DNA of 64,000 bases from Lachnospiraceae bacterium (GTDB lineage Bacteria > Bacillota > Clostridia > Lachnospirales > Lachnospiraceae): the NCBI GenBank assembly GCA_017938145.1, contig JAGBCB010000041.1, forward strand, positions 1 through 64,000, written 5' to 3'. A program made the position numbers and the translations under genes. How positions within the stretch are numbered: position 1 is the stretch's first letter; every line of letters starts with the position of its first letter. Positions 1-64,000 of the stretch are shown here, one piece after another. The notes under the pieces were generated by a model. The model ran no database searches, was not told the DNA's origin, and saw nothing but the letters and a program-made list of their open reading frames with translations.

Positions 1-61
1 TATTTTCTGCAGTTTGCAGTTCAGATAAAAAAGTTATTTTGTGGATGTACCACACACAGTC

Positions 62-95
62 AGGAATGGATTCTAAGCGAACCATTCCTTTTTTA
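62..95 (+). terminator. Rho-independent terminator of an upstream gene
   Basis: An 8-base perfect inverted repeat (62-69 with 82-89) is followed by a run of six T. It most likely ends a transcript entering from before the window. A second small hairpin with a TTCG loop (107-117) and a T run follows, so transcription may end twice before the first operon. Confidence 0.75.
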
Positions 96-182
96 TTGCC
101 AGTAATGCCTTCGGGCTTTTTCCGCATAAGCGGCTGGATAAAAATAATCCCCACAGTGGGAGAAAGAAAGGTGGAACAAAAA

Positions 183-1328
183 ATGAATGAACCCAAAGTA
201 TTTATGGATTGCTATCATGGAGTCTTCCGGGACCAGGATGCTTTCCTATCCTGCCTAAGGCGCATTGGAGAGAATTCCTTCTGGCGCAGGCAAAAGGCAA
301 AGAATCTTCGTCTGATTCCTCTCGTAAAAGGAAGTGAGTTGGCTGAAGAAATGAAAGCCAAGTACACTGACTCCGGCTTGGATGAAGACATCATCACAGA
401 CACGATTCTTAATACCGGCCTTCTTCTTAAAGATAGGAATGAATATTATCCTGTCCGAAGCTGTGCCATCAAAAGTATTCTTGATCGTGCAGGCATCCAG
501 GGAAATGCCCTTCGCCGTGTCGAAAAGAACGTCTATGCACGTATTCTGAATGACTGTCTCAAGGTAGCACAAGGCGAAGCCCTCATCCGGTTTTCTGTCG
601 GTAAAGTATCCGCAGTTCTCAGTGGTGACTGTAATGACTATTCCATTCTTGACATGGAAGAACTATTTCACCACGCTGTTGAGTATCTGACCGACAACTT
701 TAAAGATTGCCAGTACCTCGGTGGATTCTATGAACACAACATGGTATCAGCACTATGGGAATTAACCGGTGAAGATGAACTGCTCAAAGCATACCGTGAC
801 GAAATCCGTATGCATGGCAAATCTATCGGCGACATGAAGCCCGTAGTAAGAATTACCACGTCAGACACCGGTTCCGGAGGAGCAAATATCTTTCCAATGC
901 TGTTGTCCAATAAAGGTAGTCTTACCATCAATCTTGGCAGTCCGCTTCGGTTAGAACACCGTCACGGAAATGACATTCAGGAATTTGACAAGCAGCTGAA
1001 TCAGTTGTACGGGAAATTCCAGCAGGCTACCGGCAAGCTCATCAATCTTCTGCAGATTGATATTTTGCATCCTATTGGCTGTATGAAAAATGTCATGGAT
1101 AAGTTAAAGATTCCGAAGAAATATCAGGCGGAAGCTCTTGAGCTGTTCCAGGCACAATATGATTTGGATTTCTGTACAGCGCATGACATTTACTATGGAA
1201 TTTCCGAAATCCTCTATATGCTTGCCTGCGACGGGGAAGAAGGAAGCCGGATTGCACACATGGAAGAAAATATCGCGCGGGCATTGTCCTTTAACTGGAC
1301 TGACTATGATGTTCCGGAAACAATTTAG
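183..1328 (+). CDS. Conserved plasmid protein of unknown function
   Basis: This encodes 381 residues. I chose the ATG at 183 because GAAAGGTGG lies just upstream; an in-frame GTG at 171 is possible, and the longer frame from 39 runs through the terminator hairpins and is unlikely. I do not recognise a catalytic motif. The protein is soluble, with mixed helix and strand character and no signal peptide or membrane segment. A Gly/Ser-rich stretch (TSDTGSGGANIFP) sits in the middle of the chain. It is the first gene of a co-directional DNA-metabolism operon, and its stop is about 20 bases before the next gene. Plasmid or phage proteins of the DUF932 type are a possible relative, but I cannot support that firmly. 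Confidence 0.75.
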   Translation: MNEPKVFMDCYHGVFRDQDAFLSCLRRIGENSFWRRQKAKNLRLIPLVKGSELAEEMKAKYTDSGLDEDIITDTILNTGLLLKDRNEYYPVRSCAIKSILDRAGIQGNALRRVEKNVYARILNDCLKVAQGEALIRFSVGKVSAVLSGDCNDYSILDMEELFHHAVEYLTDNFKDCQYLGGFYEHNMVSALWELTGEDELLKAYRDEIRMHGKSIGDMKPVVRITTSDTGSGGANIFPMLLSNKGSLTINLGSPLRLEHRHGNDIQEFDKQLNQLYGKFQQATGKLINLLQIDILHPIGCMKNVMDKLKIPKKYQAEALELFQAQYDLDFCTAHDIYYGISEILYMLACDGEEGSRIAHMEENIARALSFNWTDYDVPETI

Positions 1329-1347
1329 AATTAAAGGAGAAAAAATC

Positions 1348-2280
1348 ATGAATGAATTTATTATGAAACTTATGAATGAAGTACAGAAGCGTTTAGGCGA
1401 CACCTATTCTTTAGAACAGGTAACCAGCATAAAAAATAACAATCGCAAGCTCATCGGCATCCAGATTAAGCAAAAAGATAGTCGGGTCTGTCCGGTATTT
1501 TATGTAGAAAACATTTTCAAGGAATATGAACAGGGAATCCGAACTCTTGACGAATGTGCATCCACTTTGGAACACGAGGTTCTAAATCCTATCCATTTCA
1601 CATTGGATACCAGCATGATTGAGCAGTACGAAACATCAAAAGCCAACATCCGCATCAAGCTGATCAATTATGAAGCAAACAAAGAACTGCTGAGTGATGC
1701 ACCGCATCTGCGGTTGCTTGATTTAGCAGCAGCTTTTTATGTCTGTTTCGATATTTCTCATGACACTAAAGGAACATTTCTTGTTACAAATCAGATACTC
1801 CACAAATGGAATATTGATACAGATATATTTATCAAAGACAGTATGGACACCCTGCTGCGCAAGGAATATACACTCATTTGTGACATGCAGGACATGCTAT
1901 CCATGTTAGTGTGCCCGGTCGAAGAAGAAAATCTTTTTGATCTTTTTACAGAGCATGCATCCTTAAAAGGGCATCTGTATGTGCTAACAAATACCGAACG
2001 GCACTTTGGAGCAAATATGTTATTAAACAAAGCAGCCCTGCATCAATTTGCAACTGCTCATGATGATAACTTAATCATTTATCCGTCCAGTATCCATGAA
2101 TGTCTGATAACATTTGAATCAGATTTGCAGACGCTCAGACTTCTTCCGCGAGATATTGCACATATTAACCGCTATAATGTTTCGCCCGAAGACCGTCTTT
2201 CCAACAACGTGTATCTGTATGACCGTCACCTGAAGGAAATTAGCATTCTTCATCAAGGAATTTCCTTAGCGGAGCTTTAA
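1348..2280 (+). CDS. DUF5688 family protein
   Basis: This encodes 310 residues, starting at an ATG preceded by AAAGGAGA. The sequence has the look of the DUF5688 family common in Lachnospiraceae mobile elements: an N-terminal segment with paired KNN and 'PVFYVENIFKEYEQG' type motifs, then a C-terminal half ending in 'DRLSNNVYLYDRHLKEI'. The function of this family is not known. There is no membrane segment or obvious metal site. It follows the 381-residue gene closely and precedes the YqaJ gene by 86 bases. That gap contains an imperfect inverted repeat (2309-2314 with 2348-2353) ahead of the next ribosome binding site, which may modulate read-through. Confidence 0.85.
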   Translation: MNEFIMKLMNEVQKRLGDTYSLEQVTSIKNNNRKLIGIQIKQKDSRVCPVFYVENIFKEYEQGIRTLDECASTLEHEVLNPIHFTLDTSMIEQYETSKANIRIKLINYEANKELLSDAPHLRLLDLAAAFYVCFDISHDTKGTFLVTNQILHKWNIDTDIFIKDSMDTLLRKEYTLICDMQDMLSMLVCPVEEENLFDLFTEHASLKGHLYVLTNTERHFGANMLLNKAALHQFATAHDDNLIIYPSSIHECLITFESDLQTLRLLPRDIAHINRYNVSPEDRLSNNVYLYDRHLKEISILHQGISLAEL

Positions 2281-2366
2281 GCTGTAAACAAAATAGAATA
2301 ATAATTAACGACAGGTGAGGAGGAAAAAACAGTTCCTTCTCTTTTTTCTGTCGGAAAGGAAGAATT

Positions 2367-3404
2367 ATGAGATTAGATTTGAATTACAAAGCAGAAGTGG
2401 TTGTTGATACAGATACGTTAAGTCGGGAAGACTGGCTGAAGTACAGAAGGCTTGGAATTGGCGGAAGCGATGCCGCTGCTATCATGGGGGTATCTCCATT
2501 CTGTACCAAGCGGGACTTATATTATGATAAGTGTGGTATCACTCCGGCTATGGAGGAAGAAGAAAGTAACTGGGTAGCCAAGGAGGTTGGACACCGTCTG
2601 GAAGATTTAGTAGCTGAAATCTTCTCAAAAAAGACAGGCCTTCGTGTTTTCCCTATCCGGAAAATGTTCCGTCACCCGCTGTATCCGTTCATGCTGGCAG
2701 ATGTAGACTTTTTTATTGAATTCCCGGATGGTTCTATCGGAATCCTGGAATGCAAGACAACCAACTATAACTGCCAGAACAAGTGGGCAAACAACTCTAC
2801 TCCGGTCAATTATGAATACCAGGGACGCCATTATATGGCAGTCATGAATGTAGACAAAGTCTATTTTGCCTGCCTGTACGGAAATAACGAGGACGAGTTT
2901 TTCATCCGTTTTATGGAACGGGATTTTGAACTTGAAGAGGACTTAATTGCCGAGGAAGAATTTTTCTGGAAAGACAATGTTCTTGCTAAGGTTGAACCTC
3001 CTTACACCGAGAAACCGGACCTGGTATTGGAAAGTATCCGGAAACATTTCGGTCCTGCTGACAAGGATGCGGACAAAATCAGACTGAGCCGCAGACATCT
3101 TACCAACATCCAGAAGTATATGGAACTGAAGGAGCAGAAGGCAGCTTTGGAGAGTGAAGCAAAAAAACTGGAAGAACTGATGAAAGACTCTTACACGGCT
3201 ATTGTTGAAGAGTTAGGTATCAGTTGTACCGGCGTTATAAATGATGGAGACACCGAATATATCATTACCTATAATCCGTCATACCGTACCACCATAGACA
3301 AGAAAAATCTGGAACGGTTAAAAATTAATCATCCGGATGTTTATGATGATTATGTCAGTACTTCTGAAAGCAGACGTTTTTCCATCAAAAAGATTGCTGC
3401 ATAA
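2367..3404 (+). CDS. yqaJ: YqaJ-type phage/plasmid exonuclease
   Basis: This encodes 345 residues and belongs to the YqaJ viral recombinase family, a lambda-exonuclease-like PD-(D/E)XK nuclease that resects DNA ends. Visible motifs are GIGGSDAAAIMG (residues 30-41), HRLEDLVAE (76-84) and the catalytic set ADVD (111-114) with ECK (128-130). A coiled-coil tail of about residues 235-280 and a basic C-terminal end follow. Such enzymes normally work with a single-strand annealing partner; a candidate sits far away at 58.8 kb. The start has AAAGGAAGA just upstream. The next gene is 19 bases downstream, so the two are likely co-translated in one operon. Confidence 0.93.
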   Translation: MRLDLNYKAEVVVDTDTLSREDWLKYRRLGIGGSDAAAIMGVSPFCTKRDLYYDKCGITPAMEEEESNWVAKEVGHRLEDLVAEIFSKKTGLRVFPIRKMFRHPLYPFMLADVDFFIEFPDGSIGILECKTTNYNCQNKWANNSTPVNYEYQGRHYMAVMNVDKVYFACLYGNNEDEFFIRFMERDFELEEDLIAEEEFFWKDNVLAKVEPPYTEKPDLVLESIRKHFGPADKDADKIRLSRRHLTNIQKYMELKEQKAALESEAKKLEELMKDSYTAIVEELGISCTGVINDGDTEYIITYNPSYRTTIDKKNLERLKINHPDVYDDYVSTSESRRFSIKKIAA

Positions 3405-3423
3405 TCAGGAAAGGAACAAGTTT

Positions 3424-5637
3424 ATGAAATGCAGGTTTGTAAAACCAATCTATCAAAACAGAGACAATGGTTACTGTATTTTCCTGTATCATACGGAAGA
3501 TACCAGTGTCCCGGCTCAGGCACAAAACTCCTTCTATAAAGGAAGCGGCTGTCAGTTCACAGCTATCGGAAATAACCTTCCGGACACCGATAAAATTGAA
3601 ATCGACATTCAGGGCAAGTGGATAAAGAACAGTCATGGCATGCAGCTGCAGGTAGATACCTATGAAGAAATCCTTCCCCGCACGGAAGAAGGCATCATTG
3701 GTTATCTTTCTTCAGGTATGATTAAAGGCATTGGTCCAAAGACCGCAAGACTGATTGTTGACCGATACGGAACACGAACTTTTGAAATTCTGGACCGTTA
3801 CCCCAACAGTCTGCTGGATATCAAAGGGATTACTCCCGGCAAGCTTTCCACTATTCTTTCTTCCTATCAGAGCAGTCATGCTCTTCGTGACCTGGCTGCC
3901 TATCTGACCCCATTCCACGTAACCCCAAATAAAATCAAAAAAATCCACGAGGCTTTCGGCAGTAATGCGCTGGATACAGTCAAGAACCAGCCATTTGCCC
4001 TCTGCCAGATCAGCGGTTTCGGTTTCCTTACCGTAGATGAGATAGCAAAGGCCAACCGATGCCGGCTAAATGATCCGATGCGCATCGAAGGCTGCATCCA
4101 TTACTGTATGGAACTTGAAATGCAGGAAGGACATTTATACCAGGACAAAAACCTGTTCCAGAAAAAAGTCTATGAACAACTAAACCATGGCTATAATACC
4201 GAAGTTGTTTCTGAGCGAGAGGTTTATCAGGAGTTGTACCGGCTGGTACAAAACAAGGCACTTTATTATGAAGGAAATGCCCTGTATCCTGCAAAGCTTT
4301 ACGGTTACGAATGCGGTGCAGCAAATAAGTTAGCTGCACTGCTCACTCAGGAATCAACGCCTGCCACAGGTATTGATTCCCTGATTGCAGAAGCCCAGCG
4401 TGAACTCGGCATCCTGTTATCAGCCAAGCAGGCAGAAGGTGTCAAGAAGGCCTTTACCAATCTGGTAAGTATTATTACCGGTGGTCCCGGAACCGGTAAA
4501 ACCACCATTCAAAAAGTTCTTTTATATATCAGCGAAAAGCTTGGAGAAAAGAACGTACTGCTGACCGCCCCAACCGGGCGGGCCAGCAGGCGGATGGCGG
4601 AAAGCACCGGGCATTCCGAGGCTGTTACCATGCACAGTGCGATGGGGCTTACCAACGATGAAGACTGTGAAGCCCTTCCTGACATGCTGGAAGCAGATTT
4701 CATCATTGCAGATGAATATACCATGGCAGACATGAGGCTTTCTTATGAATTCTTCAATCACATTTCCCCGGGCACCCGACTGGTTCTTGTAGGAGATATC
4801 AACCAGCTCCCAAGTGTCGGCCCCGGCAATGTGTTCCGTGAACTCATCCAATGCGGCGTCATTCCTGTTACTGTTCTTGATATGGTATTCCGGCAGGCTG
4901 AAAACAGCAGAATTGCAGTCAATGCCCACCGGATGCAGGAAAACAATGCTATGCTTGATTACGGTACCGGTTTTGAATTAGTAGAAGTTGCGACAGCTGA
5001 AGAAGCTGCAGCCATTGTCGAAAAAGCATACCGAGAAGAAGTCTCCCGGCTTGGTGTAGACAAAGTTCAGGTACTGACTCCCTTCCGCAAACGCGGAGAT
5101 GCCAGTGTGGATTCCTTAAATGCAAGACTCTGGGATATTGTAAATCCTGCCTCTTTGGAAAAAGCAGAAATCAAAACCGGCAAGCGTACCTTCCGTACCG
5201 GCGACAGGATTATTCAAAATAAGAACCGGAACGAAGTCAGCAACGGTGATGTTGGTTACCTCGGAACTATTCAGGAAGATGAGGATGGAACACCGCATGT
5301 AAAGCTCACATTTTCAGAAGGACGTATTGTGGATTATACCACAGATGACCTTGATATGATTGAGCATGCTTATGCTACTACCATTCATAAGAGCCAAGGA
5401 TCCGAGTATCCGGTTGTTATCCTTCCATGGCTTCCAATGTTCTACAAAATGCTCCGCCGCAATATTCTCTACACTGCGGTTACAAGAGCAAAGGAAAAAG
5501 TAATCATCGTCGGAAGCAAACGGGCCATTTACCAGGCCATCCACAATACAGAAAGCGACAACCGCAACACCAGGCTTGGCGAACGCATTACAAAAGAATA
5601 CCACCGGATGCTTGCAGAGAAAAAGATAGCAGTCTAA
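3424..5637 (+). CDS. recD2: RecD2-type SF1B DNA helicase
   Basis: This encodes 737 residues, beginning at the ATG after GGAAAGGAAC; the longer frame from 3337 overlaps the YqaJ gene and is not needed. The N-terminal OB-like region and helix-hairpin-helix repeats ('IKGIGPKTARLIVDRYG', 'DIKGITPGKLSTIL') match RecD2. Walker A is GGPGTGKTT near residue 353, Walker B is ADEYTM near 428, and the C-terminal motif TIHKSQGSEYPVVILP is near 652. RecD2 enzymes unwind DNA 5' to 3' and act in repair without RecBC. Next to a YqaJ exonuclease and a ParB it probably serves replicon repair or recombination. It is close to the family's usual length (about 740). Confidence 0.95.
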   Translation: MKCRFVKPIYQNRDNGYCIFLYHTEDTSVPAQAQNSFYKGSGCQFTAIGNNLPDTDKIEIDIQGKWIKNSHGMQLQVDTYEEILPRTEEGIIGYLSSGMIKGIGPKTARLIVDRYGTRTFEILDRYPNSLLDIKGITPGKLSTILSSYQSSHALRDLAAYLTPFHVTPNKIKKIHEAFGSNALDTVKNQPFALCQISGFGFLTVDEIAKANRCRLNDPMRIEGCIHYCMELEMQEGHLYQDKNLFQKKVYEQLNHGYNTEVVSEREVYQELYRLVQNKALYYEGNALYPAKLYGYECGAANKLAALLTQESTPATGIDSLIAEAQRELGILLSAKQAEGVKKAFTNLVSIITGGPGTGKTTIQKVLLYISEKLGEKNVLLTAPTGRASRRMAESTGHSEAVTMHSAMGLTNDEDCEALPDMLEADFIIADEYTMADMRLSYEFFNHISPGTRLVLVGDINQLPSVGPGNVFRELIQCGVIPVTVLDMVFRQAENSRIAVNAHRMQENNAMLDYGTGFELVEVATAEEAAAIVEKAYREEVSRLGVDKVQVLTPFRKRGDASVDSLNARLWDIVNPASLEKAEIKTGKRTFRTGDRIIQNKNRNEVSNGDVGYLGTIQEDEDGTPHVKLTFSEGRIVDYTTDDLDMIEHAYATTIHKSQGSEYPVVILPWLPMFYKMLRRNILYTAVTRAKEKVIIVGSKRAIYQAIHNTESDNRNTRLGERITKEYHRMLAEKKIAV

Positions 5638-5652
5638 AGAAAGGAACTTATT

Positions 5653-5904
5653 ATGGGAACAAATAATACTATTACATGCAGCACCTGCAGTTACTGTGAG
5701 GGACTTCGGCCTTCCAAAAACACACGAACCAATTATTTCTGTATGCATCCTGAGCAGTCTTATATCAGTGCCTACTTTGCACAGCATCGCATTAAGAAAA
5801 TGCATGGATTTCTTGGTTTTGGAGAAGCACTTTCTGATACAGTACCCTTAAAAACTGCTCCTGCATGGTGCCCAAGGAAGAAATTACAAAACACAGTCAA
5901 CTAA
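5653..5904 (+). CDS. Small Cys-rich, probably zinc-binding protein
   Basis: This encodes 83 residues. The first half carries CSTCSYCEG and a Cys-X-His pair (YFCMHPEQSYISAYF), and the end has the conserved-looking segment KMHGFLGFG and PLKTAPAWCP. The Cys/His spacing suggests one zinc site. I recognise it as a family often seen in firmicute mobile elements, but no function is known to me. AAGAAAGGA precedes the ATG. It lies between the RecD2 helicase (15 bases) and the ParB gene (11 bases), so it is part of the same operon. Confidence 0.85.
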   Translation: MGTNNTITCSTCSYCEGLRPSKNTRTNYFCMHPEQSYISAYFAQHRIKKMHGFLGFGEALSDTVPLKTAPAWCPRKKLQNTVN

Positions 5905-5915
5905 GGAGGACTATC

Positions 5916-7358
5916 ATGGAAAATAATACTATAGTCAATATCAATGTCAATAACTTGTATCCTCATCCGAACAACCCGCGAAAAGAGCTGGGTTCGTTAG
6001 AAGAACTGGCCGATTCCATACAGAAAAATGGCGTCATGCAAAACCTTACTGTAATACCATTATCCTCGCTAACCGAGGAACCGGAACAACAGCCAGAACC
6101 GGATAACATTTCCCTGCTCAGTGATTTTCATGTTCTCATAGGTCATCGGAGACTGGCTGCGGCAAAACTTGCCGGTGTGACCGAACTTCCGTGTAAAATC
6201 ATCAGTAAAATTTCCCTTAAAGAACAGCTTGGTATCATGTTAGAGGAAAACATGCAGCGTAATGACCTTACCGTGTATGAACAGGCGCAGGGCTTTCAAA
6301 TGATGCTTGACCTTGGAGAAACTGAGGATTCCATTGCTGAAAAGACCGGTTTTTGCAAAGCCACTATACGCAGACGGTTAAACATCGCAAAACTGGATCC
6401 GGATGTATTAAAGGAAAAGGAACAGCAGAATGGGTTCCAGATGACCCTCACTGATTTATATGAACTGGAGAAAATCGCAGATATCGAAACAAGAAATAAG
6501 ATTCTCCAGGAAGCTACCGATTCCAAAAATTTAGCATTCCGTGCTCAGCGCGCAGTGGAAGCTGCAGAACGGAAAGCAAAAGAAAAAGCAATTGTGGATT
6601 TACTGTTCAAGAAAGGAGTAAGTGTCGCACCTGATTCTTATGCCAAGGAAATGTATTCTTCTAAATGGAAGATTCTTAAAGAGATTTCTTTTAATGAAGA
6701 GGTTCCAAAGGATATCAAACTTCCGAAGCAGGCTGAACCGATTTATTTCTCCCCTTACTGGAACGGTATCCGGGTTATCACAAAACAAAAGCAGGAAAAG
6801 AAAGCAAAAACACCGGAGCAATTGGAACGTGATCGAATTGAGAAAAACAAGCGTACCATCAAAGATATCGTAAAAAAGATTGATACCACACGCCACTCTT
6901 TCCTTTGTGACATTCTTTCCGGAAAAATCCCTGCTTTAAGCGCCCAAGCAGTTTCCGAAGTAAAAGATAGCATTTGGCAAATTTTCATCCAGTATGGTGC
7001 CAGCGTATACCCTTCTACTTTACGCAGCTTTTTTGCAGATAAAGAGGAGTACCGTCTTACTACGGAAGAACGCGAAACCATCCAGAAACAAGTTGACCAA
7101 TTAAGTGTACTTCATCAGATGCTGATCATACTTGACCATGTCATCAGTCGCGAAGAACCCTTTGATTATTACGGAATATACCGGGAATCATACGGTCTGA
7201 AGGCTAGACAAGTCTATGGCATATTTGAAAAATATGGTTGGTCCTTTGAGGATGAAACGGAACAAAAGATTATCAGTGGTACCAGCGAACTGTATGTAGA
7301 AAAGAAAGCACCAAAGCCAGAAGAAGAACCTTCTGCTTCTGTTGCTCTTGCTGCATAA
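5916..7358 (+). CDS. parB: ParB/Spo0J-family nuclease-fold DNA-binding protein
   Basis: This encodes 480 residues, started at the ATG after AAGGAGG. The N-terminal ParB domain has 'LYPHPNNPRKELGSLEELADSIQ', the CTP-binding GHRRLAAAKLAG motif near residue 75 and ENMQRNDLTVYEQA, followed by the central HTH (EDSIAEKTGFCKATIRRRLN). The C-terminal half is long, Lys-rich and unlike chromosomal ParB. No ParA ATPase gene is next to it in this window. It closes the first operon and is followed by a strong hairpin terminator. It could act in partition or as a ParB-like regulator or nuclease; the distance from ParMR argues against a simple ParAB pair. Confidence 0.92.
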   Translation: MENNTIVNINVNNLYPHPNNPRKELGSLEELADSIQKNGVMQNLTVIPLSSLTEEPEQQPEPDNISLLSDFHVLIGHRRLAAAKLAGVTELPCKIISKISLKEQLGIMLEENMQRNDLTVYEQAQGFQMMLDLGETEDSIAEKTGFCKATIRRRLNIAKLDPDVLKEKEQQNGFQMTLTDLYELEKIADIETRNKILQEATDSKNLAFRAQRAVEAAERKAKEKAIVDLLFKKGVSVAPDSYAKEMYSSKWKILKEISFNEEVPKDIKLPKQAEPIYFSPYWNGIRVITKQKQEKKAKTPEQLERDRIEKNKRTIKDIVKKIDTTRHSFLCDILSGKIPALSAQAVSEVKDSIWQIFIQYGASVYPSTLRSFFADKEEYRLTTEERETIQKQVDQLSVLHQMLIILDHVISREEPFDYYGIYRESYGLKARQVYGIFEKYGWSFEDETEQKIISGTSELYVEKKAPKPEEEPSASVALAA

Positions 7359-7372
7359 TGTCTCACAAAAAC

Positions 7373-7408
7373 CGAAGCTGCCCCTCCTTGTCGAGGGACA
7401 GCTTCTTT
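7373..7408 (+). terminator. Terminator after the ParB operon
   Basis: A 13-base stem with one mismatch (7373-7385 with 7392-7404), a 6-base loop and a short T run follow the ParB stop. It also sits just past the end of the convergent minus-strand gene, so it may serve both directions. Confidence 0.8.
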
Positions 7409-7417
7409 TCATAAAAC

Positions 7418-7879
7418 TCAATTTCTTCTAATTCGTTTGTAGCCAGTACTAATGCGTTTTTCTACTGCGTTTAAATATAGCTTAAAGTATTTTTTTCTAT
7501 TTATTTTATCATGGTCACCCACTGTAAGAATAAGTTCCCTCTCATTCTTATAAATATCCAATTCTTTATAAAACGCATTGATCTCGCTCATTAAAACTTG
7601 ACATACATATGCATATAAAACATCTTCTTTTATTTGATAACCCATTCCCAAAAAATACTCTGTAATTTTTTGCGGATTAAGTTCATCGTACAAATATACA
7701 GTTCCGTATTCATCCACATTAGAACAGCAAAATCTATGACGTATCATCTTGCTTATACTAGAAGAAATTCCATGATTATCTATCAAAGAGTACATTTCCT
7801 CCTTTTTGTATCGATTGATTCCTTCTTTAATCATTTTTATGCACAGCTCATATGGACACATATATTCTTTAATATTCAT
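7418..7879 (-). CDS. Hypothetical protein, last gene of the DUF2726 cassette
   Basis: This encodes 153 residues and is mostly helical. I recognise no domain. It has several Cys near the N-terminal third (CPYELC, RFCCSN) without clear zinc spacing, and a basic C-terminal tail ending in KRIRRN. It is downstream of the CoiA-like gene by 14 bases on the same strand, with AGGAAG upstream of its start. Its place at the end of the CoiA-like/DUF2726 set suggests a shared role, but that is inference. Confidence 0.7.
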   Translation of the reverse strand: MNIKEYMCPYELCIKMIKEGINRYKKEEMYSLIDNHGISSSISKMIRHRFCCSNVDEYGTVYLYDELNPQKITEYFLGMGYQIKEDVLYAYVCQVLMSEINAFYKELDIYKNERELILTVGDHDKINRKKYFKLYLNAVEKRISTGYKRIRRN

Positions 7880-7893
7880 ACACTTCCTCCAAC

Positions 7894-8787
7894 CTATATT
7901 CCAGTCCGCCGAGCATGCTCAGGTACACGAATATCAATTCCTTTCTCTTTCCATTTCTGAAACAACTGATTATAGCTGTCTTCTCTTTTTTGTTTTTCCA
8001 ATCTTATCTTATTTACTACCTGCCCTGTCATTTCCTGCAAAGACCTGTCCTTGATTGTAAGCTGCCCATTAGAATTTATATCAAATTCATTCAATAACTG
8101 CTCTTCTATAATATATTCCTTCCATTGCCCATTTTCCTCAATCTCATAATATGCCACCGTCAAGACTGCCGAGTAGTAATCCCGGCTCTTCGCTGAAAGG
8201 AACAGGCAAAATCCTTGCTTACGTTGAATTTTCATCAGCCATTCCGGATACTGCCCCTGGTTATGAATATTCTTCCTATCCACCACATAGAGAAGATGAA
8301 TCCCCTGACTGTTTTCTTCAAGTATATTTATTTTTTCATCAGAAAGATTTGTTCTCTCCTGACAATAACTGAGTGCCACTTGTTTCTTTTCCGATAAAAA
8401 AGTAAACTCATATTTTCTGGAATTGTCTTCGACCGTACAAATCGGCACCTCTGCTTCCACATCATCAGTTTTCAGCTTATCATCTAACCAGCATTTTAGC
8501 GTCACTTTTGCATCTACTGAATTCTTACTTTCCGGCACCCAAGTACAATTTTCTGACTCTTTACCATCCAGTATCCTAAAATGCTGTGTTTTTAAGTTTC
8601 TGTCGCTGGCAATCAAGATTAAGTTTTTTCCGCATCGGCAAGGACAAAATAGTTCTTTATTTTGCCCCAATGCACGAATTTCCTCTACTTTTCCTTCAAT
8701 ATTGATTTGCTTTCCATCACATACAGTATAAATACTTTCTATTCTGATCATCCGGTTTTTCCATAAAGCAACAGGCCGTTTTATCAT
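7894..8787 (-). CDS. CoiA-like zinc-finger protein
   Basis: This encodes 297 residues. Residues about 45-85 carry CPCRCGKNLILIAS followed by KTQHFRI and a later Cys, the pattern of the N-terminal zinc region of competence CoiA-like proteins (a Cys pair, a basic strand, then HF). The rest is beta-rich with a C-terminal basic helix and shows no clear CoiA nuclease core. CoiA-like proteins are linked to DNA uptake, recombination and predicted nuclease roles. It is followed by the 153-residue gene and preceded by a DUF2726 gene on the same strand (59-base gap), so the three may form a small cassette. Confidence 0.65.
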   Translation of the reverse strand: MIKRPVALWKNRMIRIESIYTVCDGKQINIEGKVEEIRALGQNKELFCPCRCGKNLILIASDRNLKTQHFRILDGKESENCTWVPESKNSVDAKVTLKCWLDDKLKTDDVEAEVPICTVEDNSRKYEFTFLSEKKQVALSYCQERTNLSDEKINILEENSQGIHLLYVVDRKNIHNQGQYPEWLMKIQRKQGFCLFLSAKSRDYYSAVLTVAYYEIEENGQWKEYIIEEQLLNEFDINSNGQLTIKDRSLQEMTGQVVNKIRLEKQKREDSYNQLFQKWKEKGIDIRVPEHARRTGI

Positions 8788-8846
8788 TTTCTTTCACCAC
8801 CATCTTATGAACAATGCTTATTATCAGCAACATTCCACCGCATCTC

Positions 8847-9383
8847 TTATTTTATATCATCCTGCGATTTTTCCGGATATAGTTTCTTATAGATTTTCCG
8901 TAATTCTTCCCGATAATTGCTCGTTGTCGAAATTCGGAATAGCGGTATATTGATTTGCGCAAATACCTTATTTTTAAAGTCGTCTGTTTTTTGAGCCTTT
9001 TGCGTATTATGACTCTTATCATCTAATTCGATTCCACAAAGTATATGCAGTTGTTCATCACATAACATAAAATCAATATGTCGGGATTTAATGTATCCAC
9101 GGTACTTTGTATTATTCTGCTTATCTGTTACAGAAATGAAATCTTCCATACGGACTTTCGGACAAAATAACAGCTGATTCTCATCACAAAATAACTTCAA
9201 AGCCTTAAAGAACGTATACTCCGTTTTAGTAAGTAAATTCTTCCGTTCATACGGGTATTGCTGTTCCTGCTTCGGTTCTTCACAGCTATCTGCTGAAACA
9301 CCTTCCCGTTTCTTTTCAAAAAACTTCGTATAAACCACATATGCAGCCAATAAAATAATTACAATAAAAAGTAATGTTTCCAT
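8847..9383 (-). CDS. DUF2726 membrane-anchored nuclease-like protein
   Basis: This encodes 178 residues. A hydrophobic N-terminal segment (residues 3-20) should anchor it in the membrane. After a short linker comes the DUF2726 domain: LLTKTEYTFFKALK, FCPKVRMEDFI, HIDFMLCDEQL, then GIELDDKSH and PLFRIST. DUF2726 resembles Vsr/restriction-endonuclease folds, and the acidic ELDD/SH motif could be its active site. The function is not established. It starts 22 bases upstream-side of an XRE regulator and lies in the same orientation as the CoiA-like gene. Confidence 0.85.
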   Translation of the reverse strand: METLLFIVIILLAAYVVYTKFFEKKREGVSADSCEEPKQEQQYPYERKNLLTKTEYTFFKALKLFCDENQLLFCPKVRMEDFISVTDKQNNTKYRGYIKSRHIDFMLCDEQLHILCGIELDDKSHNTQKAQKTDDFKNKVFAQINIPLFRISTTSNYREELRKIYKKLYPEKSQDDIK

Positions 9384-9404
9384 ATCAAATTCCCCCCATA
9401 ATAC

Positions 9405-9623
9405 TTATTCTTCTGTTTCATAGTAAAAACACTCTTCCCACTTGCAATCAAGCGCTATACATATAAGGCCTGACAGGTAAGCAGTGGGCGAATATTGGCC
9501 TGTTTCTAACGAACTAATTGTATTTTGTGTTGTTCCTGCCATCTTTGCCAAAGCTGTCTGCGACAGCCCCTTCTCTAATCGTTTTTCTTTAATTCTGTTT
9601 TTTAGCTTCAAATGAGAATTCAT
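9405..9623 (-). CDS. XRE-family transcriptional regulator
   Basis: This encodes 72 residues forming a single Cro/CI-type helix-turn-helix (IKEKRLEKGLSQTALAKMAGTTQNTISSLETGQYSPT) with a short C-terminal helix. This size and sequence fit the YgzD/Cro-like repressors often paired with DUF6442 or DUF3796 membrane proteins. Its ATG overlaps the stop of the upstream DUF6442 gene (ATGA), so the two are translationally coupled. It probably represses its own operon through the repeated 16-base sites at 9956-10006. Confidence 0.93.
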   Translation of the reverse strand: MNSHLKLKNRIKEKRLEKGLSQTALAKMAGTTQNTISSLETGQYSPTAYLSGLICIALDCKWEECFYYETEE

Positions 9624-9940
9624 ATCAGTAAAACTCCTATAGATAAAAATATAAAAAATAATGCTATTACACTTTCCAATGCTCCTGCAATAACCTTCAT
9701 CTTTTTCTTGCGCTGTAAACCTTCATACAGATTCGATGCTCCAGCCATTGTAAATATGATGGCTACTTTCCCAAAGTCAAACGATTTTGTCAGGAAGTAT
9801 TCCAATAAAACAAGGATAGTACATAATATTACGCCTAACATTGTTCCCACATTTACCGCTCTTTTTTCTACAGCATTTTCGTACTCACCCCTGCCATCTG
9901 ATTCTGCTTGAGCTGCTTTTAAAATTTCTTCTTTTGTCAT
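9620..9940 (-). CDS. DUF6442-type small membrane protein
   Basis: This encodes 106 residues. A soluble N-terminal helix (MTKEEILKAAQAESDGRGEYEN) is followed by three or four hydrophobic segments (about residues 32-50, 56-70 and 84-106). This arrangement next to a small XRE repressor is typical of the DUF6442 family in clostridia. Its role is unknown; such pairs are suspected stress or signalling modules. It is the first gene of a two-gene operon with a consensus-like promoter and two operator repeats immediately upstream. Confidence 0.85.
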   Translation of the reverse strand: MTKEEILKAAQAESDGRGEYENAVEKRAVNVGTMLGVILCTILVLLEYFLTKSFDFGKVAIIFTMAGASNLYEGLQRKKKMKVIAGALESVIALFFIFLSIGVLLI

Positions 9941-9955
9941 AGTCCATTCTCCCTT

Positions 9956-10014
9956 ACCAAGTTTTCCGATATAGTTTATATATACGTTTTACCAAGTTTT
10001 CCGATAATTGTCAA
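9956..10014 (-). promoter_or_regulatory. Promoter with two 16-base operator repeats
   Basis: On the minus strand TTGACA (10009-10014) and TAAAAC (9986-9991) are spaced by 17 bases. The 16-base sequence ACCAAGTTTTCCGATA occurs exactly twice on the plus strand (9956-9971 and 9991-10006), 35 bases apart. One copy fills the promoter spacer and the other covers the transcript start and leader. This is the layout of an autorepressed XRE operon. Confidence 0.75.
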
Positions 10015-10051
10015 GTACAAAATCAAATACGACTAAATAACTCCTACATAC

Positions 10052-10086
10052 AATAAGCTGCCCACCTTACCGGAGGACAGCTTATT
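10052..10086 (-). terminator. Hairpin after the polymerase operon
   Basis: A 9-base inverted repeat (AATAAGCTG with CAGCTTATT) with further inner pairing sits just past the end of the minus-strand 103-residue gene. The T run is weak, so it may be a terminator or a 3' stabilising hairpin. Confidence 0.5.
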
Positions 10087-10099
10087 CTGTCATAAAGAC

Positions 10100-10411
10100 C
10101 TATTTCAAGTTCAACACCCACCGGCTTTCTGTCTGATAGAAAATCAACTTTGCCCGGAAGGACTTCTCCAACATAGTAATGGTACAGTCAAATTCAATCG
10201 ATGGAATTCCTGCATATTTTTTATTATCGCGGCTATGCACTTCTATTTTCTTAATAATATGCATTTCACCATCATCATCCTGAACCTTCAGCATCAGGGG
10301 AATCATCTTGCCATTACTGGTAAACCAACATTCGCATGCCACTTCTATTTGAGTGCCGGTTACTTCTCCTGCGTCCAGCTCCTTTGTATTAGTCCCAATA
10401 CCAAATGCCAT
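10100..10411 (-). CDS. Conserved hypothetical protein next to Y-family polymerase
   Basis: This encodes 103 residues and is predicted all-beta, with alternating hydrophobic strands and motifs KMIPLMLKVQDDDGE and FDCTI. I know no function. It is 18 bases downstream of the Y-family polymerase and co-directional, so it shares the LexA-controlled promoter. In Bacillus plasmids the gene beside the UvrX-type polymerase is YolD-like; this protein is not obviously YolD but occupies the same place. Possible roles are a polymerase accessory or damage-response factor, by context only. Confidence 0.8.
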   Translation of the reverse strand: MAFGIGTNTKELDAGEVTGTQIEVACECWFTSNGKMIPLMLKVQDDDGEMHIIKKIEVHSRDNKKYAGIPSIEFDCTITMLEKSFRAKLIFYQTESRWVLNLK

Positions 10412-10429
10412 TGTTCCCCTCCTCTCCTG

Positions 10430-11695
10430 CTACTGAATCTGCAATTTACTGTAATCTACCGTTCTTTTTTCTCTGGAAATCCCGCCGCACATGTGATCAA
10501 TCGGCTGGTCCACAAATACCGCTCTCTTCACGGCATCTATCCCGAACCGTTCCCTGATGCGGTCCACCATATCATCTACCTTTGCAAGCTTATCATAATC
10601 CGTATCATCAAAAAGTAGCAATTGACGTATAAAATTATCATCCTGTACTCTGCTGGTATGAATCCCCAGATGACGAATTGCAGCACCATTCCATAGTTCT
10701 AAAAACAATTCACAGGCCGCCTCATATATCTCTAAAGTCAGATTTGTACTGGAACGCAGGCGCTTCTGGTGTGACACATAAGATAAATCCGAATACCGGA
10801 TACCTACCGCCACCACCTCTACCTGAACCAGATCCGCACGAAGCCTATTCCCCACGGTCTCAGCCAAAGCAAGCAGTACTTTCTTCGCATTTAGTATATC
10901 TACCACATCAAAAGGTGTTGTGGTACTATTCCCATATCCCTTATTAGGAGCCGCCTGTGAAAGTACCGGAGAACAGTCTATCCCATTAGCAAATCCCCAA
11001 ATAATCTCGCCCTGTTTTTTTAGAATAGTCTTAAGCCACTTTGGATCACAGTTGGCCAACTCGCCTATCGTCCGGATGCCCATAGTAAATAATTTCTTTG
11101 CAGTTGCCCGACCTACAAAGAACAGATCCGATACCGCCAAAGGCCACATTTTTTTCTCTATTTCTTCCGGATACAGTGTATGCACCCGGTCCGGCTTCTT
11201 AAAATCGGAAGCCATCTTTGCCAGGAGTTTATTTCTGGATATACCCACATTCACTGTGAAACCAAGTTCATCACGAATGCGGTTCTTTATCAGTTCTGCT
11301 GTTTCCTCTGCCGTTCCAAACAAGTGGCAGGTGTTGGTCATATCAACAAAAGCTTCATCGATGCTGTACTGTTCAACCACATCCGAGTATTCCCGTAGTA
11401 TTTCCATAAAAGCAGCGGAACACTGCTCATACAGTCCATAATTTGGAGGAACTAAAATCAGTTCCGGACATTTTTGCTGTGCCTCAAGAATTGTTTCTCC
11501 TGTTTGGATGTTATATTTCTTGGCAGGAATAGATTTCGCAAGAATAATCCCATGCCGCATGGTCATATCACCACCCACAGCAGCAACCTGAGTCCTAAGA
11601 TCAACCTTCCCTCCCAAATGGTGGATGCGATAACATGCTTCCCAGCTTAGAAAAGCACTGTTGACATCAATATGAAAAATGATACTATCTGTCAT
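10430..11695 (-). CDS. dinB: SOS-controlled Y-family DNA polymerase (DinB/UmuC type)
   Basis: This encodes 421 residues and is a translesion DNA polymerase. The catalytic palm is clear: FHIDVNSAFLSWEA at the N-terminus, YSIDEAFVDMT with the SIDE active site near residue 115, and GISRNKLLAKMASDFKKP. It is followed by the HhH thumb and a little-finger domain. I prefer the ATG at 11695 because GGGAGG is 8 bases upstream; the ATG at 11701 would be too close. It resembles plasmid UvrX/UmuC-like enzymes more than the housekeeping Pol IV. The promoter carries a LexA box, so the gene should be induced by DNA damage. The 103-residue gene follows it in the same transcript. Confidence 0.95.
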   Translation of the reverse strand: MTDSIIFHIDVNSAFLSWEACYRIHHLGGKVDLRTQVAAVGGDMTMRHGIILAKSIPAKKYNIQTGETILEAQQKCPELILVPPNYGLYEQCSAAFMEILREYSDVVEQYSIDEAFVDMTNTCHLFGTAEETAELIKNRIRDELGFTVNVGISRNKLLAKMASDFKKPDRVHTLYPEEIEKKMWPLAVSDLFFVGRATAKKLFTMGIRTIGELANCDPKWLKTILKKQGEIIWGFANGIDCSPVLSQAAPNKGYGNSTTTPFDVVDILNAKKVLLALAETVGNRLRADLVQVEVVAVGIRYSDLSYVSHQKRLRSSTNLTLEIYEAACELFLELWNGAAIRHLGIHTSRVQDDNFIRQLLLFDDTDYDKLAKVDDMVDRIRERFGIDAVKRAVFVDQPIDHMCGGISREKRTVDYSKLQIQ

Positions 11696-11719
11696 ACACA
11701 TAGCCTCCCTGTGTGTGAA

Positions 11720-11748
11720 ATTATACAAACAAATGTTCGATATGTCAA
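11720..11748 (-). promoter_or_regulatory. Consensus promoter containing a LexA/DinR box
   Basis: Minus strand: TTGACA (11743-11748), a 17-base spacer, and TATAAT (11720-11725), both perfect. The spacer holds CGAACATTTGTTTG (11726-11739), which fits the Bacillus LexA core CGAAC-N4-GTTYG exactly. Binding there would block RNA polymerase directly. Confidence 0.92.
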
Positions 11749-11817
11749 GTCAGAACATTTTATGGCATATCTTCCACAAGCTGCAAGCAGCCTGTAAAAT
11801 GAACCCCTTATTATAGC

Positions 11818-11855
11818 AAAAAAGCGACAGAACCATACGTGTTCTGCCACTTTTT
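11818..11855 (-). terminator. Terminator of the coiled-coil gene
   Basis: A near-perfect stem built from GTGGCAGAAC and GTTCTGTCGC (read on the minus strand) is flanked by A and T runs. It lies just past the stop of the 848-residue gene, with seven T on the minus-strand exit side. Confidence 0.85.
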
Positions 11856-11862
11856 CCTAATT

Positions 11863-14409
11863 TTAGTCTACATCAATTATTACTTGACAATAATCTATAA
11901 TTCTTTCTCCACAGAAGAAAAATCTCAACCTAATATCATACTTATCTTTTTCATACACCCATTCATAATCCTCAACTTCTTCTGTGTTATCAAAAAAGTT
12001 AAAATCACTCCATCCAATTCCTCCATAAATATTTGTAGGTTCGCCGAGAAATTCAATAATTTCACTTTTTAAAGTTTCCCTACTAATATATGATGATATT
12101 ATTGCAGGTTCCACATAGAAAATAACAGTAGACGCCTTTTGTTTAGAAGATGTCCAACAGAATGTTAGCCACGGATACTCATTGGCAGTAAAAATACGTG
12201 CATCTTTATTTGCAACACTATATATATCCGCTTCTCCTAAATATTCTAAGCTATTATAAAAAGTATTATAGTCACTTAAAACAACTTCTGATTCGATAAG
12301 TTTGAGCAGCGATTTATCAATCCCCTGAATCTCAGCTAAATTTTTGGGTCTACTATTAGCCCATTCTCTATTGCCAATCAATTCCTGCAACTTTGATGGT
12401 ATAGGTGTATTCGTTGCCGTTGGCATTGGTGTATTCGTTGCCGTTGGGATTGGCGTATTCGTTGCCGTCGGCATTGGCGTATTCGTTGCCGTTGGCATTG
12501 GCGTATTCGTTGTCGTTGGGATTGGCGTATCTGTTGCTGTTGGGATTGGTGTATCTGTTGCTGTTGGGATTGGTGTATCTGAAATAATTGGTATTGGTGT
12601 ATTTGTCATTTGTGGAACTGGAGTGTATGAATTATCAACCACCATTCCATCGGAATTGTTAGCCTGTCCAGAGCTATTACTTAATTCTTTATCCTCTATA
12701 CCATTAAGTTTACCGAGTAAGAATGCAACACCTCCAAATAGTATAATTGCACAAAGTGCCAAAACAAAAATCAGCTTATGTGAAGACAGTATTTCTTTCG
12801 TGACAGCTTCCTCTTCTTTTCCTAACTCTTGAAACTGTTCAACAATTATTTCCTTACTTTTTCGTGTTTCTTCTAATTCTTTTTCCTTCTCATCTAATTT
12901 TTCTTTTAGTTCATCAATTTGACTTTCATAATAATCCTTAACCTGCAATAGTAATGCTCTTAGTTTTTGCTCATTTGCATTAGTTCGATATAGCGAATAT
13001 CCTTCCTCTAATCTTGCAATACCACATCTTACAACTCGCAAACTCAGCTTTATTTCTTGAGTCTTATTCATCTTAGCCAATTGTTCTTTATATCTTAGAT
13101 TTTCTTTCTCAATCTCTAATAGAATAATCTCAAGATTATTTACCTTCGACGCATATTTTTTAGTCAGCTCATTCGTTTCACCCTGTAGCCTATCAAATAT
13201 AGAAGCCGCTTCGTTTTGCACATTCAATAATAGAATTTCTTTCTCATGCAATTCATTCTGTAGCTTCTTTATTACAGAATCTCGTTCACTCATAGATGCA
13301 TTTACAGAAACCAGTGCATCATTTGCTCCTGATAATCTCTTTTGCATCTGTTCAATTTCTGTTAATAACTTTTCCTGCGCTACAGAAAAATTTCTTCTTA
13401 ATTCTGTTCTCTCCTTTGCCAGTTTCTTAATTCTCTGCTGCAACTCTTCCCGTAATTTCTGTTCTGGTACTAATTGCTCATATTTTTCATATAAACTGCT
13501 GTAGTCCTTTTGCAATCCCCTGATTTTATCCTGATACTGCTTTTCCTTTCGGCTTCCTTCTCGCTCAACTTCCTCTAGCTGGCGCTTTAAAGAATCAATA
13601 GAACTATTTCCTCTCATTGATAATTCAGCTAGTTCATCTTGCAATTTATCTATCTGAGTTTCATATTTCTTTTTTTCATTGGTAAGTTTTGCCCTTAAGG
13701 TTTCTATTTCTTTTGCTTTATTACCTAAATCCTCCTGCATTTTAGAAATATCTTCTTCTGACACATTAGGAGCTTTTGGTGGTACTAGTTCTTCAATTAC
13801 CTGATTTTTATTATCTCTAATAACATACTTCTCCCCCATTTTTTCGACAGTATATTGCGCCTGTTCGTTACAATCAGGGAAAAACTTAGATATATTATTC
13901 CTCATTTGTTCAGATGAAAAATATACACCTTCTGGAGATACAACACCATCACTGTTTTTACATATTTTACTTTCAGAATAATCCGTATATAACAAATCAG
14001 TTTGCAAGCCTAAATCTTTATATAACCACAATAACAGCACATATATGTGTCGTACAATATTGGGATATAAGTCCTCTCTATCTTCTAGTTCACTATGCGC
14101 ATAAGAACGAGAAGTTATGTTTAATTCTTTTATTATATCAGTTTTTTCTTTTCCAAACACCCGCCCAAATTCGATAAAATTATTTCTATTCCAATAATCA
14201 CCAAGCACTACTATTTTCCCCGGATATTTGGCATTTTTTAGTTCAGACACAAAAATGCAATATTGTTCAAGAAAAAAACGTACATTTAATGCACTTTTTA
14301 TATGATCTGAATAAAAGTTGCATTCAACTTGCATTGCATATTCATATATTCGTTTGCATGAAGGATAACTCAAAAATGCTGGATTATTTACAAATTCAAA
14401 ATTTGACAT
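11863..14409 (-). CDS. Large coiled-coil membrane protein with Thr-Pro repeat linker
   Basis: This encodes 848 residues in four parts. Residues 1-130 form a helical domain starting NFEFVNNPAFLSYP, which resembles the N-terminal domain of HsdR/DUF4145-type proteins. Residues about 225-530 are a long charged coiled coil. Residues about 543-563 form one membrane segment (LIFVLALCAIILFGGVAFLL). Then comes a linker of about 75 residues made of an 8-residue Thr-Pro repeat, and a C-terminal domain of about 175 residues rich in aromatic residues. The Thr-Pro linker and C-terminal domain are therefore probably outside the cell, with the coiled coil inside. I do not know its function. It stands alone with its own terminator; a signalling, envelope or defence-sensor role is possible but unproven. 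Confidence 0.85.
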   Translation of the reverse strand: MSNFEFVNNPAFLSYPSCKRIYEYAMQVECNFYSDHIKSALNVRFFLEQYCIFVSELKNAKYPGKIVVLGDYWNRNNFIEFGRVFGKEKTDIIKELNITSRSYAHSELEDREDLYPNIVRHIYVLLLWLYKDLGLQTDLLYTDYSESKICKNSDGVVSPEGVYFSSEQMRNNISKFFPDCNEQAQYTVEKMGEKYVIRDNKNQVIEELVPPKAPNVSEEDISKMQEDLGNKAKEIETLRAKLTNEKKKYETQIDKLQDELAELSMRGNSSIDSLKRQLEEVEREGSRKEKQYQDKIRGLQKDYSSLYEKYEQLVPEQKLREELQQRIKKLAKERTELRRNFSVAQEKLLTEIEQMQKRLSGANDALVSVNASMSERDSVIKKLQNELHEKEILLLNVQNEAASIFDRLQGETNELTKKYASKVNNLEIILLEIEKENLRYKEQLAKMNKTQEIKLSLRVVRCGIARLEEGYSLYRTNANEQKLRALLLQVKDYYESQIDELKEKLDEKEKELEETRKSKEIIVEQFQELGKEEEAVTKEILSSHKLIFVLALCAIILFGGVAFLLGKLNGIEDKELSNSSGQANNSDGMVVDNSYTPVPQMTNTPIPIISDTPIPTATDTPIPTATDTPIPTTTNTPMPTATNTPMPTATNTPIPTATNTPMPTATNTPIPSKLQELIGNREWANSRPKNLAEIQGIDKSLLKLIESEVVLSDYNTFYNSLEYLGEADIYSVANKDARIFTANEYPWLTFCWTSSKQKASTVIFYVEPAIISSYISRETLKSEIIEFLGEPTNIYGGIGWSDFNFFDNTEEVEDYEWVYEKDKYDIRLRFFFCGERIIDYCQVIIDVD
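12396..12625 (-). repeat. 24-base tandem repeat encoding TPIPTATN units
   Basis: About nine to ten tandem copies of a 24-base unit lie inside the coiled-coil gene. Each encodes an 8-residue Thr/Pro-rich unit alternating TPIP and TPMP. The copies are almost identical in the centre and diverge at the ends, which is typical of slipped-strand expansion. The copy number is likely to vary between strains. Confidence 0.9.
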
Positions 14410-14563
14410 TTTTCACTTCTCCTCTGTTTTTCTTATGTTTTTCACATACTATTATATGACAATCGCATCGTAAATTTAAATATGATTCACAGACTCCCAG
14501 TGTCTGAATAATTGGCGCATCACCTTTTTACGTTTATACGTTTGCACATTTTGAGCAGATGCA

Positions 14564-15142
14564 TCAGAACAATGTCATCTGCTCAAATTCTGTTGTTCGT
14601 TCCAGCTGGCAGGGAACCTTGGCAAGAAACGCTTCCGTCTTACTGCGTTCTGTTAGCCATGGTACTATGTCATCCTTATCAAGAATCAACGGCATTCTGT
14701 CATGTACCGGCTTCATCGATTCATTTGCTGCAGTCGTAAGAATAACAAATCTGTTTCCATCGTCATACCTGCTGTAAACTCCTGCCATGTAGAGAACCTT
14801 ACTATCCCTTCGGGTAAAAGTACTCTTTTCTTTATGCTTGTTCCACTCGTAAAATCCCGCTGCCGGTATCACAATTCTTCTGTGTTCAACTGCTTCACTA
14901 AACATTTTCTTTTCTATGGCAGACTCACTTCTTGCATTAATTACTAATGATTTATCCATAATTCCAGGGAATCCCCATTTATAATATTCACACTTTATTC
15001 CCGACTCCGATGATACCAGAACCGGAGCACTTTCAGTGGGATGTATGTCTTTTGCCTCCCTCTTCAACTGCTCATCAACACTGCGAACAATCTTTTCAAT
15101 TTCCTTTGCAGTTTCATCATCTACATAATATCTGCCGCACAT
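14564..15142 (-). CDS. yedK: SRAP-family abasic-site shield protein
   Basis: This encodes 192 residues of the SOS-response-associated peptidase family (YedK/HMCES), which cross-links to abasic sites in single-stranded DNA. The catalytic Cys2 (MCGRYYVDDE), the WGFPG motif, NARSES, PAAGFYEW and the His in KPVHDRMPLIL are all present. The start at MCGR is fixed because Cys2 must follow Met1. The stop lies inside an inverted repeat (GAGCAGATG with CATCTGCTC, 14550-14586). It follows a small Cys-containing gene on the same strand by 20 bases. I saw no LexA box in the region just upstream. Confidence 0.95.
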   Translation of the reverse strand: MCGRYYVDDETAKEIEKIVRSVDEQLKREAKDIHPTESAPVLVSSESGIKCEYYKWGFPGIMDKSLVINARSESAIEKKMFSEAVEHRRIVIPAAGFYEWNKHKEKSTFTRRDSKVLYMAGVYSRYDDGNRFVILTTAANESMKPVHDRMPLILDKDDIVPWLTERSKTEAFLAKVPCQLERTTEFEQMTLF

Positions 15143-15162
15143 ACAGTACCATCGTTCCTTCC

Positions 15163-15423
15163 CTACTCACCTAACTTCTTATCCCTAAGTGCCATACCTT
15201 TATCTTCAATAATGTCCGGCGTATTTATGTAAACACTGCAGCTCTCCGCCATTGGACAGGATGGCTCTGTTGCATGACCATCTTTCCAGCCTTTACAAAC
15301 CATCCGCACTTTCTTATATTCATTCTTTACATCTGTTGATTCACAAAGTACAGGGTATAATCCCTGGTAGCTGCTCGCTTCACATCTTCCCGACTGATAA
15401 TAATACTTTTGCATTTCTCTCAT
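15163..15423 (-). CDS. Small Cys-containing hypothetical protein
   Basis: This encodes 86 residues with five Cys (GRCEAS, LCEST, MVCKGW, SCPMAESC), a spacing that could bind zinc. I recognise no domain. It is the first gene of a two-gene unit with the SRAP gene, from a TTGAAT-17-TATAAT promoter. By context it may act with SRAP in replicon damage tolerance, but nothing in the sequence proves this. Confidence 0.7.
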   Translation of the reverse strand: MREMQKYYYQSGRCEASSYQGLYPVLCESTDVKNEYKKVRMVCKGWKDGHATEPSCPMAESCSVYINTPDIIEDKGMALRDKKLGE

Positions 15424-15484
15424 CCTGTTCTTTCCCTGATGTCATTACTCAATAATCACCATCAGCAATTCTGTTACTATTTTT

Positions 15485-15513
15485 ATTATAGCAAACCTCA
15501 CGCCTGCATTCAA
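15485..15513 (-). promoter_or_regulatory. Promoter of the SRAP operon
   Basis: Minus strand TTGAAT (15508-15513), a 17-base spacer and TATAAT (15485-15490), about 60 bases before the first start codon. Confidence 0.7.
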
Positions 15514-15604
15514 GAAACATCCACAGAGATTCTGTTAATCTTCCCTCCCAGTTTGTTGTATTTTTTTCTCCGGCTTCGTATATAACACTATATCTTAATT
15601 CAGC

Positions 15605-15639
15605 AGCTTACTGCGACATGACTACAGTAACAGCAAGCT
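15605..15639. promoter_or_regulatory. Candidate resolvase binding site (inverted repeat)
   Basis: An interrupted inverted repeat (AGCTTACTG with CAGTAA...AAGCT) lies 30-60 bases before the small resolvase start. Serine resolvases commonly act at, and autoregulate from, sites in this position. The assignment is by location only. Confidence 0.35.
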
Positions 15640-15667
15640 ACTATCCATATGAAGGAGGTGATTCCGA

Positions 15668-16297
15668 ATGGATTTCGGATATGTAAGAGTATCAACAAAA
15701 GACCAGAATCCGGACCGTCAGATAAAAATCATGTTGGAGCTTGGTATTGAAGAGCGAAACATCTATGTGGAGAAAAAGTCCGGTCATAATTTCAACAGAG
15801 AAACCTATGATATGTTAGTCAACCATATCATGCGGCCGGGAGACCGACTGACTGTCACCGAGTTAAAAAGATTCGGTAGAAACTATAAAGAAATATATCG
15901 TGAGTGGCATCACATTACTAAAGAGCTGCAGATGGATATCCGAGTAGTAGACATGAAGATACTGGACACTTCCCTTAACAAAGATCTTCTTGGCCAGGTA
16001 ATCACAGATGTTGTACTTGCCCTGCTTGCTTATGTAGCAGAAGGCGACTGGGAGGAGCGTCATGAGCTGCAACGCCAGGGAATTGCTGTAGCAAAAGAAA
16101 AAGGAAAACATCTTGGCCGGCCAAAAATTCAGTTTCCGGAGAACTGGGACACCTGTTACTCCAACTGGAAAGCAGGAAAAATTACCGCTCGCGAAGCCAT
16201 GCAGCAGATGAATTTAAAGAAAGACAGCTTCTACCGATTGGCAAAAAATCATGAAAATAAAAATCTTTTATCAAATAATTCAAGTTTTGAGCCATAA
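15668..16297 (+). CDS. Small serine recombinase / resolvase
   Basis: This encodes 209 residues. The catalytic domain has the nucleophile Ser9 in YVRVSTKDQNPDRQ, the LKRFGRNYKEI motif with its conserved Arg, and the E-helix ending ERHELQRQGI. A short linker (KGKHLGRPK) leads to a C-terminal HTH (KAGKITAREAMQQMNLKKDSFYRLAK). This is the standard resolvase/invertase layout. It would resolve multimers or invert DNA on the replicon. An ideal AAGGAGGTGATT precedes the ATG. The DUF5348 gene follows 46 bases later. Confidence 0.95.
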   Translation: MDFGYVRVSTKDQNPDRQIKIMLELGIEERNIYVEKKSGHNFNRETYDMLVNHIMRPGDRLTVTELKRFGRNYKEIYREWHHITKELQMDIRVVDMKILDTSLNKDLLGQVITDVVLALLAYVAEGDWEERHELQRQGIAVAKEKGKHLGRPKIQFPENWDTCYSNWKAGKITAREAMQQMNLKKDSFYRLAKNHENKNLLSNNSSFEP

Positions 16298-16343
16298 CCG
16301 GATATTTATTAATTATAGAGAAAAATTTTGGAGGTACTGCACG

Positions 16344-16577
16344 ATGAAACAAGGAACACTATTTTTTGACCCTGAAGATGGCCGCTACACTTTTAATTAC
16401 ACCACCGAAGAAGGATACGACACAAGTCCGGGTGGCTTCCACTGTGGAGATTGCTTTGAAGTACAGCTCAATGGCACCTGGATTGTTACCAGGATTGAAA
16501 TGGATGCCAGCAGAAACTGGTATTTGGTGGGCTTACCCGGTTTGGAAATTGAAGGTCTGCTGGCAAGAATTCCATAA
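16344..16577 (+). CDS. DUF5348 family protein
   Basis: This encodes 77 residues, started at the ATG after GGAGG (16330-16334). It contains a compact beta domain with the family-typical segments GRYTFNY, FHCGDCFEVQLNGTWIVTRIEM and NWYLVGLPG. DUF5348 proteins are widespread in firmicute mobile elements and have no known function. It follows the resolvase gene on the same strand. Confidence 0.9.
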   Translation: MKQGTLFFDPEDGRYTFNYTTEEGYDTSPGGFHCGDCFEVQLNGTWIVTRIEMDASRNWYLVGLPGLEIEGLLARIP

Positions 16578-16597
16578 ACAGTAACTTAAGCGTATTA

Positions 16598-16627
16598 TTG
16601 AAAAAAACATCCAATCCATGTTATAAT
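16598..16627 (+). promoter_or_regulatory. Promoter of the domain-only resolvase relative
   Basis: TTGAAA (16598-16603), an 18-base spacer and TATAAT (16622-16627), about 60 bases before the ATG at 16686. Confidence 0.65.
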
Positions 16628-16685
16628 TACCCTAACTTATATACTACGCTCATATCTGACACTTACATATATGAAAGGAGCTCTA

Positions 16686-16985
16686 ATGAATAGTTTTTAT
16701 ATCAGAAAAAGTACAAAGAGTCCTAATGCGCTTGAATCCCAGAACAAAGAATTAGCGGAGTTTGCCGGACAGCTTATCGAAGAAGATACCGGTGAACAAT
16801 TCCTAAAAATGCTGGCAAACGCAAAAGAAGGCGACTCCATCCATGTCGTTGATTTTGACAGAATTTCATCCGACCCAACGACTTTACGAAATATCATTAC
16901 AGAAATGCAATTAAAAAACATCACCCTTTATGAAGGAGAAAATAAGATTGATTTCAACTCCTATTTAAGTAAAAATAACCTTTAA
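16686..16985 (+). CDS. Resolvase-like catalytic domain without DNA-binding domain
   Basis: This encodes 99 residues, started at the ATG after GAAAGGAG. The N-terminus (FYIRKSTKSPNALESQ) and the later VVDFDRISSDPTTLRNIITEM match the serine-recombinase catalytic fold, including the candidate nucleophile Ser and the DR motif. The chain ends before the long E-helix and HTH. It is well under the family length of about 180-200. It could be a decayed recombinase, but it has its own promoter, ribosome binding site and terminator, so it may be a functional small protein, for example one that interacts with the neighbouring resolvase. Confidence 0.75.
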   Translation: MNSFYIRKSTKSPNALESQNKELAEFAGQLIEEDTGEQFLKMLANAKEGDSIHVVDFDRISSDPTTLRNIITEMQLKNITLYEGENKIDFNSYLSKNNL

Positions 16986-17025
16986 AAACAGATTACCGGC
17001 TGTTCTTAAATTTCCCTACGGATAC

Positions 17026-17064
17026 CGCCTATCCTGCGATACAAACAGGATAGGCGTTTTTATT
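17026..17064 (+). terminator. Strong Rho-independent terminator
   Basis: A perfect 11-base stem (17026-17036 with 17046-17056), a 9-base loop and TTTTTATTTAT follow the domain-only resolvase gene. Confidence 0.93.
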
Positions 17065-17141
17065 TATATGCTTATTACATTAGCATCTATTCACTGGCAT
17101 TGTACTGTTATACTAATTTATAACAAAAAATTGATAAAAGT

Positions 17142-17177
17142 ACAAGAGCTGTCCTTCTCTCGAAGAGCAGCTCTTGT
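17142..17177 (-). terminator. Probable terminator for the convergent minus-strand unit
   Basis: A perfect 10-base stem (17142-17151 with 17168-17177) is followed, on the minus strand, by a T-rich tract. It lies about 125 bases past the stop of the 171-residue gene. The rest of the 16986-17302 gap contains the plus-strand terminator and nothing else that I can support. Confidence 0.6.
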
Positions 17178-17302
17178 CAATATTACTAAAAAAACGTATT
17201 CTAGCATAGACCTTATCAATATTCTATCTTTGGTTTGTATCAGTATAGCCAAACAATTCCTTCTACGCTATCTTCTAAGCCTCCTTATTCGGCAAAGTCA
17301 TC

Positions 17303-17818
17303 CTATTCTTGAGTATATTTTTTCAACAAAGTTTCTAAATCTATTATAATTTCCTCAGAAATCTCATTCTCCTCACGTTCCTGCTCCCAATAAGTGCAAT
17401 GAACTGTCGTACAACAGATTTTTACAGATTCGAAATTTCCTGAAAAAGCGCCCTCAGATAGATCCATACGGGTTGTTATGCGTTTTTTCGGTTTTACTTT
17501 GCATCCATAAAGTTCACAACCGCCTATTCCACAAAAATTGTAACCATCAACTTCTGTATCTCTAGTAACTAACGATACCGTATAAGAAGCACTTTTATTT
17601 TCTATTTCAAAATATAAAATTATATTATTATTAAAACGACCAATGTCGGTTATATACATATTTATCAGTTCATTTGAATAAATCAGCTCCATATCTCTAC
17701 CATTATCATACTGCATAGAATCAATAATTCTTATACATTTTTTTGCCTCTTCTTCGGTTAATATATTTCTGGCTTGTAATGAATAAATCTCTGTTACTTT
17801 TCTCTCATAACTGCTCAT
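17303..17818 (-). CDS. Hypothetical protein
   Basis: This encodes 171 residues. The N-terminal helix (YERKVTEIYSLQARNILTEEEAKKCI) leads into a beta-rich core with several Cys (NFCGIGGCELYGCK, KICCTTVHC) and an acidic helical tail. I recognise no family. It begins 20 bases after the stop of a 58-residue gene on the same strand and probably shares its promoter, with AACGGAGGTA just before its start. Confidence 0.75.
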   Translation of the reverse strand: MSSYERKVTEIYSLQARNILTEEEAKKCIRIIDSMQYDNGRDMELIYSNELINMYITDIGRFNNNIILYFEIENKSASYTVSLVTRDTEVDGYNFCGIGGCELYGCKVKPKKRITTRMDLSEGAFSGNFESVKICCTTVHCTYWEQEREENEISEEIIIDLETLLKKYTQE

Positions 17819-17838
17819 TGTATACCTCCGTTCAATAT

Positions 17839-18015
17839 TTAATATCTTGTTCCCGTAACGCTTTTTGAAATAATTTTTGTTTGTTTCACATTTGGATACT
17901 TGCTTTTCGCTTGGCGAATCGCATCAGCGTCATTATCAGCTGTTACAGTAACATTTACGGTTGACCAAACGATTTTTGTTCTTGAATATGTAACTGCAAT
18001 TCTGTATCTGTACAT
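17839..18015 (-). CDS. Small protein of 58 residues
   Basis: The frame reads MYRYRIAVTYSRTKIVWSTV, then a segment NVTVTADNDADAIRQAKSKY and a Lys-rich end finishing VTGTRY. The start codon follows an ideal AGGAGGTGATTT, and a TTGATA-17-TATAAT promoter lies just upstream, so I take it as real. The strand-helix order suggests a small beta-alpha fold. The family and function are unknown. It is the first gene of a two-gene unit with the 171-residue protein. Confidence 0.78.
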   Translation of the reverse strand: MYRYRIAVTYSRTKIVWSTVNVTVTADNDADAIRQAKSKYPNVKQTKIISKSVTGTRY

Positions 18016-18045
18016 AAATCACCTCCTATGTAATTCCTTTTATTA

Positions 18046-18074
18046 ATTATAACTTCAGAAGGCATATTTATCAA
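18046..18074 (-). promoter_or_regulatory. Promoter of the 58-residue gene
   Basis: Minus strand TTGATA (18069-18074), a 17-base spacer and TATAAT (18046-18051), about 30 bases before the start codon. Confidence 0.8.
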
Positions 18075-18306
18075 GCAGTTCGTATTATTTTATACAATAA
18101 AAGACCGTAATTCTCTTTCATCTCAATTTCTGTCAGTTTTCTTATTTGATGCCAACATATAAAATATATTTTTAAGAAGAAAATCAGAAAACTATGAGAA
18201 CAGAAATAATAGCAAATTCTTCTCTGCTCTTATTAGAATCCAAAGTATTCTCTGCAGAATAATCTGACTGTGTTCTGTTTGCTTTAACAAAGAGGTCATA
18301 TAAATC

Positions 18307-18455
18307 AGCATTCTATTATGCCATGCCGCAAATGTCTGGAAAGGTACGCCTTTTGAGATATTCCCTCAAAAGGCGTTTTCCTTCCTTTTGCCTGTCGCTA
18401 AAGGTTCAAAAGAACGTTTACGACATCGCATAATAAAATGCTAACCTTATGCGAT
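18307..18455. other. Densely folded gene-free element (RNA or single-strand DNA structure)
   Basis: The gene-free stretch 18075-18507 holds nested inverted repeats. An outer 15-base pair of arms with one mismatch (18307-18321 with 18428-18442) encloses a perfect 12-base hairpin (18346-18357 with 18365-18376, T run after) and a second hairpin (18393-18407 with 18412-18425, AAAA loop, one mismatch). The right outer arm can instead pair downstream (18425-18433 with 18447-18455), giving two exclusive folds. Candidates are a structured RNA, a single-strand origin or a recombination site. I see no open frame here. Confidence 0.55.
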
Positions 18456-18507
18456 ACACTGTTTTCAACATCCAACAATGTATTGCGGTTGCTTAGTTGT
18501 ACAAGGA

Positions 18508-18702
18508 TCAAATTTCATAGAGCCGGATACATTCCATCAGTACCAAACAAAGTTCCTGATACAAATCCGCATCAAAAACATTTTTTACTATTGAGTTTTT
18601 TGTAAGAAGCGGATTATACATCCGAATCAATTCTAGCACAGCTTCTTTCTCTCCCTGTTTGGCCGCCAGCAATAAATCAATAAATTCCATTGCATTTCCC
18701 AT
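18508..18702 (-). CDS. HTH_16-type helix-turn-helix protein (Tn916 Orf8-like)
   Basis: This encodes 64 residues matching the small helix-turn-helix family of conjugative transposons: MEFIDLLLAAKQGEKEAVLELIRMYNPLL, then DADLYQELCLVLMECIRLYE. It corresponds to the N-terminal part of sigma-like proteins. It starts two bases before the end of the sigma-like gene on the same strand, so the pair is coupled. An internal ATG four codons in is an alternative start. Together they probably regulate element genes. Confidence 0.85.
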   Translation of the reverse strand: MGNAMEFIDLLLAAKQGEKEAVLELIRMYNPLLTKNSIVKNVFDADLYQELCLVLMECIRLYEI

Positions 18703-18703
18703 T

Positions 18704-19138
18704 CTATTTTTTCAGCTCCTTTCTTAATTTCCTAAGTACATAAAAAAATGCTTGCTGCGCTTGTTGCGAACTTACCCCGATTTTCTTTCCCAACTCTTCG
18801 AAAGTCAGCTCGCCCATTATTCTGCCGAACAGAAGTATCCTTTCCGTTTCCTTCAGTTTTGTAATAGCATTCACCAGTTTGGTTTCATCAATCAGCTGCA
18901 AGAATTCCTGCATCTTTTCCCAGTGCTCTGCTGCATACTCCGTTCTTTCCACAATAAATCGGTTATGCAACTCCTCAAAATCAATTCTTGGTTCATCTTT
19001 CACGTTATCCGGGAAACCCACTTCATTATTCGCTCTTTGCTGAAGCTTCTGCAGATATTTTATCCTTCTGCGCTCCACCGCAATTACAAGGTATTTGGTA
19101 AATCTATTCTGGATGTTGCTGCTCTTATCTGATTTCAT
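18704..19138 (-). CDS. Sigma-70-like regulator (Tn916 Orf7-like)
   Basis: This encodes 144 residues, started at MKSDKSSN because AGGAGGAAGT lies just upstream; the longer frame begins inside the leader. The C-terminal half has a sigma region-4-like helix-turn-helix (LTFEELGKKIGVSSQQAQQAFFYVLRKLRKEL) preceded by the region KLKETERILLFGRIMGE. The N-terminal FTKYLVIAVERRRIKYLQK resembles the RNA-polymerase-contacting helix of Tn916-type sigma-like factors. It pairs with the downstream HTH_16 gene. Confidence 0.88.
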   Translation of the reverse strand: MKSDKSSNIQNRFTKYLVIAVERRRIKYLQKLQQRANNEVGFPDNVKDEPRIDFEELHNRFIVERTEYAAEHWEKMQEFLQLIDETKLVNAITKLKETERILLFGRIMGELTFEELGKKIGVSSQQAQQAFFYVLRKLRKELKK

Positions 19139-19197
19139 TATACTTCCTCCTTTACTTGATTCGTTGTTTCGTACTAAAATCAAGCAGGGAGGTCCCC

Positions 19198-19223
19198 TAC
19201 ATTCGGCATAGCAGCCGAATGTA
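19198..19223. promoter_or_regulatory. Leader hairpin upstream of the sigma-like operon
   Basis: A perfect 10-base stem (19198-19207 with 19214-19223) with a 6-base loop lies about 60 bases before the sigma-like start. It may be an operator or a leader hairpin of the minus-strand transcript. A possible -35 (TTGACT) and -10 (GATAAT) farther upstream are spaced by 19 bases, which is weak. Confidence 0.5.
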
Positions 19224-19377
19224 AAATTTTCAGGATAAGATTTCTTTCATCACATCCCCCGTTTCCATTATTCTTTTATCCGGACAGCACTCCTTTCTTT
19301 TACTGTTCTACTCATTATCGTGTTAGCCAAATCACCTAAGTCAAGCAGAAATACAATATTTTCACAAAAAATGGCAT

Positions 19378-19412
19378 AAAAAAAGCATTGGACATTTCCA
19401 ACGCTTTTTTTC
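19378..19412 (-). terminator. Bidirectional terminator
   Basis: A stem built from AGCATTGGA and TCCAACGCT (one mismatch) is flanked by A and T runs on both sides, just past the stop of the zinc-ribbon/XRE gene. Confidence 0.88.
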
Positions 19413-19419
19413 GTATAAT

Positions 19420-19842
19420 TTACTTCCTATAATATGCGTCTAACTTTTTCATAAATGTTTTCCCAAACAGCTCACCCATTTTCCGGATATGATCATATTT
19501 CTTTGGTTTTGCTCCTTGTGATTCCCACAAAGCAACTGCCCCTCTGGAACATCCAAGATAAGCTGCAAGCTTTTCCTGGGTTAATCCTTTCTTCTTTCGA
19601 TATACCGCTATCGGATTCTTCTGAACATCTAGTTTTTGTTTCTTTTTTAATTCTTTCAGTGTAGATATCACATAGCCGCATTGTATGCAATATGCATTCT
19701 TGTGAATGTGGGTTACATTACTTACTTCAAAATCAGCTTTAACCACAGTATTATCAAAAGAGTAATAAATAGGCACATTAATATAATCATTCAGTGTGTA
19801 ATATCCTTTCTCACTGCCACAGTGAGGACATTGCAATATCAT
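19420..19842 (-). CDS. Zinc-ribbon protein with C-terminal XRE domain
   Basis: This encodes 140 residues. The ATG at 19842 follows AAGGAGAG; the longer frame overlaps the upstream gene. The first 60 residues hold two Cys pairs (CPHCGSEKGYY and AYCIQCGY) that make a zinc ribbon. The C-terminal half is an XRE helix-turn-helix (YRKKKGLTQEKLAAYLGCSRGAVALWESQGAKPK). This MqsA-like layout suggests an antitoxin or autoregulator. The preceding gene on the same strand (34-base gap) encodes a DUF3791-like membrane protein, so the pair could be a toxin-antitoxin-like or sensory unit. That is inference. Confidence 0.85.
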   Translation of the reverse strand: MILQCPHCGSEKGYYTLNDYINVPIYYSFDNTVVKADFEVSNVTHIHKNAYCIQCGYVISTLKELKKKQKLDVQKNPIAVYRKKKGLTQEKLAAYLGCSRGAVALWESQGAKPKKYDHIRKMGELFGKTFMKKLDAYYRK

Positions 19843-19876
19843 CTGTACTCTCCTTCTGTATGCTTTCCTTTCGTAT

Positions 19877-21037
19877 TTACTCCTGATCAAATGCCAGTTC
19901 CGGCTTTTCTTCCTCCTTCGGAAGTTCAATTCCTTCCTTCGCACAATATGCTTCCAATGTTTCCATGAAACTATCCTCATCCAGCAAAGACAGGACATCA
20001 TAATGTTTCAGCAAGTATCCGTTAATCAAATCTGCATCATCCTTCAAAAATGCATACACCTGCTCCGGATCCATTTCCCATCGTGCCGCAAGCAGATTTG
20101 TTACGTTATTGATGAACACAATATGCTCCAGTTCCACCTCACCTGATATCAGTTCCGTATTAGTATTGAGTTCTTCCTGAGTAATATATCCCTGATGCTC
20201 TACATCATCTACTTTATATGTGACCTCAATATAATTATTGGTAATCTCATTCCACACATGGATTTCCGTATTAACTGGGATCTCTTTTTTCTCAGCAGTT
20301 TCAGAATTCTCTTCCTGCAGACAGATAGTTGGGATAATGACCTTATATACTGGCTCACACGCATAAGATATCCAGCCACCAAAAAAAGCAGCTGTCAGCC
20401 ATTTCACCAGTTCTATCAATAACCTTTTCCCTTTTTCACCCCACTTAGCAAGGAACTGATTTATTGCACCGGACTTATCTTCGCATTCAGTCAGACGCAG
20501 TATTTCCTCACACATTTCTTCTTCGATGTTTTGTTCCCAGGTATCCTGTTCTTCCCCAACTTCCCAGACAGATGCATCGATTTGTTCCTCTAATGCCTGT
20601 TGTAATCCGGTCAATAAAGACGGATTCAGCATTACCTGGTTACGTATTTCGGTTAACTGGGCAAATGCCTGCGATTCCTGCAGAATAGGCTGAATTGTCT
20701 GCAGGCAGCTTCTTATTGGCTGCATAGAAGCCTGAACCTGGCTAACAAAGTTTGTAATTCCTGCCACCACCTGGTATTCCTGCAGTACCGGTTGTATCAT
20801 GTTATGAAATGCAGATATCCCCTGGAATACTGATTCCTGTGCTCTATAAAATCCTTTCATTTCCTGCTGAAATTCTAAAAAGGCAGGCTGCAAATGAAGA
20901 TTCTGTTTAAATTCATTCACTGCATTCAAATACGCTGCCGCACCACTGCTATTTATAAATGCAGACACAGCATTTGTTACACTAAACTGTTCTGCTATAC
21001 TGTTATGCAATCTGATAGACTCTTCTATACTGCTCAT
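19877..21037 (-). CDS. Membrane protein with SH3-like and DUF3791-like regions
   Basis: This encodes 386 residues, started at MSSIEESIR after GGGGAG. Residues about 1-170 are Gln-rich amphipathic helix with near-repeats (QPVLQEYQ, QPILQESQ). A membrane-type segment (RLLIELVKWLTAAFFGGWISY) lies near residue 215. Then come an SH3-like beta region (HVWNEITNNYIEVTYKV) and a C-terminal helical domain (IVFINNVTNLLAARWEMDPEQVYAFLK ... LSLLDEDSFMETLEAY, shown in parts) that resembles DUF3791. DUF3791 proteins are known partners in toxin-antitoxin-like pairs. The gene is followed by the zinc-ribbon/XRE gene. Confidence 0.7.
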   Translation of the reverse strand: MSSIEESIRLHNSIAEQFSVTNAVSAFINSSGAAAYLNAVNEFKQNLHLQPAFLEFQQEMKGFYRAQESVFQGISAFHNMIQPVLQEYQVVAGITNFVSQVQASMQPIRSCLQTIQPILQESQAFAQLTEIRNQVMLNPSLLTGLQQALEEQIDASVWEVGEEQDTWEQNIEEEMCEEILRLTECEDKSGAINQFLAKWGEKGKRLLIELVKWLTAAFFGGWISYACEPVYKVIIPTICLQEENSETAEKKEIPVNTEIHVWNEITNNYIEVTYKVDDVEHQGYITQEELNTNTELISGEVELEHIVFINNVTNLLAARWEMDPEQVYAFLKDDADLINGYLLKHYDVLSLLDEDSFMETLEAYCAKEGIELPKEEEKPELAFDQE

Positions 21038-21089
21038 CTTTTGTCTCCCCATTTCCCTTTGTATCAACTGTAATTGATAACACTCTCCC

Positions 21090-21668
21090 TCACAGTGTTA
21101 TATTCATAAATACCTCATCACGCTCATCCTGTGTAATTCCCAAGTACCGTTTCGTAATCTCATAATTGGAATGATTATAGATAGACATTAATAACGCCGG
21201 CTGTACACCCTGTTTCCATGCCTGGTAGCCAAATGTCTTTCGCAAGGAATGGCAGGAGATATTATCTTCAAAACCTAATTCCCTGGCTGCATTTTTTATA
21301 ATAGTAAAGGCATAGTTTCTGCTAATGTGCTGATTCTCTCCCTTCTGGCTACGGAAAACAAACAACTCCGGAGATACCACCGCCCCCTGCAGACAATATA
21401 ATTCTAAAGCGTCTTTTATGGCAGAATTGATAGCAACTATATTACTTTTTCCCGTTTTCTTCTCTTTTATTGAAATATGCTGCCGGTACATACCGGTTTG
21501 AAAATTAAACACATCCGCCCACCGGAGCTGCAAGATATCACTGATACGCAACGAAGTATTTAAGCCAAATACAATTAATGTGTAATTTCGAAATTCCTTA
21601 CGTTCAAGGAAGTAATTCTTCAGTGCAAAAATCTGCTCTAATTCTTTTATCGGTTGTGTCTTTGCCAT
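21090..21668 (-). CDS. Short tyrosine recombinase (catalytic domain only)
   Basis: This encodes 192 residues and is a phage-integrase-family catalytic domain with the full active set: Arg41 (TSLRISDIL), His140 and Arg143 (CHSLRKTFG), His166 (YNHSNYEIT) and the nucleophile Tyr175. The N-terminal SAM-like core-binding and arm-binding domains are missing, so it is a minimal recombinase of the size of plasmid resolvases and Fim-type invertases. It could resolve multimers or flip a promoter. The start has AAAGGAG 11 bases upstream. Its promoter faces away from the plus-strand unit at 21851. Confidence 0.93.
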   Translation of the reverse strand: MAKTQPIKELEQIFALKNYFLERKEFRNYTLIVFGLNTSLRISDILQLRWADVFNFQTGMYRQHISIKEKKTGKSNIVAINSAIKDALELYCLQGAVVSPELFVFRSQKGENQHISRNYAFTIIKNAARELGFEDNISCHSLRKTFGYQAWKQGVQPALLMSIYNHSNYEITKRYLGITQDERDEVFMNITL

Positions 21669-21719
21669 ACTGTAATTACTCCTTTACTCTTTTATCATCC
21701 CCATAAGGACCACATATTT

Positions 21720-21748
21720 ATTATACAACACGATTCTATGCAGTACAA
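21720..21748 (-). promoter_or_regulatory. Promoter of the tyrosine recombinase
   Basis: Minus strand TTGTAC (21743-21748), a 17-base spacer and TATAAT (21720-21725). Confidence 0.75.
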
Positions 21749-21778
21749 CAAATTCACTTCTTATTTCTTAATTTCCAG

Positions 21779-21807
21779 TTGCAAAATTACATGCTGCACA
21801 CTATAAT
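21779..21807 (+). promoter_or_regulatory. Promoter of the 212-codon plus-strand gene
   Basis: TTGCAA (21779-21784), a 17-base spacer and TATAAT (21802-21807). It is back to back with the recombinase promoter. Confidence 0.75.
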
Positions 21808-21850
21808 TAGATAAGTAATTATACATTACTACACTTTGGGAGGAAGCAAA

Positions 21851-22486
21851 ATGTCATATCCATCTTATGAAGAACTTCATAAAGCGGTTTACAATTTTCT
21901 TCCGGAGAAGCTTACCAACGGAACTTTAATTTTAGAGTATCTTGAAAATACTTTCGTTCCTTCCATGGTAAACATTGATCCATACAAGGAGCCCCTGCCG
22001 ACTCATTACAGTTTTCATAAGATAGGAGAATCGGATAGCGACTGCGTTATGCCTGCTGGTGCCAGCCACACGGTACGGCTTCTACACTACATTCCGAAAA
22101 ACAAGGAGCAGCAGCTTCTTCCGGATGTCATTTTAGCCGCTTATTCACATGCCATGGTATCGGTCAAAAACCAATCACTCCCATCCGCATGGGAAGAACC
22201 GCTAAAATCTTATGAGAAAGCTGCCAAGAGCGAGTTAAAGAAAAATAACTACCCTCTTTGGCATCATACCTGCAAAACATACCTTCCTGCAGAACTGGAT
22301 TATTCGTATACCAGCCAGGTATTAGTTGATGAGGAAACTGCAGCTGACACTGCAAAACTGGCTAAACATATCGTTGCCTCGGTTATGCAAGTATTAGAAG
22401 AATACCATATCATTTACCACGGATACACGGAAGAATGCTATCAGCAGGCAGAGGAATATAAATTATCACTTTATAATCCGTATTAG
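21851..22486 (+). CDS. Hypothetical protein upstream of the TnpB-like gene
   Basis: This encodes 211 residues, started at the ATG after GGGAGGAAGC. It is a soluble alpha/beta protein with no motif I recognise. The middle contains SHTVRLLHYIPKNKEQ and AAYSHAMVSVKNQS, and the end is helical and acidic. It has its own promoter and ends 67 bases before the TnpB-like gene, which also has its own promoter, so the two are neighbours rather than a strict operon. A functional link is possible but unproven. Confidence 0.75.
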   Translation: MSYPSYEELHKAVYNFLPEKLTNGTLILEYLENTFVPSMVNIDPYKEPLPTHYSFHKIGESDSDCVMPAGASHTVRLLHYIPKNKEQQLLPDVILAAYSHAMVSVKNQSLPSAWEEPLKSYEKAAKSELKKNNYPLWHHTCKTYLPAELDYSYTSQVLVDEETAADTAKLAKHIVASVMQVLEEYHIIYHGYTEECYQQAEEYKLSLYNPY

Positions 22487-22489
22487 GCG

Positions 22490-22518
22490 TTGACGCATCA
22501 AATTTCGTCATGTAAAAT
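22490..22518 (+). promoter_or_regulatory. Promoter of the TnpB-like gene with inverted repeat
   Basis: TTGACG (22490-22495), a 17-base spacer and TAAAAT (22513-22518). TGACG (22491-22495) and CGTCA (22506-22510) form an inverted repeat overlapping the -35 and spacer, a likely operator. Confidence 0.75.
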
Positions 22519-22553
22519 CACTATACTGCCTACATACAGACAGGAGCATCATT

Positions 22554-23825
22554 ATGAATAAGAAACCCGGATTTTGTACAACTACATACCGCTTCCGCTT
22601 GTACTGCGACAATATGCAGCTGCTTCGTGAAACAAAGCTCATGTACAACCGGGTACTGAAATTTTACTATGATGTTATCCGTAAAGAACCGGCTATCTGG
22701 AATGTACCAAAGCTTCAGATGATGCGTGAACTGGAGCTTCTGACTATCGGTTCCAGAGGGGAATCCAGCGATGACACCAAATATCCTTTTCCTTTTGAGA
22801 AAGTACCCCTGTATTTCCGCAGAGCTGCCATCAATGATGCCATACGGCTCCAGGGCAGTTTCCGCTCCGGTGAAGACAGCGGTACCAAAGAAGCTTTAAA
22901 CTTTGATGCCTCCCCTATCTACTATAAGGGTATGTATAAAGAGTTTACTTCTACCTCCATTAACTTAAAACTCTACAATGGCGCAAAATGGATCTGGCAG
23001 CACTGCGAAATTGATACCTGTGGCAGAACCATGCCGGAGGCTGACCGGATTATGTCCCCAATCATTGTACTTGAAAAAGACAGGGCCATGCTTCATATTC
23101 CAGTAAAGCAGGATGTGGATGATGTGCGACCGGCAAAAGAACGTCTGGCAAACAAAGAAAAGCTCTGTGCTATTTATTGTCCTAACAGTGATACCCTGGC
23201 AGCCATGGTTATTGTGGATGCGGAAGGAAACTTTATCAAGAGCAAATTTATCGGAGGCGGAGACGAATTAGCCCATCGAAAGCAGACACTTCTCGACCGT
23301 ATAGAGAAAAACAGAAAAAGCATGGGATATGGCAAAGGTGCCAAAGAAGAATGGATAGAATCTCATGGTTCAATTCCTGCTGATGATAACAAAGCCATCC
23401 GTGAGAAGATACATCATATCACGGATAATGCAGCCCACAAGGCAAGCAAAGAAATAATTGATTTCTGCATAGAAAATGAGGTCAGCATCATTGTTGCACC
23501 TAATTATATACAGTCCATGAACTTTAACACCGTAGGATATGTTCCTAGTTCCAGTTACGACTGGATTGGACGCAGAATTATCTCCTATGTAAAGTATAAA
23601 TCATTTGCTGCAGGTATTGTTACTGCCACAGCAAGCACCAAGGATATTGCATCCTGCTGCTATAAGTGTGGCGGCAAACTAAAAAAATACAATAAGAATC
23701 ACAAACCCGGCATCAATTTTTACGGTGGCAAAAACTTCATCTGCCCTAATGACCACAAAGGTAATTCTTATTTCAATTCTGCCATGAATGTTGCCAAAAA
23801 CTTTTTAAGTACCATGAGCAAATAA
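22554..23825 (+). CDS. TnpB-like protein with all three RuvC acidic residues replaced
   Basis: This encodes 423 residues, the usual TnpB length. The N-terminus (TTYRFRLYCDN, KLMYNRVLKFYYD) and the PLYFRRAAINDAIR motif match the IS605/IS607 OrfB wedge/REC region. The RuvC-like half is present but the catalytic acids are not: where TnpB has GxD the chain reads AIYCPNS (Tyr208), the expected Glu of RuvC-II is Ala315 (IIVAPNY), and the last Asp is Tyr406 (GNSYFNSAMNV). The zinc knuckle is altered to CCYKCG ... CPNDH. No TnpA or transposon ends are visible. It has its own promoter and is followed by a hairpin-rich stretch. The best reading is a domesticated, nuclease-dead TnpB (TldR-like regulator). 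A plain decayed transposase is the alternative. Confidence 0.85.
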   Translation: MNKKPGFCTTTYRFRLYCDNMQLLRETKLMYNRVLKFYYDVIRKEPAIWNVPKLQMMRELELLTIGSRGESSDDTKYPFPFEKVPLYFRRAAINDAIRLQGSFRSGEDSGTKEALNFDASPIYYKGMYKEFTSTSINLKLYNGAKWIWQHCEIDTCGRTMPEADRIMSPIIVLEKDRAMLHIPVKQDVDDVRPAKERLANKEKLCAIYCPNSDTLAAMVIVDAEGNFIKSKFIGGGDELAHRKQTLLDRIEKNRKSMGYGKGAKEEWIESHGSIPADDNKAIREKIHHITDNAAHKASKEIIDFCIENEVSIIVAPNYIQSMNFNTVGYVPSSSYDWIGRRIISYVKYKSFAAGIVTATASTKDIASCCYKCGGKLKKYNKNHKPGINFYGGKNFICPNDHKGNSYFNSAMNVAKNFLSTMSK

Positions 23826-23831
23826 CAGACC

Positions 23832-23913
23832 ACTTCCGGAAGTTAGCCTTCGGGCTTCTTCATACATTACTGGAAACAGTAAAAATGGCCTGCTTCTATA
23901 TGTCGCAGGCCAT
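23832..23913 (+). ncRNA. Candidate omega-like guide RNA scaffold
   Basis: Starting seven bases after the TnpB-like stop are consecutive hairpins. These are a 12-base palindrome (23832-23843), AGCC-TTCG-GGCT (23845-23856), a 6-base stem with a GAAA tetraloop (23867-23882), and a perfect 9-base stem with an 11-base loop (23885-23893 with 23905-23913). Two use the very stable TTCG and GNRA loops, as structured RNAs do. No T run follows the last stem, so it is not a simple terminator. TnpB guide RNAs lie at this position, overlapping or just past the gene. If real, the guide would begin soon after 23913. Confidence 0.45.
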
Positions 23914-24075
23914 CAGGTTCCATATCACCTTTTTCTACCGAAAGGCAGGGATAAAGATATGGGAAGTTATTAAAATAAATACTTGCTCCTTGTTTAGTAT
24001 TCTTCATTATTGCATAACTCCTATAATATCTAACTGCAAAAATGATATATACACTAACTTTCATTCATCTTATAT

Positions 24076-25944
24076 TCATTTCTTCCCGAACGGAATTTTA
24101 TAGGTTGGTACAATATCCTTTACCATTTCCCTAACGCTTCCGGTTTCATCATATACGGCATCCTTTAATTCCATCAGGGCATCAAAGAATGCAATATCGT
24201 CCATTTCGATCGGACGTGCCACGGAAATACGGTTGTTTTCGGTGGTTTTTAAGCCTTCCTCTTCCATCAGGCGCTCTTCGTAAAGCTTTTCGCCCGGTCT
24301 TAAGCCGGTATATTCAATCATAATGTCTTCATTTGGTACATAACCGGAAAGACGGATTAAGTTCTTGGCGAGGTCCACAATCTTTACCGGTTCACCCATA
24401 TCCAGAACGAAGATTTCTCCGCCCTCTGCAAACGCGCCTGCTTCGAGTACCAGGGAAACCGCTTCCGGAATGGTCATGAAGTAACGGATGATGTCCGGAT
24501 GGGTTACGGTTACCGGACCGCCCTCTTTAATCTGCTTTTTGAACAGCGGAATTACACTGCCGTTGCTGCCGAGCACGTTACCAAAACGCACCGCCACAAA
24601 CTGTGTTTTGGAGCGGCGGCTGTAGGCCTGTACAATCATTTCGCAGATACGCTTGCTGGCACCCATGATATTGGTTGGGTTTACCGCCTTGTCGGTGGAA
24701 ATGAGAACAAAACGCTCTACGCCGTATTTGTCGGCTGCCTGCACGGTTTTGAGTGTTCCGAATACGTTGTTCTTGATTGCCTCGTTCGGGCTGTCTTCCA
24801 TTAAAGGAACATGCTTGTGTGCCGCTGCATGGAACACAATATTTGGCAGGTAGGTTTCAAAAATTTTGTTAATACGGTTAGTGTTACGAACCGAAGCAAT
24901 TAATACAATCAGGTTCAGTTTTGGATACTTACGCTTTAATTCCTGCTGGATTTCATAAGCGTTGTTTTCATAAATATCTACAATAATCAGTTTTTTGGGA
25001 CCTGCTGCCGCAATCTGACGGCAAAGCTCGCTGCCGATGCTTCCGCCACCGCCGGTAACTAAAACGGTCTGGTTCTTTACAAAGGCAGTAACCTTTTTCA
25101 TGTCTACCTTAACCGGCTCTCTGCCGAGTAAGTCTTCAATTTCTACATGACGGAGCTTGCTGACGCGGAGCTCGTTATTTACAAACTGGTACATGCCCGG
25201 CACCATTTTGATTTCGCAGCCGGTCTGGTTGCAGATGGTAGCAATTTCTGCAGTTTCTTTACGGGAAACCGATGGCATGGCAATGATAATTTCGTCGATG
25301 TTGTAACGGCTGGCAGCCTCAATGATGGAATTTCTTCCGCCGACAATCGGGAAGCCGCTGATGCTCTTGCCCTTTAATTCCGGATTGTCGTCGATGATAC
25401 AGCCGATTTCCTTATGTAAGTACTGGCTTGTCTTAATTTCGCGGATTAATAAATCTGCGGCGGAACCGGCACCTACAATCATAACGCGTGAAAGGTCTCC
25501 GCGCTTTTTATCGTCCCACTTGCTCTTAATACGGCGCAGAATGCGGTATGCAAAACGGGTACAAACCGTTGCTCCGACTAAAATTCCGGCATATAAAAAC
25601 CAGTAGCTGCGCGGCATTTTGATATCTGCCAGAGTAAGACCCAGCAGCTGGATTAAGGTTGCGGTAACACCTGCCAGAATAATACGTTGCAGTTCATACC
25701 AGCTGGCATACTTCCATACACTGCGGTATAAACGGAACAGCCAGTATACTGCCAGCACCATAATTATGTTTAGCGGCATAGTACGCCATACATTATCCAA
25801 ATAAATCTTGTCTATTTTTGTGATGGAAAAATCAAAGCGGATCCATAACGCCATGATAGATGCTACAAAAACTGATATTCCATCTAACATAATAAAGAAA
25901 AGTTGCTGAAAAATATTTTCTTTTTCTTTTATCCATCTCAACAT
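24076..25944 (-). CDS. capD: Membrane-bound nucleotide-sugar 4,6-dehydratase (CapD/PglF)
   Basis: This encodes 622 residues, started at MLRWIKEK after GGAGGG. Four or five N-terminal membrane segments (about residues 10-130) are followed by a CoA-binding-like Rossmann region (VMIVGAGSAADLL) and then the SDR catalytic domain with TGGGGSIGSELCRQ. It lacks the Tyr of the usual SDR YxxxK, as PglF-type enzymes do (VLISTDKAVNPTN). It makes UDP-4-keto-6-deoxy sugar from UDP-GlcNAc. With the aminotransferase and acyltransferase of this locus it would give a bacillosamine-type sugar. It is the last gene of the polysaccharide locus, and its base composition is clearly more GC-rich than the glycosyltransferase genes. 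Confidence 0.95.
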   Translation of the reverse strand: MLRWIKEKENIFQQLFFIMLDGISVFVASIMALWIRFDFSITKIDKIYLDNVWRTMPLNIIMVLAVYWLFRLYRSVWKYASWYELQRIILAGVTATLIQLLGLTLADIKMPRSYWFLYAGILVGATVCTRFAYRILRRIKSKWDDKKRGDLSRVMIVGAGSAADLLIREIKTSQYLHKEIGCIIDDNPELKGKSISGFPIVGGRNSIIEAASRYNIDEIIIAMPSVSRKETAEIATICNQTGCEIKMVPGMYQFVNNELRVSKLRHVEIEDLLGREPVKVDMKKVTAFVKNQTVLVTGGGGSIGSELCRQIAAAGPKKLIIVDIYENNAYEIQQELKRKYPKLNLIVLIASVRNTNRINKIFETYLPNIVFHAAAHKHVPLMEDSPNEAIKNNVFGTLKTVQAADKYGVERFVLISTDKAVNPTNIMGASKRICEMIVQAYSRRSKTQFVAVRFGNVLGSNGSVIPLFKKQIKEGGPVTVTHPDIIRYFMTIPEAVSLVLEAGAFAEGGEIFVLDMGEPVKIVDLAKNLIRLSGYVPNEDIMIEYTGLRPGEKLYEERLMEEEGLKTTENNRISVARPIEMDDIAFFDALMELKDAVYDETGSVREMVKDIVPTYKIPFGKK

Positions 25945-26079
25945 TTTTTCCCTCCGAATAAAATCCATAGATTACGCATCAGTTAGTAAATTACCATCAC
26001 AATATTACATTTATTCCTAGTAAAGCTCATTATATCCTTACTATTTGCTCTGTTCATTAAACCAACTATTACCTATATA

Positions 26080-27327
26080 CTAATCTCTTCTGAATAAGTC
26101 TCTGGTGTAAACCTTTTCTTCTACATCCGCCAGAATATCCTCGTAACGATTTGCCACGATAACATCGGAACGGTGCTTGAACTCCGCTAAATCGTTGACC
26201 ACAAGGGAGCCGAAGAAAGTGGTTCCATTCTCCAGGGTCGGCTCATAAATAATAACCTCTGCGCCCTTGGCCTTGATGCGCTTCATGACGCCCTGAATGG
26301 AGGACTGACGGAAGTTATCCGAGTTTGCCTTCATGGTAAGACGAAAAACACCCACGATAACCGGCTTCTCCAACGCTGCATCATAAGCGTTGGCACCCTC
26401 ATAGGAGTACGCACCAGCCTTTTGAAGAATACGGTCAGCAATAAAATCCTTACGGGTGCGGTTGGACTCTACGATGGCACCAATCATGTTCTGTGGCACG
26501 TTCTCGTAGTTGGCAAGCAGTTGCTTGGTGTCCTTGGGCAGACAGTAGCCACCGTAACCAAAAGAAGGATTGTTGTAATGGCTGCCAATACGCGGGTCAA
26601 GACCCACACCGGCGATAATCTGGCGAGTATTAAGTCCCTTCATCTCAGCATAGGTGTCCAACTCATTGAAAAAGCTGACACGAAGCGCCAGGTATGTATT
26701 TGCAAACAGTTTTACTGCTTCCGCCTCGGTAAATCCCATAAACAATGTGTCGATGTCTTGTTTGATAGCACCCTGTTGCAGAAGCTCTGCAAAAATATGT
26801 GCAGCCTTTACCAGCCGCTCATCGTTAAGGTCGGTACCCACAATAATACGGGACGGATACAGGTTGTCGTACAGTGCCTTGCTCTCACGCAGGAACTCCG
26901 GACTGAACAGAATGTTCTTGCAGCCGGTCTTCTTACGGATGCTCTCGGTATACCCCACCGGAATGGTAGACTTGATTACCATGATAGCATCTGGATTATA
27001 CTCCATAACCAGCTTGATAACCGCTTCTACTGCAGAAGTGTCGAAATAATTCTTCGCACTGTCGTAGTTGGTAGGAGCCGCAATCACAACGAAATCGGCA
27101 TCTGTGTAAGCTTCCTTCGCATCTAAGGTTGCTACCAGATTTAAATCCTTGGTGGCCAAATATTCTTCAATATAATCATCCTGAATCGGTGATTTCTTAT
27201 TGTTTATTAACTCTACTTTTTCCGGTACAATATCCACAGCCATAACCTGATTATGCTGAGCCAACAAGGTAGCAATGGAAAGACCGACGTAACCGGTGCC
27301 GGCAACTGCGATTTTGTAGTTGGACAT
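26080..27327 (-). CDS. ugd: UDP-glucose 6-dehydrogenase
   Basis: This encodes 415 residues. The N-terminal NAD-binding motif is [15 protein letters not shown], and the catalytic region has [15 protein letters not shown] and [12 protein letters not shown] with the active-site Cys. It oxidises UDP-glucose to UDP-glucuronate. Length and motifs match the short Ugd subfamily (Streptococcus HasB-like). An AGGAGAG precedes the ATG. It lies 65 bases past the NeuB-family gene and 135 bases before capD. A separate WecC-type dehydrogenase is present in the same locus, so two uronic acids may be made. Confidence 0.96.
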
Positions 27328-27391
27328 TCGTTTACTCTCCTTTACTCAACTATTTGTGTTTTTATGCTTTATTACATCATACTAATTATTT

Positions 27392-28501
27392 TTAATCCAT
27401 TGTTAGGATATCTTCCCATTTAATGGAACATCCCTTTTTTACAGCCTTAACAACCCTTACATGATTATTTAATAACATTTCATAATGTATAGGTTCAATA
27501 CCTCTACTTTCATTTCCTGGTCTTAAAATAGCTGTATTTTGTGTACTAATTACATCTCCTGCGCGCAAATCTTCAGTTGCGAAAACACATCTATACGCAT
27601 ATTTTCTCAAATTTTCTTCTACTTCAATTACCATCTTTTGTGAAGTTCCTAATGTTTCTTGATGAATAAATTGTTGTTTTTCATCATCAGACATATTTTC
27701 TACTTTTCTTATTGCTAAACACATTTCGGCTAACTGTTCAGGATTAACAGCAAAGGAATGATCTGCTCCTGGTAAATTTTTGTCAATAGTAAAATGCTTT
27801 TCGATAATTTTGGCTCCTAACGCCACCGCAGTCACAGGTGCTGCAACCGGATCTTCTGTATGATCCGAATAACCAATAATTACATTTGGAAAAGCTTGCT
27901 TATACATTTGAATTATGCGTAAATTACACTCACTTAACGGTGTTGGATACTTTGCAACACAATGCATTAATCCAATCTTATCATTTCCTACTTCACTTAT
28001 AGCACGAATTGCGATATCTACATCCGACAAGTATGCACCTGCTGATGAAAAAATAACTGGTTTTTTATATTTAGCAACATGTTTTAACAAAGGAATATGA
28101 GTAATTGCATATGAAGCCATCTTAAATGAATCAACATTTTGATTATTTAATATATCCGCTCCATCTTCGTCGCAAACGGTACATAAAAAACCAATTCCTT
28201 TAGAATCACAATACTGCATAAGCTTGGGAATCCATTCATATGGCAATTCAGTACCTTTTAATATCTCATTAATTGGCTTTACCTGACCTGCAGCAGTTGT
28301 ATAATCTCCCGCATTAGGTGTATACATTTTATCTGCCCTAAATAACTGAAACTTAACAATATCAGCCTTTGCGGCGACTGCTACATCTATTAATTGAAGT
28401 GCCTGATCATATTTCCCATCATGATTTATTCCTGCTTCAGCTATAATAAGTGTTCTACTGTTATTTGAAACTTTTTTACCACCAATAATTAGTTCTTTCA
28501 T
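27392..28501 (-). CDS. spsE: NeuB/SpsE-family nonulosonic acid synthase
   Basis: This encodes 369 residues, started at MKELIIGG (a GTG five codons earlier is less likely). The N-terminal TIM barrel has AEAGINHDGKYDQALQLID, KFQLFRADKMYT, the sheet motif FSSAGAYLSDV and EKHFTIDKNLPGADH, followed by a C-terminal SAF/antifreeze-like domain (RCVFATEDLRAGDVISTQN). NeuB enzymes condense a 6-carbon sugar with PEP to sialic, legionaminic or pseudaminic acid. The order beside SpsF-, GNAT- and SpsG-type genes resembles the Bacillus spore-coat spsDEFG set, favouring legionaminic-acid-like chemistry. The exact product cannot be read from sequence. Confidence 0.92.
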   Translation of the reverse strand: MKELIIGGKKVSNNSRTLIIAEAGINHDGKYDQALQLIDVAVAAKADIVKFQLFRADKMYTPNAGDYTTAAGQVKPINEILKGTELPYEWIPKLMQYCDSKGIGFLCTVCDEDGADILNNQNVDSFKMASYAITHIPLLKHVAKYKKPVIFSSAGAYLSDVDIAIRAISEVGNDKIGLMHCVAKYPTPLSECNLRIIQMYKQAFPNVIIGYSDHTEDPVAAPVTAVALGAKIIEKHFTIDKNLPGADHSFAVNPEQLAEMCLAIRKVENMSDDEKQQFIHQETLGTSQKMVIEVEENLRKYAYRCVFATEDLRAGDVISTQNTAILRPGNESRGIEPIHYEMLLNNHVRVVKAVKKGCSIKWEDILTMD

Positions 28502-28516
28502 AATTAAATTCTCCAC

Positions 28517-29245
28517 TTAATAATTTGTTACTTTTTGCTTTACATGTTTATTACTCTCCAAAACGGTTGGATTATCAGATATATACTGTAAGACATCATC
28601 CAGCGTAAAATCTGAATTTATTGGATAAAGAGCTTCATATATTTCTTTTACCAACCTGTAATCTTCTTCTGTATCTGTGGTTAGCCGAATATTCTCATGG
28701 TTGTACTTACCTGACTGCGGTTTATTCCACTTAAATTTATTTCCGGATCGATACATAAATAGTGTAACATGCTCTCTACATTCATCATCCACAGCTTCTC
28801 GCCAAGCGCTACTTAATGCCTCATAACTAAATAGTTCTATAGCCGTGCCTAACGGCATACCTTGCGCATAATAAACATAATCATAAGAGTTTGACATATA
28901 ATATTCTATACCTTCGTCAATAATACTCGGATCAAACAAAGCATTATCAGCTGTCATTCTAATTATCAATTCCGATTTATATTCTGTTGTACATTTGTAA
29001 AAACGATCTAACACATCTTTTTCACTACCTCTAAAATACTTATAATTTCTTATTTCACAAAATTCTTGTACAACATCATCTGCCAAGGAATCCGAAGTTG
29101 CTACAATAACTTCATCAACATTATTACATTTCTTAGCACGTTCTACAATCTGCTCCAACATAGGAAGTCCACATAATGGTTTTAATATTTTACCTGGTAA
29201 CCTAGTGGAACCCATTCTTGCCTGAATAACTATATGTGTTTTCAT
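28517..29245 (-). CDS. spsF: SpsF-type cytidylyltransferase
   Basis: This encodes 242 residues and is a nucleotidyltransferase with IQARMGSTRLPGKILKPLCG at the N-terminus and DEVIVATSDSLADD, the SpsF/KdsB-like pattern. SpsF-type enzymes are thought to activate a nonulosonic acid as its CMP form for transfer. It stands directly between the NeuB-family gene and the GNAT gene, with about 4-15 base gaps, so the set is likely one operon. Confidence 0.92.
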   Translation of the reverse strand: MKTHIVIQARMGSTRLPGKILKPLCGLPMLEQIVERAKKCNNVDEVIVATSDSLADDVVQEFCEIRNYKYFRGSEKDVLDRFYKCTTEYKSELIIRMTADNALFDPSIIDEGIEYYMSNSYDYVYYAQGMPLGTAIELFSYEALSSAWREAVDDECREHVTLFMYRSGNKFKWNKPQSGKYNHENIRLTTDTEEDYRLVKEIYEALYPINSDFTLDDVLQYISDNPTVLESNKHVKQKVTNY

Positions 29246-29249
29246 TGAT

Positions 29250-29987
29250 TTATCCTTTCTTTACAATATGATAAATACTATTAATCTTATTAATCTTAAA
29301 CCCTTGCTTAAAATAAAAATTTATCGCTGCTATATTAGAAACTTGCGTTCCAACATACACAATAGGGACACCTTTACCGTTCAAATAATTATCTAAAGCA
29401 GTAAACATATAATTACCAATTCCCTTACTTTGATAATTTTTGTTTACAACTGTTAGCTCAATTGTAACCGACTCATTACCATTGTGCGAAAACAAAATAA
29501 ACCCAACAATTTTTTCATCAACCTTTGCTAATACATAATATTTATCTTCTTTACGAAATGCATTAGCAATCCAATTATGATAAAGTTTAAATCGCTGTTC
29601 TCCCAGTCGCTCATCATTAAAGAAACGGGAGTACTTAAAATTTTGAGCCAAACTAACTACTTGTTCATTAGGCTCAAGGTTATTTGTTATTTCAATAGTT
29701 ATATCATCTCTTAAATTCAAGTTGTGTTTTTCAATATTTTTTTTCAAATTCATATTTATATCTGCTAGAAAAGAATATTTTCCTAATAATTGAGGAATTT
29801 TATAGTTAATACAATTTTGATTATCTTGATTAATAACCGTAAAAAATAATCTATCTTTATCATTTACGAAGTCAACGATTTTCTCCAATTGCTCGATCTC
29901 TGAAATTGTACATTTATATGAATCTATTCCAAAAAAATCTGTATCCCACTCTAATTCATGTATTTCATCTAAATTATTATTTTCCAT
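29250..29987 (-). CDS. GNAT acetyltransferase (SpsD-like)
   Basis: This encodes 245 residues. I prefer the ATG at 29987, which is 9 bases after AGGAGG; the ATG six bases upstream is too close. The C-terminal half is a GNAT fold with KYYVLAKVDEKIVGFILF, VTIELTVVNKNYQSKGIG and YFKQGFKIN, where the NxxYQSKGIG loop binds acetyl-CoA. The N-terminal half (LEWDTDFFGID) resembles the WecD/SpsD sugar-amine acetyltransferases. It probably N-acetylates the 4-amino sugar on the way to the nonulosonic acid. Confidence 0.85.
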   Translation of the reverse strand: MENNNLDEIHELEWDTDFFGIDSYKCTISEIEQLEKIVDFVNDKDRLFFTVINQDNQNCINYKIPQLLGKYSFLADINMNLKKNIEKHNLNLRDDITIEITNNLEPNEQVVSLAQNFKYSRFFNDERLGEQRFKLYHNWIANAFRKEDKYYVLAKVDEKIVGFILFSHNGNESVTIELTVVNKNYQSKGIGNYMFTALDNYLNGKGVPIVYVGTQVSNIAAINFYFKQGFKINKINSIYHIVKKG

Positions 29988-30000
29988 TCTCATCTGCCTC

Positions 30001-30972
30001 CTATAGCAATTGTTTAATAACATTCAATACATTTTCAATACCATTGACAGAAACATACTTTTTCTGCAAATTACTCATTTGTAATCTTACTTCTTGTTTC
30101 TTTATTTTATTAAATAATTTAACAACTGCTTCTTCCAACTCTGTTTCAGCACAATTTATAAATTCACATGCACCCTCATCAAAAAATTTTTTTGCCGTTA
30201 TATTCTGATGCTCTACTTGACATAATACAATGCATGGTGTTCCTATATATGCTGCTTCAAATAAAGTAATTCCCCCAGATATTAGCGCTATATCTGCCGA
30301 ATATAAATATTCAGATAAATCATTACAATTTTCTAACACCTGCACATTCTTGTACATCTGTCCAAAAGATTTTATTTTCTCTTTATTTTGATAGTTTGGA
30401 CCGATAACCACAAAAAACTGAACACTAGGATATTTGCTAAAAAGGAATTCTAATTTTAAAGTGTATTCTTTAGGATCTGAACCGCCAAATGTTACTAATA
30501 CTTTTTCTATTCTATCATTTATTAACTTTTTCATTTTTGCCCTATTTTCAACATTTTTTGTGAATATCATATATTCATGACCTTTTAATAGTTTTTTGGT
30601 TTCTGGCAAAGATGGTACGATTGCATTAATTACAACATCTACATTCGAAACACCACTTCCTCTATCATCAAAAGAAATTACCGTGTCTATGTATTTTTTT
30701 ATTATGACAATTTCCTTACTATCAGTGTCTAATCTATCTATCACTAATAATTTTGGTTTATTATTTTTAAGATAAGCTAACACATCATTAAACTCATTAT
30801 ACACTACATACGGGATTTCATTAAACTTTAGTAATTCTTTTGTTTCAAGATCATCATTAATAGCAAAACAAACTTGGTATATTTTACTCAATTTATGAAA
30901 CAAATTAATCTGCCTAAAAATATGCCCCATTCCTATATCATGGCCACCCATGGTCCAAATAAGTATATCCAT
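30001..30972 (-). CDS. spsG: PseG/SpsG-like UDP-sugar hydrolase
   Basis: This encodes 323 residues. The GT28-like fold shows GGHDIGMGHIFRQINLFHKL with the Gly-rich, His-bearing N-terminal loop, FGGSDPKEYTLKL in the middle and SGGITLFEAAYIGTPCIVL near the C-terminus, as in PseG and SpsG. These enzymes remove UDP from the diacetamido sugar before the NeuB step. A perfect 15-base hairpin separates it from the WecB gene. Confidence 0.9.
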   Translation of the reverse strand: MDILIWTMGGHDIGMGHIFRQINLFHKLSKIYQVCFAINDDLETKELLKFNEIPYVVYNEFNDVLAYLKNNKPKLLVIDRLDTDSKEIVIIKKYIDTVISFDDRGSGVSNVDVVINAIVPSLPETKKLLKGHEYMIFTKNVENRAKMKKLINDRIEKVLVTFGGSDPKEYTLKLEFLFSKYPSVQFFVVIGPNYQNKEKIKSFGQMYKNVQVLENCNDLSEYLYSADIALISGGITLFEAAYIGTPCIVLCQVEHQNITAKKFFDEGACEFINCAETELEEAVVKLFNKIKKQEVRLQMSNLQKKYVSVNGIENVLNVIKQLL

Positions 30973-30985
30973 ATCTGCCCTCTTA

Positions 30986-31031
30986 ACACATCATATTTGC
31001 TCTCACTGCATATAGTGCAAATATGATGTGT
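30986..31031. promoter_or_regulatory. Long perfect hairpin inside the polysaccharide operon
   Basis: A 15-base perfect stem (30986-31000 with 31017-31031) with further inner pairing (CACT with AGTG) lies between the wecB stop and the start of the PseG-like gene. No T run follows on the minus strand, so it is more likely a processing, stability or boundary element than a terminator. Confidence 0.65.
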
Positions 31032-31038
31032 TTATTCT

Positions 31039-32130
31039 TTATTTTTCTAAAATATCAGCTATTCGTTTAGATGCATTTCCATCACCATACGGATTGCTTG
31101 CTTTAGACATTTTTTCATACTCTTGACTGTCTTCTAATAAAAGCTTAAAACTACTATAAATTGATTCCTCCTCGGTTCCAACAAGTTTTAACGTACCCGC
31201 CTGTATACCTTCTGGTCTCTCAGTAGTATCACGCATTACAAGAACAGGTTTTCCTAAAGATGGAGCTTCCTCTTGTATCCCACCACTATCAGTCAAAATC
31301 AAGTAACTCCTAGCTAAGAAATTATGAAAGTCTAATACTTCTAAGGGTTCAATAATCCTAATTCGTTCACAATCTCCTAATTCTTCATCTGCAGCTTGTC
31401 TAACTACTGGATTCATATGTATTGGATATATAGCCTTTACGTCTGAATGCTCGTCCATCACACGTCGAATAGCACGAAACATATTATGCATTGGAGCTCC
31501 TAGATTTTCTCGTCTATGTGCTGTTATCATAATTAATCGGCTATCTTTTGCCCATTCCAATTCAGGATGAACATAATTCTCTTTAACAGTTGTTTTTAAT
31601 GCATCTATTGCAGTGTTTCCAGTAACAAAAATAGTAGCAGGATTCTTTCCTTCCTTTAATAAATTCTCCTTAGACAATTCTGTTGGCGCAAAATTATACG
31701 AAGAAATTATTGATACTGCTTGTCTATTGAACTCCTCTGGATATGGACTATATATATTATACGTTCTCAATCCTGCTTCAACATGACCTACTGGTATTTG
31801 CATATAAAAACAGGCTAATGCTGTAACAAAAGTTGTAGAAGTGTCTCCATGAACCAAGACAACATCTGGCATTTCTTTTTCTAGCACTTGCTTAATTTTT
31901 GTTAAAATATTCGTTGTCACATCGAATAAGGTCTGCTTGTCCTTCATAATTGACAGGTCATAATCTGGGATTACTTCAAATGCATTAAGCACTTGATCTA
32001 ACATCTGTCGATGCTGTCCTGTCACACAAACAACAGTATTGAGTGATTCTCTTTTTTTTAATTCTTTTACCAACGGACACATTTTTATCGCTTCTGGACG
32101 AGTACCAAACACAAGCATTACTTTTTTCAT
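31039..32130 (-). CDS. wecB: UDP-GlcNAc 2-epimerase (non-hydrolysing)
   Basis: This encodes 363 residues. The N-terminus VMLVFGTRPEAIKMCPLVKEL, HGDTSTTFVTALACFY, HVEAGLRTYN, TAHRRENLG and DSGGIQEEAPSLGKPVLVMRD are diagnostic for the epimerase. It makes UDP-ManNAc, the substrate for the WecC-type dehydrogenase next to it. GGTGG precedes the ATG. Together they supply UDP-ManNAcA. Confidence 0.97.
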   Translation of the reverse strand: MKKVMLVFGTRPEAIKMCPLVKELKKRESLNTVVCVTGQHRQMLDQVLNAFEVIPDYDLSIMKDKQTLFDVTTNILTKIKQVLEKEMPDVVLVHGDTSTTFVTALACFYMQIPVGHVEAGLRTYNIYSPYPEEFNRQAVSIISSYNFAPTELSKENLLKEGKNPATIFVTGNTAIDALKTTVKENYVHPELEWAKDSRLIMITAHRRENLGAPMHNMFRAIRRVMDEHSDVKAIYPIHMNPVVRQAADEELGDCERIRIIEPLEVLDFHNFLARSYLILTDSGGIQEEAPSLGKPVLVMRDTTERPEGIQAGTLKLVGTEEESIYSSFKLLLEDSQEYEKMSKASNPYGDGNASKRIADILEK

Positions 32131-32149
32131 TTTACCACCTACCTCTTAC

Positions 32150-33370
32150 TTACAATCTATAAGTGCCTGGCAAATCACAGCATTTCCGAGTATCAAATAC
32201 AATTTTCCCTTCTAATTTACTCATATTTTCTTTAATATGATCGTGATTTACCATGATTACAACCAATTCTGTATCTTCTAAAAATTTATCAAAGTCATGA
32301 TATTGATTAGGGACCAAATCCTTTTCAAAATAAGGATCATATGTTTTCAATGGCTCTGCTAAATGACGTTCTTGACTCTCTAAAAGTTGAATTGTCGGAG
32401 ATTCTCGTGGATCATCAACATTCTCCTTATATGACAATCCATATAGTCCCACTTTAGAAAAGTCATGAATATTATTTTCTTTCATAATCTCATAAATCCT
32501 ATTAAGCACAAAATCTGGCATGCCATCATTTGTTTTCATGGACTCATCAATTACTTTTGCAAGGCTAGGATAATCCCCAACAAGGAACCATGGGTCTACA
32601 GAAATGCAATGCCCACCAACACCTGGTCCAGGTTGTAAAATATTTACCCTTGGATGCATATTACATATCTTTATAATTTCATAAACATCCATATTATCGT
32701 GACGACAAATTTTCGCCAGTTCATTTGCAAATGCAATATTTACAGCTCTGAATGTATTTTCAACTACCTTTGTCATTTCCGCTGTTCTTATATCTGTCAC
32801 AATAATATCACCTTGGCAAAAAGATGCATATATCTTTTTGATTTTTTCTCCTATTTCTTTACTATCAGCACCAATCGTTCTATTATTATGTAAAAGTTCA
32901 TATACCATATTTCCTGGAATAATACGTTCCGGAGCATGAACCAAATTAATATCTTCACCAATTTTAAACCCATTTTCTTCAATAACTGGTCGTATAAACT
33001 TATCAATTGTACCAGGAGAAACCGTAGATTCAACAACTACAGTTGCACCTTTTGGACATACTCCCATTATTGTTTTCACTGCTGCAACAACATATCCTGC
33101 ATCCACTTTCTTGCTAAATTTATCATACGGCGTTGGAACTGACACAATATAGGTATCTGTTACTTGATATTCTGTTGTAAATTTAATTCCAGATTTTACA
33201 GCTTCAGCAAATAATTCATCTAACCCTTTTTCTTTAAAAGTTGTTTTACCTTCATTAAGAGTTTTTACTACCTCCTTGTTATAATCCGTACCAATTACTT
33301 CAACACCATGAGACGCAAGCATAAGCGCTGTTGGTAAACCGATATAACCTAATCCTACTACATTAATCAT
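32150..33370 (-). CDS. wecC: UDP-ManNAc dehydrogenase
   Basis: This encodes 406 residues, started at MINVVGLGYIGLPTALML after GAGGTAG; the ORF has an in-frame start six codons upstream that is less likely. NAD motif, STVSPGT, HAPERIIPG and PGVGGHCISVDPWFL (active-site Cys) match WecC. It oxidises UDP-ManNAc to UDP-ManNAcA. It lies 20 bases before wecB and follows a serine-acetyltransferase-like gene. Confidence 0.96.
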   Translation of the reverse strand: MINVVGLGYIGLPTALMLASHGVEVIGTDYNKEVVKTLNEGKTTFKEKGLDELFAEAVKSGIKFTTEYQVTDTYIVSVPTPYDKFSKKVDAGYVVAAVKTIMGVCPKGATVVVESTVSPGTIDKFIRPVIEENGFKIGEDINLVHAPERIIPGNMVYELLHNNRTIGADSKEIGEKIKKIYASFCQGDIIVTDIRTAEMTKVVENTFRAVNIAFANELAKICRHDNMDVYEIIKICNMHPRVNILQPGPGVGGHCISVDPWFLVGDYPSLAKVIDESMKTNDGMPDFVLNRIYEIMKENNIHDFSKVGLYGLSYKENVDDPRESPTIQLLESQERHLAEPLKTYDPYFEKDLVPNQYHDFDKFLEDTELVVIMVNHDHIKENMSKLEGKIVFDTRKCCDLPGTYRL

Positions 33371-33471
33371 CTTTTCTACCTCATACAATTCTAAATAAAA
33401 TCGTATTTCCTTTCTTTTATATAATTTTGTTTTTTACTTCAGTATGTAGACAACCGAAATAATCATTACTA

Positions 33472-34023
33472 TTACTCCCTATGCAAAGGATTTTTCTCAT
33501 TGACAGAAATAAGCTTTGCCGGAACTCCTCCCACGACAGCTCCTTTCTCATAAATAGATTTAGTCACTACTGCATTCGCTCCAATCATCACATCATCAGC
33601 AATGCATATATTTCCAAATATCTTTGCTCCAGGACCAATATATACATTAGAACCAATTTCCGGACATTTTCCATCAATACTTTGTCCTATATTTACTCCC
33701 TGATGAATGTCACACCAATCCCCAATTTTACAATTTGGATTGATAATTATTCCACCGCAAATATGATTAATTCTTAAACCAGCTCCAAATACATTTGCAG
33801 GAATAGAAAATGAATATTTCATCCCTAATCTATGATGTAGCCACTTATACCACGCATACATTATCTTATTTGATTTAGTATTATAATAATACTCATACTT
33901 GCGTAGACAAATCTCATATTTCCATTCTTCATCCCCAAACACTCTAGGATGGTTATACATTTTTTTGAGTGCTTTTTTATCGGCTTCTAAGTATCTTTTC
34001 AATTCTTTTTTATCTTTTATCAT
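33472..34023 (-). CDS. Hexapeptide-repeat acyltransferase (serine acetyltransferase type)
   Basis: This encodes 183 residues. The first Met of the frame lies inside the Wzx gene; I chose MIKDKKEL. The C-terminal left-handed helix repeats (GGIIINPNCKIGDWCDIHQG, GSNVYIGPGAKIFGNI, ADDVMIGANAVVTKSI) match CysE-like sugar O-acetyltransferases. Within a glycan locus it most likely O-acetylates a sugar residue. It overlaps the end of the flippase gene by 14 bases. Confidence 0.9.
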   Translation of the reverse strand: MIKDKKELKRYLEADKKALKKMYNHPRVFGDEEWKYEICLRKYEYYYNTKSNKIMYAWYKWLHHRLGMKYSFSIPANVFGAGLRINHICGGIIINPNCKIGDWCDIHQGVNIGQSIDGKCPEIGSNVYIGPGAKIFGNICIADDVMIGANAVVTKSIYEKGAVVGGVPAKLISVNEKNPLHRE

Positions 34024-35482
34024 AATCATCATTCCTCTTAACACTGTTTTTCTTCTTATATTTTAGTATATTACCCGCATAAAAAAGATAACTTATACAA
34101 AATATTGCAATAATAAAATATCTAAGAAAAAACTTTTCTGACAACATATCTGATAAAACAAATCCGATACATGAAATTACTATAGCCGGCAAATAGCTTT
34201 TAAAATCAATATTATAATTCTTAATAATAAACCTTACAACAATTTCATGCAATATCCATAATATAATATACGATAACAATGTTGTAAATGCAGCTCCTTC
34301 TATTCCATATTTCGGTACAAATATTGAATTTAATATTATATTAATCGCTGCACAAATCACTGTTGCAGGTGCAACAAATTTCGTATTTCCATTATACTGC
34401 TCATAACATAATGGAAATCTATATAAAAACAAAAAACATATTCCTAAAGCAACATATTTTATACATGGCATACCGGTATAATACGTTTCATCGGCCATTA
34501 TTTTCATAATTTCTGGAGCTAGCATCATTACTCCAAAAAAGCACATTGCAATAGTAAAAGAATAAAACTTTAAATAACGATTAACTTGTTCTTTGTTTTT
34601 GCATTTTGTCTCACTAAAATACCATGGAGTCCATGCATCTGTACATGCATCTGCAAATGTAAGTGCAATTGCTCCTATGCTATATGCAACACTATATATA
34701 CCTGCTTCATTCTCACCAAACAACTTAATAATAAATACTCTATCGGCATTTCCATTAACCATGTTAGCTAAAAGATGCGGTATAAGTGGAATTCCAAATG
34801 TCAGTGCATACATAACATCCTTTTTCCCTGAACCAACACCTTTAGTTTTTATAAAAGCAAAACGCACTGAAACATATAATGCAACAAGACCATACGCCAC
34901 TACAAAACCAATTATTCTTCCTTGGCTCTTGTCAGCGAAAAATAAAACCATCATTACACCACACAAAGTAATAAATAATGAATTTATTGTTGAAAATTTA
35001 ACCTTAGCTTTAGGCCTTTCTTGTGCGATACAATAGCTAGAATATAAATTAATTGCAGAATGTCCATATGCTACTATAAGCATCGGCAATAAATATATAC
35101 TATCTATTTCTGTTATATTTGAAATGAAATTTCTAAACAAAAATATGAAACAGCCTATCACTAATGCAAAAGCAATGCACATCCTTGTAATTCTTGCAAC
35201 ATAGACATCTAATTCCTCAACTGAACGTGTAACTTTTGCGGCCACAATACCTGCCGTCATCTGCAGGCAGATAAAAACTGCAAAAAAATTTGCCCACATT
35301 GTAAAATTAGATACAATTCCATAATCAGCAGTTCCCATTAGTCGTGTAAATATAGGTGTTGTCAAAAAAGATATTCCTTTTATTAGAAACGAAGCAGCTA
35401 TATATAATATTGAATTTGCAAAAAATTTATTTGCTTTGATCTCTTTTAATATTGCGTTACATTTTTCTAGCAATTTCTCCAT
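34010..35482 (-). CDS. wzx: Wzx-type polysaccharide flippase
   Basis: This encodes 490 residues with about 12-14 membrane segments and the MOP/MATE-like beginning FANSILYIAASFLIKGISFL. This is the classic lipid-linked oligosaccharide flippase. The start codon sits only two bases after GAGG, which is a weak arrangement, and a GTG one codon earlier is an alternative. It would carry undecaprenyl-PP-linked units across the membrane for polymerisation by the Wzy candidate. Confidence 0.92.
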   Translation of the reverse strand: MEKLLEKCNAILKEIKANKFFANSILYIAASFLIKGISFLTTPIFTRLMGTADYGIVSNFTMWANFFAVFICLQMTAGIVAAKVTRSVEELDVYVARITRMCIAFALVIGCFIFLFRNFISNITEIDSIYLLPMLIVAYGHSAINLYSSYCIAQERPKAKVKFSTINSLFITLCGVMMVLFFADKSQGRIIGFVVAYGLVALYVSVRFAFIKTKGVGSGKKDVMYALTFGIPLIPHLLANMVNGNADRVFIIKLFGENEAGIYSVAYSIGAIALTFADACTDAWTPWYFSETKCKNKEQVNRYLKFYSFTIAMCFFGVMMLAPEIMKIMADETYYTGMPCIKYVALGICFLFLYRFPLCYEQYNGNTKFVAPATVICAAINIILNSIFVPKYGIEGAAFTTLLSYIILWILHEIVVRFIIKNYNIDFKSYLPAIVISCIGFVLSDMLSEKFFLRYFIIAIFCISYLFYAGNILKYKKKNSVKRNDDYDKR

Positions 35483-35491
35483 CACCTCATT

Positions 35492-36904
35492 CTAATTAGT
35501 TTTACTTTCTTTATCACACCCTATAGCTGATACAATAAGCTTCTGTTTTCCTCTTATCGTTCTTGGTATATTATCTACTTTTTTAGGTGTAACAATTATT
35601 TTATTGTATAAATAGTTTTCACAATCGGATTTTATTTCTGCCTCTAATTTGTGAATATCCTCTTTATCACTTAGTGGAATATACCATATCTCACAAAATC
35701 CTACTTTGTCTTGTCTTACTTGAAACTGCTCCACTTTGCTCTGCCATATTGATTGGCTTATAGCAAAATCGCAATATGTATCTGTCACGATACTACCATC
35801 GCTCAAATATATTCTATCGCCAGTTCTTCCTTCTATTGATTCAATCAGCTGATGTTCCCTGCCACAAGAACATTTTTCACTCGACAAAACAAATAAATCT
35901 TGTGTTTTATATCTTATCAATGGCATGCAATTATTAATAAATCCTGTAGCGACTAATTCCATCATTCCGTCATTTTCAATAAACTCTGCAATTCCATATT
36001 CAGGCTGTATATGAAAACGCATTGACTCTTCACACGTTCCAGCCAAGCAAGCTTTTTCAGTGTGTCCATACGCATGTAACATTTTAACATTGAAAAATTT
36101 TTTAAACACCTTGATTTGATGAGGATATAATGTCTCTGACATAAAAATTATACCTTTCAACGAATCAAATGGTGACTCCATGTTAACATCCAGTAATTGC
36201 ACTAAATAGTATAAACTTGCTGGATATGCAATTATCCACTGCGGTTTTATCTTAATGATAGCCTCTCTATATTTTTGAATGGTTTCTTTCCTTAAATTAC
36301 CAAAAGAAAAATAAAACTTATTTGTACCTGGCATTCTCTTGTATACAATATTCTTATCTACCATCTCCATTTCTCTAATGAAATTAATATCTCTGAATAT
36401 CGCAATTCTATCCGTATCATTATACCCTATTCTGCCCCATATTCTTGCAACAAACGCATCTTCTTTCGCTTTTACTATATCCTTCTCATACCATATGGAG
36501 ATAGGTTTTCCTGATGATCCACCTGTTTCATGCCGTATTCTTTTATTTTTGTGCACGGCAGTAGAAAGCATCCGTTCTCCTTCTTCTTTGATTATATCTT
36601 TAGTCAGATATGGAACTTTTTTTAGACTTTCAGTATCCGTTATAGAATCCGGATCAATAGCCAAATCATCAAATAATTTTTTATAATATGGAACATTATT
36701 ATAGGCGTACAAAATCAAATCATGCAATTTTTCATTTTGATATTTTTGCATCTTTTCTTTTGACCAATACTCAGATTCCTCTAAAAAATTATATGTTTCT
36801 TCATATGTCTTTCTATACAATGAAGATGTTCTAATATTCATTGGTAATTTATTATAAGCATACCGAAATATGTCTTTGACTATTATCTTTAGCTTATTAT
36901 TCAT
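35492..36904 (-). CDS. CapK/PaaK-type adenylate-forming enzyme
   Basis: This encodes 470 residues of the phenylacetate-CoA-ligase-like family found in capsule loci (CapK). Visible motifs are HETGGSSGKPISIWYEK (ATP-binding), YGHTEKACLAG and LIRYKTQD, and there are four Cys in the acceptor half (CSCGREHQ). Its substrate in glycan loci is uncertain; activation of an acyl or amino acid for glycan decoration is the usual suggestion. The stop of the upstream heparinase-like gene overlaps its start by four bases. Confidence 0.9.
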   Translation of the reverse strand: MNNKLKIIVKDIFRYAYNKLPMNIRTSSLYRKTYEETYNFLEESEYWSKEKMQKYQNEKLHDLILYAYNNVPYYKKLFDDLAIDPDSITDTESLKKVPYLTKDIIKEEGERMLSTAVHKNKRIRHETGGSSGKPISIWYEKDIVKAKEDAFVARIWGRIGYNDTDRIAIFRDINFIREMEMVDKNIVYKRMPGTNKFYFSFGNLRKETIQKYREAIIKIKPQWIIAYPASLYYLVQLLDVNMESPFDSLKGIIFMSETLYPHQIKVFKKFFNVKMLHAYGHTEKACLAGTCEESMRFHIQPEYGIAEFIENDGMMELVATGFINNCMPLIRYKTQDLFVLSSEKCSCGREHQLIESIEGRTGDRIYLSDGSIVTDTYCDFAISQSIWQSKVEQFQVRQDKVGFCEIWYIPLSDKEDIHKLEAEIKSDCENYLYNKIIVTPKKVDNIPRTIRGKQKLIVSAIGCDKESKTN

Positions 36905-38571
36905 AATGTTTCCTCCAACTGTTCACATATTTGTACATGATTCACACCAACGCTAGCAAGTTCAATATCAACACATTTCACTTTAACTATTTCCCCATAT
37001 TCAGGGAAAACCTCACCTTCTCTTATAGAAATCGGATTTTGAGATTTCATAATAATACTGTTATTATCACATTTCAACATACATATATTAGCAGAGATTT
37101 GTTGAACCTTCCATATTGGTGCAATACAAAAATGTATTTCTGAACTTTGAGATTGGTTACCTGCATTCTCTATCGTATCAATAATCTCTATTCCACTTTC
37201 AATAACGCTTATCTTTCGCTTATGAATATGCTCGTAATAACCAGTTATTTCAGCTGTCATACTAGTTGTAGTTTTCTCAATAATTGTGCCTTTTGCAGTT
37301 CTCTCAAAATACGTAAACCCTTCTGGTAACTTATTTTGTTCATACCGGCCAATACTTACCGTATTATGATGCTTAGTGAGCATATTATTTTTTCGAATAT
37401 CTTCTTTTAAAATATACATGTATGTCCCTCGATCAATAAAAACCGGTATATTACAATACCATAAATACACCGATAATTGATCATTATGAGCATGATTACC
37501 TATCGTGCGATTTTTTTTTGCATCTCGTACTAAATCGCATCTAAGATAACACTTCCATGTTCTATTCTGTAATACAAATATTCCAAATTCATCCCCATTA
37601 CCTATAATCTTCTTCAAATTCAATTGTTTTGCCAATTTTCTTATTACTGTAATATCAACTGATGAATACTGATAATAATTCGGCAGAGGAAGTATACGAC
37701 CAGAATCATTATCTCCAATTCCAATAATTTTCCCCTCTGTTGCCATAAATTCACAAAATGACCACATTTTCTCAGCGAAGCTCAGCATCACTTTATTTGT
37801 TTTTTTTCCCGTAGATGCTAGATATAACAAATAAGATTCTGTTACATATTTATGATAATGCGTTGAATTTTCATATAATGCACCATCTTTAAGAATTATC
37901 TGCTTAAGCAACACAATAAGCCTCTTTTTGCTAAATCGATGTAATCCATTGATAATCCAATTCCCCTCTATATTTTCTAATATCCATAAAATTCCTAATA
38001 AATTAAAAAAATAATGATTGCCAGAATAAATTACTCCTCTTTCTGGATTTCGTAAAATATATATGAGTGCACTCTTTAAAAATTTAGTAACTACATTCTT
38101 TTCATTTATGTTTCCTTTATAAAATTTAGCAGATTCAATTATATTAATTGCTCGAATTGAAACCTCCATCGCTATATCATCTGGATGTATAGTAACAACA
38201 TTATAATCATCCAGAATCATTTCATACTTTTTTCTTGCTTCGGCATTATCCGCCTGTGCCAATATATATATATCATGCAGACGTTCATCTTCCCATTTAT
38301 ACTTAATGTCCTCTGCTATATTTGGGTCAATTGGATTATAGAATAATAGCTTCTTTTCCCCTGAAAGAATTCTTTTGGCGTCAGCTTCTATATTTCCTTC
38401 ATATAAATTAATTTTCTTATTATTAGCATGGCATCTAAAATAATTTTCCGGCATAAAATCTAATATACGTGCTGCAATACGCATAATAGTAGTACTACAC
38501 AAAAAACGCAACACACCTATTATTCCATTACAAAAACCGTATTTTTTTAAAAAAGATACTATTCTATGCAT
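36901..38571 (-). CDS. Heparinase II/III-like protein
   Basis: This encodes 556 residues, started at MHRIVSFLKK after GAGG. The helical N-terminal half with NPERGVIYSGNHYFFNLLGIL and DGALYENSTHYHKYVTESYLL, and the beta C-terminal half with NHAHNDQLSVYLWY and FIDRGTYMY, are those of the heparinase II/III-like family common next to capsule genes. It may trim or modify uronic-acid polymer during assembly. No signal peptide is seen, so it seems cytosolic. Both flanking genes overlap it by a few bases. Confidence 0.9.
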   Translation of the reverse strand: MHRIVSFLKKYGFCNGIIGVLRFLCSTTIMRIAARILDFMPENYFRCHANNKKINLYEGNIEADAKRILSGEKKLLFYNPIDPNIAEDIKYKWEDERLHDIYILAQADNAEARKKYEMILDDYNVVTIHPDDIAMEVSIRAINIIESAKFYKGNINEKNVVTKFLKSALIYILRNPERGVIYSGNHYFFNLLGILWILENIEGNWIINGLHRFSKKRLIVLLKQIILKDGALYENSTHYHKYVTESYLLYLASTGKKTNKVMLSFAEKMWSFCEFMATEGKIIGIGDNDSGRILPLPNYYQYSSVDITVIRKLAKQLNLKKIIGNGDEFGIFVLQNRTWKCYLRCDLVRDAKKNRTIGNHAHNDQLSVYLWYCNIPVFIDRGTYMYILKEDIRKNNMLTKHHNTVSIGRYEQNKLPEGFTYFERTAKGTIIEKTTTSMTAEITGYYEHIHKRKISVIESGIEIIDTIENAGNQSQSSEIHFCIAPIWKVQQISANICMLKCDNNSIIMKSQNPISIREGEVFPEYGEIVKVKCVDIELASVGVNHVQICEQLEETL

Positions 38572-40264
38572 TAAAGACCTCATTTGTTATTCCAACATTA
38601 TCAAATTGTTTCAAATACACATTACGACGCATACTGTATGTTTTTTTAAAGCTACTTATATCTGCGAATATCTCCAATATTTCTTCACAACTTTTTGCCC
38701 TATAATTGACCTCCTTTAAAAATGAGTCATTATTATTAATCAATTCTTCATCCTGTCCATCTATATCCATAATTATACCAGGAACATTTCTCATTACACT
38801 CTCAAACAACACAGAAGATGTCATACTCAACATTATATCAGAGTTATCTAACAACTCCGCAACAGACTCATCTTTCATCGCCAAACTACAAAATTCATAT
38901 GATTTTGCTAATTTTTCAAAAATTTCTAGCATATTCTGTCGATAATGTGGTTTAATAATTACTTTTAAACTAATATCTCTTTTTTGAATCTCATCAAGTA
39001 ATTCTGTTAATATATTATAATATCTCATTGCATATTTATCAGGTTGCAAAAAAAATGTAACAACATTTACCCTATCTCCATGAACCATGTCATCTGTTCT
39101 AATAACAGGCATATAAAACAAATATGATGAATTATATTTTTTATACAGATCATAGGTTGACTTTGTATGTAAATAATATCTATCAGCCAGTTTCAAATCA
39201 GGTAACAAAACTTTCTGCATCGACACATATTGAAAATTATAATGTTTTAAATCAGCTTCATGAGCAAATTCGTGTAGCTTTTTAAGAGCAACCCCATATG
39301 TAAAATCAGTAAGCAAATATACAATATTTTTTTGCTCTTTAATTATTTTCTCTACTTGATACGTGAAACAACTCTCACGAAAATATTCTGGTACCATAGC
39401 TCTTATTAAAGCCATCATAGGAATTTCAAATTTGAAATCCCCATAATAAAAAGCACCCTTTTTACATACTTTTCCACAAGAAATACTTTCTTTTATTACT
39501 ATATACAATTCTTTCACGTTACATGGTCGCAATTTTATATAGTCGCCCGAAATATCATCATCGATGCTTATATTGGCTGGAACCAAATAAACAGGATTTA
39601 TAACATTTTGATTTTCTAGCAATTGATTCATGTGTCTCATCTGCAGATTTAACTTAACCGGGATCGCTGCTTGATTTAAGGATTCAGTTTCTACTGAATC
39701 CTTTTTTACGTTTCTTAAATACCGACTCAATTCAGCAACACACCCTCTGACAAAAAACATTATCTCACGAAAGTACTGTAATATAATAAAATTTATTTTC
39801 TTGTGCTTTTTTACCCATGTTAATTTTAATTTATTGTTAGTAGAAAAATATAAATAAATAAAATAATTAAATAACCAATTAGACTTATATAATTTTTTTT
39901 CTCCTTCACCATCACCTTTTGTCATTGTAAAAAATGGATGCATGCTACCACCCACTAATACAATTTCACAAATCCTGTTCTTTTCAATTATATCATCAAG
40001 TTGGTGAATTACAGATATAACTGGCAAAAAAATCAAATTATAACAAGTATTTTTCATTACATGCCATTTACTTGGTATAGTTGTAAACAAATCATTCACT
40101 GAATTTGCTAATTTTTCATCTTCTGAATTAAAAAATATATCAAAGTAATATGCCTTTATTCCAGAATTTATCTGTTCTTTTCTAACACTAGAAAGAAAGA
40201 CACTATCCCCATTTTTAATATCAAGCTTATTTATTTTTTCATCTAATACTATCCATAATTTCAT
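38564..40264 (-). CDS. Putative GT-B glycosyltransferase
   Basis: This encodes 566 residues, started at MKLWIVLDEK, 8 bases after GGAG. The C-terminal third has KPHYRQNMLEIFEKLA and SDIMLSMTSSVLFESVMRNVPG, a GT-B acceptor/donor pattern like CDP-glycerol or sialyl-type transferases. The N-terminal half is poorly conserved and I cannot place it. Its substrate is unknown. It lies between the heparinase-like gene and the Wzy candidate. Confidence 0.72.
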   Translation of the reverse strand: MKLWIVLDEKINKLDIKNGDSVFLSSVRKEQINSGIKAYYFDIFFNSEDEKLANSVNDLFTTIPSKWHVMKNTCYNLIFLPVISVIHQLDDIIEKNRICEIVLVGGSMHPFFTMTKGDGEGEKKLYKSNWLFNYFIYLYFSTNNKLKLTWVKKHKKINFIILQYFREIMFFVRGCVAELSRYLRNVKKDSVETESLNQAAIPVKLNLQMRHMNQLLENQNVINPVYLVPANISIDDDISGDYIKLRPCNVKELYIVIKESISCGKVCKKGAFYYGDFKFEIPMMALIRAMVPEYFRESCFTYQVEKIIKEQKNIVYLLTDFTYGVALKKLHEFAHEADLKHYNFQYVSMQKVLLPDLKLADRYYLHTKSTYDLYKKYNSSYLFYMPVIRTDDMVHGDRVNVVTFFLQPDKYAMRYYNILTELLDEIQKRDISLKVIIKPHYRQNMLEIFEKLAKSYEFCSLAMKDESVAELLDNSDIMLSMTSSVLFESVMRNVPGIIMDIDGQDEELINNNDSFLKEVNYRAKSCEEILEIFADISSFKKTYSMRRNVYLKQFDNVGITNEVFNA

Positions 40265-40322
40265 GATCATGTCTCCATTATCATCTAGTGCATACCTAAT
40301 ATTTTTTATAAGTCTACTTAAG

Positions 40323-41576
40323 TTATAGATTATTTAATGCAGAATACCTATAATTCATAATTTTTATACAACAATAAAAAAACAAAAACATTTGTGGATT
40401 AAAACTGTGCATATTAATTAAAAAAAGCATTGGGCCCATATACAGTAAATATAAAAAGGAAAATTTTATTTCATCTGGAAAATTTCGATATTTACCTGCT
40501 ATTACTAACATCTTTACATAAGGAATAATTACTAACGCAATTAGAATCAAGCCGCCTTTTAATCCTAAATTAGCCCATCCCACATGCAGTGCCTCCGAAA
40601 CTGTCCCTAATCCTTTATGAGTTCCACCAAACCCCTTTCCAAAAATAATCTGTAACAACGTAGCATCTTTATAATAATTCTTACTTTCGACAAATCTATT
40701 AAAGTTACTTAGATTTTCAGTTACATCTTTTGTTCTTTCCAAAATGCTTTCAAAAAGTTTAACTATTGTATCCCACATGAAGCATCTCATCAGCAACAAA
40801 GCAATACCTATTGCACAAACTATTTTTATAATATTCTTTCCTTTTCCCTTGGCTCGTTTATCCAAAACTAAAGCTACAATTAGCACAATAGATAGTACAA
40901 GCACTTGTACTAATATCATTCTTTTAACAATAATCAAATTGATAATAACTTCTAGAGCTAAACATGCAATTGGTAAAAAATAATTCTTTTTCTTTATAAA
41001 AGCAATTAAAACGAACGGAACAGCTGACCAAAATAAAGCAGCATAATAAAAAATCTCTTCATATTGATATCCTCTATTAATTGCTACCTCTATATCTATA
41101 TTGAAACTGAAAAAACAATATATGAATCCAATAATAGATAAGCACCCCAGAATTTTAAAAAATCTGTTCAAATATTCCAATTTCAAATCCTGTAACAATA
41201 TTGCACTTAAAATTTGCAAATAGATGGTAATGCAAACTACATCCCTAGACATTCTTCCGCTATATTTCATCAATACTACTGTATAGCCTAACATTGCAAT
41301 AAAATAACATAATAGGACAGTCGAATATGCTGAAAATTTCAGATTTTTTCTTTTTACAAAAAAAGAATAAACCGGCATAATAACAGCTGCAAAAGTATTA
41401 ACATAGATTAGCATTTTAGGAAGAATACCCAAGTCAATGTAATAATGCAAAACATATTCTAATGATAAAACAATCAGACAACACAATACTATTATCTCTT
41501 TTTGAGTCATCTTATTTTTTGAATTCATTTGATCGTGTGCATCATGCTCAGAAAGAACAGCTATCATTCTATTCAT
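40323..41576 (-). CDS. wzy: Wzy-type polysaccharide polymerase candidate
   Basis: This encodes 417 residues with about 10-11 membrane segments and a long hydrophilic loop (NFNRFVESKNYYKDAT ... GKGFGGTHKGLG). The O-antigen polymerase-like pattern and its position among transferases support Wzy. Family sequence identity is always low, so this is by topology and context. Its first ATG shares one base with the stop of the upstream GT gene. Confidence 0.8.
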   Translation of the reverse strand: MNRMIAVLSEHDAHDQMNSKNKMTQKEIIVLCCLIVLSLEYVLHYYIDLGILPKMLIYVNTFAAVIMPVYSFFVKRKNLKFSAYSTVLLCYFIAMLGYTVVLMKYSGRMSRDVVCITIYLQILSAILLQDLKLEYLNRFFKILGCLSIIGFIYCFFSFNIDIEVAINRGYQYEEIFYYAALFWSAVPFVLIAFIKKKNYFLPIACLALEVIINLIIVKRMILVQVLVLSIVLIVALVLDKRAKGKGKNIIKIVCAIGIALLLMRCFMWDTIVKLFESILERTKDVTENLSNFNRFVESKNYYKDATLLQIIFGKGFGGTHKGLGTVSEALHVGWANLGLKGGLILIALVIIPYVKMLVIAGKYRNFPDEIKFSFLYLLYMGPMLFLINMHSFNPQMFLFFYCCIKIMNYRYSALNNL

Positions 41577-42748
41577 TAGTTATGCATGCTCCTTTCTTCT
41601 ATTAGCGCGCTCGCAACTACTGACGGTGCAAATTCATCACTTGGTTTAAACTTTTCACGTTTTTCTGAAATTTCAAGTATAGCATTGCTAATACTTCCTA
41701 ATTCATTTTCGCACATATAGAAGCGCTTATACTTTTCAAAATAGATTCTCATTTCATTTTGTTTTTCTCCATCTAAAACAATCAAGATTGCTTTATCAGT
41801 TGCTGCACTATGATAAATTTTACCAGGTATTTGGGTTCCAGATTTGTTTAACACACATACTATTAAATCACTCTTTTTTTCTATCTCATCGGCATCGCCG
41901 CGAGGTAATACATGAATAAAAGAAGTTTCCTGCAAATTCAAATCAGTATCCCCAACAATATACGCTTCAATAGAATCCCCCATTGTTACAAGCGCCTCAT
42001 ACAAAGGCATTATATCTCTAACTTTACTATTATATGCCCCAATATAACTTATAACAAATTTCTCATTACGTTCCTGTAGACTTTCTTTTTTCTCAATATA
42101 CGGAATTGGTAAGAAAAACATTTTATCCACTAGATTCTTAAAACTCTTTTTTTGTAAATCTAATGTAAACGGCGACACATAAACAACTTTATCCGCATTT
42201 CCAATAAGTCTTCTTTCTATCATTTTAACAATGCACCGCGGATAAATATAATTTTTAGTCATATCATACGCAAGGGGATCTCCCCAATATTGTACCCACC
42301 TGTTATACCTTAAACCTTGGCTTATAAGCTGTCTTACTGCAATATGCGCAGTTTTAGGATCAGACGAGGAAATAACATATTCATATTCTATTTCCCCTTC
42401 TAGAAGCTCTATTTTTACATTTTTAGCAATATTTTCTGTCGAACCCAAAATAAACAATGAATGATAAACTTTCCTCAATACATTAACTATACGTGCCTTA
42501 AGAGTTGTTTTTTTAGGATCTGTCCAAATTTTATCTCTTAATTTACTTTGTGGAATTCTAATTATTTTAACATCTTTTAAAAACTTATATTTTTCAACAT
42601 TTACATAAGTACTTCCAGATGCATTTTCTAAACATAATATTGTAACATCATGATTTAAATCCACTAACCCCTTAACCACTGCAAGTGTACGCAAAACAGC
42701 TGAGGATAAATTTTCTACCGGTGCCATCATTACTAATAAAATCTTCAT
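41576..42748 (-). CDS. Glycosyltransferase (GT4-like)
   Basis: This encodes 390 residues of a GT-B fold beginning ILLVMMAPVENLSSAVLRTL. It has VISSSDPKTAHIAVRQL in the first half and IAYGAYNS-like donor region motifs (VISYIGAYNSKVRDIMPLYEAL) in the second. It is not a textbook GT4: the EX7E motif is unclear. It probably adds one sugar of the repeat unit. Confidence 0.85.
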   Translation of the reverse strand: MKILLVMMAPVENLSSAVLRTLAVVKGLVDLNHDVTILCLENASGSTYVNVEKYKFLKDVKIIRIPQSKLRDKIWTDPKKTTLKARIVNVLRKVYHSLFILGSTENIAKNVKIELLEGEIEYEYVISSSDPKTAHIAVRQLISQGLRYNRWVQYWGDPLAYDMTKNYIYPRCIVKMIERRLIGNADKVVYVSPFTLDLQKKSFKNLVDKMFFLPIPYIEKKESLQERNEKFVISYIGAYNSKVRDIMPLYEALVTMGDSIEAYIVGDTDLNLQETSFIHVLPRGDADEIEKKSDLIVCVLNKSGTQIPGKIYHSAATDKAILIVLDGEKQNEMRIYFEKYKRFYMCENELGSISNAILEISEKREKFKPSDEFAPSVVASALIEERSMHN

Positions 42749-42783
42749 ACTTTTTTCTCCATTACATTAAGTATTAGTGTCAA

Positions 42784-43554
42784 CTAAAAGCTTTTTCCAC
42801 CTTCAATCATAATTCTAAAGGCATTCCACCAATTCATACCATAGCTATTATGTTTTCTAAGTGCATCTTGCAAGCATAATATTCTCCACCAATGCTTTGA
42901 TATAGCTCTATAAAGCACACCTTGGTCGTTAATATATTTTTGATCATATCCATTATTCCATGTAGATAAACGCTCATCTGTTAATTTAGCTATGTAATAC
43001 GGAACTGCATATATTTTTAACCCTTTCTTTAAACACTCCGTCAGGAAAAGATTATCTTCACCATGACAATAAGAGGTTCCTCCGCCAAAACACTGATTAA
43101 AATATATGGCATTTTTCTTAACGCTATTTGTTCTAACAGCTACTCGCGCAGTCCCATAACGTAAATAGTTATAATATCTTACCCTATGTTTATTTTTAAT
43201 AATATATCTAGAACTATTTTCCTCATGCAAATTAAATATAATGACATCTGCATCCTTACATTCCTCAAATGCTTTATCCACTATTTTATCGTATCCATCC
43301 ACATACACCATATCATCATCAGCAAATAAACAAACATCTGCATCAGCCCTCATAAGTGTATTATTTCGATTTAATCCTACTCCGCGTTCCTCAAAATTAA
43401 AATATGTAATATTCTTCCCGTTCCATGAAAAATTTTCGATGAAACTTTTATCACATTGATTACCTATCAGCGCATCTGTTTGAATATTCATCTTATCAAG
43501 TAGAGAATGGTCATCTTGTTTCATAGTTGCTACGAGCACTTGCACTGTAATCAT
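42784..43554 (-). CDS. Glycosyltransferase family 2 member
   Basis: This encodes 256 residues. The GT-A fold starts VQVLVATMKQDDHSLLDKM, with the GVGLNRNNTLMRADADVCLFADDD segment (metal-binding DDD near residue 80) and EDNLFLTECLKKGLKIY. It is soluble, so an inner-leaflet transferase of the repeat unit. It is one of two adjacent GT2 genes, with an 11-base gap to the next. Confidence 0.92.
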   Translation of the reverse strand: MITVQVLVATMKQDDHSLLDKMNIQTDALIGNQCDKSFIENFSWNGKNITYFNFEERGVGLNRNNTLMRADADVCLFADDDMVYVDGYDKIVDKAFEECKDADVIIFNLHEENSSRYIIKNKHRVRYYNYLRYGTARVAVRTNSVKKNAIYFNQCFGGGTSYCHGEDNLFLTECLKKGLKIYAVPYYIAKLTDERLSTWNNGYDQKYINDQGVLYRAISKHWWRILCLQDALRKHNSYGMNWWNAFRIMIEGGKSF

Positions 43555-43564
43555 TATTAACTCC

Positions 43565-44317
43565 TCACTTTATGCGAAAAACTTTTAATACAACCCAAAA
43601 ACAAATGTGAAATATCGAACGTGGAACACTCAAATGCTCTATTTCACGGTACAAAATCCAATGATACTTTACTACCTTAAGTTTATTACTTGATATGGAA
43701 TTTTTCCGTACTCGATATTTCATTAGCACTTCTGGCATTCCATATATATATTTTTCCTTTTTTAACATTTGTAGCCACAATGCATCATCGTTTCTTTTTC
43801 GAATATTCGGAACTTCAAACTTTCCCATTTGTCCTACATTATAAACCACTGTAGAATTTCCTACGGGACAATCCAATAACAAACGATTATAATTTGTCCT
43901 CTTTACAGTCTTAATAATTCGTCCATTAGCCTTACCGGTTTCATCAATTTGCTCATACGCAGTACACGTAAAATTATAATTATTCAATTTCATAAAAGAT
44001 ATTTGCTTGTCCAATTTATCCGGCAACCACAAATCATCGCTATCTAAAAAGGCCATATATTCGCCATTAGCATTTTTCATAGCCTCAGTCCTTGCAATTG
44101 CAGCGCCAGAATTTTCTTGTAAACAAATATACTTTATTCTATTGTCTACTTCTAAAAATTTACTGACAATTTGTTTTGTATTATCATTCGAGCAATCATC
44201 CACAATAATAATTTCCCAATTTTGATAAGTCTGTGCTAATACACTTTCGATAGTTTCCGCAATAAAATTCCCACAATTATAAGTAGGCATAATAACCGAT
44301 ACAAGATCTTTTTCCAT
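43565..44317 (-). CDS. Glycosyltransferase family 2 member
   Basis: This encodes 250 residues with the typical GT2 start VSVIMPTYNCGNFIAETIESVLAQ, DCSNDNTK, GAAIARTEAMKNANGEYMAFLDSDDLW (metal-binding DSDD). It is soluble and probably adds a sugar to the growing lipid-linked unit. The gap upstream (44318-44480) shows no gene or clear signal. Confidence 0.95.
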   Translation of the reverse strand: MEKDLVSVIMPTYNCGNFIAETIESVLAQTYQNWEIIIVDDCSNDNTKQIVSKFLEVDNRIKYICLQENSGAAIARTEAMKNANGEYMAFLDSDDLWLPDKLDKQISFMKLNNYNFTCTAYEQIDETGKANGRIIKTVKRTNYNRLLLDCPVGNSTVVYNVGQMGKFEVPNIRKRNDDALWLQMLKKEKYIYGMPEVLMKYRVRKNSISSNKLKVVKYHWILYREIEHLSVPRSIFHICFWVVLKVFRIK

Positions 44318-44480
44318 TACGCATCACCCTCATTCTAAATGTTATATGTGTTGCAAAATGATTCGCTTATCAGAGAGCAGAGGTTTGTTTATTGTAATTA
44401 AGAAGACTTATCTTCATCACAAATCAAAAAAATAATATAAACCATTTCCCTTCAACCTGATAATTACCTAAACGTGACAT

Positions 44481-45182
44481 TCATTCTTCAGAGAAATCTT
44501 TGCCCAATACCGTAAATACTGTTTGAAACATAATTTTTACATCATTGATCAGGCTAAACTTTCGCATTGCCGCAAGATTATATTTCATTTTCTGCGGAAG
44601 TATTTGATGAATATATACATTTTCAGCATCAGCTGCACTGGTTAACATTTTATCTTCATCCTTATACTTAATGCTTGCTTCAGAAGTAATTCCAGCTGGC
44701 AAGAGCAGTGTAGCCCACATGCTCTTAGAATAATGTTCAACATATTTAACAGCTTCAGGCCTTGTTCCTACAAATGTCATAGTTCCTCTTAACACATCAA
44801 TCAACTGCCCTAACTCATCAAGTCTTAACTTACGAATTTTCTTTCCTACACGAGTAATACGAGTATCATTGTCAACAGTAATATGCATGCCACCATCTGC
44901 ATTTTGTACCATCGTCCGGAACTTAAATATTCTAAATGTCTTGCCATATTGTGTCACTCGCTCTTGCCTATAAAATACTGGTCCCTTAGAATCAATTTTT
45001 ATTGCAACTGCTAATATCACAAATACCGGAGAACAAATGACTAATAATAAAAAAGATACTACTACATCAAAAGCTCGTTTAAGCAACAAACTTCCTTTTC
45101 TTCTTCTTAATATCATGTAATATTCTTTTACTTCATCAGATTGCATTTGTACTGGCAACTCTTCCCACTCTACTAATCTCAT
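44481..45182 (-). CDS. Initiating phosphosugar transferase (WcaJ/PglC type)
   Basis: This encodes 233 residues. It has one membrane segment (VVSFLLLVICSPVFVILAVAIKI), then the family signature KIDSKGPVFYRQERVTQYG, KFRTMVQNADG and RLDELGQLIDVLRGTMTFVGTRPE. It transfers a phosphosugar from UDP-sugar to undecaprenyl phosphate and begins repeat-unit synthesis. It is shorter than WbaP and like PglC, which uses UDP-diNAc-bacillosamine. The ATGA overlap with the aminotransferase stop couples their translation. Confidence 0.95.
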   Translation of the reverse strand: MRLVEWEELPVQMQSDEVKEYYMILRRRKGSLLLKRAFDVVVSFLLLVICSPVFVILAVAIKIDSKGPVFYRQERVTQYGKTFRIFKFRTMVQNADGGMHITVDNDTRITRVGKKIRKLRLDELGQLIDVLRGTMTFVGTRPEAVKYVEHYSKSMWATLLLPAGITSEASIKYKDEDKMLTSAADAENVYIHQILPQKMKYNLAAMRKFSLINDVKIMFQTVFTVLGKDFSEE

Positions 45183-46396
45183 AAATATCTTCCTACAATT
45201 TCACAATATGTACTAATTACATACTCTATTTCTTCATTTGTTAAACAAGTATGCAATGGCAAAGTAATTTCTTTAGCAAAATGCATATAAGCATTCGGGA
45301 AATCTTTTATATCTAAGCCGTAAGCTTTATAAGCCGTCATCATAGGCAATGGCTTATAATGTACATTACAAGCTATCTCCCTTTCTGCCATTTCTAATAT
45401 AATAGCATTTCGCTGTTCCTCGTTTATTCCCGGAATTTTAGTAATATAAAGATGTCCCGATGAATACCTGTCTTTTTCATAATGTGGTAATACTTCTATT
45501 CCCAAAGGAATAAATTGCTCATTATATTTTTCAATAATTTCCTTTCTTCTCATTAACAAGCTATCATACTTTCTCTGCTGTGCAATTCCTACCGCAGCAG
45601 CGATATCTGTCATATTACACTTATAATACGGTGCTACAATATCATACTCCCATGCTCCTAATTTAGTTTTTGCCAAAGCATCCTTCGACTGTCCATGTAG
45701 TGACAATAACATATACTGTCCATACAGTTCATCATCACTTATTGCCGAATTCTTCTTCCATGTTATTGCTCCGCCCTCAGCAGTAGTTAAATTTTTAACA
45801 GCATGAAATGAAAAGCTAGTAAAATCTGCAATTGCTCCACACATAACTTTATTTCCAGCCATATCCTTAATATATGCACCATATGCATGTGCTGCGTCTG
45901 CCATAATAACTATTCTGCCAAATTTTTCTTGAATACTTGTCTCCGGAGTAAATAAGTATTTCTTTTTCTCTACAATGTCATATATCTTTTGATAATCACA
46001 TACTATTCCTGCTAAATCCACAGGAATAATAACTTTCGTTTTTTCTGTTATCAAACTTTCCAATTTTTCGTAATCCATTTCAAGCGAATCATTTGCACTA
46101 TCCACGAATACTGGTGTTGCTCCCACATGACATACTACACTTGCTGTCGCTGTATATGTATAGGCTGGAACTATAACTTCATCACCGGCTTTAACTCCCA
46201 ATATCCGCAATGTCAATTCCATGCATGCTGTCGCAGAGTTAAGACATACAGCCCTATTAGTTCCACAATAATTTGCTATAATTCTTTCAAATTCTTTTGT
46301 CTTTGGTCCGGTGGTAATCCATCCGGATTTTAACACTTCTCCTATTTCGATAATTTCCTCATTTCCAATATCTGGCGGTGAAAACATAACTTTCAT
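45179..46396 (-). CDS. DegT/DnrJ/EryC1 sugar aminotransferase
   Basis: This encodes 405 residues with the PLP-dependent fold. It shows ATACMELTLRILGVKAGDEVIVPAYTYTATA, DAAHAYGAY and the PLP Lys in SFHAVKNLTTAEGGAI. It aminates the 4-keto sugar made by the CapD-type dehydratase. It matches the PglE/SpsC class by pathway context and is followed by the PglC-type transferase. Confidence 0.95.
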   Translation of the reverse strand: MKVMFSPPDIGNEEIIEIGEVLKSGWITTGPKTKEFERIIANYCGTNRAVCLNSATACMELTLRILGVKAGDEVIVPAYTYTATASVVCHVGATPVFVDSANDSLEMDYEKLESLITEKTKVIIPVDLAGIVCDYQKIYDIVEKKKYLFTPETSIQEKFGRIVIMADAAHAYGAYIKDMAGNKVMCGAIADFTSFSFHAVKNLTTAEGGAITWKKNSAISDDELYGQYMLLSLHGQSKDALAKTKLGAWEYDIVAPYYKCNMTDIAAAVGIAQQRKYDSLLMRRKEIIEKYNEQFIPLGIEVLPHYEKDRYSSGHLYITKIPGINEEQRNAIILEMAEREIACNVHYKPLPMMTAYKAYGLDIKDFPNAYMHFAKEITLPLHTCLTNEEIEYVISTYCEIVGRYL

Positions 46397-46526
46397 AATC
46401 TTTTTCTCCTTTCAAAAATAAAATCATATAAATAGGTGCTTACAAAGCACGAAAAATACGTTTCAATGTAGTATTTTAGTAGTAAAAAACATAAAACAAA
46501 TCATCAACTTAATAATATTTTATAAA

Positions 46527-47474
46527 TCACTCTAGATTATACCACGGGCGGAAATCCGCTCTCCATATCCACTCGTCAACATAATAACCTGTCCATATTT
46601 TTGTAACAGCATATTCTGTTGGTAATGAACATTTAGCAACGCGATATTTTCCTGTGTTCCAAGTTAATAATTCATTCTCTTCAAATTTAAAGCTTCTATT
46701 ATCCCAGAGCCAATTATTTTCCAAGCGTTCAGAAGGTAATTTGTCAATCTGTGTTGTACTCATTTGATATTGCACATCAGTATTTCCCTTTAAAAATTGA
46801 AATTCACCATCAATAATCCAATATAAGTCATTTTCATATTGATATATGTACACACATTTATTTTTATTATAATAACGAACTTTTCCAAGTCTTATAATTC
46901 GTTCCAAATCCGTTCCTTCTATTTCTGGCTCACAAAACTCATTAGGATTTACGCAACTCAACTCATTCTCTGAATAATAAAGTCCCGTATAATACCCTAA
47001 TCTACTGTTCTTTGGACGTAATATAATTGTATATGTATTTCCATCCAAATCTAACTTTCTTGTAGATATACTTGCCAAAAAGCCCGAATATTTATAATCG
47101 TACTCACACTTAAAATAATCATTTACATTATCATTTTTAGAATACTCCATTTTAGGATAAAATCGCTCTTTTGTCTCAATATTTTCTAAGATTATATCAA
47201 ATGCTTCATTAGATGAATCCATTCCTTCTTTAAATGCCCATCCTTTTATAAATACCTTTCCTTCATCTTCATACATTTTGTCAATTTGATACACCCACGA
47301 AAAATTATCCTGTACTACATCATATCTTCGTTGTAGATATGTTATACTTGGCACATATACTACAACTAATACCAACATTGAAATCACAAAAAAAATAAGT
47401 TGCTTTGGTACGCTCTTCGTAATACTATTAAAAAAACGTAAGCTTTTATTTGATTTCTTTTTTTTATTAAGCAT
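46527..47474 (-). CDS. Membrane-anchored hypothetical protein of the glycan locus
   Basis: This encodes 315 residues. A basic N-terminus is followed by one membrane segment (LIFFVISMLVLVVVYVPSITYL, near residues 27-48); the remainder is a beta-rich, aromatic-rich domain, probably outside the cell. I recognise no family. It sits between the acyltransferase fusion and the aminotransferase gene. A role in polymer assembly, length control or anchoring is inferred from position only. Confidence 0.8.
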   Translation of the reverse strand: MLNKKKKSNKSLRFFNSITKSVPKQLIFFVISMLVLVVVYVPSITYLQRRYDVVQDNFSWVYQIDKMYEDEGKVFIKGWAFKEGMDSSNEAFDIILENIETKERFYPKMEYSKNDNVNDYFKCEYDYKYSGFLASISTRKLDLDGNTYTIILRPKNSRLGYYTGLYYSENELSCVNPNEFCEPEIEGTDLERIIRLGKVRYYNKNKCVYIYQYENDLYWIIDGEFQFLKGNTDVQYQMSTTQIDKLPSERLENNWLWDNRSFKFEENELLTWNTGKYRVAKCSLPTEYAVTKIWTGYYVDEWIWRADFRPWYNLE

Positions 47475-47515
47475 TGCACAGTCCTCCTCTTATATGCACA
47501 GCATATAATTAATAT

Positions 47516-48196
47516 TCAAAAAACATCTCGGCTTCCAACCATAAAACCATCTGGTAACTTTTTACCTTTTTGAATTATTCCCCCACAATCAATGTGAGAA
47601 TAGCTACCTATAGTACAACCATAATTAACCAAACTATTCGATGCTAATATGCAGAAATTTCCTATCTCAGCATTATTAACAGTACTCTGCGGCATTATGG
47701 CTACTCCTTCACCTATTTTCGCATCCTTTGATATATTTGCTGCAGGAGATATGATGTTTGGTATTAAGAAATTGCATTCCTTTAGGAAATTAGCATACTT
47801 CTTTCTTATTTCATTGTTACCAATTGCCACAAAAGCACATGGGTATTCGTATTTAAAATTAAGTGCTTCGGAGCATTTACCTATGATGTCCTCTCCGGTT
47901 TCGTTATCATCCAGGAAAGATATCTTTTGGAACACCCGAAGGGATTCTGCTATCTCCTTTACGCTCCGTCCATGGCTCCCGGCTCCTAGTATAAGGAGGT
48001 TCATTTTAACCGGTGCGGGTTTTACTTCTTCAGTTATTGAAAAAAGCTCATTTCGCTTTTTTATAACCTCTTCCTCCGACTGGCCGTAAACTGCGCCATA
48101 CACAGCCCGCCCGTTTGCAGAATAGCCCTTGACATATCTGGCTTCCCAGCGTCCATCATTCCGTTTGTATACACCTTTTAATTTCTTTGTTTCCAA
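47516..48196 (-). CDS. Integrase-type (AP2-like) domain fused to a NeuD/PglD acyltransferase
   Basis: This encodes 226 residues and starts with TTG after AGGAGAGG. Residues 1-55 (KLKGVYKRNDGRWEARYVKG, GYVYGQ-like AVYGQSEEEVIKKRNELF) are the arm/AP2-like DNA-binding domain normally found at the N-terminus of tyrosine integrases. From residue 65 the chain is a PglD/NeuD sugar acyltransferase: LLILGAGSHGRSVKEIAESL, FLDDNETGEDIIG, and the left-handed helix repeats SKDAKIGEGVAIMP, NAEIGNFCILAS. No ribosome binding site precedes an internal Met, so the fusion is probably made as one chain. It is the first gene of the locus. The acyltransferase would N-acetylate the 4-amino sugar; the DNA-binding part suggests autoregulation. 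Confidence 0.85.
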   Translation of the reverse strand: METKKLKGVYKRNDGRWEARYVKGYSANGRAVYGAVYGQSEEEVIKKRNELFSITEEVKPAPVKMNLLILGAGSHGRSVKEIAESLRVFQKISFLDDNETGEDIIGKCSEALNFKYEYPCAFVAIGNNEIRKKYANFLKECNFLIPNIISPAANISKDAKIGEGVAIMPQSTVNNAEIGNFCILASNSLVNYGCTIGSYSHIDCGGIIQKGKKLPDGFMVGSRDVF

Positions 48197-48240
48197 GATG
48201 ACATACCTCTCCTTATAAATTAAAGCCTATAATCCTTTTG

Positions 48241-48269
48241 ATTATACCACACCCCATAGCAGTGGTCAA
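48241..48269 (-). promoter_or_regulatory. Promoter of the polysaccharide locus
   Basis: Minus strand TTGACC (48264-48269), a 17-base spacer and TATAAT (48241-48246), about 45 bases before the TTG start of the first gene. It is the only strong promoter I see for the 24 kb locus. Confidence 0.85.
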
Positions 48270-48316
48270 TCCATAAAATCGGCTTTTTCTTCTTTTTTCT
48301 TTTTGGTCATTTTTGG

Positions 48317-51127
48317 TCATTTCGTTATGTTTTGATTTTTTTCTCCTATAGTTTGTTTATCCCTCTTTTCATACCAAACCATTCCAATCGTCTCCAACTT
48401 TTTTATCTGTTCCTCTGTAATTTTTCTTTCTTTAGGATTATTGTTCTTATAACGTTTCCGCATATCCATTTTCCACTGCCACAGTTTTTCTCCTGTCCGA
48501 GTGGTATAGTCCACAGGCATTTCCAAACTGCCATGGCACTGGTAATAGTTTTTCATTTCTTCATACATCCTGTTCCAGTAATGCTCCGTATAGTCCCAGA
48601 TAAAACCGCACTTATTCAAGTGTTGCTCTCTGTCAGGTGCTAATTTATTTTTCCGTTTCAGACTCCGCTGCCTTGCTGCCCATTTACCAAGCAGATATCC
48701 ATCCTCAGTTATATAACTGACCGGAATCAGCAGTGAATGGTGTTCTTTTTTATATTTTTTCAATTCTTCCATACCTTTTTCAAAATATGTATCAGATTTT
48801 AACTCCCACTCCAGTCCAATTGCCTGCAGCTTTTCTATTTGGTCCTTAGTAAGTAGCCTGCGGTTCCTGCCATTTCTGCGGTAAGCATCCTGTTGTGATG
48901 TAAGCCATTCAAATAGTCCCCTGCCCCTTGGTCCTTTTAATGCCGCCGGAACCGGAAGCAGATGCCCATGTACTTCATAGTAATGCTTTGCCTCCTCATA
49001 CATTTCCTCCCACAGAGTATCATTCACTTTCCATATCATACCAGCATCATTTAATTTCTGTTCCTGCTCTATGGTTATAAAACACTTAGGGCATTCCGCG
49101 CCTTCAGGCAGCAGCCTCTGCAGCTTATTGTGCGAGTATTTTGACCTGAGCGTCAACACCCATTGTCCAAGAGCGACACCATCTTTTGTTACATATGTCT
49201 TTCTTACCAGTGTGTCCCCGTTATCTATCCTGTACTGCACCAAAGCTTTTAACTTAGTTTCAAATAACTCCTCCTCTGATACCGGCTCCCATATCATATG
49301 CAGCTTATCCAATTTCTCCTTCTGTTCCTTTGTCAATATTCCTCTTATTTTTCCCAGGTACACATTCCGCTGCGTTGCTATCCATGCGCCAAGATTGATA
49401 CCATCTTCCGTTTTATATTTTCTTCCAATCTTCAAATGTCCATGAGTTTTATAGAATGCCTCAGCCAGTTTATAATTTCTTTCCCAGAGGCTGTCCAGTG
49501 CACTCCATGAAAAGCCAATAGCTTCCAAACGCTCTATCTGATGTTTGGTAAGTTTCTTTTGATGATAAGCTGTTCTTGTATTACAGACATATAAACCAAG
49601 TTTCTTTCCTTCCGGTGTTACATACGAACCGGGAACCAGCAGATGTCCGTGCTCTATTTTATACCGTACCAGGTCATTATACCATCCCTCAAAATTTACC
49701 TCTTTATCCGTCCGAAAGTCTACGCCCAGCTCCGCAAGAAGTGATGCCTTTTCTTCCGGAAGCTTTCCTGCCCGGCAGGTGCTCCTTTGGCGGTTCAGCC
49801 ACTTACCAAGCGCAAGTCCATCTTCTGTCACATAGCGTCTTGGAAGTTTCACATGCCCGTTAACTGCCTTATAATGCACCAGTTCCTGATAATACCGTTC
49901 CCAGGATGACTCCAGGTTCTTCACAAGTACAGAAAACAGTTCTCTGCTGTCCCTTAACTCATCAATCACATTAAAATCGTCATAAACTACATATTCTCCC
50001 TGTACTGCAAGCTTTTTCCGGAGCGCAGTAAATTCATGCTGCAGGTCGCGAATGTTATACAGACTGTCGAAATTGTTGACCATATCAAAGATAAGCGGGC
50101 TGCCCTTTGCATCTGAAGCCAGCGCACGGCCAATCTGCTGCTTATAAATGATTGGAGATATGGTAGGACGTAACAGGATGACACCATCCACATCATCCAC
50201 ATGGATACCTTCATTCAGCATATCAATCGTAAACAATAACTTAATATGGTCACTGTCGTCCTCCTGAAATGCCTTAAAGTCAGCATCTGCATCCACATTA
50301 TAGCAATGCACGCAGTATACATGTGGAAGCCGGTCTATTTCCGCAAACCATTCCGGTACCCGGGTCATCATTTCATACATTTTATCAAGGTTTGTGCAGA
50401 ACACAATAAACCTGCCGTTTTTCTTTTTGATATGCTTTGCAAATACCCGGCTCATGTCCTGCGCCTGTTCAACGGAACTGCGGAGTTTTTCCAATACCCG
50501 GACGTTTTCCTGCTTAAGGACTGCATTCTGCTGTTTACTGATGCGCTCCTCATATTCTTTTAACTTTTCCTGGTAGTAATAAGCACACACCACATAAGTC
50601 GGTACAGGAAGGTATCCCCTTACCATAGCCTCCACCAGGTCAAATTCAGAGCAGATGTTACCGTCAAACAGTTCTTCTGCCATATTCCTGCGCTTATCCA
50701 GATAACGGATGTTTGTGGCAGTCATACCAAATAAGCATGCATCCGGATAGAGTTCCAGCAGCTTACTAATACTATTACCCCAGTATTTCGCCCCGCACCG
50801 GTGAAATTCATCCAGGATAATATAATCCGGATGCAGTTTATCCAAAGCATCCTTGTTTCTCATAAGCCACGCATAGGTATGAAATTCCACATTATCAAAA
50901 GCAATCCCCTGCTTCCGCTTTAATTTTTCCACCTGAAGGCGGTAAATATATTCACTTGGTCCAAGCCACAAAAATTTTTCCACCGGGTGGTCTTCTATCA
51001 GTTTAAAGGCGATATATGACTTTCCCGTTCCGGTTGGATGAACTACACATGCTTTTCGTTTTTCGGCAAGTGTTGCTTTTACTTTTGTATAAGCTTCCTG
51101 ATTATGCTTATAAAGCTGAATTCCCAT
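48317..51127 (-). CDS. DEAD/DEAH-box helicase with seven helicase-associated repeats
   Basis: This encodes 936 residues. The N-terminal helicase core has Walker A HPTGTGKSY (30-38), DEFH (106-109) and the C-terminal motifs TIDMLNEGIHVDD and QQIGRALASD. From about residue 415 to 925 come seven helicase-associated (HA, PF03457-type) repeats of about 65-70 residues, each ending in a Gly-hydrophobic-x-Trp pattern (IGFSW, LHMIW, GLEW, CGFIW). HA repeats probably bind nucleic acid. The start codon shares one base with the stop of a two-repeat gene, so translation is coupled. Such helicases occur on mobile elements and may have a defence or conjugative role; the function here is unknown. Confidence 0.93.
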   Translation of the reverse strand: MGIQLYKHNQEAYTKVKATLAEKRKACVVHPTGTGKSYIAFKLIEDHPVEKFLWLGPSEYIYRLQVEKLKRKQGIAFDNVEFHTYAWLMRNKDALDKLHPDYIILDEFHRCGAKYWGNSISKLLELYPDACLFGMTATNIRYLDKRRNMAEELFDGNICSEFDLVEAMVRGYLPVPTYVVCAYYYQEKLKEYEERISKQQNAVLKQENVRVLEKLRSSVEQAQDMSRVFAKHIKKKNGRFIVFCTNLDKMYEMMTRVPEWFAEIDRLPHVYCVHCYNVDADADFKAFQEDDSDHIKLLFTIDMLNEGIHVDDVDGVILLRPTISPIIYKQQIGRALASDAKGSPLIFDMVNNFDSLYNIRDLQHEFTALRKKLAVQGEYVVYDDFNVIDELRDSRELFSVLVKNLESSWERYYQELVHYKAVNGHVKLPRRYVTEDGLALGKWLNRQRSTCRAGKLPEEKASLLAELGVDFRTDKEVNFEGWYNDLVRYKIEHGHLLVPGSYVTPEGKKLGLYVCNTRTAYHQKKLTKHQIERLEAIGFSWSALDSLWERNYKLAEAFYKTHGHLKIGRKYKTEDGINLGAWIATQRNVYLGKIRGILTKEQKEKLDKLHMIWEPVSEEELFETKLKALVQYRIDNGDTLVRKTYVTKDGVALGQWVLTLRSKYSHNKLQRLLPEGAECPKCFITIEQEQKLNDAGMIWKVNDTLWEEMYEEAKHYYEVHGHLLPVPAALKGPRGRGLFEWLTSQQDAYRRNGRNRRLLTKDQIEKLQAIGLEWELKSDTYFEKGMEELKKYKKEHHSLLIPVSYITEDGYLLGKWAARQRSLKRKNKLAPDREQHLNKCGFIWDYTEHYWNRMYEEMKNYYQCHGSLEMPVDYTTRTGEKLWQWKMDMRKRYKNNNPKERKITEEQIKKLETIGMVWYEKRDKQTIGEKNQNITK

Positions 51128-51564
51128 TACTCTACCCCCAGTACCCCAAGCTTTTCCTTCTGCTCCTCACTCAGATCCATATAGTATCTTCTCTGCCTGT
51201 CCAGCCATGCTCCCAGCATTACGCCGTCTTCCGTACAGTATCCGGGCCGCATGCAGACGTTGCCATTTCTCGTAAAATACTCCAGTGCCATCCGGTACAT
51301 GGATTCCCAGGTCTGCTCTTTTTCCTCATAAGAAATGCCCAGAGTTTCTAACCTGGCTGTCTGCTTTTCATCAAACGCATGATTCTGCAAACCGGTTCTG
51401 ACTTCCTTAAGCCACCTGCCTAAAGGAAAGCCATCCGGCATCACCTTATCCTCCGGTATATCGAGGTCCGGATGATTTGTTAAATGCATCATAATCTGCG
51501 CATAGCCATGATTAAAATATGCTCTGGGCATTTCTCCATATAATATTCGGTTGTTTTTTTCCAT
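51127..51564 (-). CDS. Two-repeat helicase-associated domain protein
   Basis: This encodes 145 residues made of two HA repeats (ending LETLGISY and LGVLGVE) like those of the helicase downstream, each with the DGFPLGRWL or DGVMLGAWL centre. No helicase core is present. I saw no strong ribosome binding site for its start. It is the upstream partner of the helicase in a coupled pair (TAATG). A split-off repeat block or nucleic-acid-binding accessory subunit is likely. Confidence 0.82.
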   Translation of the reverse strand: MEKNNRILYGEMPRAYFNHGYAQIMMHLTNHPDLDIPEDKVMPDGFPLGRWLKEVRTGLQNHAFDEKQTARLETLGISYEEKEQTWESMYRMALEYFTRNGNVCMRPGYCTEDGVMLGAWLDRQRRYYMDLSEEQKEKLGVLGVE

Positions 51565-51582
51565 AGATGATTACAGTACCAG

Positions 51583-51822
51583 CTATGTTCTTTTAAAAAG
51601 CTCATCATAGGTAGTGTCAAGGATATCCCGGATTGCTTCCAGGGTACTTGCTGCAATGGTGTGTGTTCCAATTTCTATCTTCGCATACGCCGCACGGAAA
51701 ATAGATATTCCACGCAGTTGCAGTTCCCTGGTCATGTCTTCCTGGGTCATGCCTTTGCTCTGGCGTAACTTACTGATATTTTTTCCTACCATAATTGTAT
51801 TATCTGATTTTATTTTCTGCAT
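51583..51822 (-). CDS. XRE-type regulator
   Basis: This encodes 79 residues, started at MQKIKSDN. The helix-turn-helix is KNISKLRQSKGMTQEDMTRELQLRGISIFRAAYAKIEIG, shown in parts; the recognition region is a variant with RAAYAKIE in place of the usual SRIE. It precedes the HA-repeat gene by 18 bases, so the helicase pair is probably in its operon. It is divergent from the XRE gene at 51944 and shares the palindromic operators between them. Confidence 0.85.
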   Translation of the reverse strand: MQKIKSDNTIMVGKNISKLRQSKGMTQEDMTRELQLRGISIFRAAYAKIEIGTHTIAASTLEAIRDILDTTYDELFKRT

Positions 51823-51844
51823 CTTACACCACATCTTTCTATCT

Positions 51845-51911
51845 GTTCCGTTTTTGGAACTTGATTTTATTATAAAAAAATGTTATGATTATTTTGTTCC
51901 ATTTTTGGAAC
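51845..51911. promoter_or_regulatory. Divergent control region with two palindromic operators
   Basis: GTTCC-N6-GGAAC occurs twice, GTTCCGTTTTTGGAAC (51845-51860) and GTTCCATTTTTGGAAC (51896-51911), 51 bases apart. Between them the plus strand has TTGATT (51861-51866), a 17-base spacer and TATGAT (51884-51889), so the operators flank the -35 and the transcript start. A minus-strand TATAAT is also present (51869-51874). Confidence 0.85.
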
Positions 51912-51943
51912 ACGCAGAAAATAATTTGTAGGAAGTGAACACC

Positions 51944-52309
51944 ATGGCAGATATCAATTACAAGCTGTTAGGACTTCGAATCCGCAAGCGCCGGAAACAG
52001 CTCCATCTGACACAGATTGAACTGGCGGAACGGACTGAATTATCCGTATCTTATATCAGCTATATTGAGACAGGCAAGAAAAGCCCCGGCCTTTCCTGCC
52101 TGCTCTCGATTGCACAGGCACTTAATACCACCATTGATAATCTTCTTACTGGTACATTGTCTCCTTCCTCTCATAATAAACAGTGCGCAGATGCTCTGTT
52201 TGCTGGCTGTTCTCCGGAAGAACGGGCCGTTCTGTTAAAATATCTTCCGGAGTTTTTGGAAGATGTTTCAAAGTTTTTGCAGAATTACGCTCATGAAGCT
52301 TCTCCATAG
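51944..52309 (+). CDS. XRE-family repressor
   Basis: This encodes 121 residues, started at MADINYKLLG after GGAAGTG. The helix-turn-helix is RKRRKQLHLTQIELAERTEL-SVSYISYIETGKKSP; the C-terminal helices (CSPEERAVLLKYLPEFLEDV) could dimerise. It is the likely owner of the paired GTTCC operators upstream. Its 3' end overlaps the convergent DUF6551 gene by 164 bases, so the two transcripts are antisense to each other there. Confidence 0.92.
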   Translation: MADINYKLLGLRIRKRRKQLHLTQIELAERTELSVSYISYIETGKKSPGLSCLLSIAQALNTTIDNLLTGTLSPSSHNKQCADALFAGCSPEERAVLLKYLPEFLEDVSKFLQNYAHEASP

Positions 52310-53081
52310 AAAGCGGATTATGCAGTTTCCGGTTATATATCATCAAAATTGCTTCTGCACATCCGGTAGTTCCTCCCTTTCTCTCCCTTGCGCAGCGCAG
52401 GATTTCCCGGATGGATACCATGGAAAGCTTCTCTTTCAGCGCATCATCACGTATTTCTGTTCCATATACAGTCAGCACCTTTGCAACACCTTTTAACACA
52501 CTGGCACCAAGGGACTGCTGGTTTCCTTCCCATGCCCCAATTATAATCCGGATGGTTCTGCTTAACAGTTCATATCCATACCGGTCATATAAATACTCCA
52601 GTGCACCGACAGCACAGATACAGCACGGCTTGCTGACCGGTGAAAGGGAAAGGCCATACGATTCTACCAAGTCCCGGATGAGCAGCTGCTTATCATTTCC
52701 CGCTTCAATATTGGCAATAAAGATTTCATACGGTGTCAGTACCTTTACATACTTCTGCTGGTTCGCAAAAATATCTGCTTCCCTCTTATATTCCAGATCA
52801 TCATATACCATGCACCAGACCGGTGTTTCCCTGCTTCCGGATACTGTGGCAACAATCTCCATGGTATGCTGGCCGTTTACTACATAATTGATGCCATCCC
52901 TGCGGCTGACTTTTACCGGATTCAACTGATAGACGTCAAAATTTGCAGCAGCATTTTTGATATGCCTTTCCGATTTGTTTCTCTGGTATTCCTGGTTGGA
53001 TACCAGTCTGTTTATCGGGATCGCTTCAAAAGAAACCCGTGGAAGATATCCCTTTAATTCCTGTGTTTCTGTTTCGTACAT
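52146..53081 (-). CDS. ParB-N-domain protein (DUF6551 type)
   Basis: This encodes 311 residues. The N-terminus carries the ParB-like nuclease fold (RLVSNQEYQRNKSERHIKNAAANF, NYVVNGQHTMEIVATV), and the rest is helical (DUF6551-like). It lacks the HTH seen in full ParB, while the neighbouring 127-residue gene upstream has one. The last 55 residues overlap the convergent XRE gene and may be an extension. It lies 29 bases past that HTH gene, suggesting one operon with the recombinase. A ParB-like regulator or partition helper is possible. Confidence 0.82.
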   Translation of the reverse strand: MYETETQELKGYLPRVSFEAIPINRLVSNQEYQRNKSERHIKNAAANFDVYQLNPVKVSRRDGINYVVNGQHTMEIVATVSGSRETPVWCMVYDDLEYKREADIFANQQKYVKVLTPYEIFIANIEAGNDKQLLIRDLVESYGLSLSPVSKPCCICAVGALEYLYDRYGYELLSRTIRIIIGAWEGNQQSLGASVLKGVAKVLTVYGTEIRDDALKEKLSMVSIREILRCARERKGGTTGCAEAILMIYNRKLHNPLSMEKLHERNSAKTLKHLPKTPEDILTERPVLPENSQQTEHLRTVYYERKETMYQ

Positions 53082-53110
53082 AATTATACCCTTCCTCCTT
53101 GTATCGAATT

Positions 53111-53494
53111 TTATAACACCTTAATCAGCTGTTTTAATTCCCGGTACCCCATCTTGGTTTCTCCGGAAAGAATCTGTTCTGCCAGCTGTTCATTCTTTTT
53201 ACTGACTTCATCCACCACTTCGCTGTAGCAGGCATAACTGATTACCGTGCTTTTTGACAAGTGGCATTCTTTTGCAAGCCGCTCAGCTATTGCCTGCTTA
53301 CAGTTCATCTTGTGGGTACGGATATATTCCTCATCCTGTTCCTTAGCCGCCTGAATATACCGGTCTTCCGCTTCTGTAACCCTCCGGTAATACTCTTTCC
53401 CGATCAGATACTTTCTCATGGCAGGGGAAATATCTTTCTGTATTGCACTACCTGTTTTCTCCATCTGCTCTATCTTTTTCATACGCTTCCTCAT
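53111..53494 (-). CDS. Helix-turn-helix protein of the recombinase operon
   Basis: This encodes 127 residues. The middle has the pattern QAIAERLAKECHLSKSTVIS, a ParB/KorB-like HTH, then YACYSEVVDEVSKKNEQLAEQIL and ETKMGYRELKQL as in ParB proteins. An in-frame ATG four codons in (53482) follows GAGG and could be the true start. It overlaps the end of the 226-residue gene by 47 bases, so translation is coupled. It may supply the DNA-binding half missing from the DUF6551 protein. Confidence 0.78.
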   Translation of the reverse strand: MRKRMKKIEQMEKTGSAIQKDISPAMRKYLIGKEYYRRVTEAEDRYIQAAKEQDEEYIRTHKMNCKQAIAERLAKECHLSKSTVISYACYSEVVDEVSKKNEQLAEQILSGETKMGYRELKQLIKVL

Positions 53495-54128
53495 TACCTC
53501 CGGTACTCATTTTCTCTACTGCCAGTTCCATCATCCGATTCAGGTTGTCTTCCTTCACTGGAAGTTTTATTTCAAACAGGCCGTCTTCTTCATATACCGT
53601 TACAACATCTTTTTCTTCATGCTCTGCCTCAGCAATGCCAAATTTCATTTCCCATTCCTTTGGAAACAGTTCCTGCACAACCGGCTTACCATTCTCATCC
53701 AGGGTATCTTCTGTAACATAGCAGACAGCTTCCGACAGCCGGAAAAACAAAACGGTAGCGGAGCCGTATTCCAGTTTTGTTCCGGTTATCCGGTATCTGG
53801 CATTTAAGTTCCATCCCATCATCCGGTAGATCATGTAATAAAGCGGCACACAACGCATATGTCTTGGCTGCCGTTTCTTTCCGGCACTCCACCGGAAAGA
53901 ATCCTTGGCCTTTTCCCTCAATGGTTTGATAATCAGTACTTTTTCTTCCTTATCCACTAATATCTGGATATAGTCCTGATCTGGAAACATTCTAAGACCC
54001 GCAGAATTGATATAGGCTTTCCCCTTTTTGAATGTAAACTGCGGCTCCTCCTGGCTTACAAAATAGTCCTGGCGTACCACTTCCAGATTAAGCCTCCCCG
54101 GCTGTAACGGTATCATGTTCTCTTCCAT
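53448..54128 (-). CDS. Free-standing copy of the recombinase C-terminal domain
   Basis: This encodes 226 residues, started at MEENMIPL. Its body aligns in pattern with the C-terminal domain of the large serine recombinase just upstream: AYINSAGLRMF and ILVDKEEKVLIIKPL against EMEDMFYVELLYHPLLELLVV; IYRMMGWNLNARYRITG against LYELCGWKEELGYTVTG; and LFPKEWEMKFG against MYPAEWKDEFG. No catalytic Ser domain is present. It overlaps the recombinase gene by 41 bases. It is probably a dimerising or DNA-binding partner. Confidence 0.82.
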   Translation of the reverse strand: MEENMIPLQPGRLNLEVVRQDYFVSQEEPQFTFKKGKAYINSAGLRMFPDQDYIQILVDKEEKVLIIKPLREKAKDSFRWSAGKKRQPRHMRCVPLYYMIYRMMGWNLNARYRITGTKLEYGSATVLFFRLSEAVCYVTEDTLDENGKPVVQELFPKEWEMKFGIAEAEHEEKDVVTVYEEDGLFEIKLPVKEDNLNRMMELAVEKMSTGGNEEAYEKDRADGENR

Positions 54129-55938
54129 TTCTTTCTTCCTCTCTTTCCGCTTCAATCTCTGCCATCACTTTTTCTATTTCTTCAGCAATCCATGTATCCG
54201 AAAATGTCGTAAACTCCGGAAGAACCGCAATCACTCCCGGTGTATTTAACATCCAGTCCCTGTCTTTTGAAAAAACCGATATGGATTTTGCCTGATGGAC
54301 ATGATAGTAGTCGCCAAATTCATCCTTCCATTCTGCAGGATACATAGTAACCTGCCTGTCGTCTGCCCATTTCCGTATCTCAGGCTCACTCATGTAAAAA
54401 AGCAGTACTTTTTCATTTCCCTGCTTTTTTACATAACCGGTTACCGTATATCCGAGTTCTTCCTTCCAGCCGCAAAGTTCATAAAGAATCGGAATAAAAC
54501 TCCGGCTCCTTATGGTTCTTGCCACCCGTCTGTCTTTTGCATAAGTAGCCCATTTGACCGCATGCGGGTCATTCTTATCCCCTTTACGGACAACCAGCAG
54601 TTCCAGCAGCGGATGATATAATAATTCCACATAAAACATATCCTCCATTTCCTTAATCGCATCATAACTGAACTTCATGGTTTCTGCAGATATGGATACA
54701 CTGATTCTTCTTGCTGACGGCACAAACTGCCCTCTCGTAACCTGATATTTCCTAAGATCCATTTCTCCCCGCCGCTTTCTGACAATCAGCGACGGTTTCA
54801 GATAATCCGCATCATCCAATACACTGTGGCTGGCATCCAGGTAATCATCTCCGTCAAATCCCATCCAGCAGGGATTGACCTGGACAAATCCCTTTAGTAC
54901 ACCTTTATCAATCACCTTAAGCTCCGGTGTGATAGTGCGGAACCGGTATTTCATCTGGTCTAACATTTTCTGTACCGCAACAAACATTTCACGGGATATG
55001 TGGCCCGGATGATGGTCTTTTTCGTAATACTGGGTTCGTTCTCCTCTGTTTCTTACAGATTTATGGTTTAAAAAGTTCGGCGTAAATGTTTTTCTTGCTC
55101 GTATATCCCCGCAGTTCTTTTCATTTCTTAATACTCCGTATACGCTCCCCGGATTCCATTCCGTATTACCAATCTTTGTCTTCCGTCCAAGCACTGTAAG
55201 CATTTTTGCGATTTCCTCCAGACTATATCTTCCGAGACATAACAGATACATAAGACGGAGTGTTCTTCCCTCACTGCTATTCAGGATTAAGTTGCCTTCT
55301 TCATCATGGTCAAACCCAAGAGACACCGGTGTCAGGAAAATTCCTCTCTCAAATCTCATTTCAATGGAACGGTTCATACCTTCACTCTTGATATGGCTCT
55401 CTTCCTGTGCAAGCGTTGCAAGAAATGCCAGCTGCATCTCACTGTTTGGATCCAGGGTATAAATATTTTCCGTTTCATACAGGATTCCTACTGCAGGTTT
55501 TAGTGACTTTAATTCCCTGGAATAATGAATGCAGTCTTCCACATTTCGCGCAAAACGGGATACCGATTTTGTCAGCACCAGGTCAATCAGGCCTTTCCGG
55601 CAGTCCTCCATCAGCCGCATGAAATCATCCCGGTGGTTTAAGGATGTTCCGGAAATACCTTCATCTGCATAAATGCTGACCAAAGTCCAGTTTGGATGTT
55701 TCGACACCAAATCCTCATAATAATTCTTCTGCAGTTCGTAGGAAGAAGTCTGGTTCGGATCATCGGTCGATACTCTGGCATAAACAGCCACTCTTTTTAC
55801 TTCTGTTTCATCAAAAATACTCGCCGGCAGCTGCGCCGGTATAATCTGCACATGGTCCATGTTCCTGCCTTTATACCGCTGCCTGATACGTGCTTTTCTC
55901 TCACTCACAGACATATTTTTCTGTGTAGTTTCATTCAT
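54088..55938 (-). CDS. Large serine recombinase
   Basis: This encodes 616 residues. The catalytic domain holds Ser57 in VYARVSTDD, DEGISGTSLNHRDDF and TKSVSRFARNVEDC, with the long E-helix (EESHIKSEGMNRSIEMRFERG). The recombinase domain follows (EEIAKMLTVLGRKTKIG, WNPGSVYGVLRNEKNCGD). The Cys pair of the usual zinc ribbon is missing: the stretch GVLKGFVQVNPCWMGFDGD has one Cys only. A further C-terminal domain (about 450-570) is shared with the next gene. I started at MNETTQKN after AGGAGAGG. The hairpin and terminator upstream suggest controlled expression. Confidence 0.93.
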   Translation of the reverse strand: MNETTQKNMSVSERKARIRQRYKGRNMDHVQIIPAQLPASIFDETEVKRVAVYARVSTDDPNQTSSYELQKNYYEDLVSKHPNWTLVSIYADEGISGTSLNHRDDFMRLMEDCRKGLIDLVLTKSVSRFARNVEDCIHYSRELKSLKPAVGILYETENIYTLDPNSEMQLAFLATLAQEESHIKSEGMNRSIEMRFERGIFLTPVSLGFDHDEEGNLILNSSEGRTLRLMYLLCLGRYSLEEIAKMLTVLGRKTKIGNTEWNPGSVYGVLRNEKNCGDIRARKTFTPNFLNHKSVRNRGERTQYYEKDHHPGHISREMFVAVQKMLDQMKYRFRTITPELKVIDKGVLKGFVQVNPCWMGFDGDDYLDASHSVLDDADYLKPSLIVRKRRGEMDLRKYQVTRGQFVPSARRISVSISAETMKFSYDAIKEMEDMFYVELLYHPLLELLVVRKGDKNDPHAVKWATYAKDRRVARTIRSRSFIPILYELCGWKEELGYTVTGYVKKQGNEKVLLFYMSEPEIRKWADDRQVTMYPAEWKDEFGDYYHVHQAKSISVFSKDRDWMLNTPGVIAVLPEFTTFSDTWIAEEIEKVMAEIEAEREEERNGREHDTVTAGEA

Positions 55939-55946
55939 GGGGATAT

Positions 55947-55978
55947 CACCTCTCCTTTTTTTCTTTGAGGTGATTATA
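55947..55978 (-). promoter_or_regulatory. -10 element and ribosome-binding-site hairpin of the recombinase
   Basis: A minus-strand TATAAT (55973-55978) precedes CACCTC (55967-55972), which can pair with GAGGTG (55947-55952), part of the ribosome binding site. I see no good -35. Initiation at this -10 would leave out the pairing arm, so only read-through transcripts could form the blocking hairpin. Confidence 0.5.
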
Positions 55979-56000
55979 GAAAAAGATTTGAAGAAAAGGA

Positions 56001-56036
56001 ATAAACCACAAGTCAACCTTCTGACCTGTGGTTTAT
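56001..56036 (-). terminator. Terminator after parMR
   Basis: A 15-base stem with one mismatch (56001-56015 with 56022-56036), a 6-base loop and a T-rich exit on the minus strand, immediately past the ParR stop. Confidence 0.85.
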
Positions 56037-56057
56037 GTTTTGAAAAATATTTTTTAC

Positions 56058-56450
56058 TTACTGGGACTGGAATGCTGCAATGGATGCTAAGATGCCATTC
56101 ATCGCATTTTCATCCAAACTGCTTAAAATGCTGTCTTCCGGTTCCTGCGGTGCCTCCGGTTCTGTCTTTTCCTGAGGTATATCTCTTACCAGTTCATTGC
56201 CGTCCTGTTTCAGTTCTTTTAAAATCTGATACACCATCCGCTTCACGGTATCATAATCTGCACCGGAGCCGGATGGACTTCCTAAGCCCTCCCCTCCGTT
56301 TGCTAACATGTTCTGATATCCAAGGACGGCTTTTACAATGTATTGTGCTTTGCTTCTTCCCATAGAGTTAAGAAGCTCTGCCACCCGCACATGGTCGGGG
56401 TCGTCTTTATTAAACCCCACTGTAGTTACATAAGGATTCTTTTTTTCCAC
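56058..56450 (-). CDS. parR: ParR-like centromere-binding protein
   Basis: This encodes 130 residues. The N-terminal half has a ribbon-helix-helix-like pattern (VTTVGFNKDDPDHVRVAELL, MGRSKAQYIVKAVLGY); the C-terminal half is acidic and Pro/Glu-rich and ends in a helix that could contact ParM. This architecture plus its place six bases after parM marks it as ParR, although sequence identity is weak. It is followed by a strong terminator. Confidence 0.78.
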   Translation of the reverse strand: MEKKNPYVTTVGFNKDDPDHVRVAELLNSMGRSKAQYIVKAVLGYQNMLANGGEGLGSPSGSGADYDTVKRMVYQILKELKQDGNELVRDIPQEKTEPEAPQEPEDSILSSLDENAMNGILASIAAFQSQ

Positions 56451-56456
56451 TAAGAC

Positions 56457-57383
56457 TTACCTGCCTCTCTTTTGTACCTCATAAAGCAGCTCATATCCTC
56501 TTGCATTGGCACTGATGTCTTCGATAAAGATACACTTTCCGATTTTGCCGGATACTTCCAGGTACTCCCGAAGGAGCATCGCCCCGCCGCCGATAAATAC
56601 AACGCAGCCTGTTTTCAAATCAAGGCCGCGTTCTCGCAGGGTTCCGAGTATGTCATCCACATACGTCTTGGTCATTTCTTTTACCATGTTAATGATGGTG
56701 CTGTCATAATCAGTTTTCTTATTGCGGATAATGCTGTCAACATCCGTATCATCCAGCAGAATATCATATTCTGAATTCACGCGGGAGATAATGGAATTAT
56801 AAAGCGGAATGACACCCTTTTCCAAAGACTCACACACGGACAAATCCGGTGCCCCGTTTCGCATCAGAAGATAATCCAGGGTAAAACCACCAATATCTAC
56901 AGTTGTTACCTTGCTGTATTCGGAAATCTCCGGATATATGGTCATGGCTGCTGCATAATCCTGTGGAAATGCAATGGCATTTTCAATCAGTACGTGGTAA
57001 TTATGTCCCTGGTAGGTAAAGATCTGGATTCCCCTGTCTGTAAAATATTCCTGGAACTTTTTATGTAATGCTCCGTAATGCTTTGGCGGAAGCCCTACCG
57101 GAAGGTCCACGGTAAGAAGTACGTTATCCGAAGCCACTCCTCTGCGTTCTGCTTCCATTGCAATCGCAAACAAAGTCAGGATAAAGAACCGGTTGTCCAT
57201 TGTCTTATCTCTCATATACGGAATTCTCTGCTCGGATAAGGTGTAATAATGGCCGTTGTAAAATAAAAACTCTCCCAGCACCGGTCTGCAGTCACTTTCA
57301 ATAATACCGGAAGTAAATACAAACTGGCTGGTTTTCATGTTTCTGTTACCGTGATCCACGGCTACTGTAAGTTTCTGATTCAT
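56457..57383 (-). CDS. parM: ParM-like actin-family segregation ATPase
   Basis: This encodes 308 residues. Actin-fold motifs are visible: AVDHGNRNMKTSQF (phosphate 1), TVDIGGFTLDYLLM (phosphate 2), and GGGAMLLREYL with VFIGGGA (adenosine). It belongs to the plasmid Alp/ParM group. It would polymerise to push plasmid copies apart. ParR follows immediately. The region upstream (57384-57453) is short and I cannot mark a centromere in it. Confidence 0.94.
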   Translation of the reverse strand: MNQKLTVAVDHGNRNMKTSQFVFTSGIIESDCRPVLGEFLFYNGHYYTLSEQRIPYMRDKTMDNRFFILTLFAIAMEAERRGVASDNVLLTVDLPVGLPPKHYGALHKKFQEYFTDRGIQIFTYQGHNYHVLIENAIAFPQDYAAAMTIYPEISEYSKVTTVDIGGFTLDYLLMRNGAPDLSVCESLEKGVIPLYNSIISRVNSEYDILLDDTDVDSIIRNKKTDYDSTIINMVKEMTKTYVDDILGTLRERGLDLKTGCVVFIGGGAMLLREYLEVSGKIGKCIFIEDISANARGYELLYEVQKRGR

Positions 57384-57453
57384 AATAAACAGCTCCTTTT
57401 TTCTTATTTACTGTTATATACGCACAGAATATGTAAAAGCCAACATTTATACA

Positions 57454-57499
57454 TAAAAAAATTCGGAGAAGCACTTCTCAAAAGAAGCACTCCTCCGAA
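57454..57499 (-). terminator. Terminator of the primase-like gene
   Basis: An imperfect long hairpin (57462-57468 with 57493-57499 and an inner CTTCT/AGAAG stem) is followed on the minus strand by seven T. It ends the primase-like gene just before parM. Confidence 0.85.
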
Positions 57500-57521
57500 A
57501 CATCCATTCATTACTTATTCT

Positions 57522-58733
57522 TTACTTATTCCGTTCCAGATGAAACAAATAATCATCCACACCTTTTAACTGCTCTGCCCAGTCGCCATCCTGGTCCATA
57601 TCCCAGGTCAGTATTTTCCCGGGAAGTTTCAGCTCGCCGCATATTTCAGCAAGCTTCCTGCACCCGCGCTGGATGTTATTTCGCTTGGTCTGTTTCTTTT
57701 CACATACTATGTGAACCCCTTCCCGATAGTTAGAATAATGCGGACAATGTACACATGCCGCATTATAATCTCTGCGGCAGACCGGTTTTAACAGCTTGTC
57801 CATATCATAAGCCTCATAAACAAATTCGGTTCCCGCTTCTTTCATGGAAGCTAAGAAAGCCGGAAGATTTGCATACTGGTTTGCACCCGGCACACATCCA
57901 AAAGTTCTGCCGGATAAAGCAAAGGCCAGATCACCTTTTAACGGACCTTCCGTGATGAACACCGTTTTTGCCCCGGGACGTCCTGCCAGATGCAACGGGC
58001 TTCCCGATGAAGTGCCCATATGGTAATTCACACTGGACAGCCAGATATACTTTCTGCCATCCTGCGGATGGTCCAGCCGTATCTGGGCACCGACAATCAG
58101 ACCTTCCATGTTGCGGACAGGGATTAGGAAGCCTGCGGATTTAGGATTAAAATGGACACTCCATGCACCATTTTCCTCCTGATAAAATCCCGGCACTCCC
58201 TTTACTTCACATCCTGCTTCTATGAGCCTCTTTGTCAGATTCTTAAACCCAAAGACCGGTGTACTCTTATATCCGTTTTTTTCTATCTGCCCTTCCGAAA
58301 ACCCACGCTGTAATAATTTCTGCTTGTGTGTTTCCGATAAGGTCAGCATGGAAAAGAACATAGTATAGGTTTTATGTTTTACTGCATCCGGTGCAGGCGG
58401 AGAATTGGTTAACTCCGGTTCTTCCGCAAAAGCAGCCTTTGTCTGCACTTTATACTCTTTTGCATTACATATTCCATACAGTATATCCTTAATCTCCTGA
58501 TATGCCGTCTGGTTATCAACACCATAGAGCTTTCCGTATAAAGCAAGCATTCCGCCGCTTTCCCCACACCGGTTGCATTTAAACACATTCTTTTTAAGAT
58601 TAATATTTAGTTTTCCTTTTTTCTCTCCGCAAAAAGGGCAGTCCACATCATAACTGATGGCATTCTTATGCCTGATATGAAGTCCCAGCACTCCTGCAAC
58701 ATCCCTGATGGTAAAAGGAAAGTCCTGTTCCAT
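57522..58733 (-). CDS. DUF3854-type DNA primase-like protein
   Basis: This encodes 403 residues. A CHC2-type zinc finger is at residues about 33-58 (CPFCGEKKGKL ... FKCNRCGESGG), followed by a Toprim-like DUF3854 domain (VFITEGPLKGDLAFALSG, GANQYANLP, YEAYDMDKL with acidic residues). Such proteins prime replication of plasmids or phages. The C-terminal third has extra Cys (CRRDYNAACVHCPHY) that could bind another metal. It ends in front of the parMR unit. Confidence 0.92.
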   Translation of the reverse strand: MEQDFPFTIRDVAGVLGLHIRHKNAISYDVDCPFCGEKKGKLNINLKKNVFKCNRCGESGGMLALYGKLYGVDNQTAYQEIKDILYGICNAKEYKVQTKAAFAEEPELTNSPPAPDAVKHKTYTMFFSMLTLSETHKQKLLQRGFSEGQIEKNGYKSTPVFGFKNLTKRLIEAGCEVKGVPGFYQEENGAWSVHFNPKSAGFLIPVRNMEGLIVGAQIRLDHPQDGRKYIWLSSVNYHMGTSSGSPLHLAGRPGAKTVFITEGPLKGDLAFALSGRTFGCVPGANQYANLPAFLASMKEAGTEFVYEAYDMDKLLKPVCRRDYNAACVHCPHYSNYREGVHIVCEKKQTKRNNIQRGCRKLAEICGELKLPGKILTWDMDQDGDWAEQLKGVDDYLFHLERNK

Positions 58734-58789
58734 GGCTTGTCTCCTTTCTGCGGCCCGGTTTTACCGGACCGCCTTAGTTATGCCATGAA

Positions 58790-59791
58790 TCATCCTGCTT
58801 TTGCATACGCCTTTTCCATCAGAAACTTAGCAGCTGCACGCAGCAGATTGTCAGCACCGCCATAGGATTTTACATACCACTCCAAGCTTTCCGGCTTTTC
58901 AACTGCAATCTGTCCCAAGGTCTTTCCTTTATAATATCCGGCAGACACCACAACTGCCGCAGCCGTATCACGGGTCAGAACCTGCATAATCTCATCCACT
59001 GGCATGTCCTTTCGGATTTCCCTGGTGCCGGTTGTTGCCGGTACTGCCGCATTGCTACTTTGCTGCATGGCAGGAACCTGCTGTGGCCGGTTCTGGATGG
59101 GTGCTTTCTGCATCATTGCCGGTATACCGTTCTGTTGTGGTACCGGCATCTGTCTCATAGCAACTCCTACCTGTGCCGGTGTCGGAATGTATTCTTCAAT
59201 TCCATACTGGCCCGGGATAGAAGCTTCCTCAAACGGTACTTCTTCCGGTTCCTGCATCAACTGGTTTTCCAAAGAAGCATCCTCCATATAAGTACCTGTA
59301 GGAAGCGGATTTGTTCCGTTCATAGCAAAACCATCGATTGGTGCTTCCGTTATTTCCGGATCGATATCTCCTTCCGTATCTGCAAACTGCAGGCCGAACC
59401 CGGCATCTGATAATGCCCGTCCCACTGCAGCTGTTTCTGCCAGTTCCACAAATTTGTTACCAAACTGTTCATCACCGGACTGGTACTTCTGTGCCAGTGC
59501 ATTGGAAATAAAATTATCCTCTGCATCATTCCGGTTCAAATACACCCTTGCTTCCACAATAGCCACATTGTCAGTCAGCTTAATCAGCTTCTTTACAATC
59601 TTTCCTTCCGGGAAACAAAGCCGGAACCAAAGCTTTCTAAACGCAACATCCAGATAATACTTACTCTGTTGTCCTTCATTGGAAATCAGACGCATATACT
59701 TTCTTGGATCAAATCCTTTTACTTTATTTAAGTTGTTTACCACTTCTACTTCTTCATACATACCATATCCGGTACTAGCCAATTCACTCAT
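58790..59791 (-). CDS. Possible single-strand annealing protein (Rad52/ERF-like)
   Basis: This encodes 333 residues. The first 140 residues have the pattern VAFRKLWFRLCFPEGKIVKK, IVEARVYLN and FVELAETAAVGRALSDAGFG, which recalls Sak/Rad52-like annealing proteins (a Glu-Thr-Ala, GRAL motif). The middle is a Gln/Pro-rich linker of about 110 residues. The C-terminal 60 residues (YYKGKTLGQIAVEKPESLEW, YGGADNLLRAAAKFLM) form a small conserved tail seen in recombination proteins. It could partner the YqaJ exonuclease. I am not certain of the family. Confidence 0.55.
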   Translation of the reverse strand: MSELASTGYGMYEEVEVVNNLNKVKGFDPRKYMRLISNEGQQSKYYLDVAFRKLWFRLCFPEGKIVKKLIKLTDNVAIVEARVYLNRNDAEDNFISNALAQKYQSGDEQFGNKFVELAETAAVGRALSDAGFGLQFADTEGDIDPEITEAPIDGFAMNGTNPLPTGTYMEDASLENQLMQEPEEVPFEEASIPGQYGIEEYIPTPAQVGVAMRQMPVPQQNGIPAMMQKAPIQNRPQQVPAMQQSSNAAVPATTGTREIRKDMPVDEIMQVLTRDTAAAVVVSAGYYKGKTLGQIAVEKPESLEWYVKSYGGADNLLRAAAKFLMEKAYAKAG

Positions 59792-59850
59792 TCTAAATCT
59801 CCTTTCACGTTAAACTTCCTCTCAATTAATAAATATCCTGAATTCTTCGA

Positions 59851-60297
59851 TTACTTGAAAATTTCTAAAACTTTTTCAGAATCTTGTTCTGCGATTTTTT
59901 CAAAAAGGACTGTTTTACCGTCGGCATATGGCTGCAAAGCCATAATTATCTGTTTACGCAGGTTCTCTATCAGAAGATTGATTTCCTCCATATCCTGTCT
60001 TGCAAATACCGCATACGATAATTCCTTCATATCAGCTGAGTTCTGCATGATTTCTTCAATGATAGCAATGCCCTCTTTAACAAAATCCGCATGAATCCGG
60101 ATATCCTTAAGCGCTACTTGTATCACATATTCTGAAGCTTTTTCCTTGATGTCGCTCCTCAGCGCATCATACCCTTGTTTATATCTGGTCTGTAACAGTT
60201 TAAGCGGAACCCTGTCACGGTTTGTTTTAAGTGTCTTTAACTGTGATGCCAGTTCATCCCTAAGAAACATCAGGTCCGGACTTAATGCCAGTTCCAT
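59851..60297 (-). CDS. Hypothetical helical protein
   Basis: This encodes 148 residues, started at MELALSPD after AAAGGAG. It is almost all helix, with LRDELASQLKTLKTNRDRVP, RQDMEEINLLIENLRKQIIM and an acidic end; a coiled-coil dimer is likely. I recognise no family. It lies between the annealing-protein candidate and an 85-residue gene in one strand-consistent operon. Confidence 0.75.
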   Translation of the reverse strand: MELALSPDLMFLRDELASQLKTLKTNRDRVPLKLLQTRYKQGYDALRSDIKEKASEYVIQVALKDIRIHADFVKEGIAIIEEIMQNSADMKELSYAVFARQDMEEINLLIENLRKQIIMALQPYADGKTVLFEKIAEQDSEKVLEIFK

Positions 60298-60324
60298 CTT
60301 ACCGTCTCCTTTCCAATCCATCTG

Positions 60325-60582
60325 CTATGCGGCAAGTTTTGCACTCTCTGCTTCCGGTCCATAATAGGAAATGGAATAGATGCTGTGCTCTGTTTCAAAC
60401 CGCACATGGTCAGGATCCACTTCTAAAATGGCCTCCACAGCTGTTGTTCGGATTAAATATCCCTGATACATATATACGGCAGGGATTCCCGGGCGCAGTG
60501 CCCTTGCCAGTGTTCCGGTTACGTTTATTACAGGTTTTCTTTTCTGAACTCTTCTTTTCAACATTTTAAATAATTTAAACAT
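60325..60582 (-). CDS. Small basic hypothetical protein
   Basis: This encodes 85 residues with a strongly basic start (MFKLFKMLKRRVQKRKP) and a beta-rich remainder (VYMYQGYLIRTTAVEAILEV). I recognise no family. It lies between the methyltransferase (13-base gap) and the 148-residue gene, with AGGAGGAAAG before its start. Confidence 0.75.
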   Translation of the reverse strand: MFKLFKMLKRRVQKRKPVINVTGTLARALRPGIPAVYMYQGYLIRTTAVEAILEVDPDHVRFETEHSIYSISYYGPEAESAKLAA

Positions 60583-60595
60583 CTAACTTTCCTCC

Positions 60596-61645
60596 TTATG
60601 CAACCTGATACGTAAGACGGTATGTACCGTCTCCGCATGCTATGTACTGGTCTTTATGCTCATAAATCGTCGCACGGATGCGTTCCTTGTAATGTGGATT
60701 CTTCTCTGCCTTCGGGTGGTTTTTAAGTCGTACATAAAGCTCTGTAAGACTCATCCTTCCGCCGGCACTTTCCAACGTCATTCGGATTAAGTGGTGCCAT
60801 GTCAGTGCTGCCAGATCCGTTTCTGCAATGGAAAAACATTGATTCTGCGAATAATGAAACGGAACCATAAACACGTCCTTTTTATGCAGAAGCAGCATAT
60901 ACTCCGTCACAATCGGAATAAACGGCTTCTCATATCTTCTGCCATCTGATACGCAGTTAAACTGGCCCTTCACTAAGAAAGACTCAAACTCGCCCATCCG
61001 CATCATGTCATGCTGTATGGAATAAAACTGCCCTTTGGAACGGATGTCACCTACAAGGACTGCCAGACGGCCATCCTTTCTGAGCGCCATGTAAAACTTC
61101 CGGATGCAAAGGTTTAATTTCTCCAAAAAATCATTGTAATTTTCACAGCGGGATAAATCATCCGGGTGTGGCTTTCCCCACATATTGCCGGAATACTTGA
61201 TGATATCGTGATACGGCGGATGGAAAAATATCAGGTCTGCCGAATCCTCTACATCATGCTTTAATGCATTCCAGTTTCCTTTTCCAGCGGCAGGTGCAGG
61301 GTTTAAGTCATAAAGAACCGATGCAATACCATACTTATCTGCCACCGCCTTGCTGGTACCGGAACCGGACATAGGATCAAGCAGGGTAAACTGCGATATG
61401 TCCTTTCCGTAATACTGCTTGGTATCAAGAACATATTCAAGGACAGCGGACACCACTTCAGGGGAACAGTTTCCACGCCAGGTGCTGCTTCCGCCTTCTC
61501 CACGCTCCGGGAATGCCAGAAACGATGTCAGCTCCTTGCCAACCCGCTTCCGAAGATTATCCGTGCCAAGCTGTTGGGCAATGGTAAGCCAATCCGGTCC
61601 AAATTCACGTTCCAGAAGTTTTGCTGCCTGTGCTATTTTGTCCAT
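60596..61645 (-). CDS. Solitary DNA methyltransferase with winged-helix tail
   Basis: This encodes 349 residues, started at MDKIAQAAK, with the ribosome binding site inside the end of the preceding gene. The SAM-binding motif I is LLDPMSGSGTSKAVADKYG and the catalytic motif IV is FFHPPYHDIIKYSG, of the N6-adenine/N4-cytosine class. The last 70 residues (TWHHLIRMTLESAGGRMSLTELYVRLK, ending GDGTYRLTY, shown in parts) look like a HARE-HTH-type winged helix. No restriction nuclease is adjacent, so it is probably an orphan or regulatory methylase. Confidence 0.88.
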   Translation of the reverse strand: MDKIAQAAKLLEREFGPDWLTIAQQLGTDNLRKRVGKELTSFLAFPERGEGGSSTWRGNCSPEVVSAVLEYVLDTKQYYGKDISQFTLLDPMSGSGTSKAVADKYGIASVLYDLNPAPAAGKGNWNALKHDVEDSADLIFFHPPYHDIIKYSGNMWGKPHPDDLSRCENYNDFLEKLNLCIRKFYMALRKDGRLAVLVGDIRSKGQFYSIQHDMMRMGEFESFLVKGQFNCVSDGRRYEKPFIPIVTEYMLLLHKKDVFMVPFHYSQNQCFSIAETDLAALTWHHLIRMTLESAGGRMSLTELYVRLKNHPKAEKNPHYKERIRATIYEHKDQYIACGDGTYRLTYQVA

Positions 61646-61649
61646 ACAG

Positions 61650-62186
61650 TTACACCTCTTTCTGCTTTGTAAGCTCAGAAAGGATGTCTGCCATGTATCT
61701 GGCACAGCCGCGTTCCACTGGGGTTGCCTCCCTGAAATGAATCAGGATTACAGCACCCATCGGATTATTCTTGGTGCCAACCGGATACAGGGAATCCACC
61801 AAATACTTACTGTTTTCAAATAACCTCATCTGATCTGATTCCGTATACTGGTATTCCGTTGCGTTTGCGATATACCACCGTACTTCTTCAGAAAGCAGGA
61901 TATCCGTAGAAAAATTCATGCCTCTTGTTGCAATTACTTTCTCTGTACTGCTGACAATGCATATTGTTCTGCAGGACTTAAAGAAAGCGTCCAAATAAGT
62001 TTTGCACAAAGATTCTAATGTCTGTAATGGCTGATACTTTCTTACCTGGATTGTACGTCCGTATACACCAATTTCCACCGCATCTTCCGATTCAATCTCC
62101 AGCTGTTTTCTTAATTCCTTCGGTATCACCACTCGGCCAAGATCGTCTACATGCCTGATGATTCCACTGCTCATTTCATTCTTCAC
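61650..62186 (-). CDS. SpoVT/AbrB-type regulator
   Basis: This encodes 178 residues. I keep the GTG start at 62186, seven bases after GGAGG; an ATG four codons in would be too far. The N-terminal swapped-hairpin DNA-binding domain (GIIRHVDDLGRVVIPKELRKQLEI, shown in parts) is followed by a GAF-like domain with SSTEKVIATRG and PMGAVILIHFREATPVE. This matches SpoVT-like regulators. Its stop lies four bases before the methyltransferase start, so the two are coupled. Confidence 0.93.
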   Translation of the reverse strand: MKNEMSSGIIRHVDDLGRVVIPKELRKQLEIESEDAVEIGVYGRTIQVRKYQPLQTLESLCKTYLDAFFKSCRTICIVSSTEKVIATRGMNFSTDILLSEEVRWYIANATEYQYTESDQMRLFENSKYLVDSLYPVGTKNNPMGAVILIHFREATPVERGCARYMADILSELTKQKEV

Positions 62187-62207
62187 TACCTAACCTCCTT
62201 CATGACA

Positions 62208-62235
62208 GAAGGGAACACCTGTCGGTATTCCCTTC
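62208..62235. terminator. Hairpin between two genes
   Basis: GAAGGGAA (62208-62215) pairs with TTCCCTTC (62228-62235) with added inner pairing. It follows the stop of the 216-residue gene on the minus strand. The T run is poor, so it is a weak terminator or attenuator. Confidence 0.5.
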
Positions 62236-62256
62236 TTAAACACTTCCTATTAAGCT

Positions 62257-62907
62257 TTATGCTGCACTACGTTCCGCCTGCCTCTTTGCAATCACATTCT
62301 TTGCATGGGTGATTAACTGTGGACCGATGGCTTTTTCCCACGCATTGATGTAGGATGATACCCGTCCAAGCAGCTTAAACATATCCATGTCGCTTAAATT
62401 GGCATATACCTTTCCTTCGCTTACAAAAGACTTCGGTTTCATGTAGGTGCCGCCGGTGGCATTCTTAAGCGGAATCCCTTTTCCGTTCTCCACTTCAATA
62501 TACCACGGAAGTTTCCGGACATTGCCCTTTCCATCCTTGGTTGCCCGGATAATCCGGACCTTGGATACTTTTGCATAGCCGGAAGCATCCACATTTCCAA
62601 AGATTTTCTCCTGCTCAAAGGCGTATTCCTGAAAACCGGCAGTCAGCCGTGATAAAATAAACTTCGCCTCTTCCGGCGAAATGTTTGCTGTCACCGTCAC
62701 TGCCTTATCCCCGGTTCCGTTGGAATAGTCCTTCATCAGTATTCCAATCAGGGAATGCCGCTTCGGTCCTTCCGCAGTTGCTTCCCCGTCTGCATGCAGA
62801 TGGGCATAGCATTCCAGGCTCGCCGCCTTTAACTTGTCCTGAAATTCCACCAGTGTCTTGTTATTCTTATAAACCGCTATCTGATTTGATATATATACTT
62901 CATTCAT
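62257..62907 (-). CDS. Hypothetical plasmid protein
   Basis: This encodes 216 residues. It is soluble, with mixed alpha and beta, and no motif that I recognise. Notable segments are KRHSLIGILMKDYSNGTGDKA and ISPEEAKFILSRLTAGFQEYA, and a C-terminal basic helix. It lies 20 bases downstream of the VWA gene and is probably co-transcribed with it. Confidence 0.75.
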   Translation of the reverse strand: MNEVYISNQIAVYKNNKTLVEFQDKLKAASLECYAHLHADGEATAEGPKRHSLIGILMKDYSNGTGDKAVTVTANISPEEAKFILSRLTAGFQEYAFEQEKIFGNVDASGYAKVSKVRIIRATKDGKGNVRKLPWYIEVENGKGIPLKNATGGTYMKPKSFVSEGKVYANLSDMDMFKLLGRVSSYINAWEKAIGPQLITHAKNVIAKRQAERSAA

Positions 62908-62927
62908 TTAAATTTCCCTTCTTTCCT

Positions 62928-64000
62928 CTATGCTGCGTACTTGTTTTTCACCTGCGTAATAATCAGTTTCCCAAGGTTTACCGGAAGCTTCTCAAGATTA
63001 GTAATATCAAGAAATCCATCCCCGTAGATACGCTGGATATTCTGCTTGTCACTGCCAATCGCAGCGGCAAACAACTGGATTCCTTTGGCTGAATACTCCT
63101 TCTTGATTCCTCTAAGGTCAGCTTCTGCTTCCGTTCCGTAATAACCGGTTCCGGCAGGCTGGCCGTCAGAAATAATAATTAACAATTTGATTTCTTCCGG
63201 ACGTGTCATCAGTCGTTCTGCGGCATACCGAAGTGCTGCACCATCACGGTTCCCGCCTCTGGCACTCATGTCCATCATGCGGTACTTGTCCTTATTATCG
63301 ATGGAATCAAATTCTGCGTAAGCATACAGCTCCACATCTGTTTCTTCCGTATGGCCATATACTGCAACCGGAATATCAAGCCCCCTGCAGAAATCATACA
63401 GAATAATGGAAGCAGCTCTGGCATAAGTAATACGGTTGCAGCTGCACATGGAGCCGCTTTCGTCATTTAGAACCACAACTGCGATATCAGGATGGTCATT
63501 TGGAAGCCTAAGCTTATAAAATATCTTGCCGTCATTCCGGAATAATGTCCTTGCATTAATACGTTTTCCCATAGGAAGATTATCAAGCTTTCCTCCTTCC
63601 TTAAAATCCTTCAGCATCTGCGATATCTGCTTCTGAAGACGTTTAGAAACCAAGAGTAATGGCGGTGCTACTTTACGGTATGCTTCCATACAGGTGTTGT
63701 CCACATAAGACATACGGTTCACATGTACATGCATACCCCGGTGAGCATTACCATAACGGATTTTATCCGCTTCTTCCTGAAGTTCTTCTGTCAGTTCCTC
63801 TTCATATGCTTCGTAAACCGATTCTTCCGCAAGCTGTGACATAATACGTTCCATATCTTCTGCTGCTTTTGATACATAACCTGCTCCCGCATAATCTGTG
63901 GACCGGCTGATACCACCATCGCCATCCTCGTTAATCTCTTCCGTCTTTTCCAGCGCTATTCTTCCTGCTTCATAATCAAGAACCTCCTGAAGATAATCCT
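62928..64000 (-). CDS. VWA-domain protein (CobT/NorD-like), 5' end outside the window
   Basis: The open frame continues past the window edge without a stop, so the N-terminus is missing; at least 356 residues are seen. A von Willebrand A domain with the metal site DESGSM occupies the middle, with DGAALRYAAERL and IIISDGQPAGTG downstream, like the CobT/NorD group. These proteins usually pair with a MoxR-type AAA+ ATPase, expected upstream of the edge. Role here is unknown; on plasmids such pairs occur next to replication genes. The upstream part is acidic and charged. Confidence 0.88.
   Translation of the reverse strand, partial: DYLQEVLDYEAGRIALEKTEEINEDGDGGISRSTDYAGAGYVSKAAEDMERIMSQLAEESVYEAYEEELTEELQEEADKIRYGNAHRGMHVHVNRMSYVDNTCMEAYRKVAPPLLLVSKRLQKQISQMLKDFKEGGKLDNLPMGKRINARTLFRNDGKIFYKLRLPNDHPDIAVVVLNDESGSMCSCNRITYARAASIILYDFCRGLDIPVAVYGHTEETDVELYAYAEFDSIDNKDKYRMMDMSARGGNRDGAALRYAAERLMTRPEEIKLLIIISDGQPAGTGYYGTEAEADLRGIKKEYSAKGIQLFAAAIGSDKQNIQRIYGDGFLDITNLEKLPVNLGKLIITQVKNKYAA

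What the first reader, a model, noticed from the sequence alone, without database searches (positions are those of the whole stretch)
22554..23825. TnpB-like protein with all three RuvC catalytic positions replaced
The chain keeps TnpB length, N-terminal fold motifs and a remnant zinc knuckle, but reads Tyr208, Ala315 and Tyr406 where the catalytic Asp, Glu and Asp should be. The gene has its own promoter and an intact frame, with no transposase gene or transposon ends. Intact yet catalytically dead TnpB homologues are known as RNA-guided transcription regulators (TldR), so this may be a plasmid-borne member of a new clade.
Basis: partly seen in the sequence, partly recalled or inferred. Interest (0 to 1): 0.88.

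Follow-up and report, generated by a model that had tools for sequence, protein, structure and literature searches.

The report
Dead TnpB guarding phase-variable polysaccharide operons
A gut-bacterial relative of the CRISPR ancestor TnpB has lost its DNA-cutting site, kept a structured RNA partner, and in its relatives sits between a flip-flopping promoter and the genes for a surface sugar coat, so it is probably an RNA-bound switch for that coat.

Summary
ORF 22554-23825 is an intact TnpB/Cas12f-fold protein reading Tyr208, Pro316, Tyr406 at the RuvC Asp, Glu, Asp positions (not Ala315). It is no decaying copy: 28 of 28 aligned clade members lack all three acids, while 9 of 9 active TnpBs keep them; 7 of 11 pairs of homologues gave dN/dS, 0.07-0.17, none with the window. 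Directly downstream, 23910-23970, lies a new structured RNA with a covarying pseudoknot like that of TnpB/Cas12 guide RNAs. In relatives the gene usually heads surface-polysaccharide operons, often behind an invertible promoter (12 of 19 loci, 6 of 179 controls). One complete genome has five copies, by promoter sequence four facing away and one facing in; an Eubacterium callanderi assembly reads as a composite of both orientations. The window copy is rearranged: it faces the 3' end of its operon, whose 5' end looks like a relic of the switch. Best reading: a TldR-like RNA-bound regulator of phase-variable surface polysaccharide. DNA guiding is not shown. None of the papers listed in seven searches links TnpB to this.

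The parts
22554..23825 (+). nuclease-dead TnpB-like protein (dTnpB), 423 aa
23175..23177 (+). codon Tyr208 at the RuvC-I Asp position
   Evidence: Asp in 9 of 9 active TnpBs, non-acidic in 28 of 28 dead-clade members
23499..23501 (+). codon Pro316 at the RuvC-II Glu position (Ala315 precedes it)
   Evidence: Glu in 9 of 9 active, Pro in 28 of 28 dead
23769..23771 (+). codon Tyr406 at the RuvC-III Asp position
   Evidence: Asp in 9 of 9 active, non-acidic in 28 of 28 dead
23910..23970 (+). structured RNA core (omega/guide-RNA-like scaffold)
   Evidence: covariance model built from 27 other loci without the window, 36.7 bits, E 6.8e-7 in 64 kb; next best 16 bits, E 0.09
23920..23926 (+). pseudoknot 5' strand CCATATC
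   Evidence: helix tested on 27 other loci in 83
23956..23962 (+). pseudoknot 3' strand GATATGG
   Evidence: helix tested on 27 other loci in 83
23971..23990 (+). putative guide position (sequence after the conserved AAGTTAT end); use as a guide not shown
   Evidence: inference from TnpB/TldR layout
22490..22518 (+). promoter-like TTGACG-17-TAAAAT
   Evidence: not above chance as a pattern
21836..22486 (+). 216-aa ORF of unknown family directly upstream, same strand
   Evidence: no family above a cut-off
21090..21668 (-). tyrosine recombinase, 192 aa, invertase-sized; no tblastn match (E <= 1e-4) to it in the 28 relatives' loci
24076..48196 (-). co-directional surface-polysaccharide gene cluster, taken as an operon (FlaA1-like dehydratase, UDP-sugar dehydrogenases x2, CMP-sugar-synthetase-like, 2-epimerase, flippase-like, glycosyltransferases, sugar transferase, DegT, PglD; six of the ORFs scanned match no family); its 3' end faces dTnpB
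48304..48319 (-). TGACCA-N4-TGACCA pair as found inside relatives' invertons (putative recombinase arm-type sites)
   Evidence: 1 in window, 0.02 expected, pattern chosen after seeing it; genome-wide 4 against 4 for the control
48241..48269 (-). promoter-like TTGACC-17-TATAAT with extended -10 (TGGTATAAT) at the operon's 5' end
   Evidence: read from the sequence
48041..48187 (-). 49 aa matching the N-terminus (Arm-domain-like, label recalled) of the integrase inside relative L088's inverton, in frame with PglD: probable invertase relic
   Evidence: 45% identity over 49 aa, E 7e-10

Best explanation
This is a member of an undescribed clade of nuclease-dead TnpB proteins that work as RNA-bound regulators of surface-polysaccharide operons. 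In the typical locus a site-specific recombinase flips a promoter segment (inner length mostly about 190-380 bp; 92 to 594 bp, and 1.4 kb at one locus). When the promoter faces inward, one transcript runs through the dTnpB gene, a pseudoknotted omega-RNA-like scaffold and then the polysaccharide genes. The dTnpB binds the scaffold it is transcribed with (inferred from the fold and the conserved pseudoknot). The complex then most likely binds DNA, TldR-fashion, using the bases just 3' of the scaffold as a short guide, and represses polysaccharide promoters, probably those of the other phase-variable loci (inferred, weakly supported). Shown here by sequence: loss of the catalytic triad, low dN/dS among relatives, the covarying RNA, the operon position in relatives, and promoter inversion in relatives. 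In the window the parts are rearranged and the operon's promoter looks fixed, so this copy could act only in trans or be a leftover of the system.
For: Clade-wide loss of D/E/D, 28 of 28, against 9 of 9 active proteins that keep it, with clade-specific conserved residues D190 (27/28) and D213 (25/28). dN/dS 0.07-0.17 in 7 of 11 pairs. Pseudoknot: 166 of 168 cells pair over 28 loci, shuffle maximum 138 of 2000 shuffles; 27 loci without the window, 99.1% of 215 cells against 81.4 +/- 1.5% shuffled, covariation 0.593 against 0.224, 0/500 (83); the blind model finds the window RNA at E 6.8e-7. 29 of 30 model matches in 14 genomes, all chosen for carrying dTnpB, lie beside a dTnpB gene or fragment. 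A pseudoknot next to the guide is shared by omegaRNA and Cas12 guide RNAs (PMC10097598, abstract and passages). Downstream genes are mostly polysaccharide genes. Invertons: 12/19 against 6/179 (58); L029 composite of both orientations, 355/382 against 285/382, controls at most 279; one facing in and four facing away in one complete genome. TldR precedent with an invertase upstream: csrA-tldR loci with hin (PMC13418256, passages). Same-genome guide-to-promoter matches exceed shuffled guides most at offset 0 and fade by offset 9.
Against: No guide target stood clearly above chance. The same-genome excess over shuffled guides (1.02 +/- 0.19 nt) is mostly matched by different-genome pairs (0.61 +/- 0.05). 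Sequences after the scaffold drift between orthologues (L043, L086). The scaffold end lies a median of 57.5 nt before the first downstream ORF (120, n=24 of the 25 co-directional loci), which also fits a role on the mRNA. No RNA data exist. ON/OFF states rest on a -10-like sequence. In the window itself no inverton was found and the operon is convergent with dTnpB. TGACCA pairs are not enriched genome-wide in the window's genome.
Confidence: 0.5

Rival explanations
1. Cis-acting leader regulator: dTnpB binds the scaffold in the nascent operon mRNA and controls elongation, stability or translation of the polysaccharide genes, with no guide and no DNA target, functionally like leader-RNA or antitermination control of capsule operons.
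For: The scaffold sits in the leader of the operon, median 57.5 nt before the first ORF in 24 loci; the following bases vary and show no clear target; in 14 dTnpB-bearing genomes 29 of 30 RNA matches are beside dTnpB and the other is a degenerate second copy further down one of the same operons (a capped first look, so copies elsewhere are not excluded).
Against: The pseudoknot beside the guide is the conserved part of TnpB/Cas12 guide RNAs; the whole TnpB fold is kept; the window copy has no co-directional operon yet keeps a 7-bp pseudoknot.
Confidence: 0.3
2. The window copy alone is a stranded leftover: the clade is functional, but here rearrangement has uncoupled dTnpB from its promoter switch and operon. 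(Not exclusive of the other readings.)
For: Convergent orientation, no inverton near dTnpB, and the probable switch relic at the far end of the operon; in L030 dTnpB reads into a FlaA1-like gene 81% identical to the window's.
Against: Frame, invariant residues and RNA pseudoknot are intact at 54% identity to the nearest relative; a trans-acting regulator need not adjoin its operon.
Confidence: 0.35
3. A cryptic nuclease with a rearranged RuvC site.
For: A clade-specific conserved Asp213 (25 of 28; Asn in 9 of 9 active) lies five residues after the lost Asp.
Against: The Glu position is Pro in 28 of 28 and no acid replaces the RuvC-III Asp (119); one acid is not expected to make a two-metal site (established RuvC chemistry, recalled).
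Confidence: 0.03

Closest known systems
TldR (TnpB-like nuclease-dead repressors; Wiegand 2024, not held here; PMC13418256 read in passages)
   Same: TnpB-derived, RuvC-dead, intact frame, adjacent guide-RNA-like scaffold, linked to surface-structure genes; most csrA-tldR loci also have an invertase gene (hin) upstream, with inversions seen in Flavonifractor plautii
   Different: Linked to polysaccharide operons, not flagellin; the RNA lies in the operon leader; recombinase genes seen at two loci (L048, L088) are of the tyrosine type; no target identified. Whether the RNA scaffolds are related was not tested
IS200/IS605 TnpB (nearest active relatives found: L055-L057, L094-L098, L100)
   Same: Fold, zinc-ribbon position, shared KxPxYxRRAAI motif (L055-L057)
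   Different: 20-23% identity for L055-L057 (42); they keep D/E/D; R1 finds no RNA beside them; beside the TnpB, L056 has an annotated tnpA, L055 a gene annotated 'transposase', L057 neither in the 5.8 kb shown (38-40)
Cas12f, including PDB entries titled dCas12f (9n9c, 9n9m)
   Different: 12-15% identity in the best ten Foldseek rows; a CRISPR array was not searched for; different gene partners
Phase-variable capsule loci of Bacteroides with UpxY/UpxZ (recalled)
   Same: Invertible promoter, then a regulatory gene at the head of a polysaccharide operon; several loci per genome
   Different: The regulator is a dead TnpB with a structured RNA, not a NusG paralogue and its inhibitor; Firmicutes hosts

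Membership tests
TldR | TnpB homologue by sequence and fold | tested here: met
TldR | RuvC catalytic residues lost, frame intact, under selection | tested here: met
   selection measured on relatives only (7 of 11 pairs)
TldR | adjacent guide-RNA scaffold | tested here: met
   conserved pseudoknotted RNA; expression and binding not tested
TldR | guide matches a chromosomal target at a promoter | tested here: inconclusive
TldR | TAM recognition and transcriptional repression | not testable with these tools
   needs ChIP-seq or reporter assays
TldR | stable association with non-transposon genes | tested here: met
   polysaccharide genes downstream in relatives
Active TnpB nuclease | RuvC D/E/D triad | tested here: not met
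Inverton-controlled locus (relatives) | paired inverted repeats enclosing a promoter upstream | tested here: met
   12 of 19 first loci; the promoter is a -10-like match
Inverton-controlled locus (relatives) | both orientations observed | tested here: met
   L029, inferred from a composite sequence; paralogous loci in one genome
Inverton-controlled locus (window copy) | inverted repeats upstream of dTnpB | tested here: not met
Cas12f / type V CRISPR effector | CRISPR array with tracrRNA | not tested
   no search for arrays was made

The most novel reading that the evidence does not exclude
An RNA-guided exclusion system for sugar coats: the one polysaccharide locus whose promoter is switched on makes a dead-TnpB complex whose guide, cut from that operon's own leader, silences the other phase-variable polysaccharide loci, so that a cell shows one coat at a time.
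Probability: 0.25. Interest if true: 0.95.

Novelty: new variant of a known kind. Interest (0 to 1): 0.84.

Why it matters
It would be another domestication of TnpB into a regulator, tied to surface polysaccharide and to DNA inversion, with a structured RNA that matched no Rfam family in the 20 loci tested. Surface sugars of gut Firmicutes are expected to affect phage sensitivity and host contact (established knowledge of capsules). The work also points to tractable hosts: two single-contig genomes with three (G646) and five (G1083) copies, the latter close to Eubacterium callanderi, in which the question of how Firmicutes keep few coats on at a time can be tested directly.

Tried and rejected
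Guide targets: exact prefix searches in own loci, own genome (4 non-self matches with up to 1 mismatch against 7 for the reversed control), same-genome loci, and the leader sites of the Eubacterium-like genome (10 and 7 nt at the L090 site, 9 nt at the L092 site, 0 at the L089, L091 and L029 sites; L132's own site, read by eye, 7 nt; post hoc and AT-rich). Statistics: raw same-genome matches are longer than different-genome ones (7.17 against 6.42 nt at offset 0, rounded p 0.0; self pairs p 0.095); the excess over shuffled guides peaks at offset 0 (121); but different-genome pairs show most of it. Left as inconclusive.

Invertible segment at the window copy: none found; a 12-bp pair at -455 and +1442 (56) I take as chance. 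Long inversion of the window operon: only 12-bp repeats.

The 'orphan' RNA in G1083 (86) proved to be a fifth dTnpB locus; a contig-edge RNA in G019 also has a dTnpB end upstream. R1 beside active TnpBs: one off-site hit only, E 0.02. The R1 genome scan scored 150 of 329-1258 candidates per genome and missed three training loci (L030, L045, L046); genomes without dTnpB were not scanned. RNAalifold on the gapped alignment found 4 pairs only. The anchor of the pseudoknot was chosen by hand where several matches existed, for seven later loci by its expected letters, which favours pairing somewhat. Rfam: nothing at gathering score in 20 loci; window 19000-27000 one sub-threshold hit, E 0.6 (7). 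Phage and viral collections: no relative; plasmids: six records with weak TnpB hits. TGACCA pairs genome-wide, found against reversed control: own genome 4/4, G646 6/2, G266 6/4, G245 3/2, G1083 22/4 (116), so they are not specific to these loci.

Literature: searches (lists capped at 12-20 titles of up to 143 papers) list no paper joining TnpB/TldR with polysaccharide operons or polysaccharide invertons. Wiegand 2024 and Altae-Tran 2023 were not held, so absence there is unchecked.

Full report

The dead site. Matches, own genome included in each count, were found in 3 of 4 genomes of the genus at E <= 1e-5 (8), 9 of 397 of the family at E <= 1e-15, and, with the profile at E <= 1e-20, 12 of 392 of the order and 4 of 391 of the class. 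Of these last, six and two genomes hold the dead clade (one of them a fragment, G692); the others are weak matches to distant TnpBs. Eubacterium callanderi also has it. Identities run from about 30 to 54%. In an alignment of 28 full-length clade members (window included; L046, with a stop, and fragments left out) and 9 active TnpBs, the three catalytic columns are D, E, D in 9 of 9 active proteins and non-acidic, Pro, and non-acidic in 28 of 28 clade members. L101, which I had left unclassed, also reads D/E/D there; the second TnpB of L056 was left out of the count. The window reads Tyr208, Pro316, Tyr406. In an unrooted tree the intact TnpBs group apart from the dead ones (support 0.992). Of 11 pairs of homologues, 7 give dN/dS 0.07-0.17 (dS above 1 in four of them) and 4 are saturated, among them both pairs with the window, so selection is measured on relatives only.

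The RNA. Directly 3' of the gene, in 21 of 21 first loci with a full-length gene and 8 later ones, there is a GGT(N8)RCC element and, further on, a GTGCTGAGAGTTAT-like end, and their letters pair. Across 28 loci 166 of 168 cells of six pairs are standard; 2000 reshuffles of partners reach at most 138; some anchors were picked by hand. Without the window (27 loci) all six pairs show changes on both sides, and 99.1% of 215 cells in the eight pairs counted are paired against 81.4 +/- 1.5%. A covariance model built from those 27 finds the window at 23910-23970 with 36.7 bits, E 6.8e-7. In 14 genomes, all chosen for carrying dTnpB, the model makes 30 matches; 29 lie beside a dTnpB gene or fragment and one is a degenerate second copy about 2.3 kb further down an operon. 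It misses three training loci. Twenty such loci match no Rfam family. TnpB omegaRNA and Cas12 guide RNAs share a pseudoknot next to the guide (PMC10097598, abstract and passages), so the anatomy fits an omegaRNA-derived scaffold. The subclade of the window (window, L030, L034) has a shortened core of 61-68 nt against 78-138.

The neighbourhood. Of 29 loci examined, the first downstream ORF of at least 120 aa is co-directional in 25. The exceptions are the window, L039 (cassette inverted), L045 (a 162-aa reverse ORF, which I take as spurious, precedes a co-directional epimerase) and L041 (none found). In 24 of the 25 (L086, 3185 nt, left out) the scaffold ends a median 57.5 nt before the called ORF (120). 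Of 26 first downstream proteins given to Pfam (L039, L041 and L086 not given; the epimerase used for L045), families matched were nucleotide-sugar epimerase/dehydratase 7, glycosyltransferase family 4 5, family 2 4, DegT 3, fucose pyrophosphorylase 2, bacterial sugar transferase 1, DUF4422 1; the tally does not name members, so overlaps are possible.

The switch. Inverted repeats with arms of at least 12 bp and spacers of 60-620 bp lie within 700 bp upstream of dTnpB in 12 of 19 loci with enough sequence (21 less two at contig ends), against 6 of 179 upstream windows of other genes in the same loci. Later loci: L086, L089-L092 and L132 have such repeats, L087 only a 9-bp pair, L088 a 1.4-kb segment enclosing a tyrosine integrase gene. 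The window, L030, L031, L033, L034 and L037 show none with arms of 12 bp. L039 has 20-bp repeats around the whole dTnpB-RNA cassette, which points away from its operon. Inversion is supported twice. In the E. callanderi assembly the segment matches the G1083 segment at 285 of 382 positions, but matches at 355 of 382 the string that takes, at each position, the later letter of the forward and reverse-complement sequence; shuffled and rotated controls reach at most 279. I read this as a consensus of a mixed population whose ambiguity codes were resolved to one letter; the rule was found after seeing the pattern. In G1083, a single-contig genome, the extended -10 TGTTATAAT faces away from dTnpB at four loci and towards it at the fifth; no transcript data support these states. 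TGACCA direct repeats lie inside many of these segments; I read them as recombinase arm-type sites because the L088 integrase has an Arm-domain-like N-terminus (label recalled).

The window copy. Here dTnpB is convergent with the 3' end (FlaA1-like gene) of a long polysaccharide gene cluster (3, 4, 93, 109), whereas in L030 it reads into the homologous gene (81% identity, 103). No inverton was found near dTnpB. At the other, 5' end of the cluster stand the window's only TGACCA pair (0.02 expected in the window, 112, but 4 against 4 control genome-wide), a TTGACC-17-TATAAT extended promoter-like sequence and a gene whose residues 4-52 match the L088 integrase N-terminus, in frame with PglD. I read this as a relic of the same switch; the operon's promoter now looks fixed.

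Mechanism and limits. Shown by sequence: dead site, low dN/dS in relatives, RNA, operon linkage and inversion in relatives. Inferred: RNA binding by dTnpB, regulation, and TldR-like guided repression. The guide question was tested and is open: same-genome matches to other loci's promoter regions exceed shuffled guides by 1.02 +/- 0.19 nt at offset 0, fading by offset 9, but different-genome matches also do by 0.61 +/- 0.05 (122), so most of the signal is low complexity. A cis role on the operon leader remains a serious rival.

Known kinds. TldR are dead TnpBs that repress flagellin; guides of 6 nt sufficed to reduce motility, and most csrA-tldR loci carry hin upstream (PMC13418256, passages). 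The present clade shares that logic but differs in its gene partner, its leader position and, where recombinase genes were seen (L048, L088), their type. Searches list no paper on a polysaccharide-linked dead TnpB; the founding TldR papers were not held.

Noticed in passing
L029 5592-5973 (Eubacterium callanderi FD, NZ_FRBP01000003.1): The assembly as held here reads as a chimeric consensus of both orientations of an inverton; such composites could serve as an in-silico marker of phase variation in isolate genomes.
   Followed up: yes
window 47516-48196: In-frame fusion of about 50 residues resembling an integrase N-terminal Arm domain to a PglD-like acetyltransferase.
   Followed up: partly
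window 48317-51127: 936-aa helicase with ResIII and helicase-C domains followed by seven helicase-associated (HA) repeats.
   Followed up: no
window 19877-21067: 396-aa protein with a DUF3791 domain matching the PADLOC candidate defence model PDC-M13A, near an HTH protein and a sigma-70 region-4-like protein.
   Followed up: no
L088, segment -1477 to -32 relative to dTnpB: 1.4-kb segment between inverted repeats, carrying a tyrosine integrase gene inside.
   Followed up: partly
L034, -1998 to -466 relative to dTnpB: A gene that reads like TnpA and a TnpB-like gene with DLG and DRD motifs just upstream of a dead-TnpB locus (read by eye).
   Followed up: no
window 12397-12606: Direct repeats of 74-81% identity inside the 848-aa ORF 11863-14409.
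   Followed up: no
window residues Asp190 and Asp213 of dTnpB: Two acidic residues conserved only in the dead clade (27 and 25 of 28).
   Followed up: no
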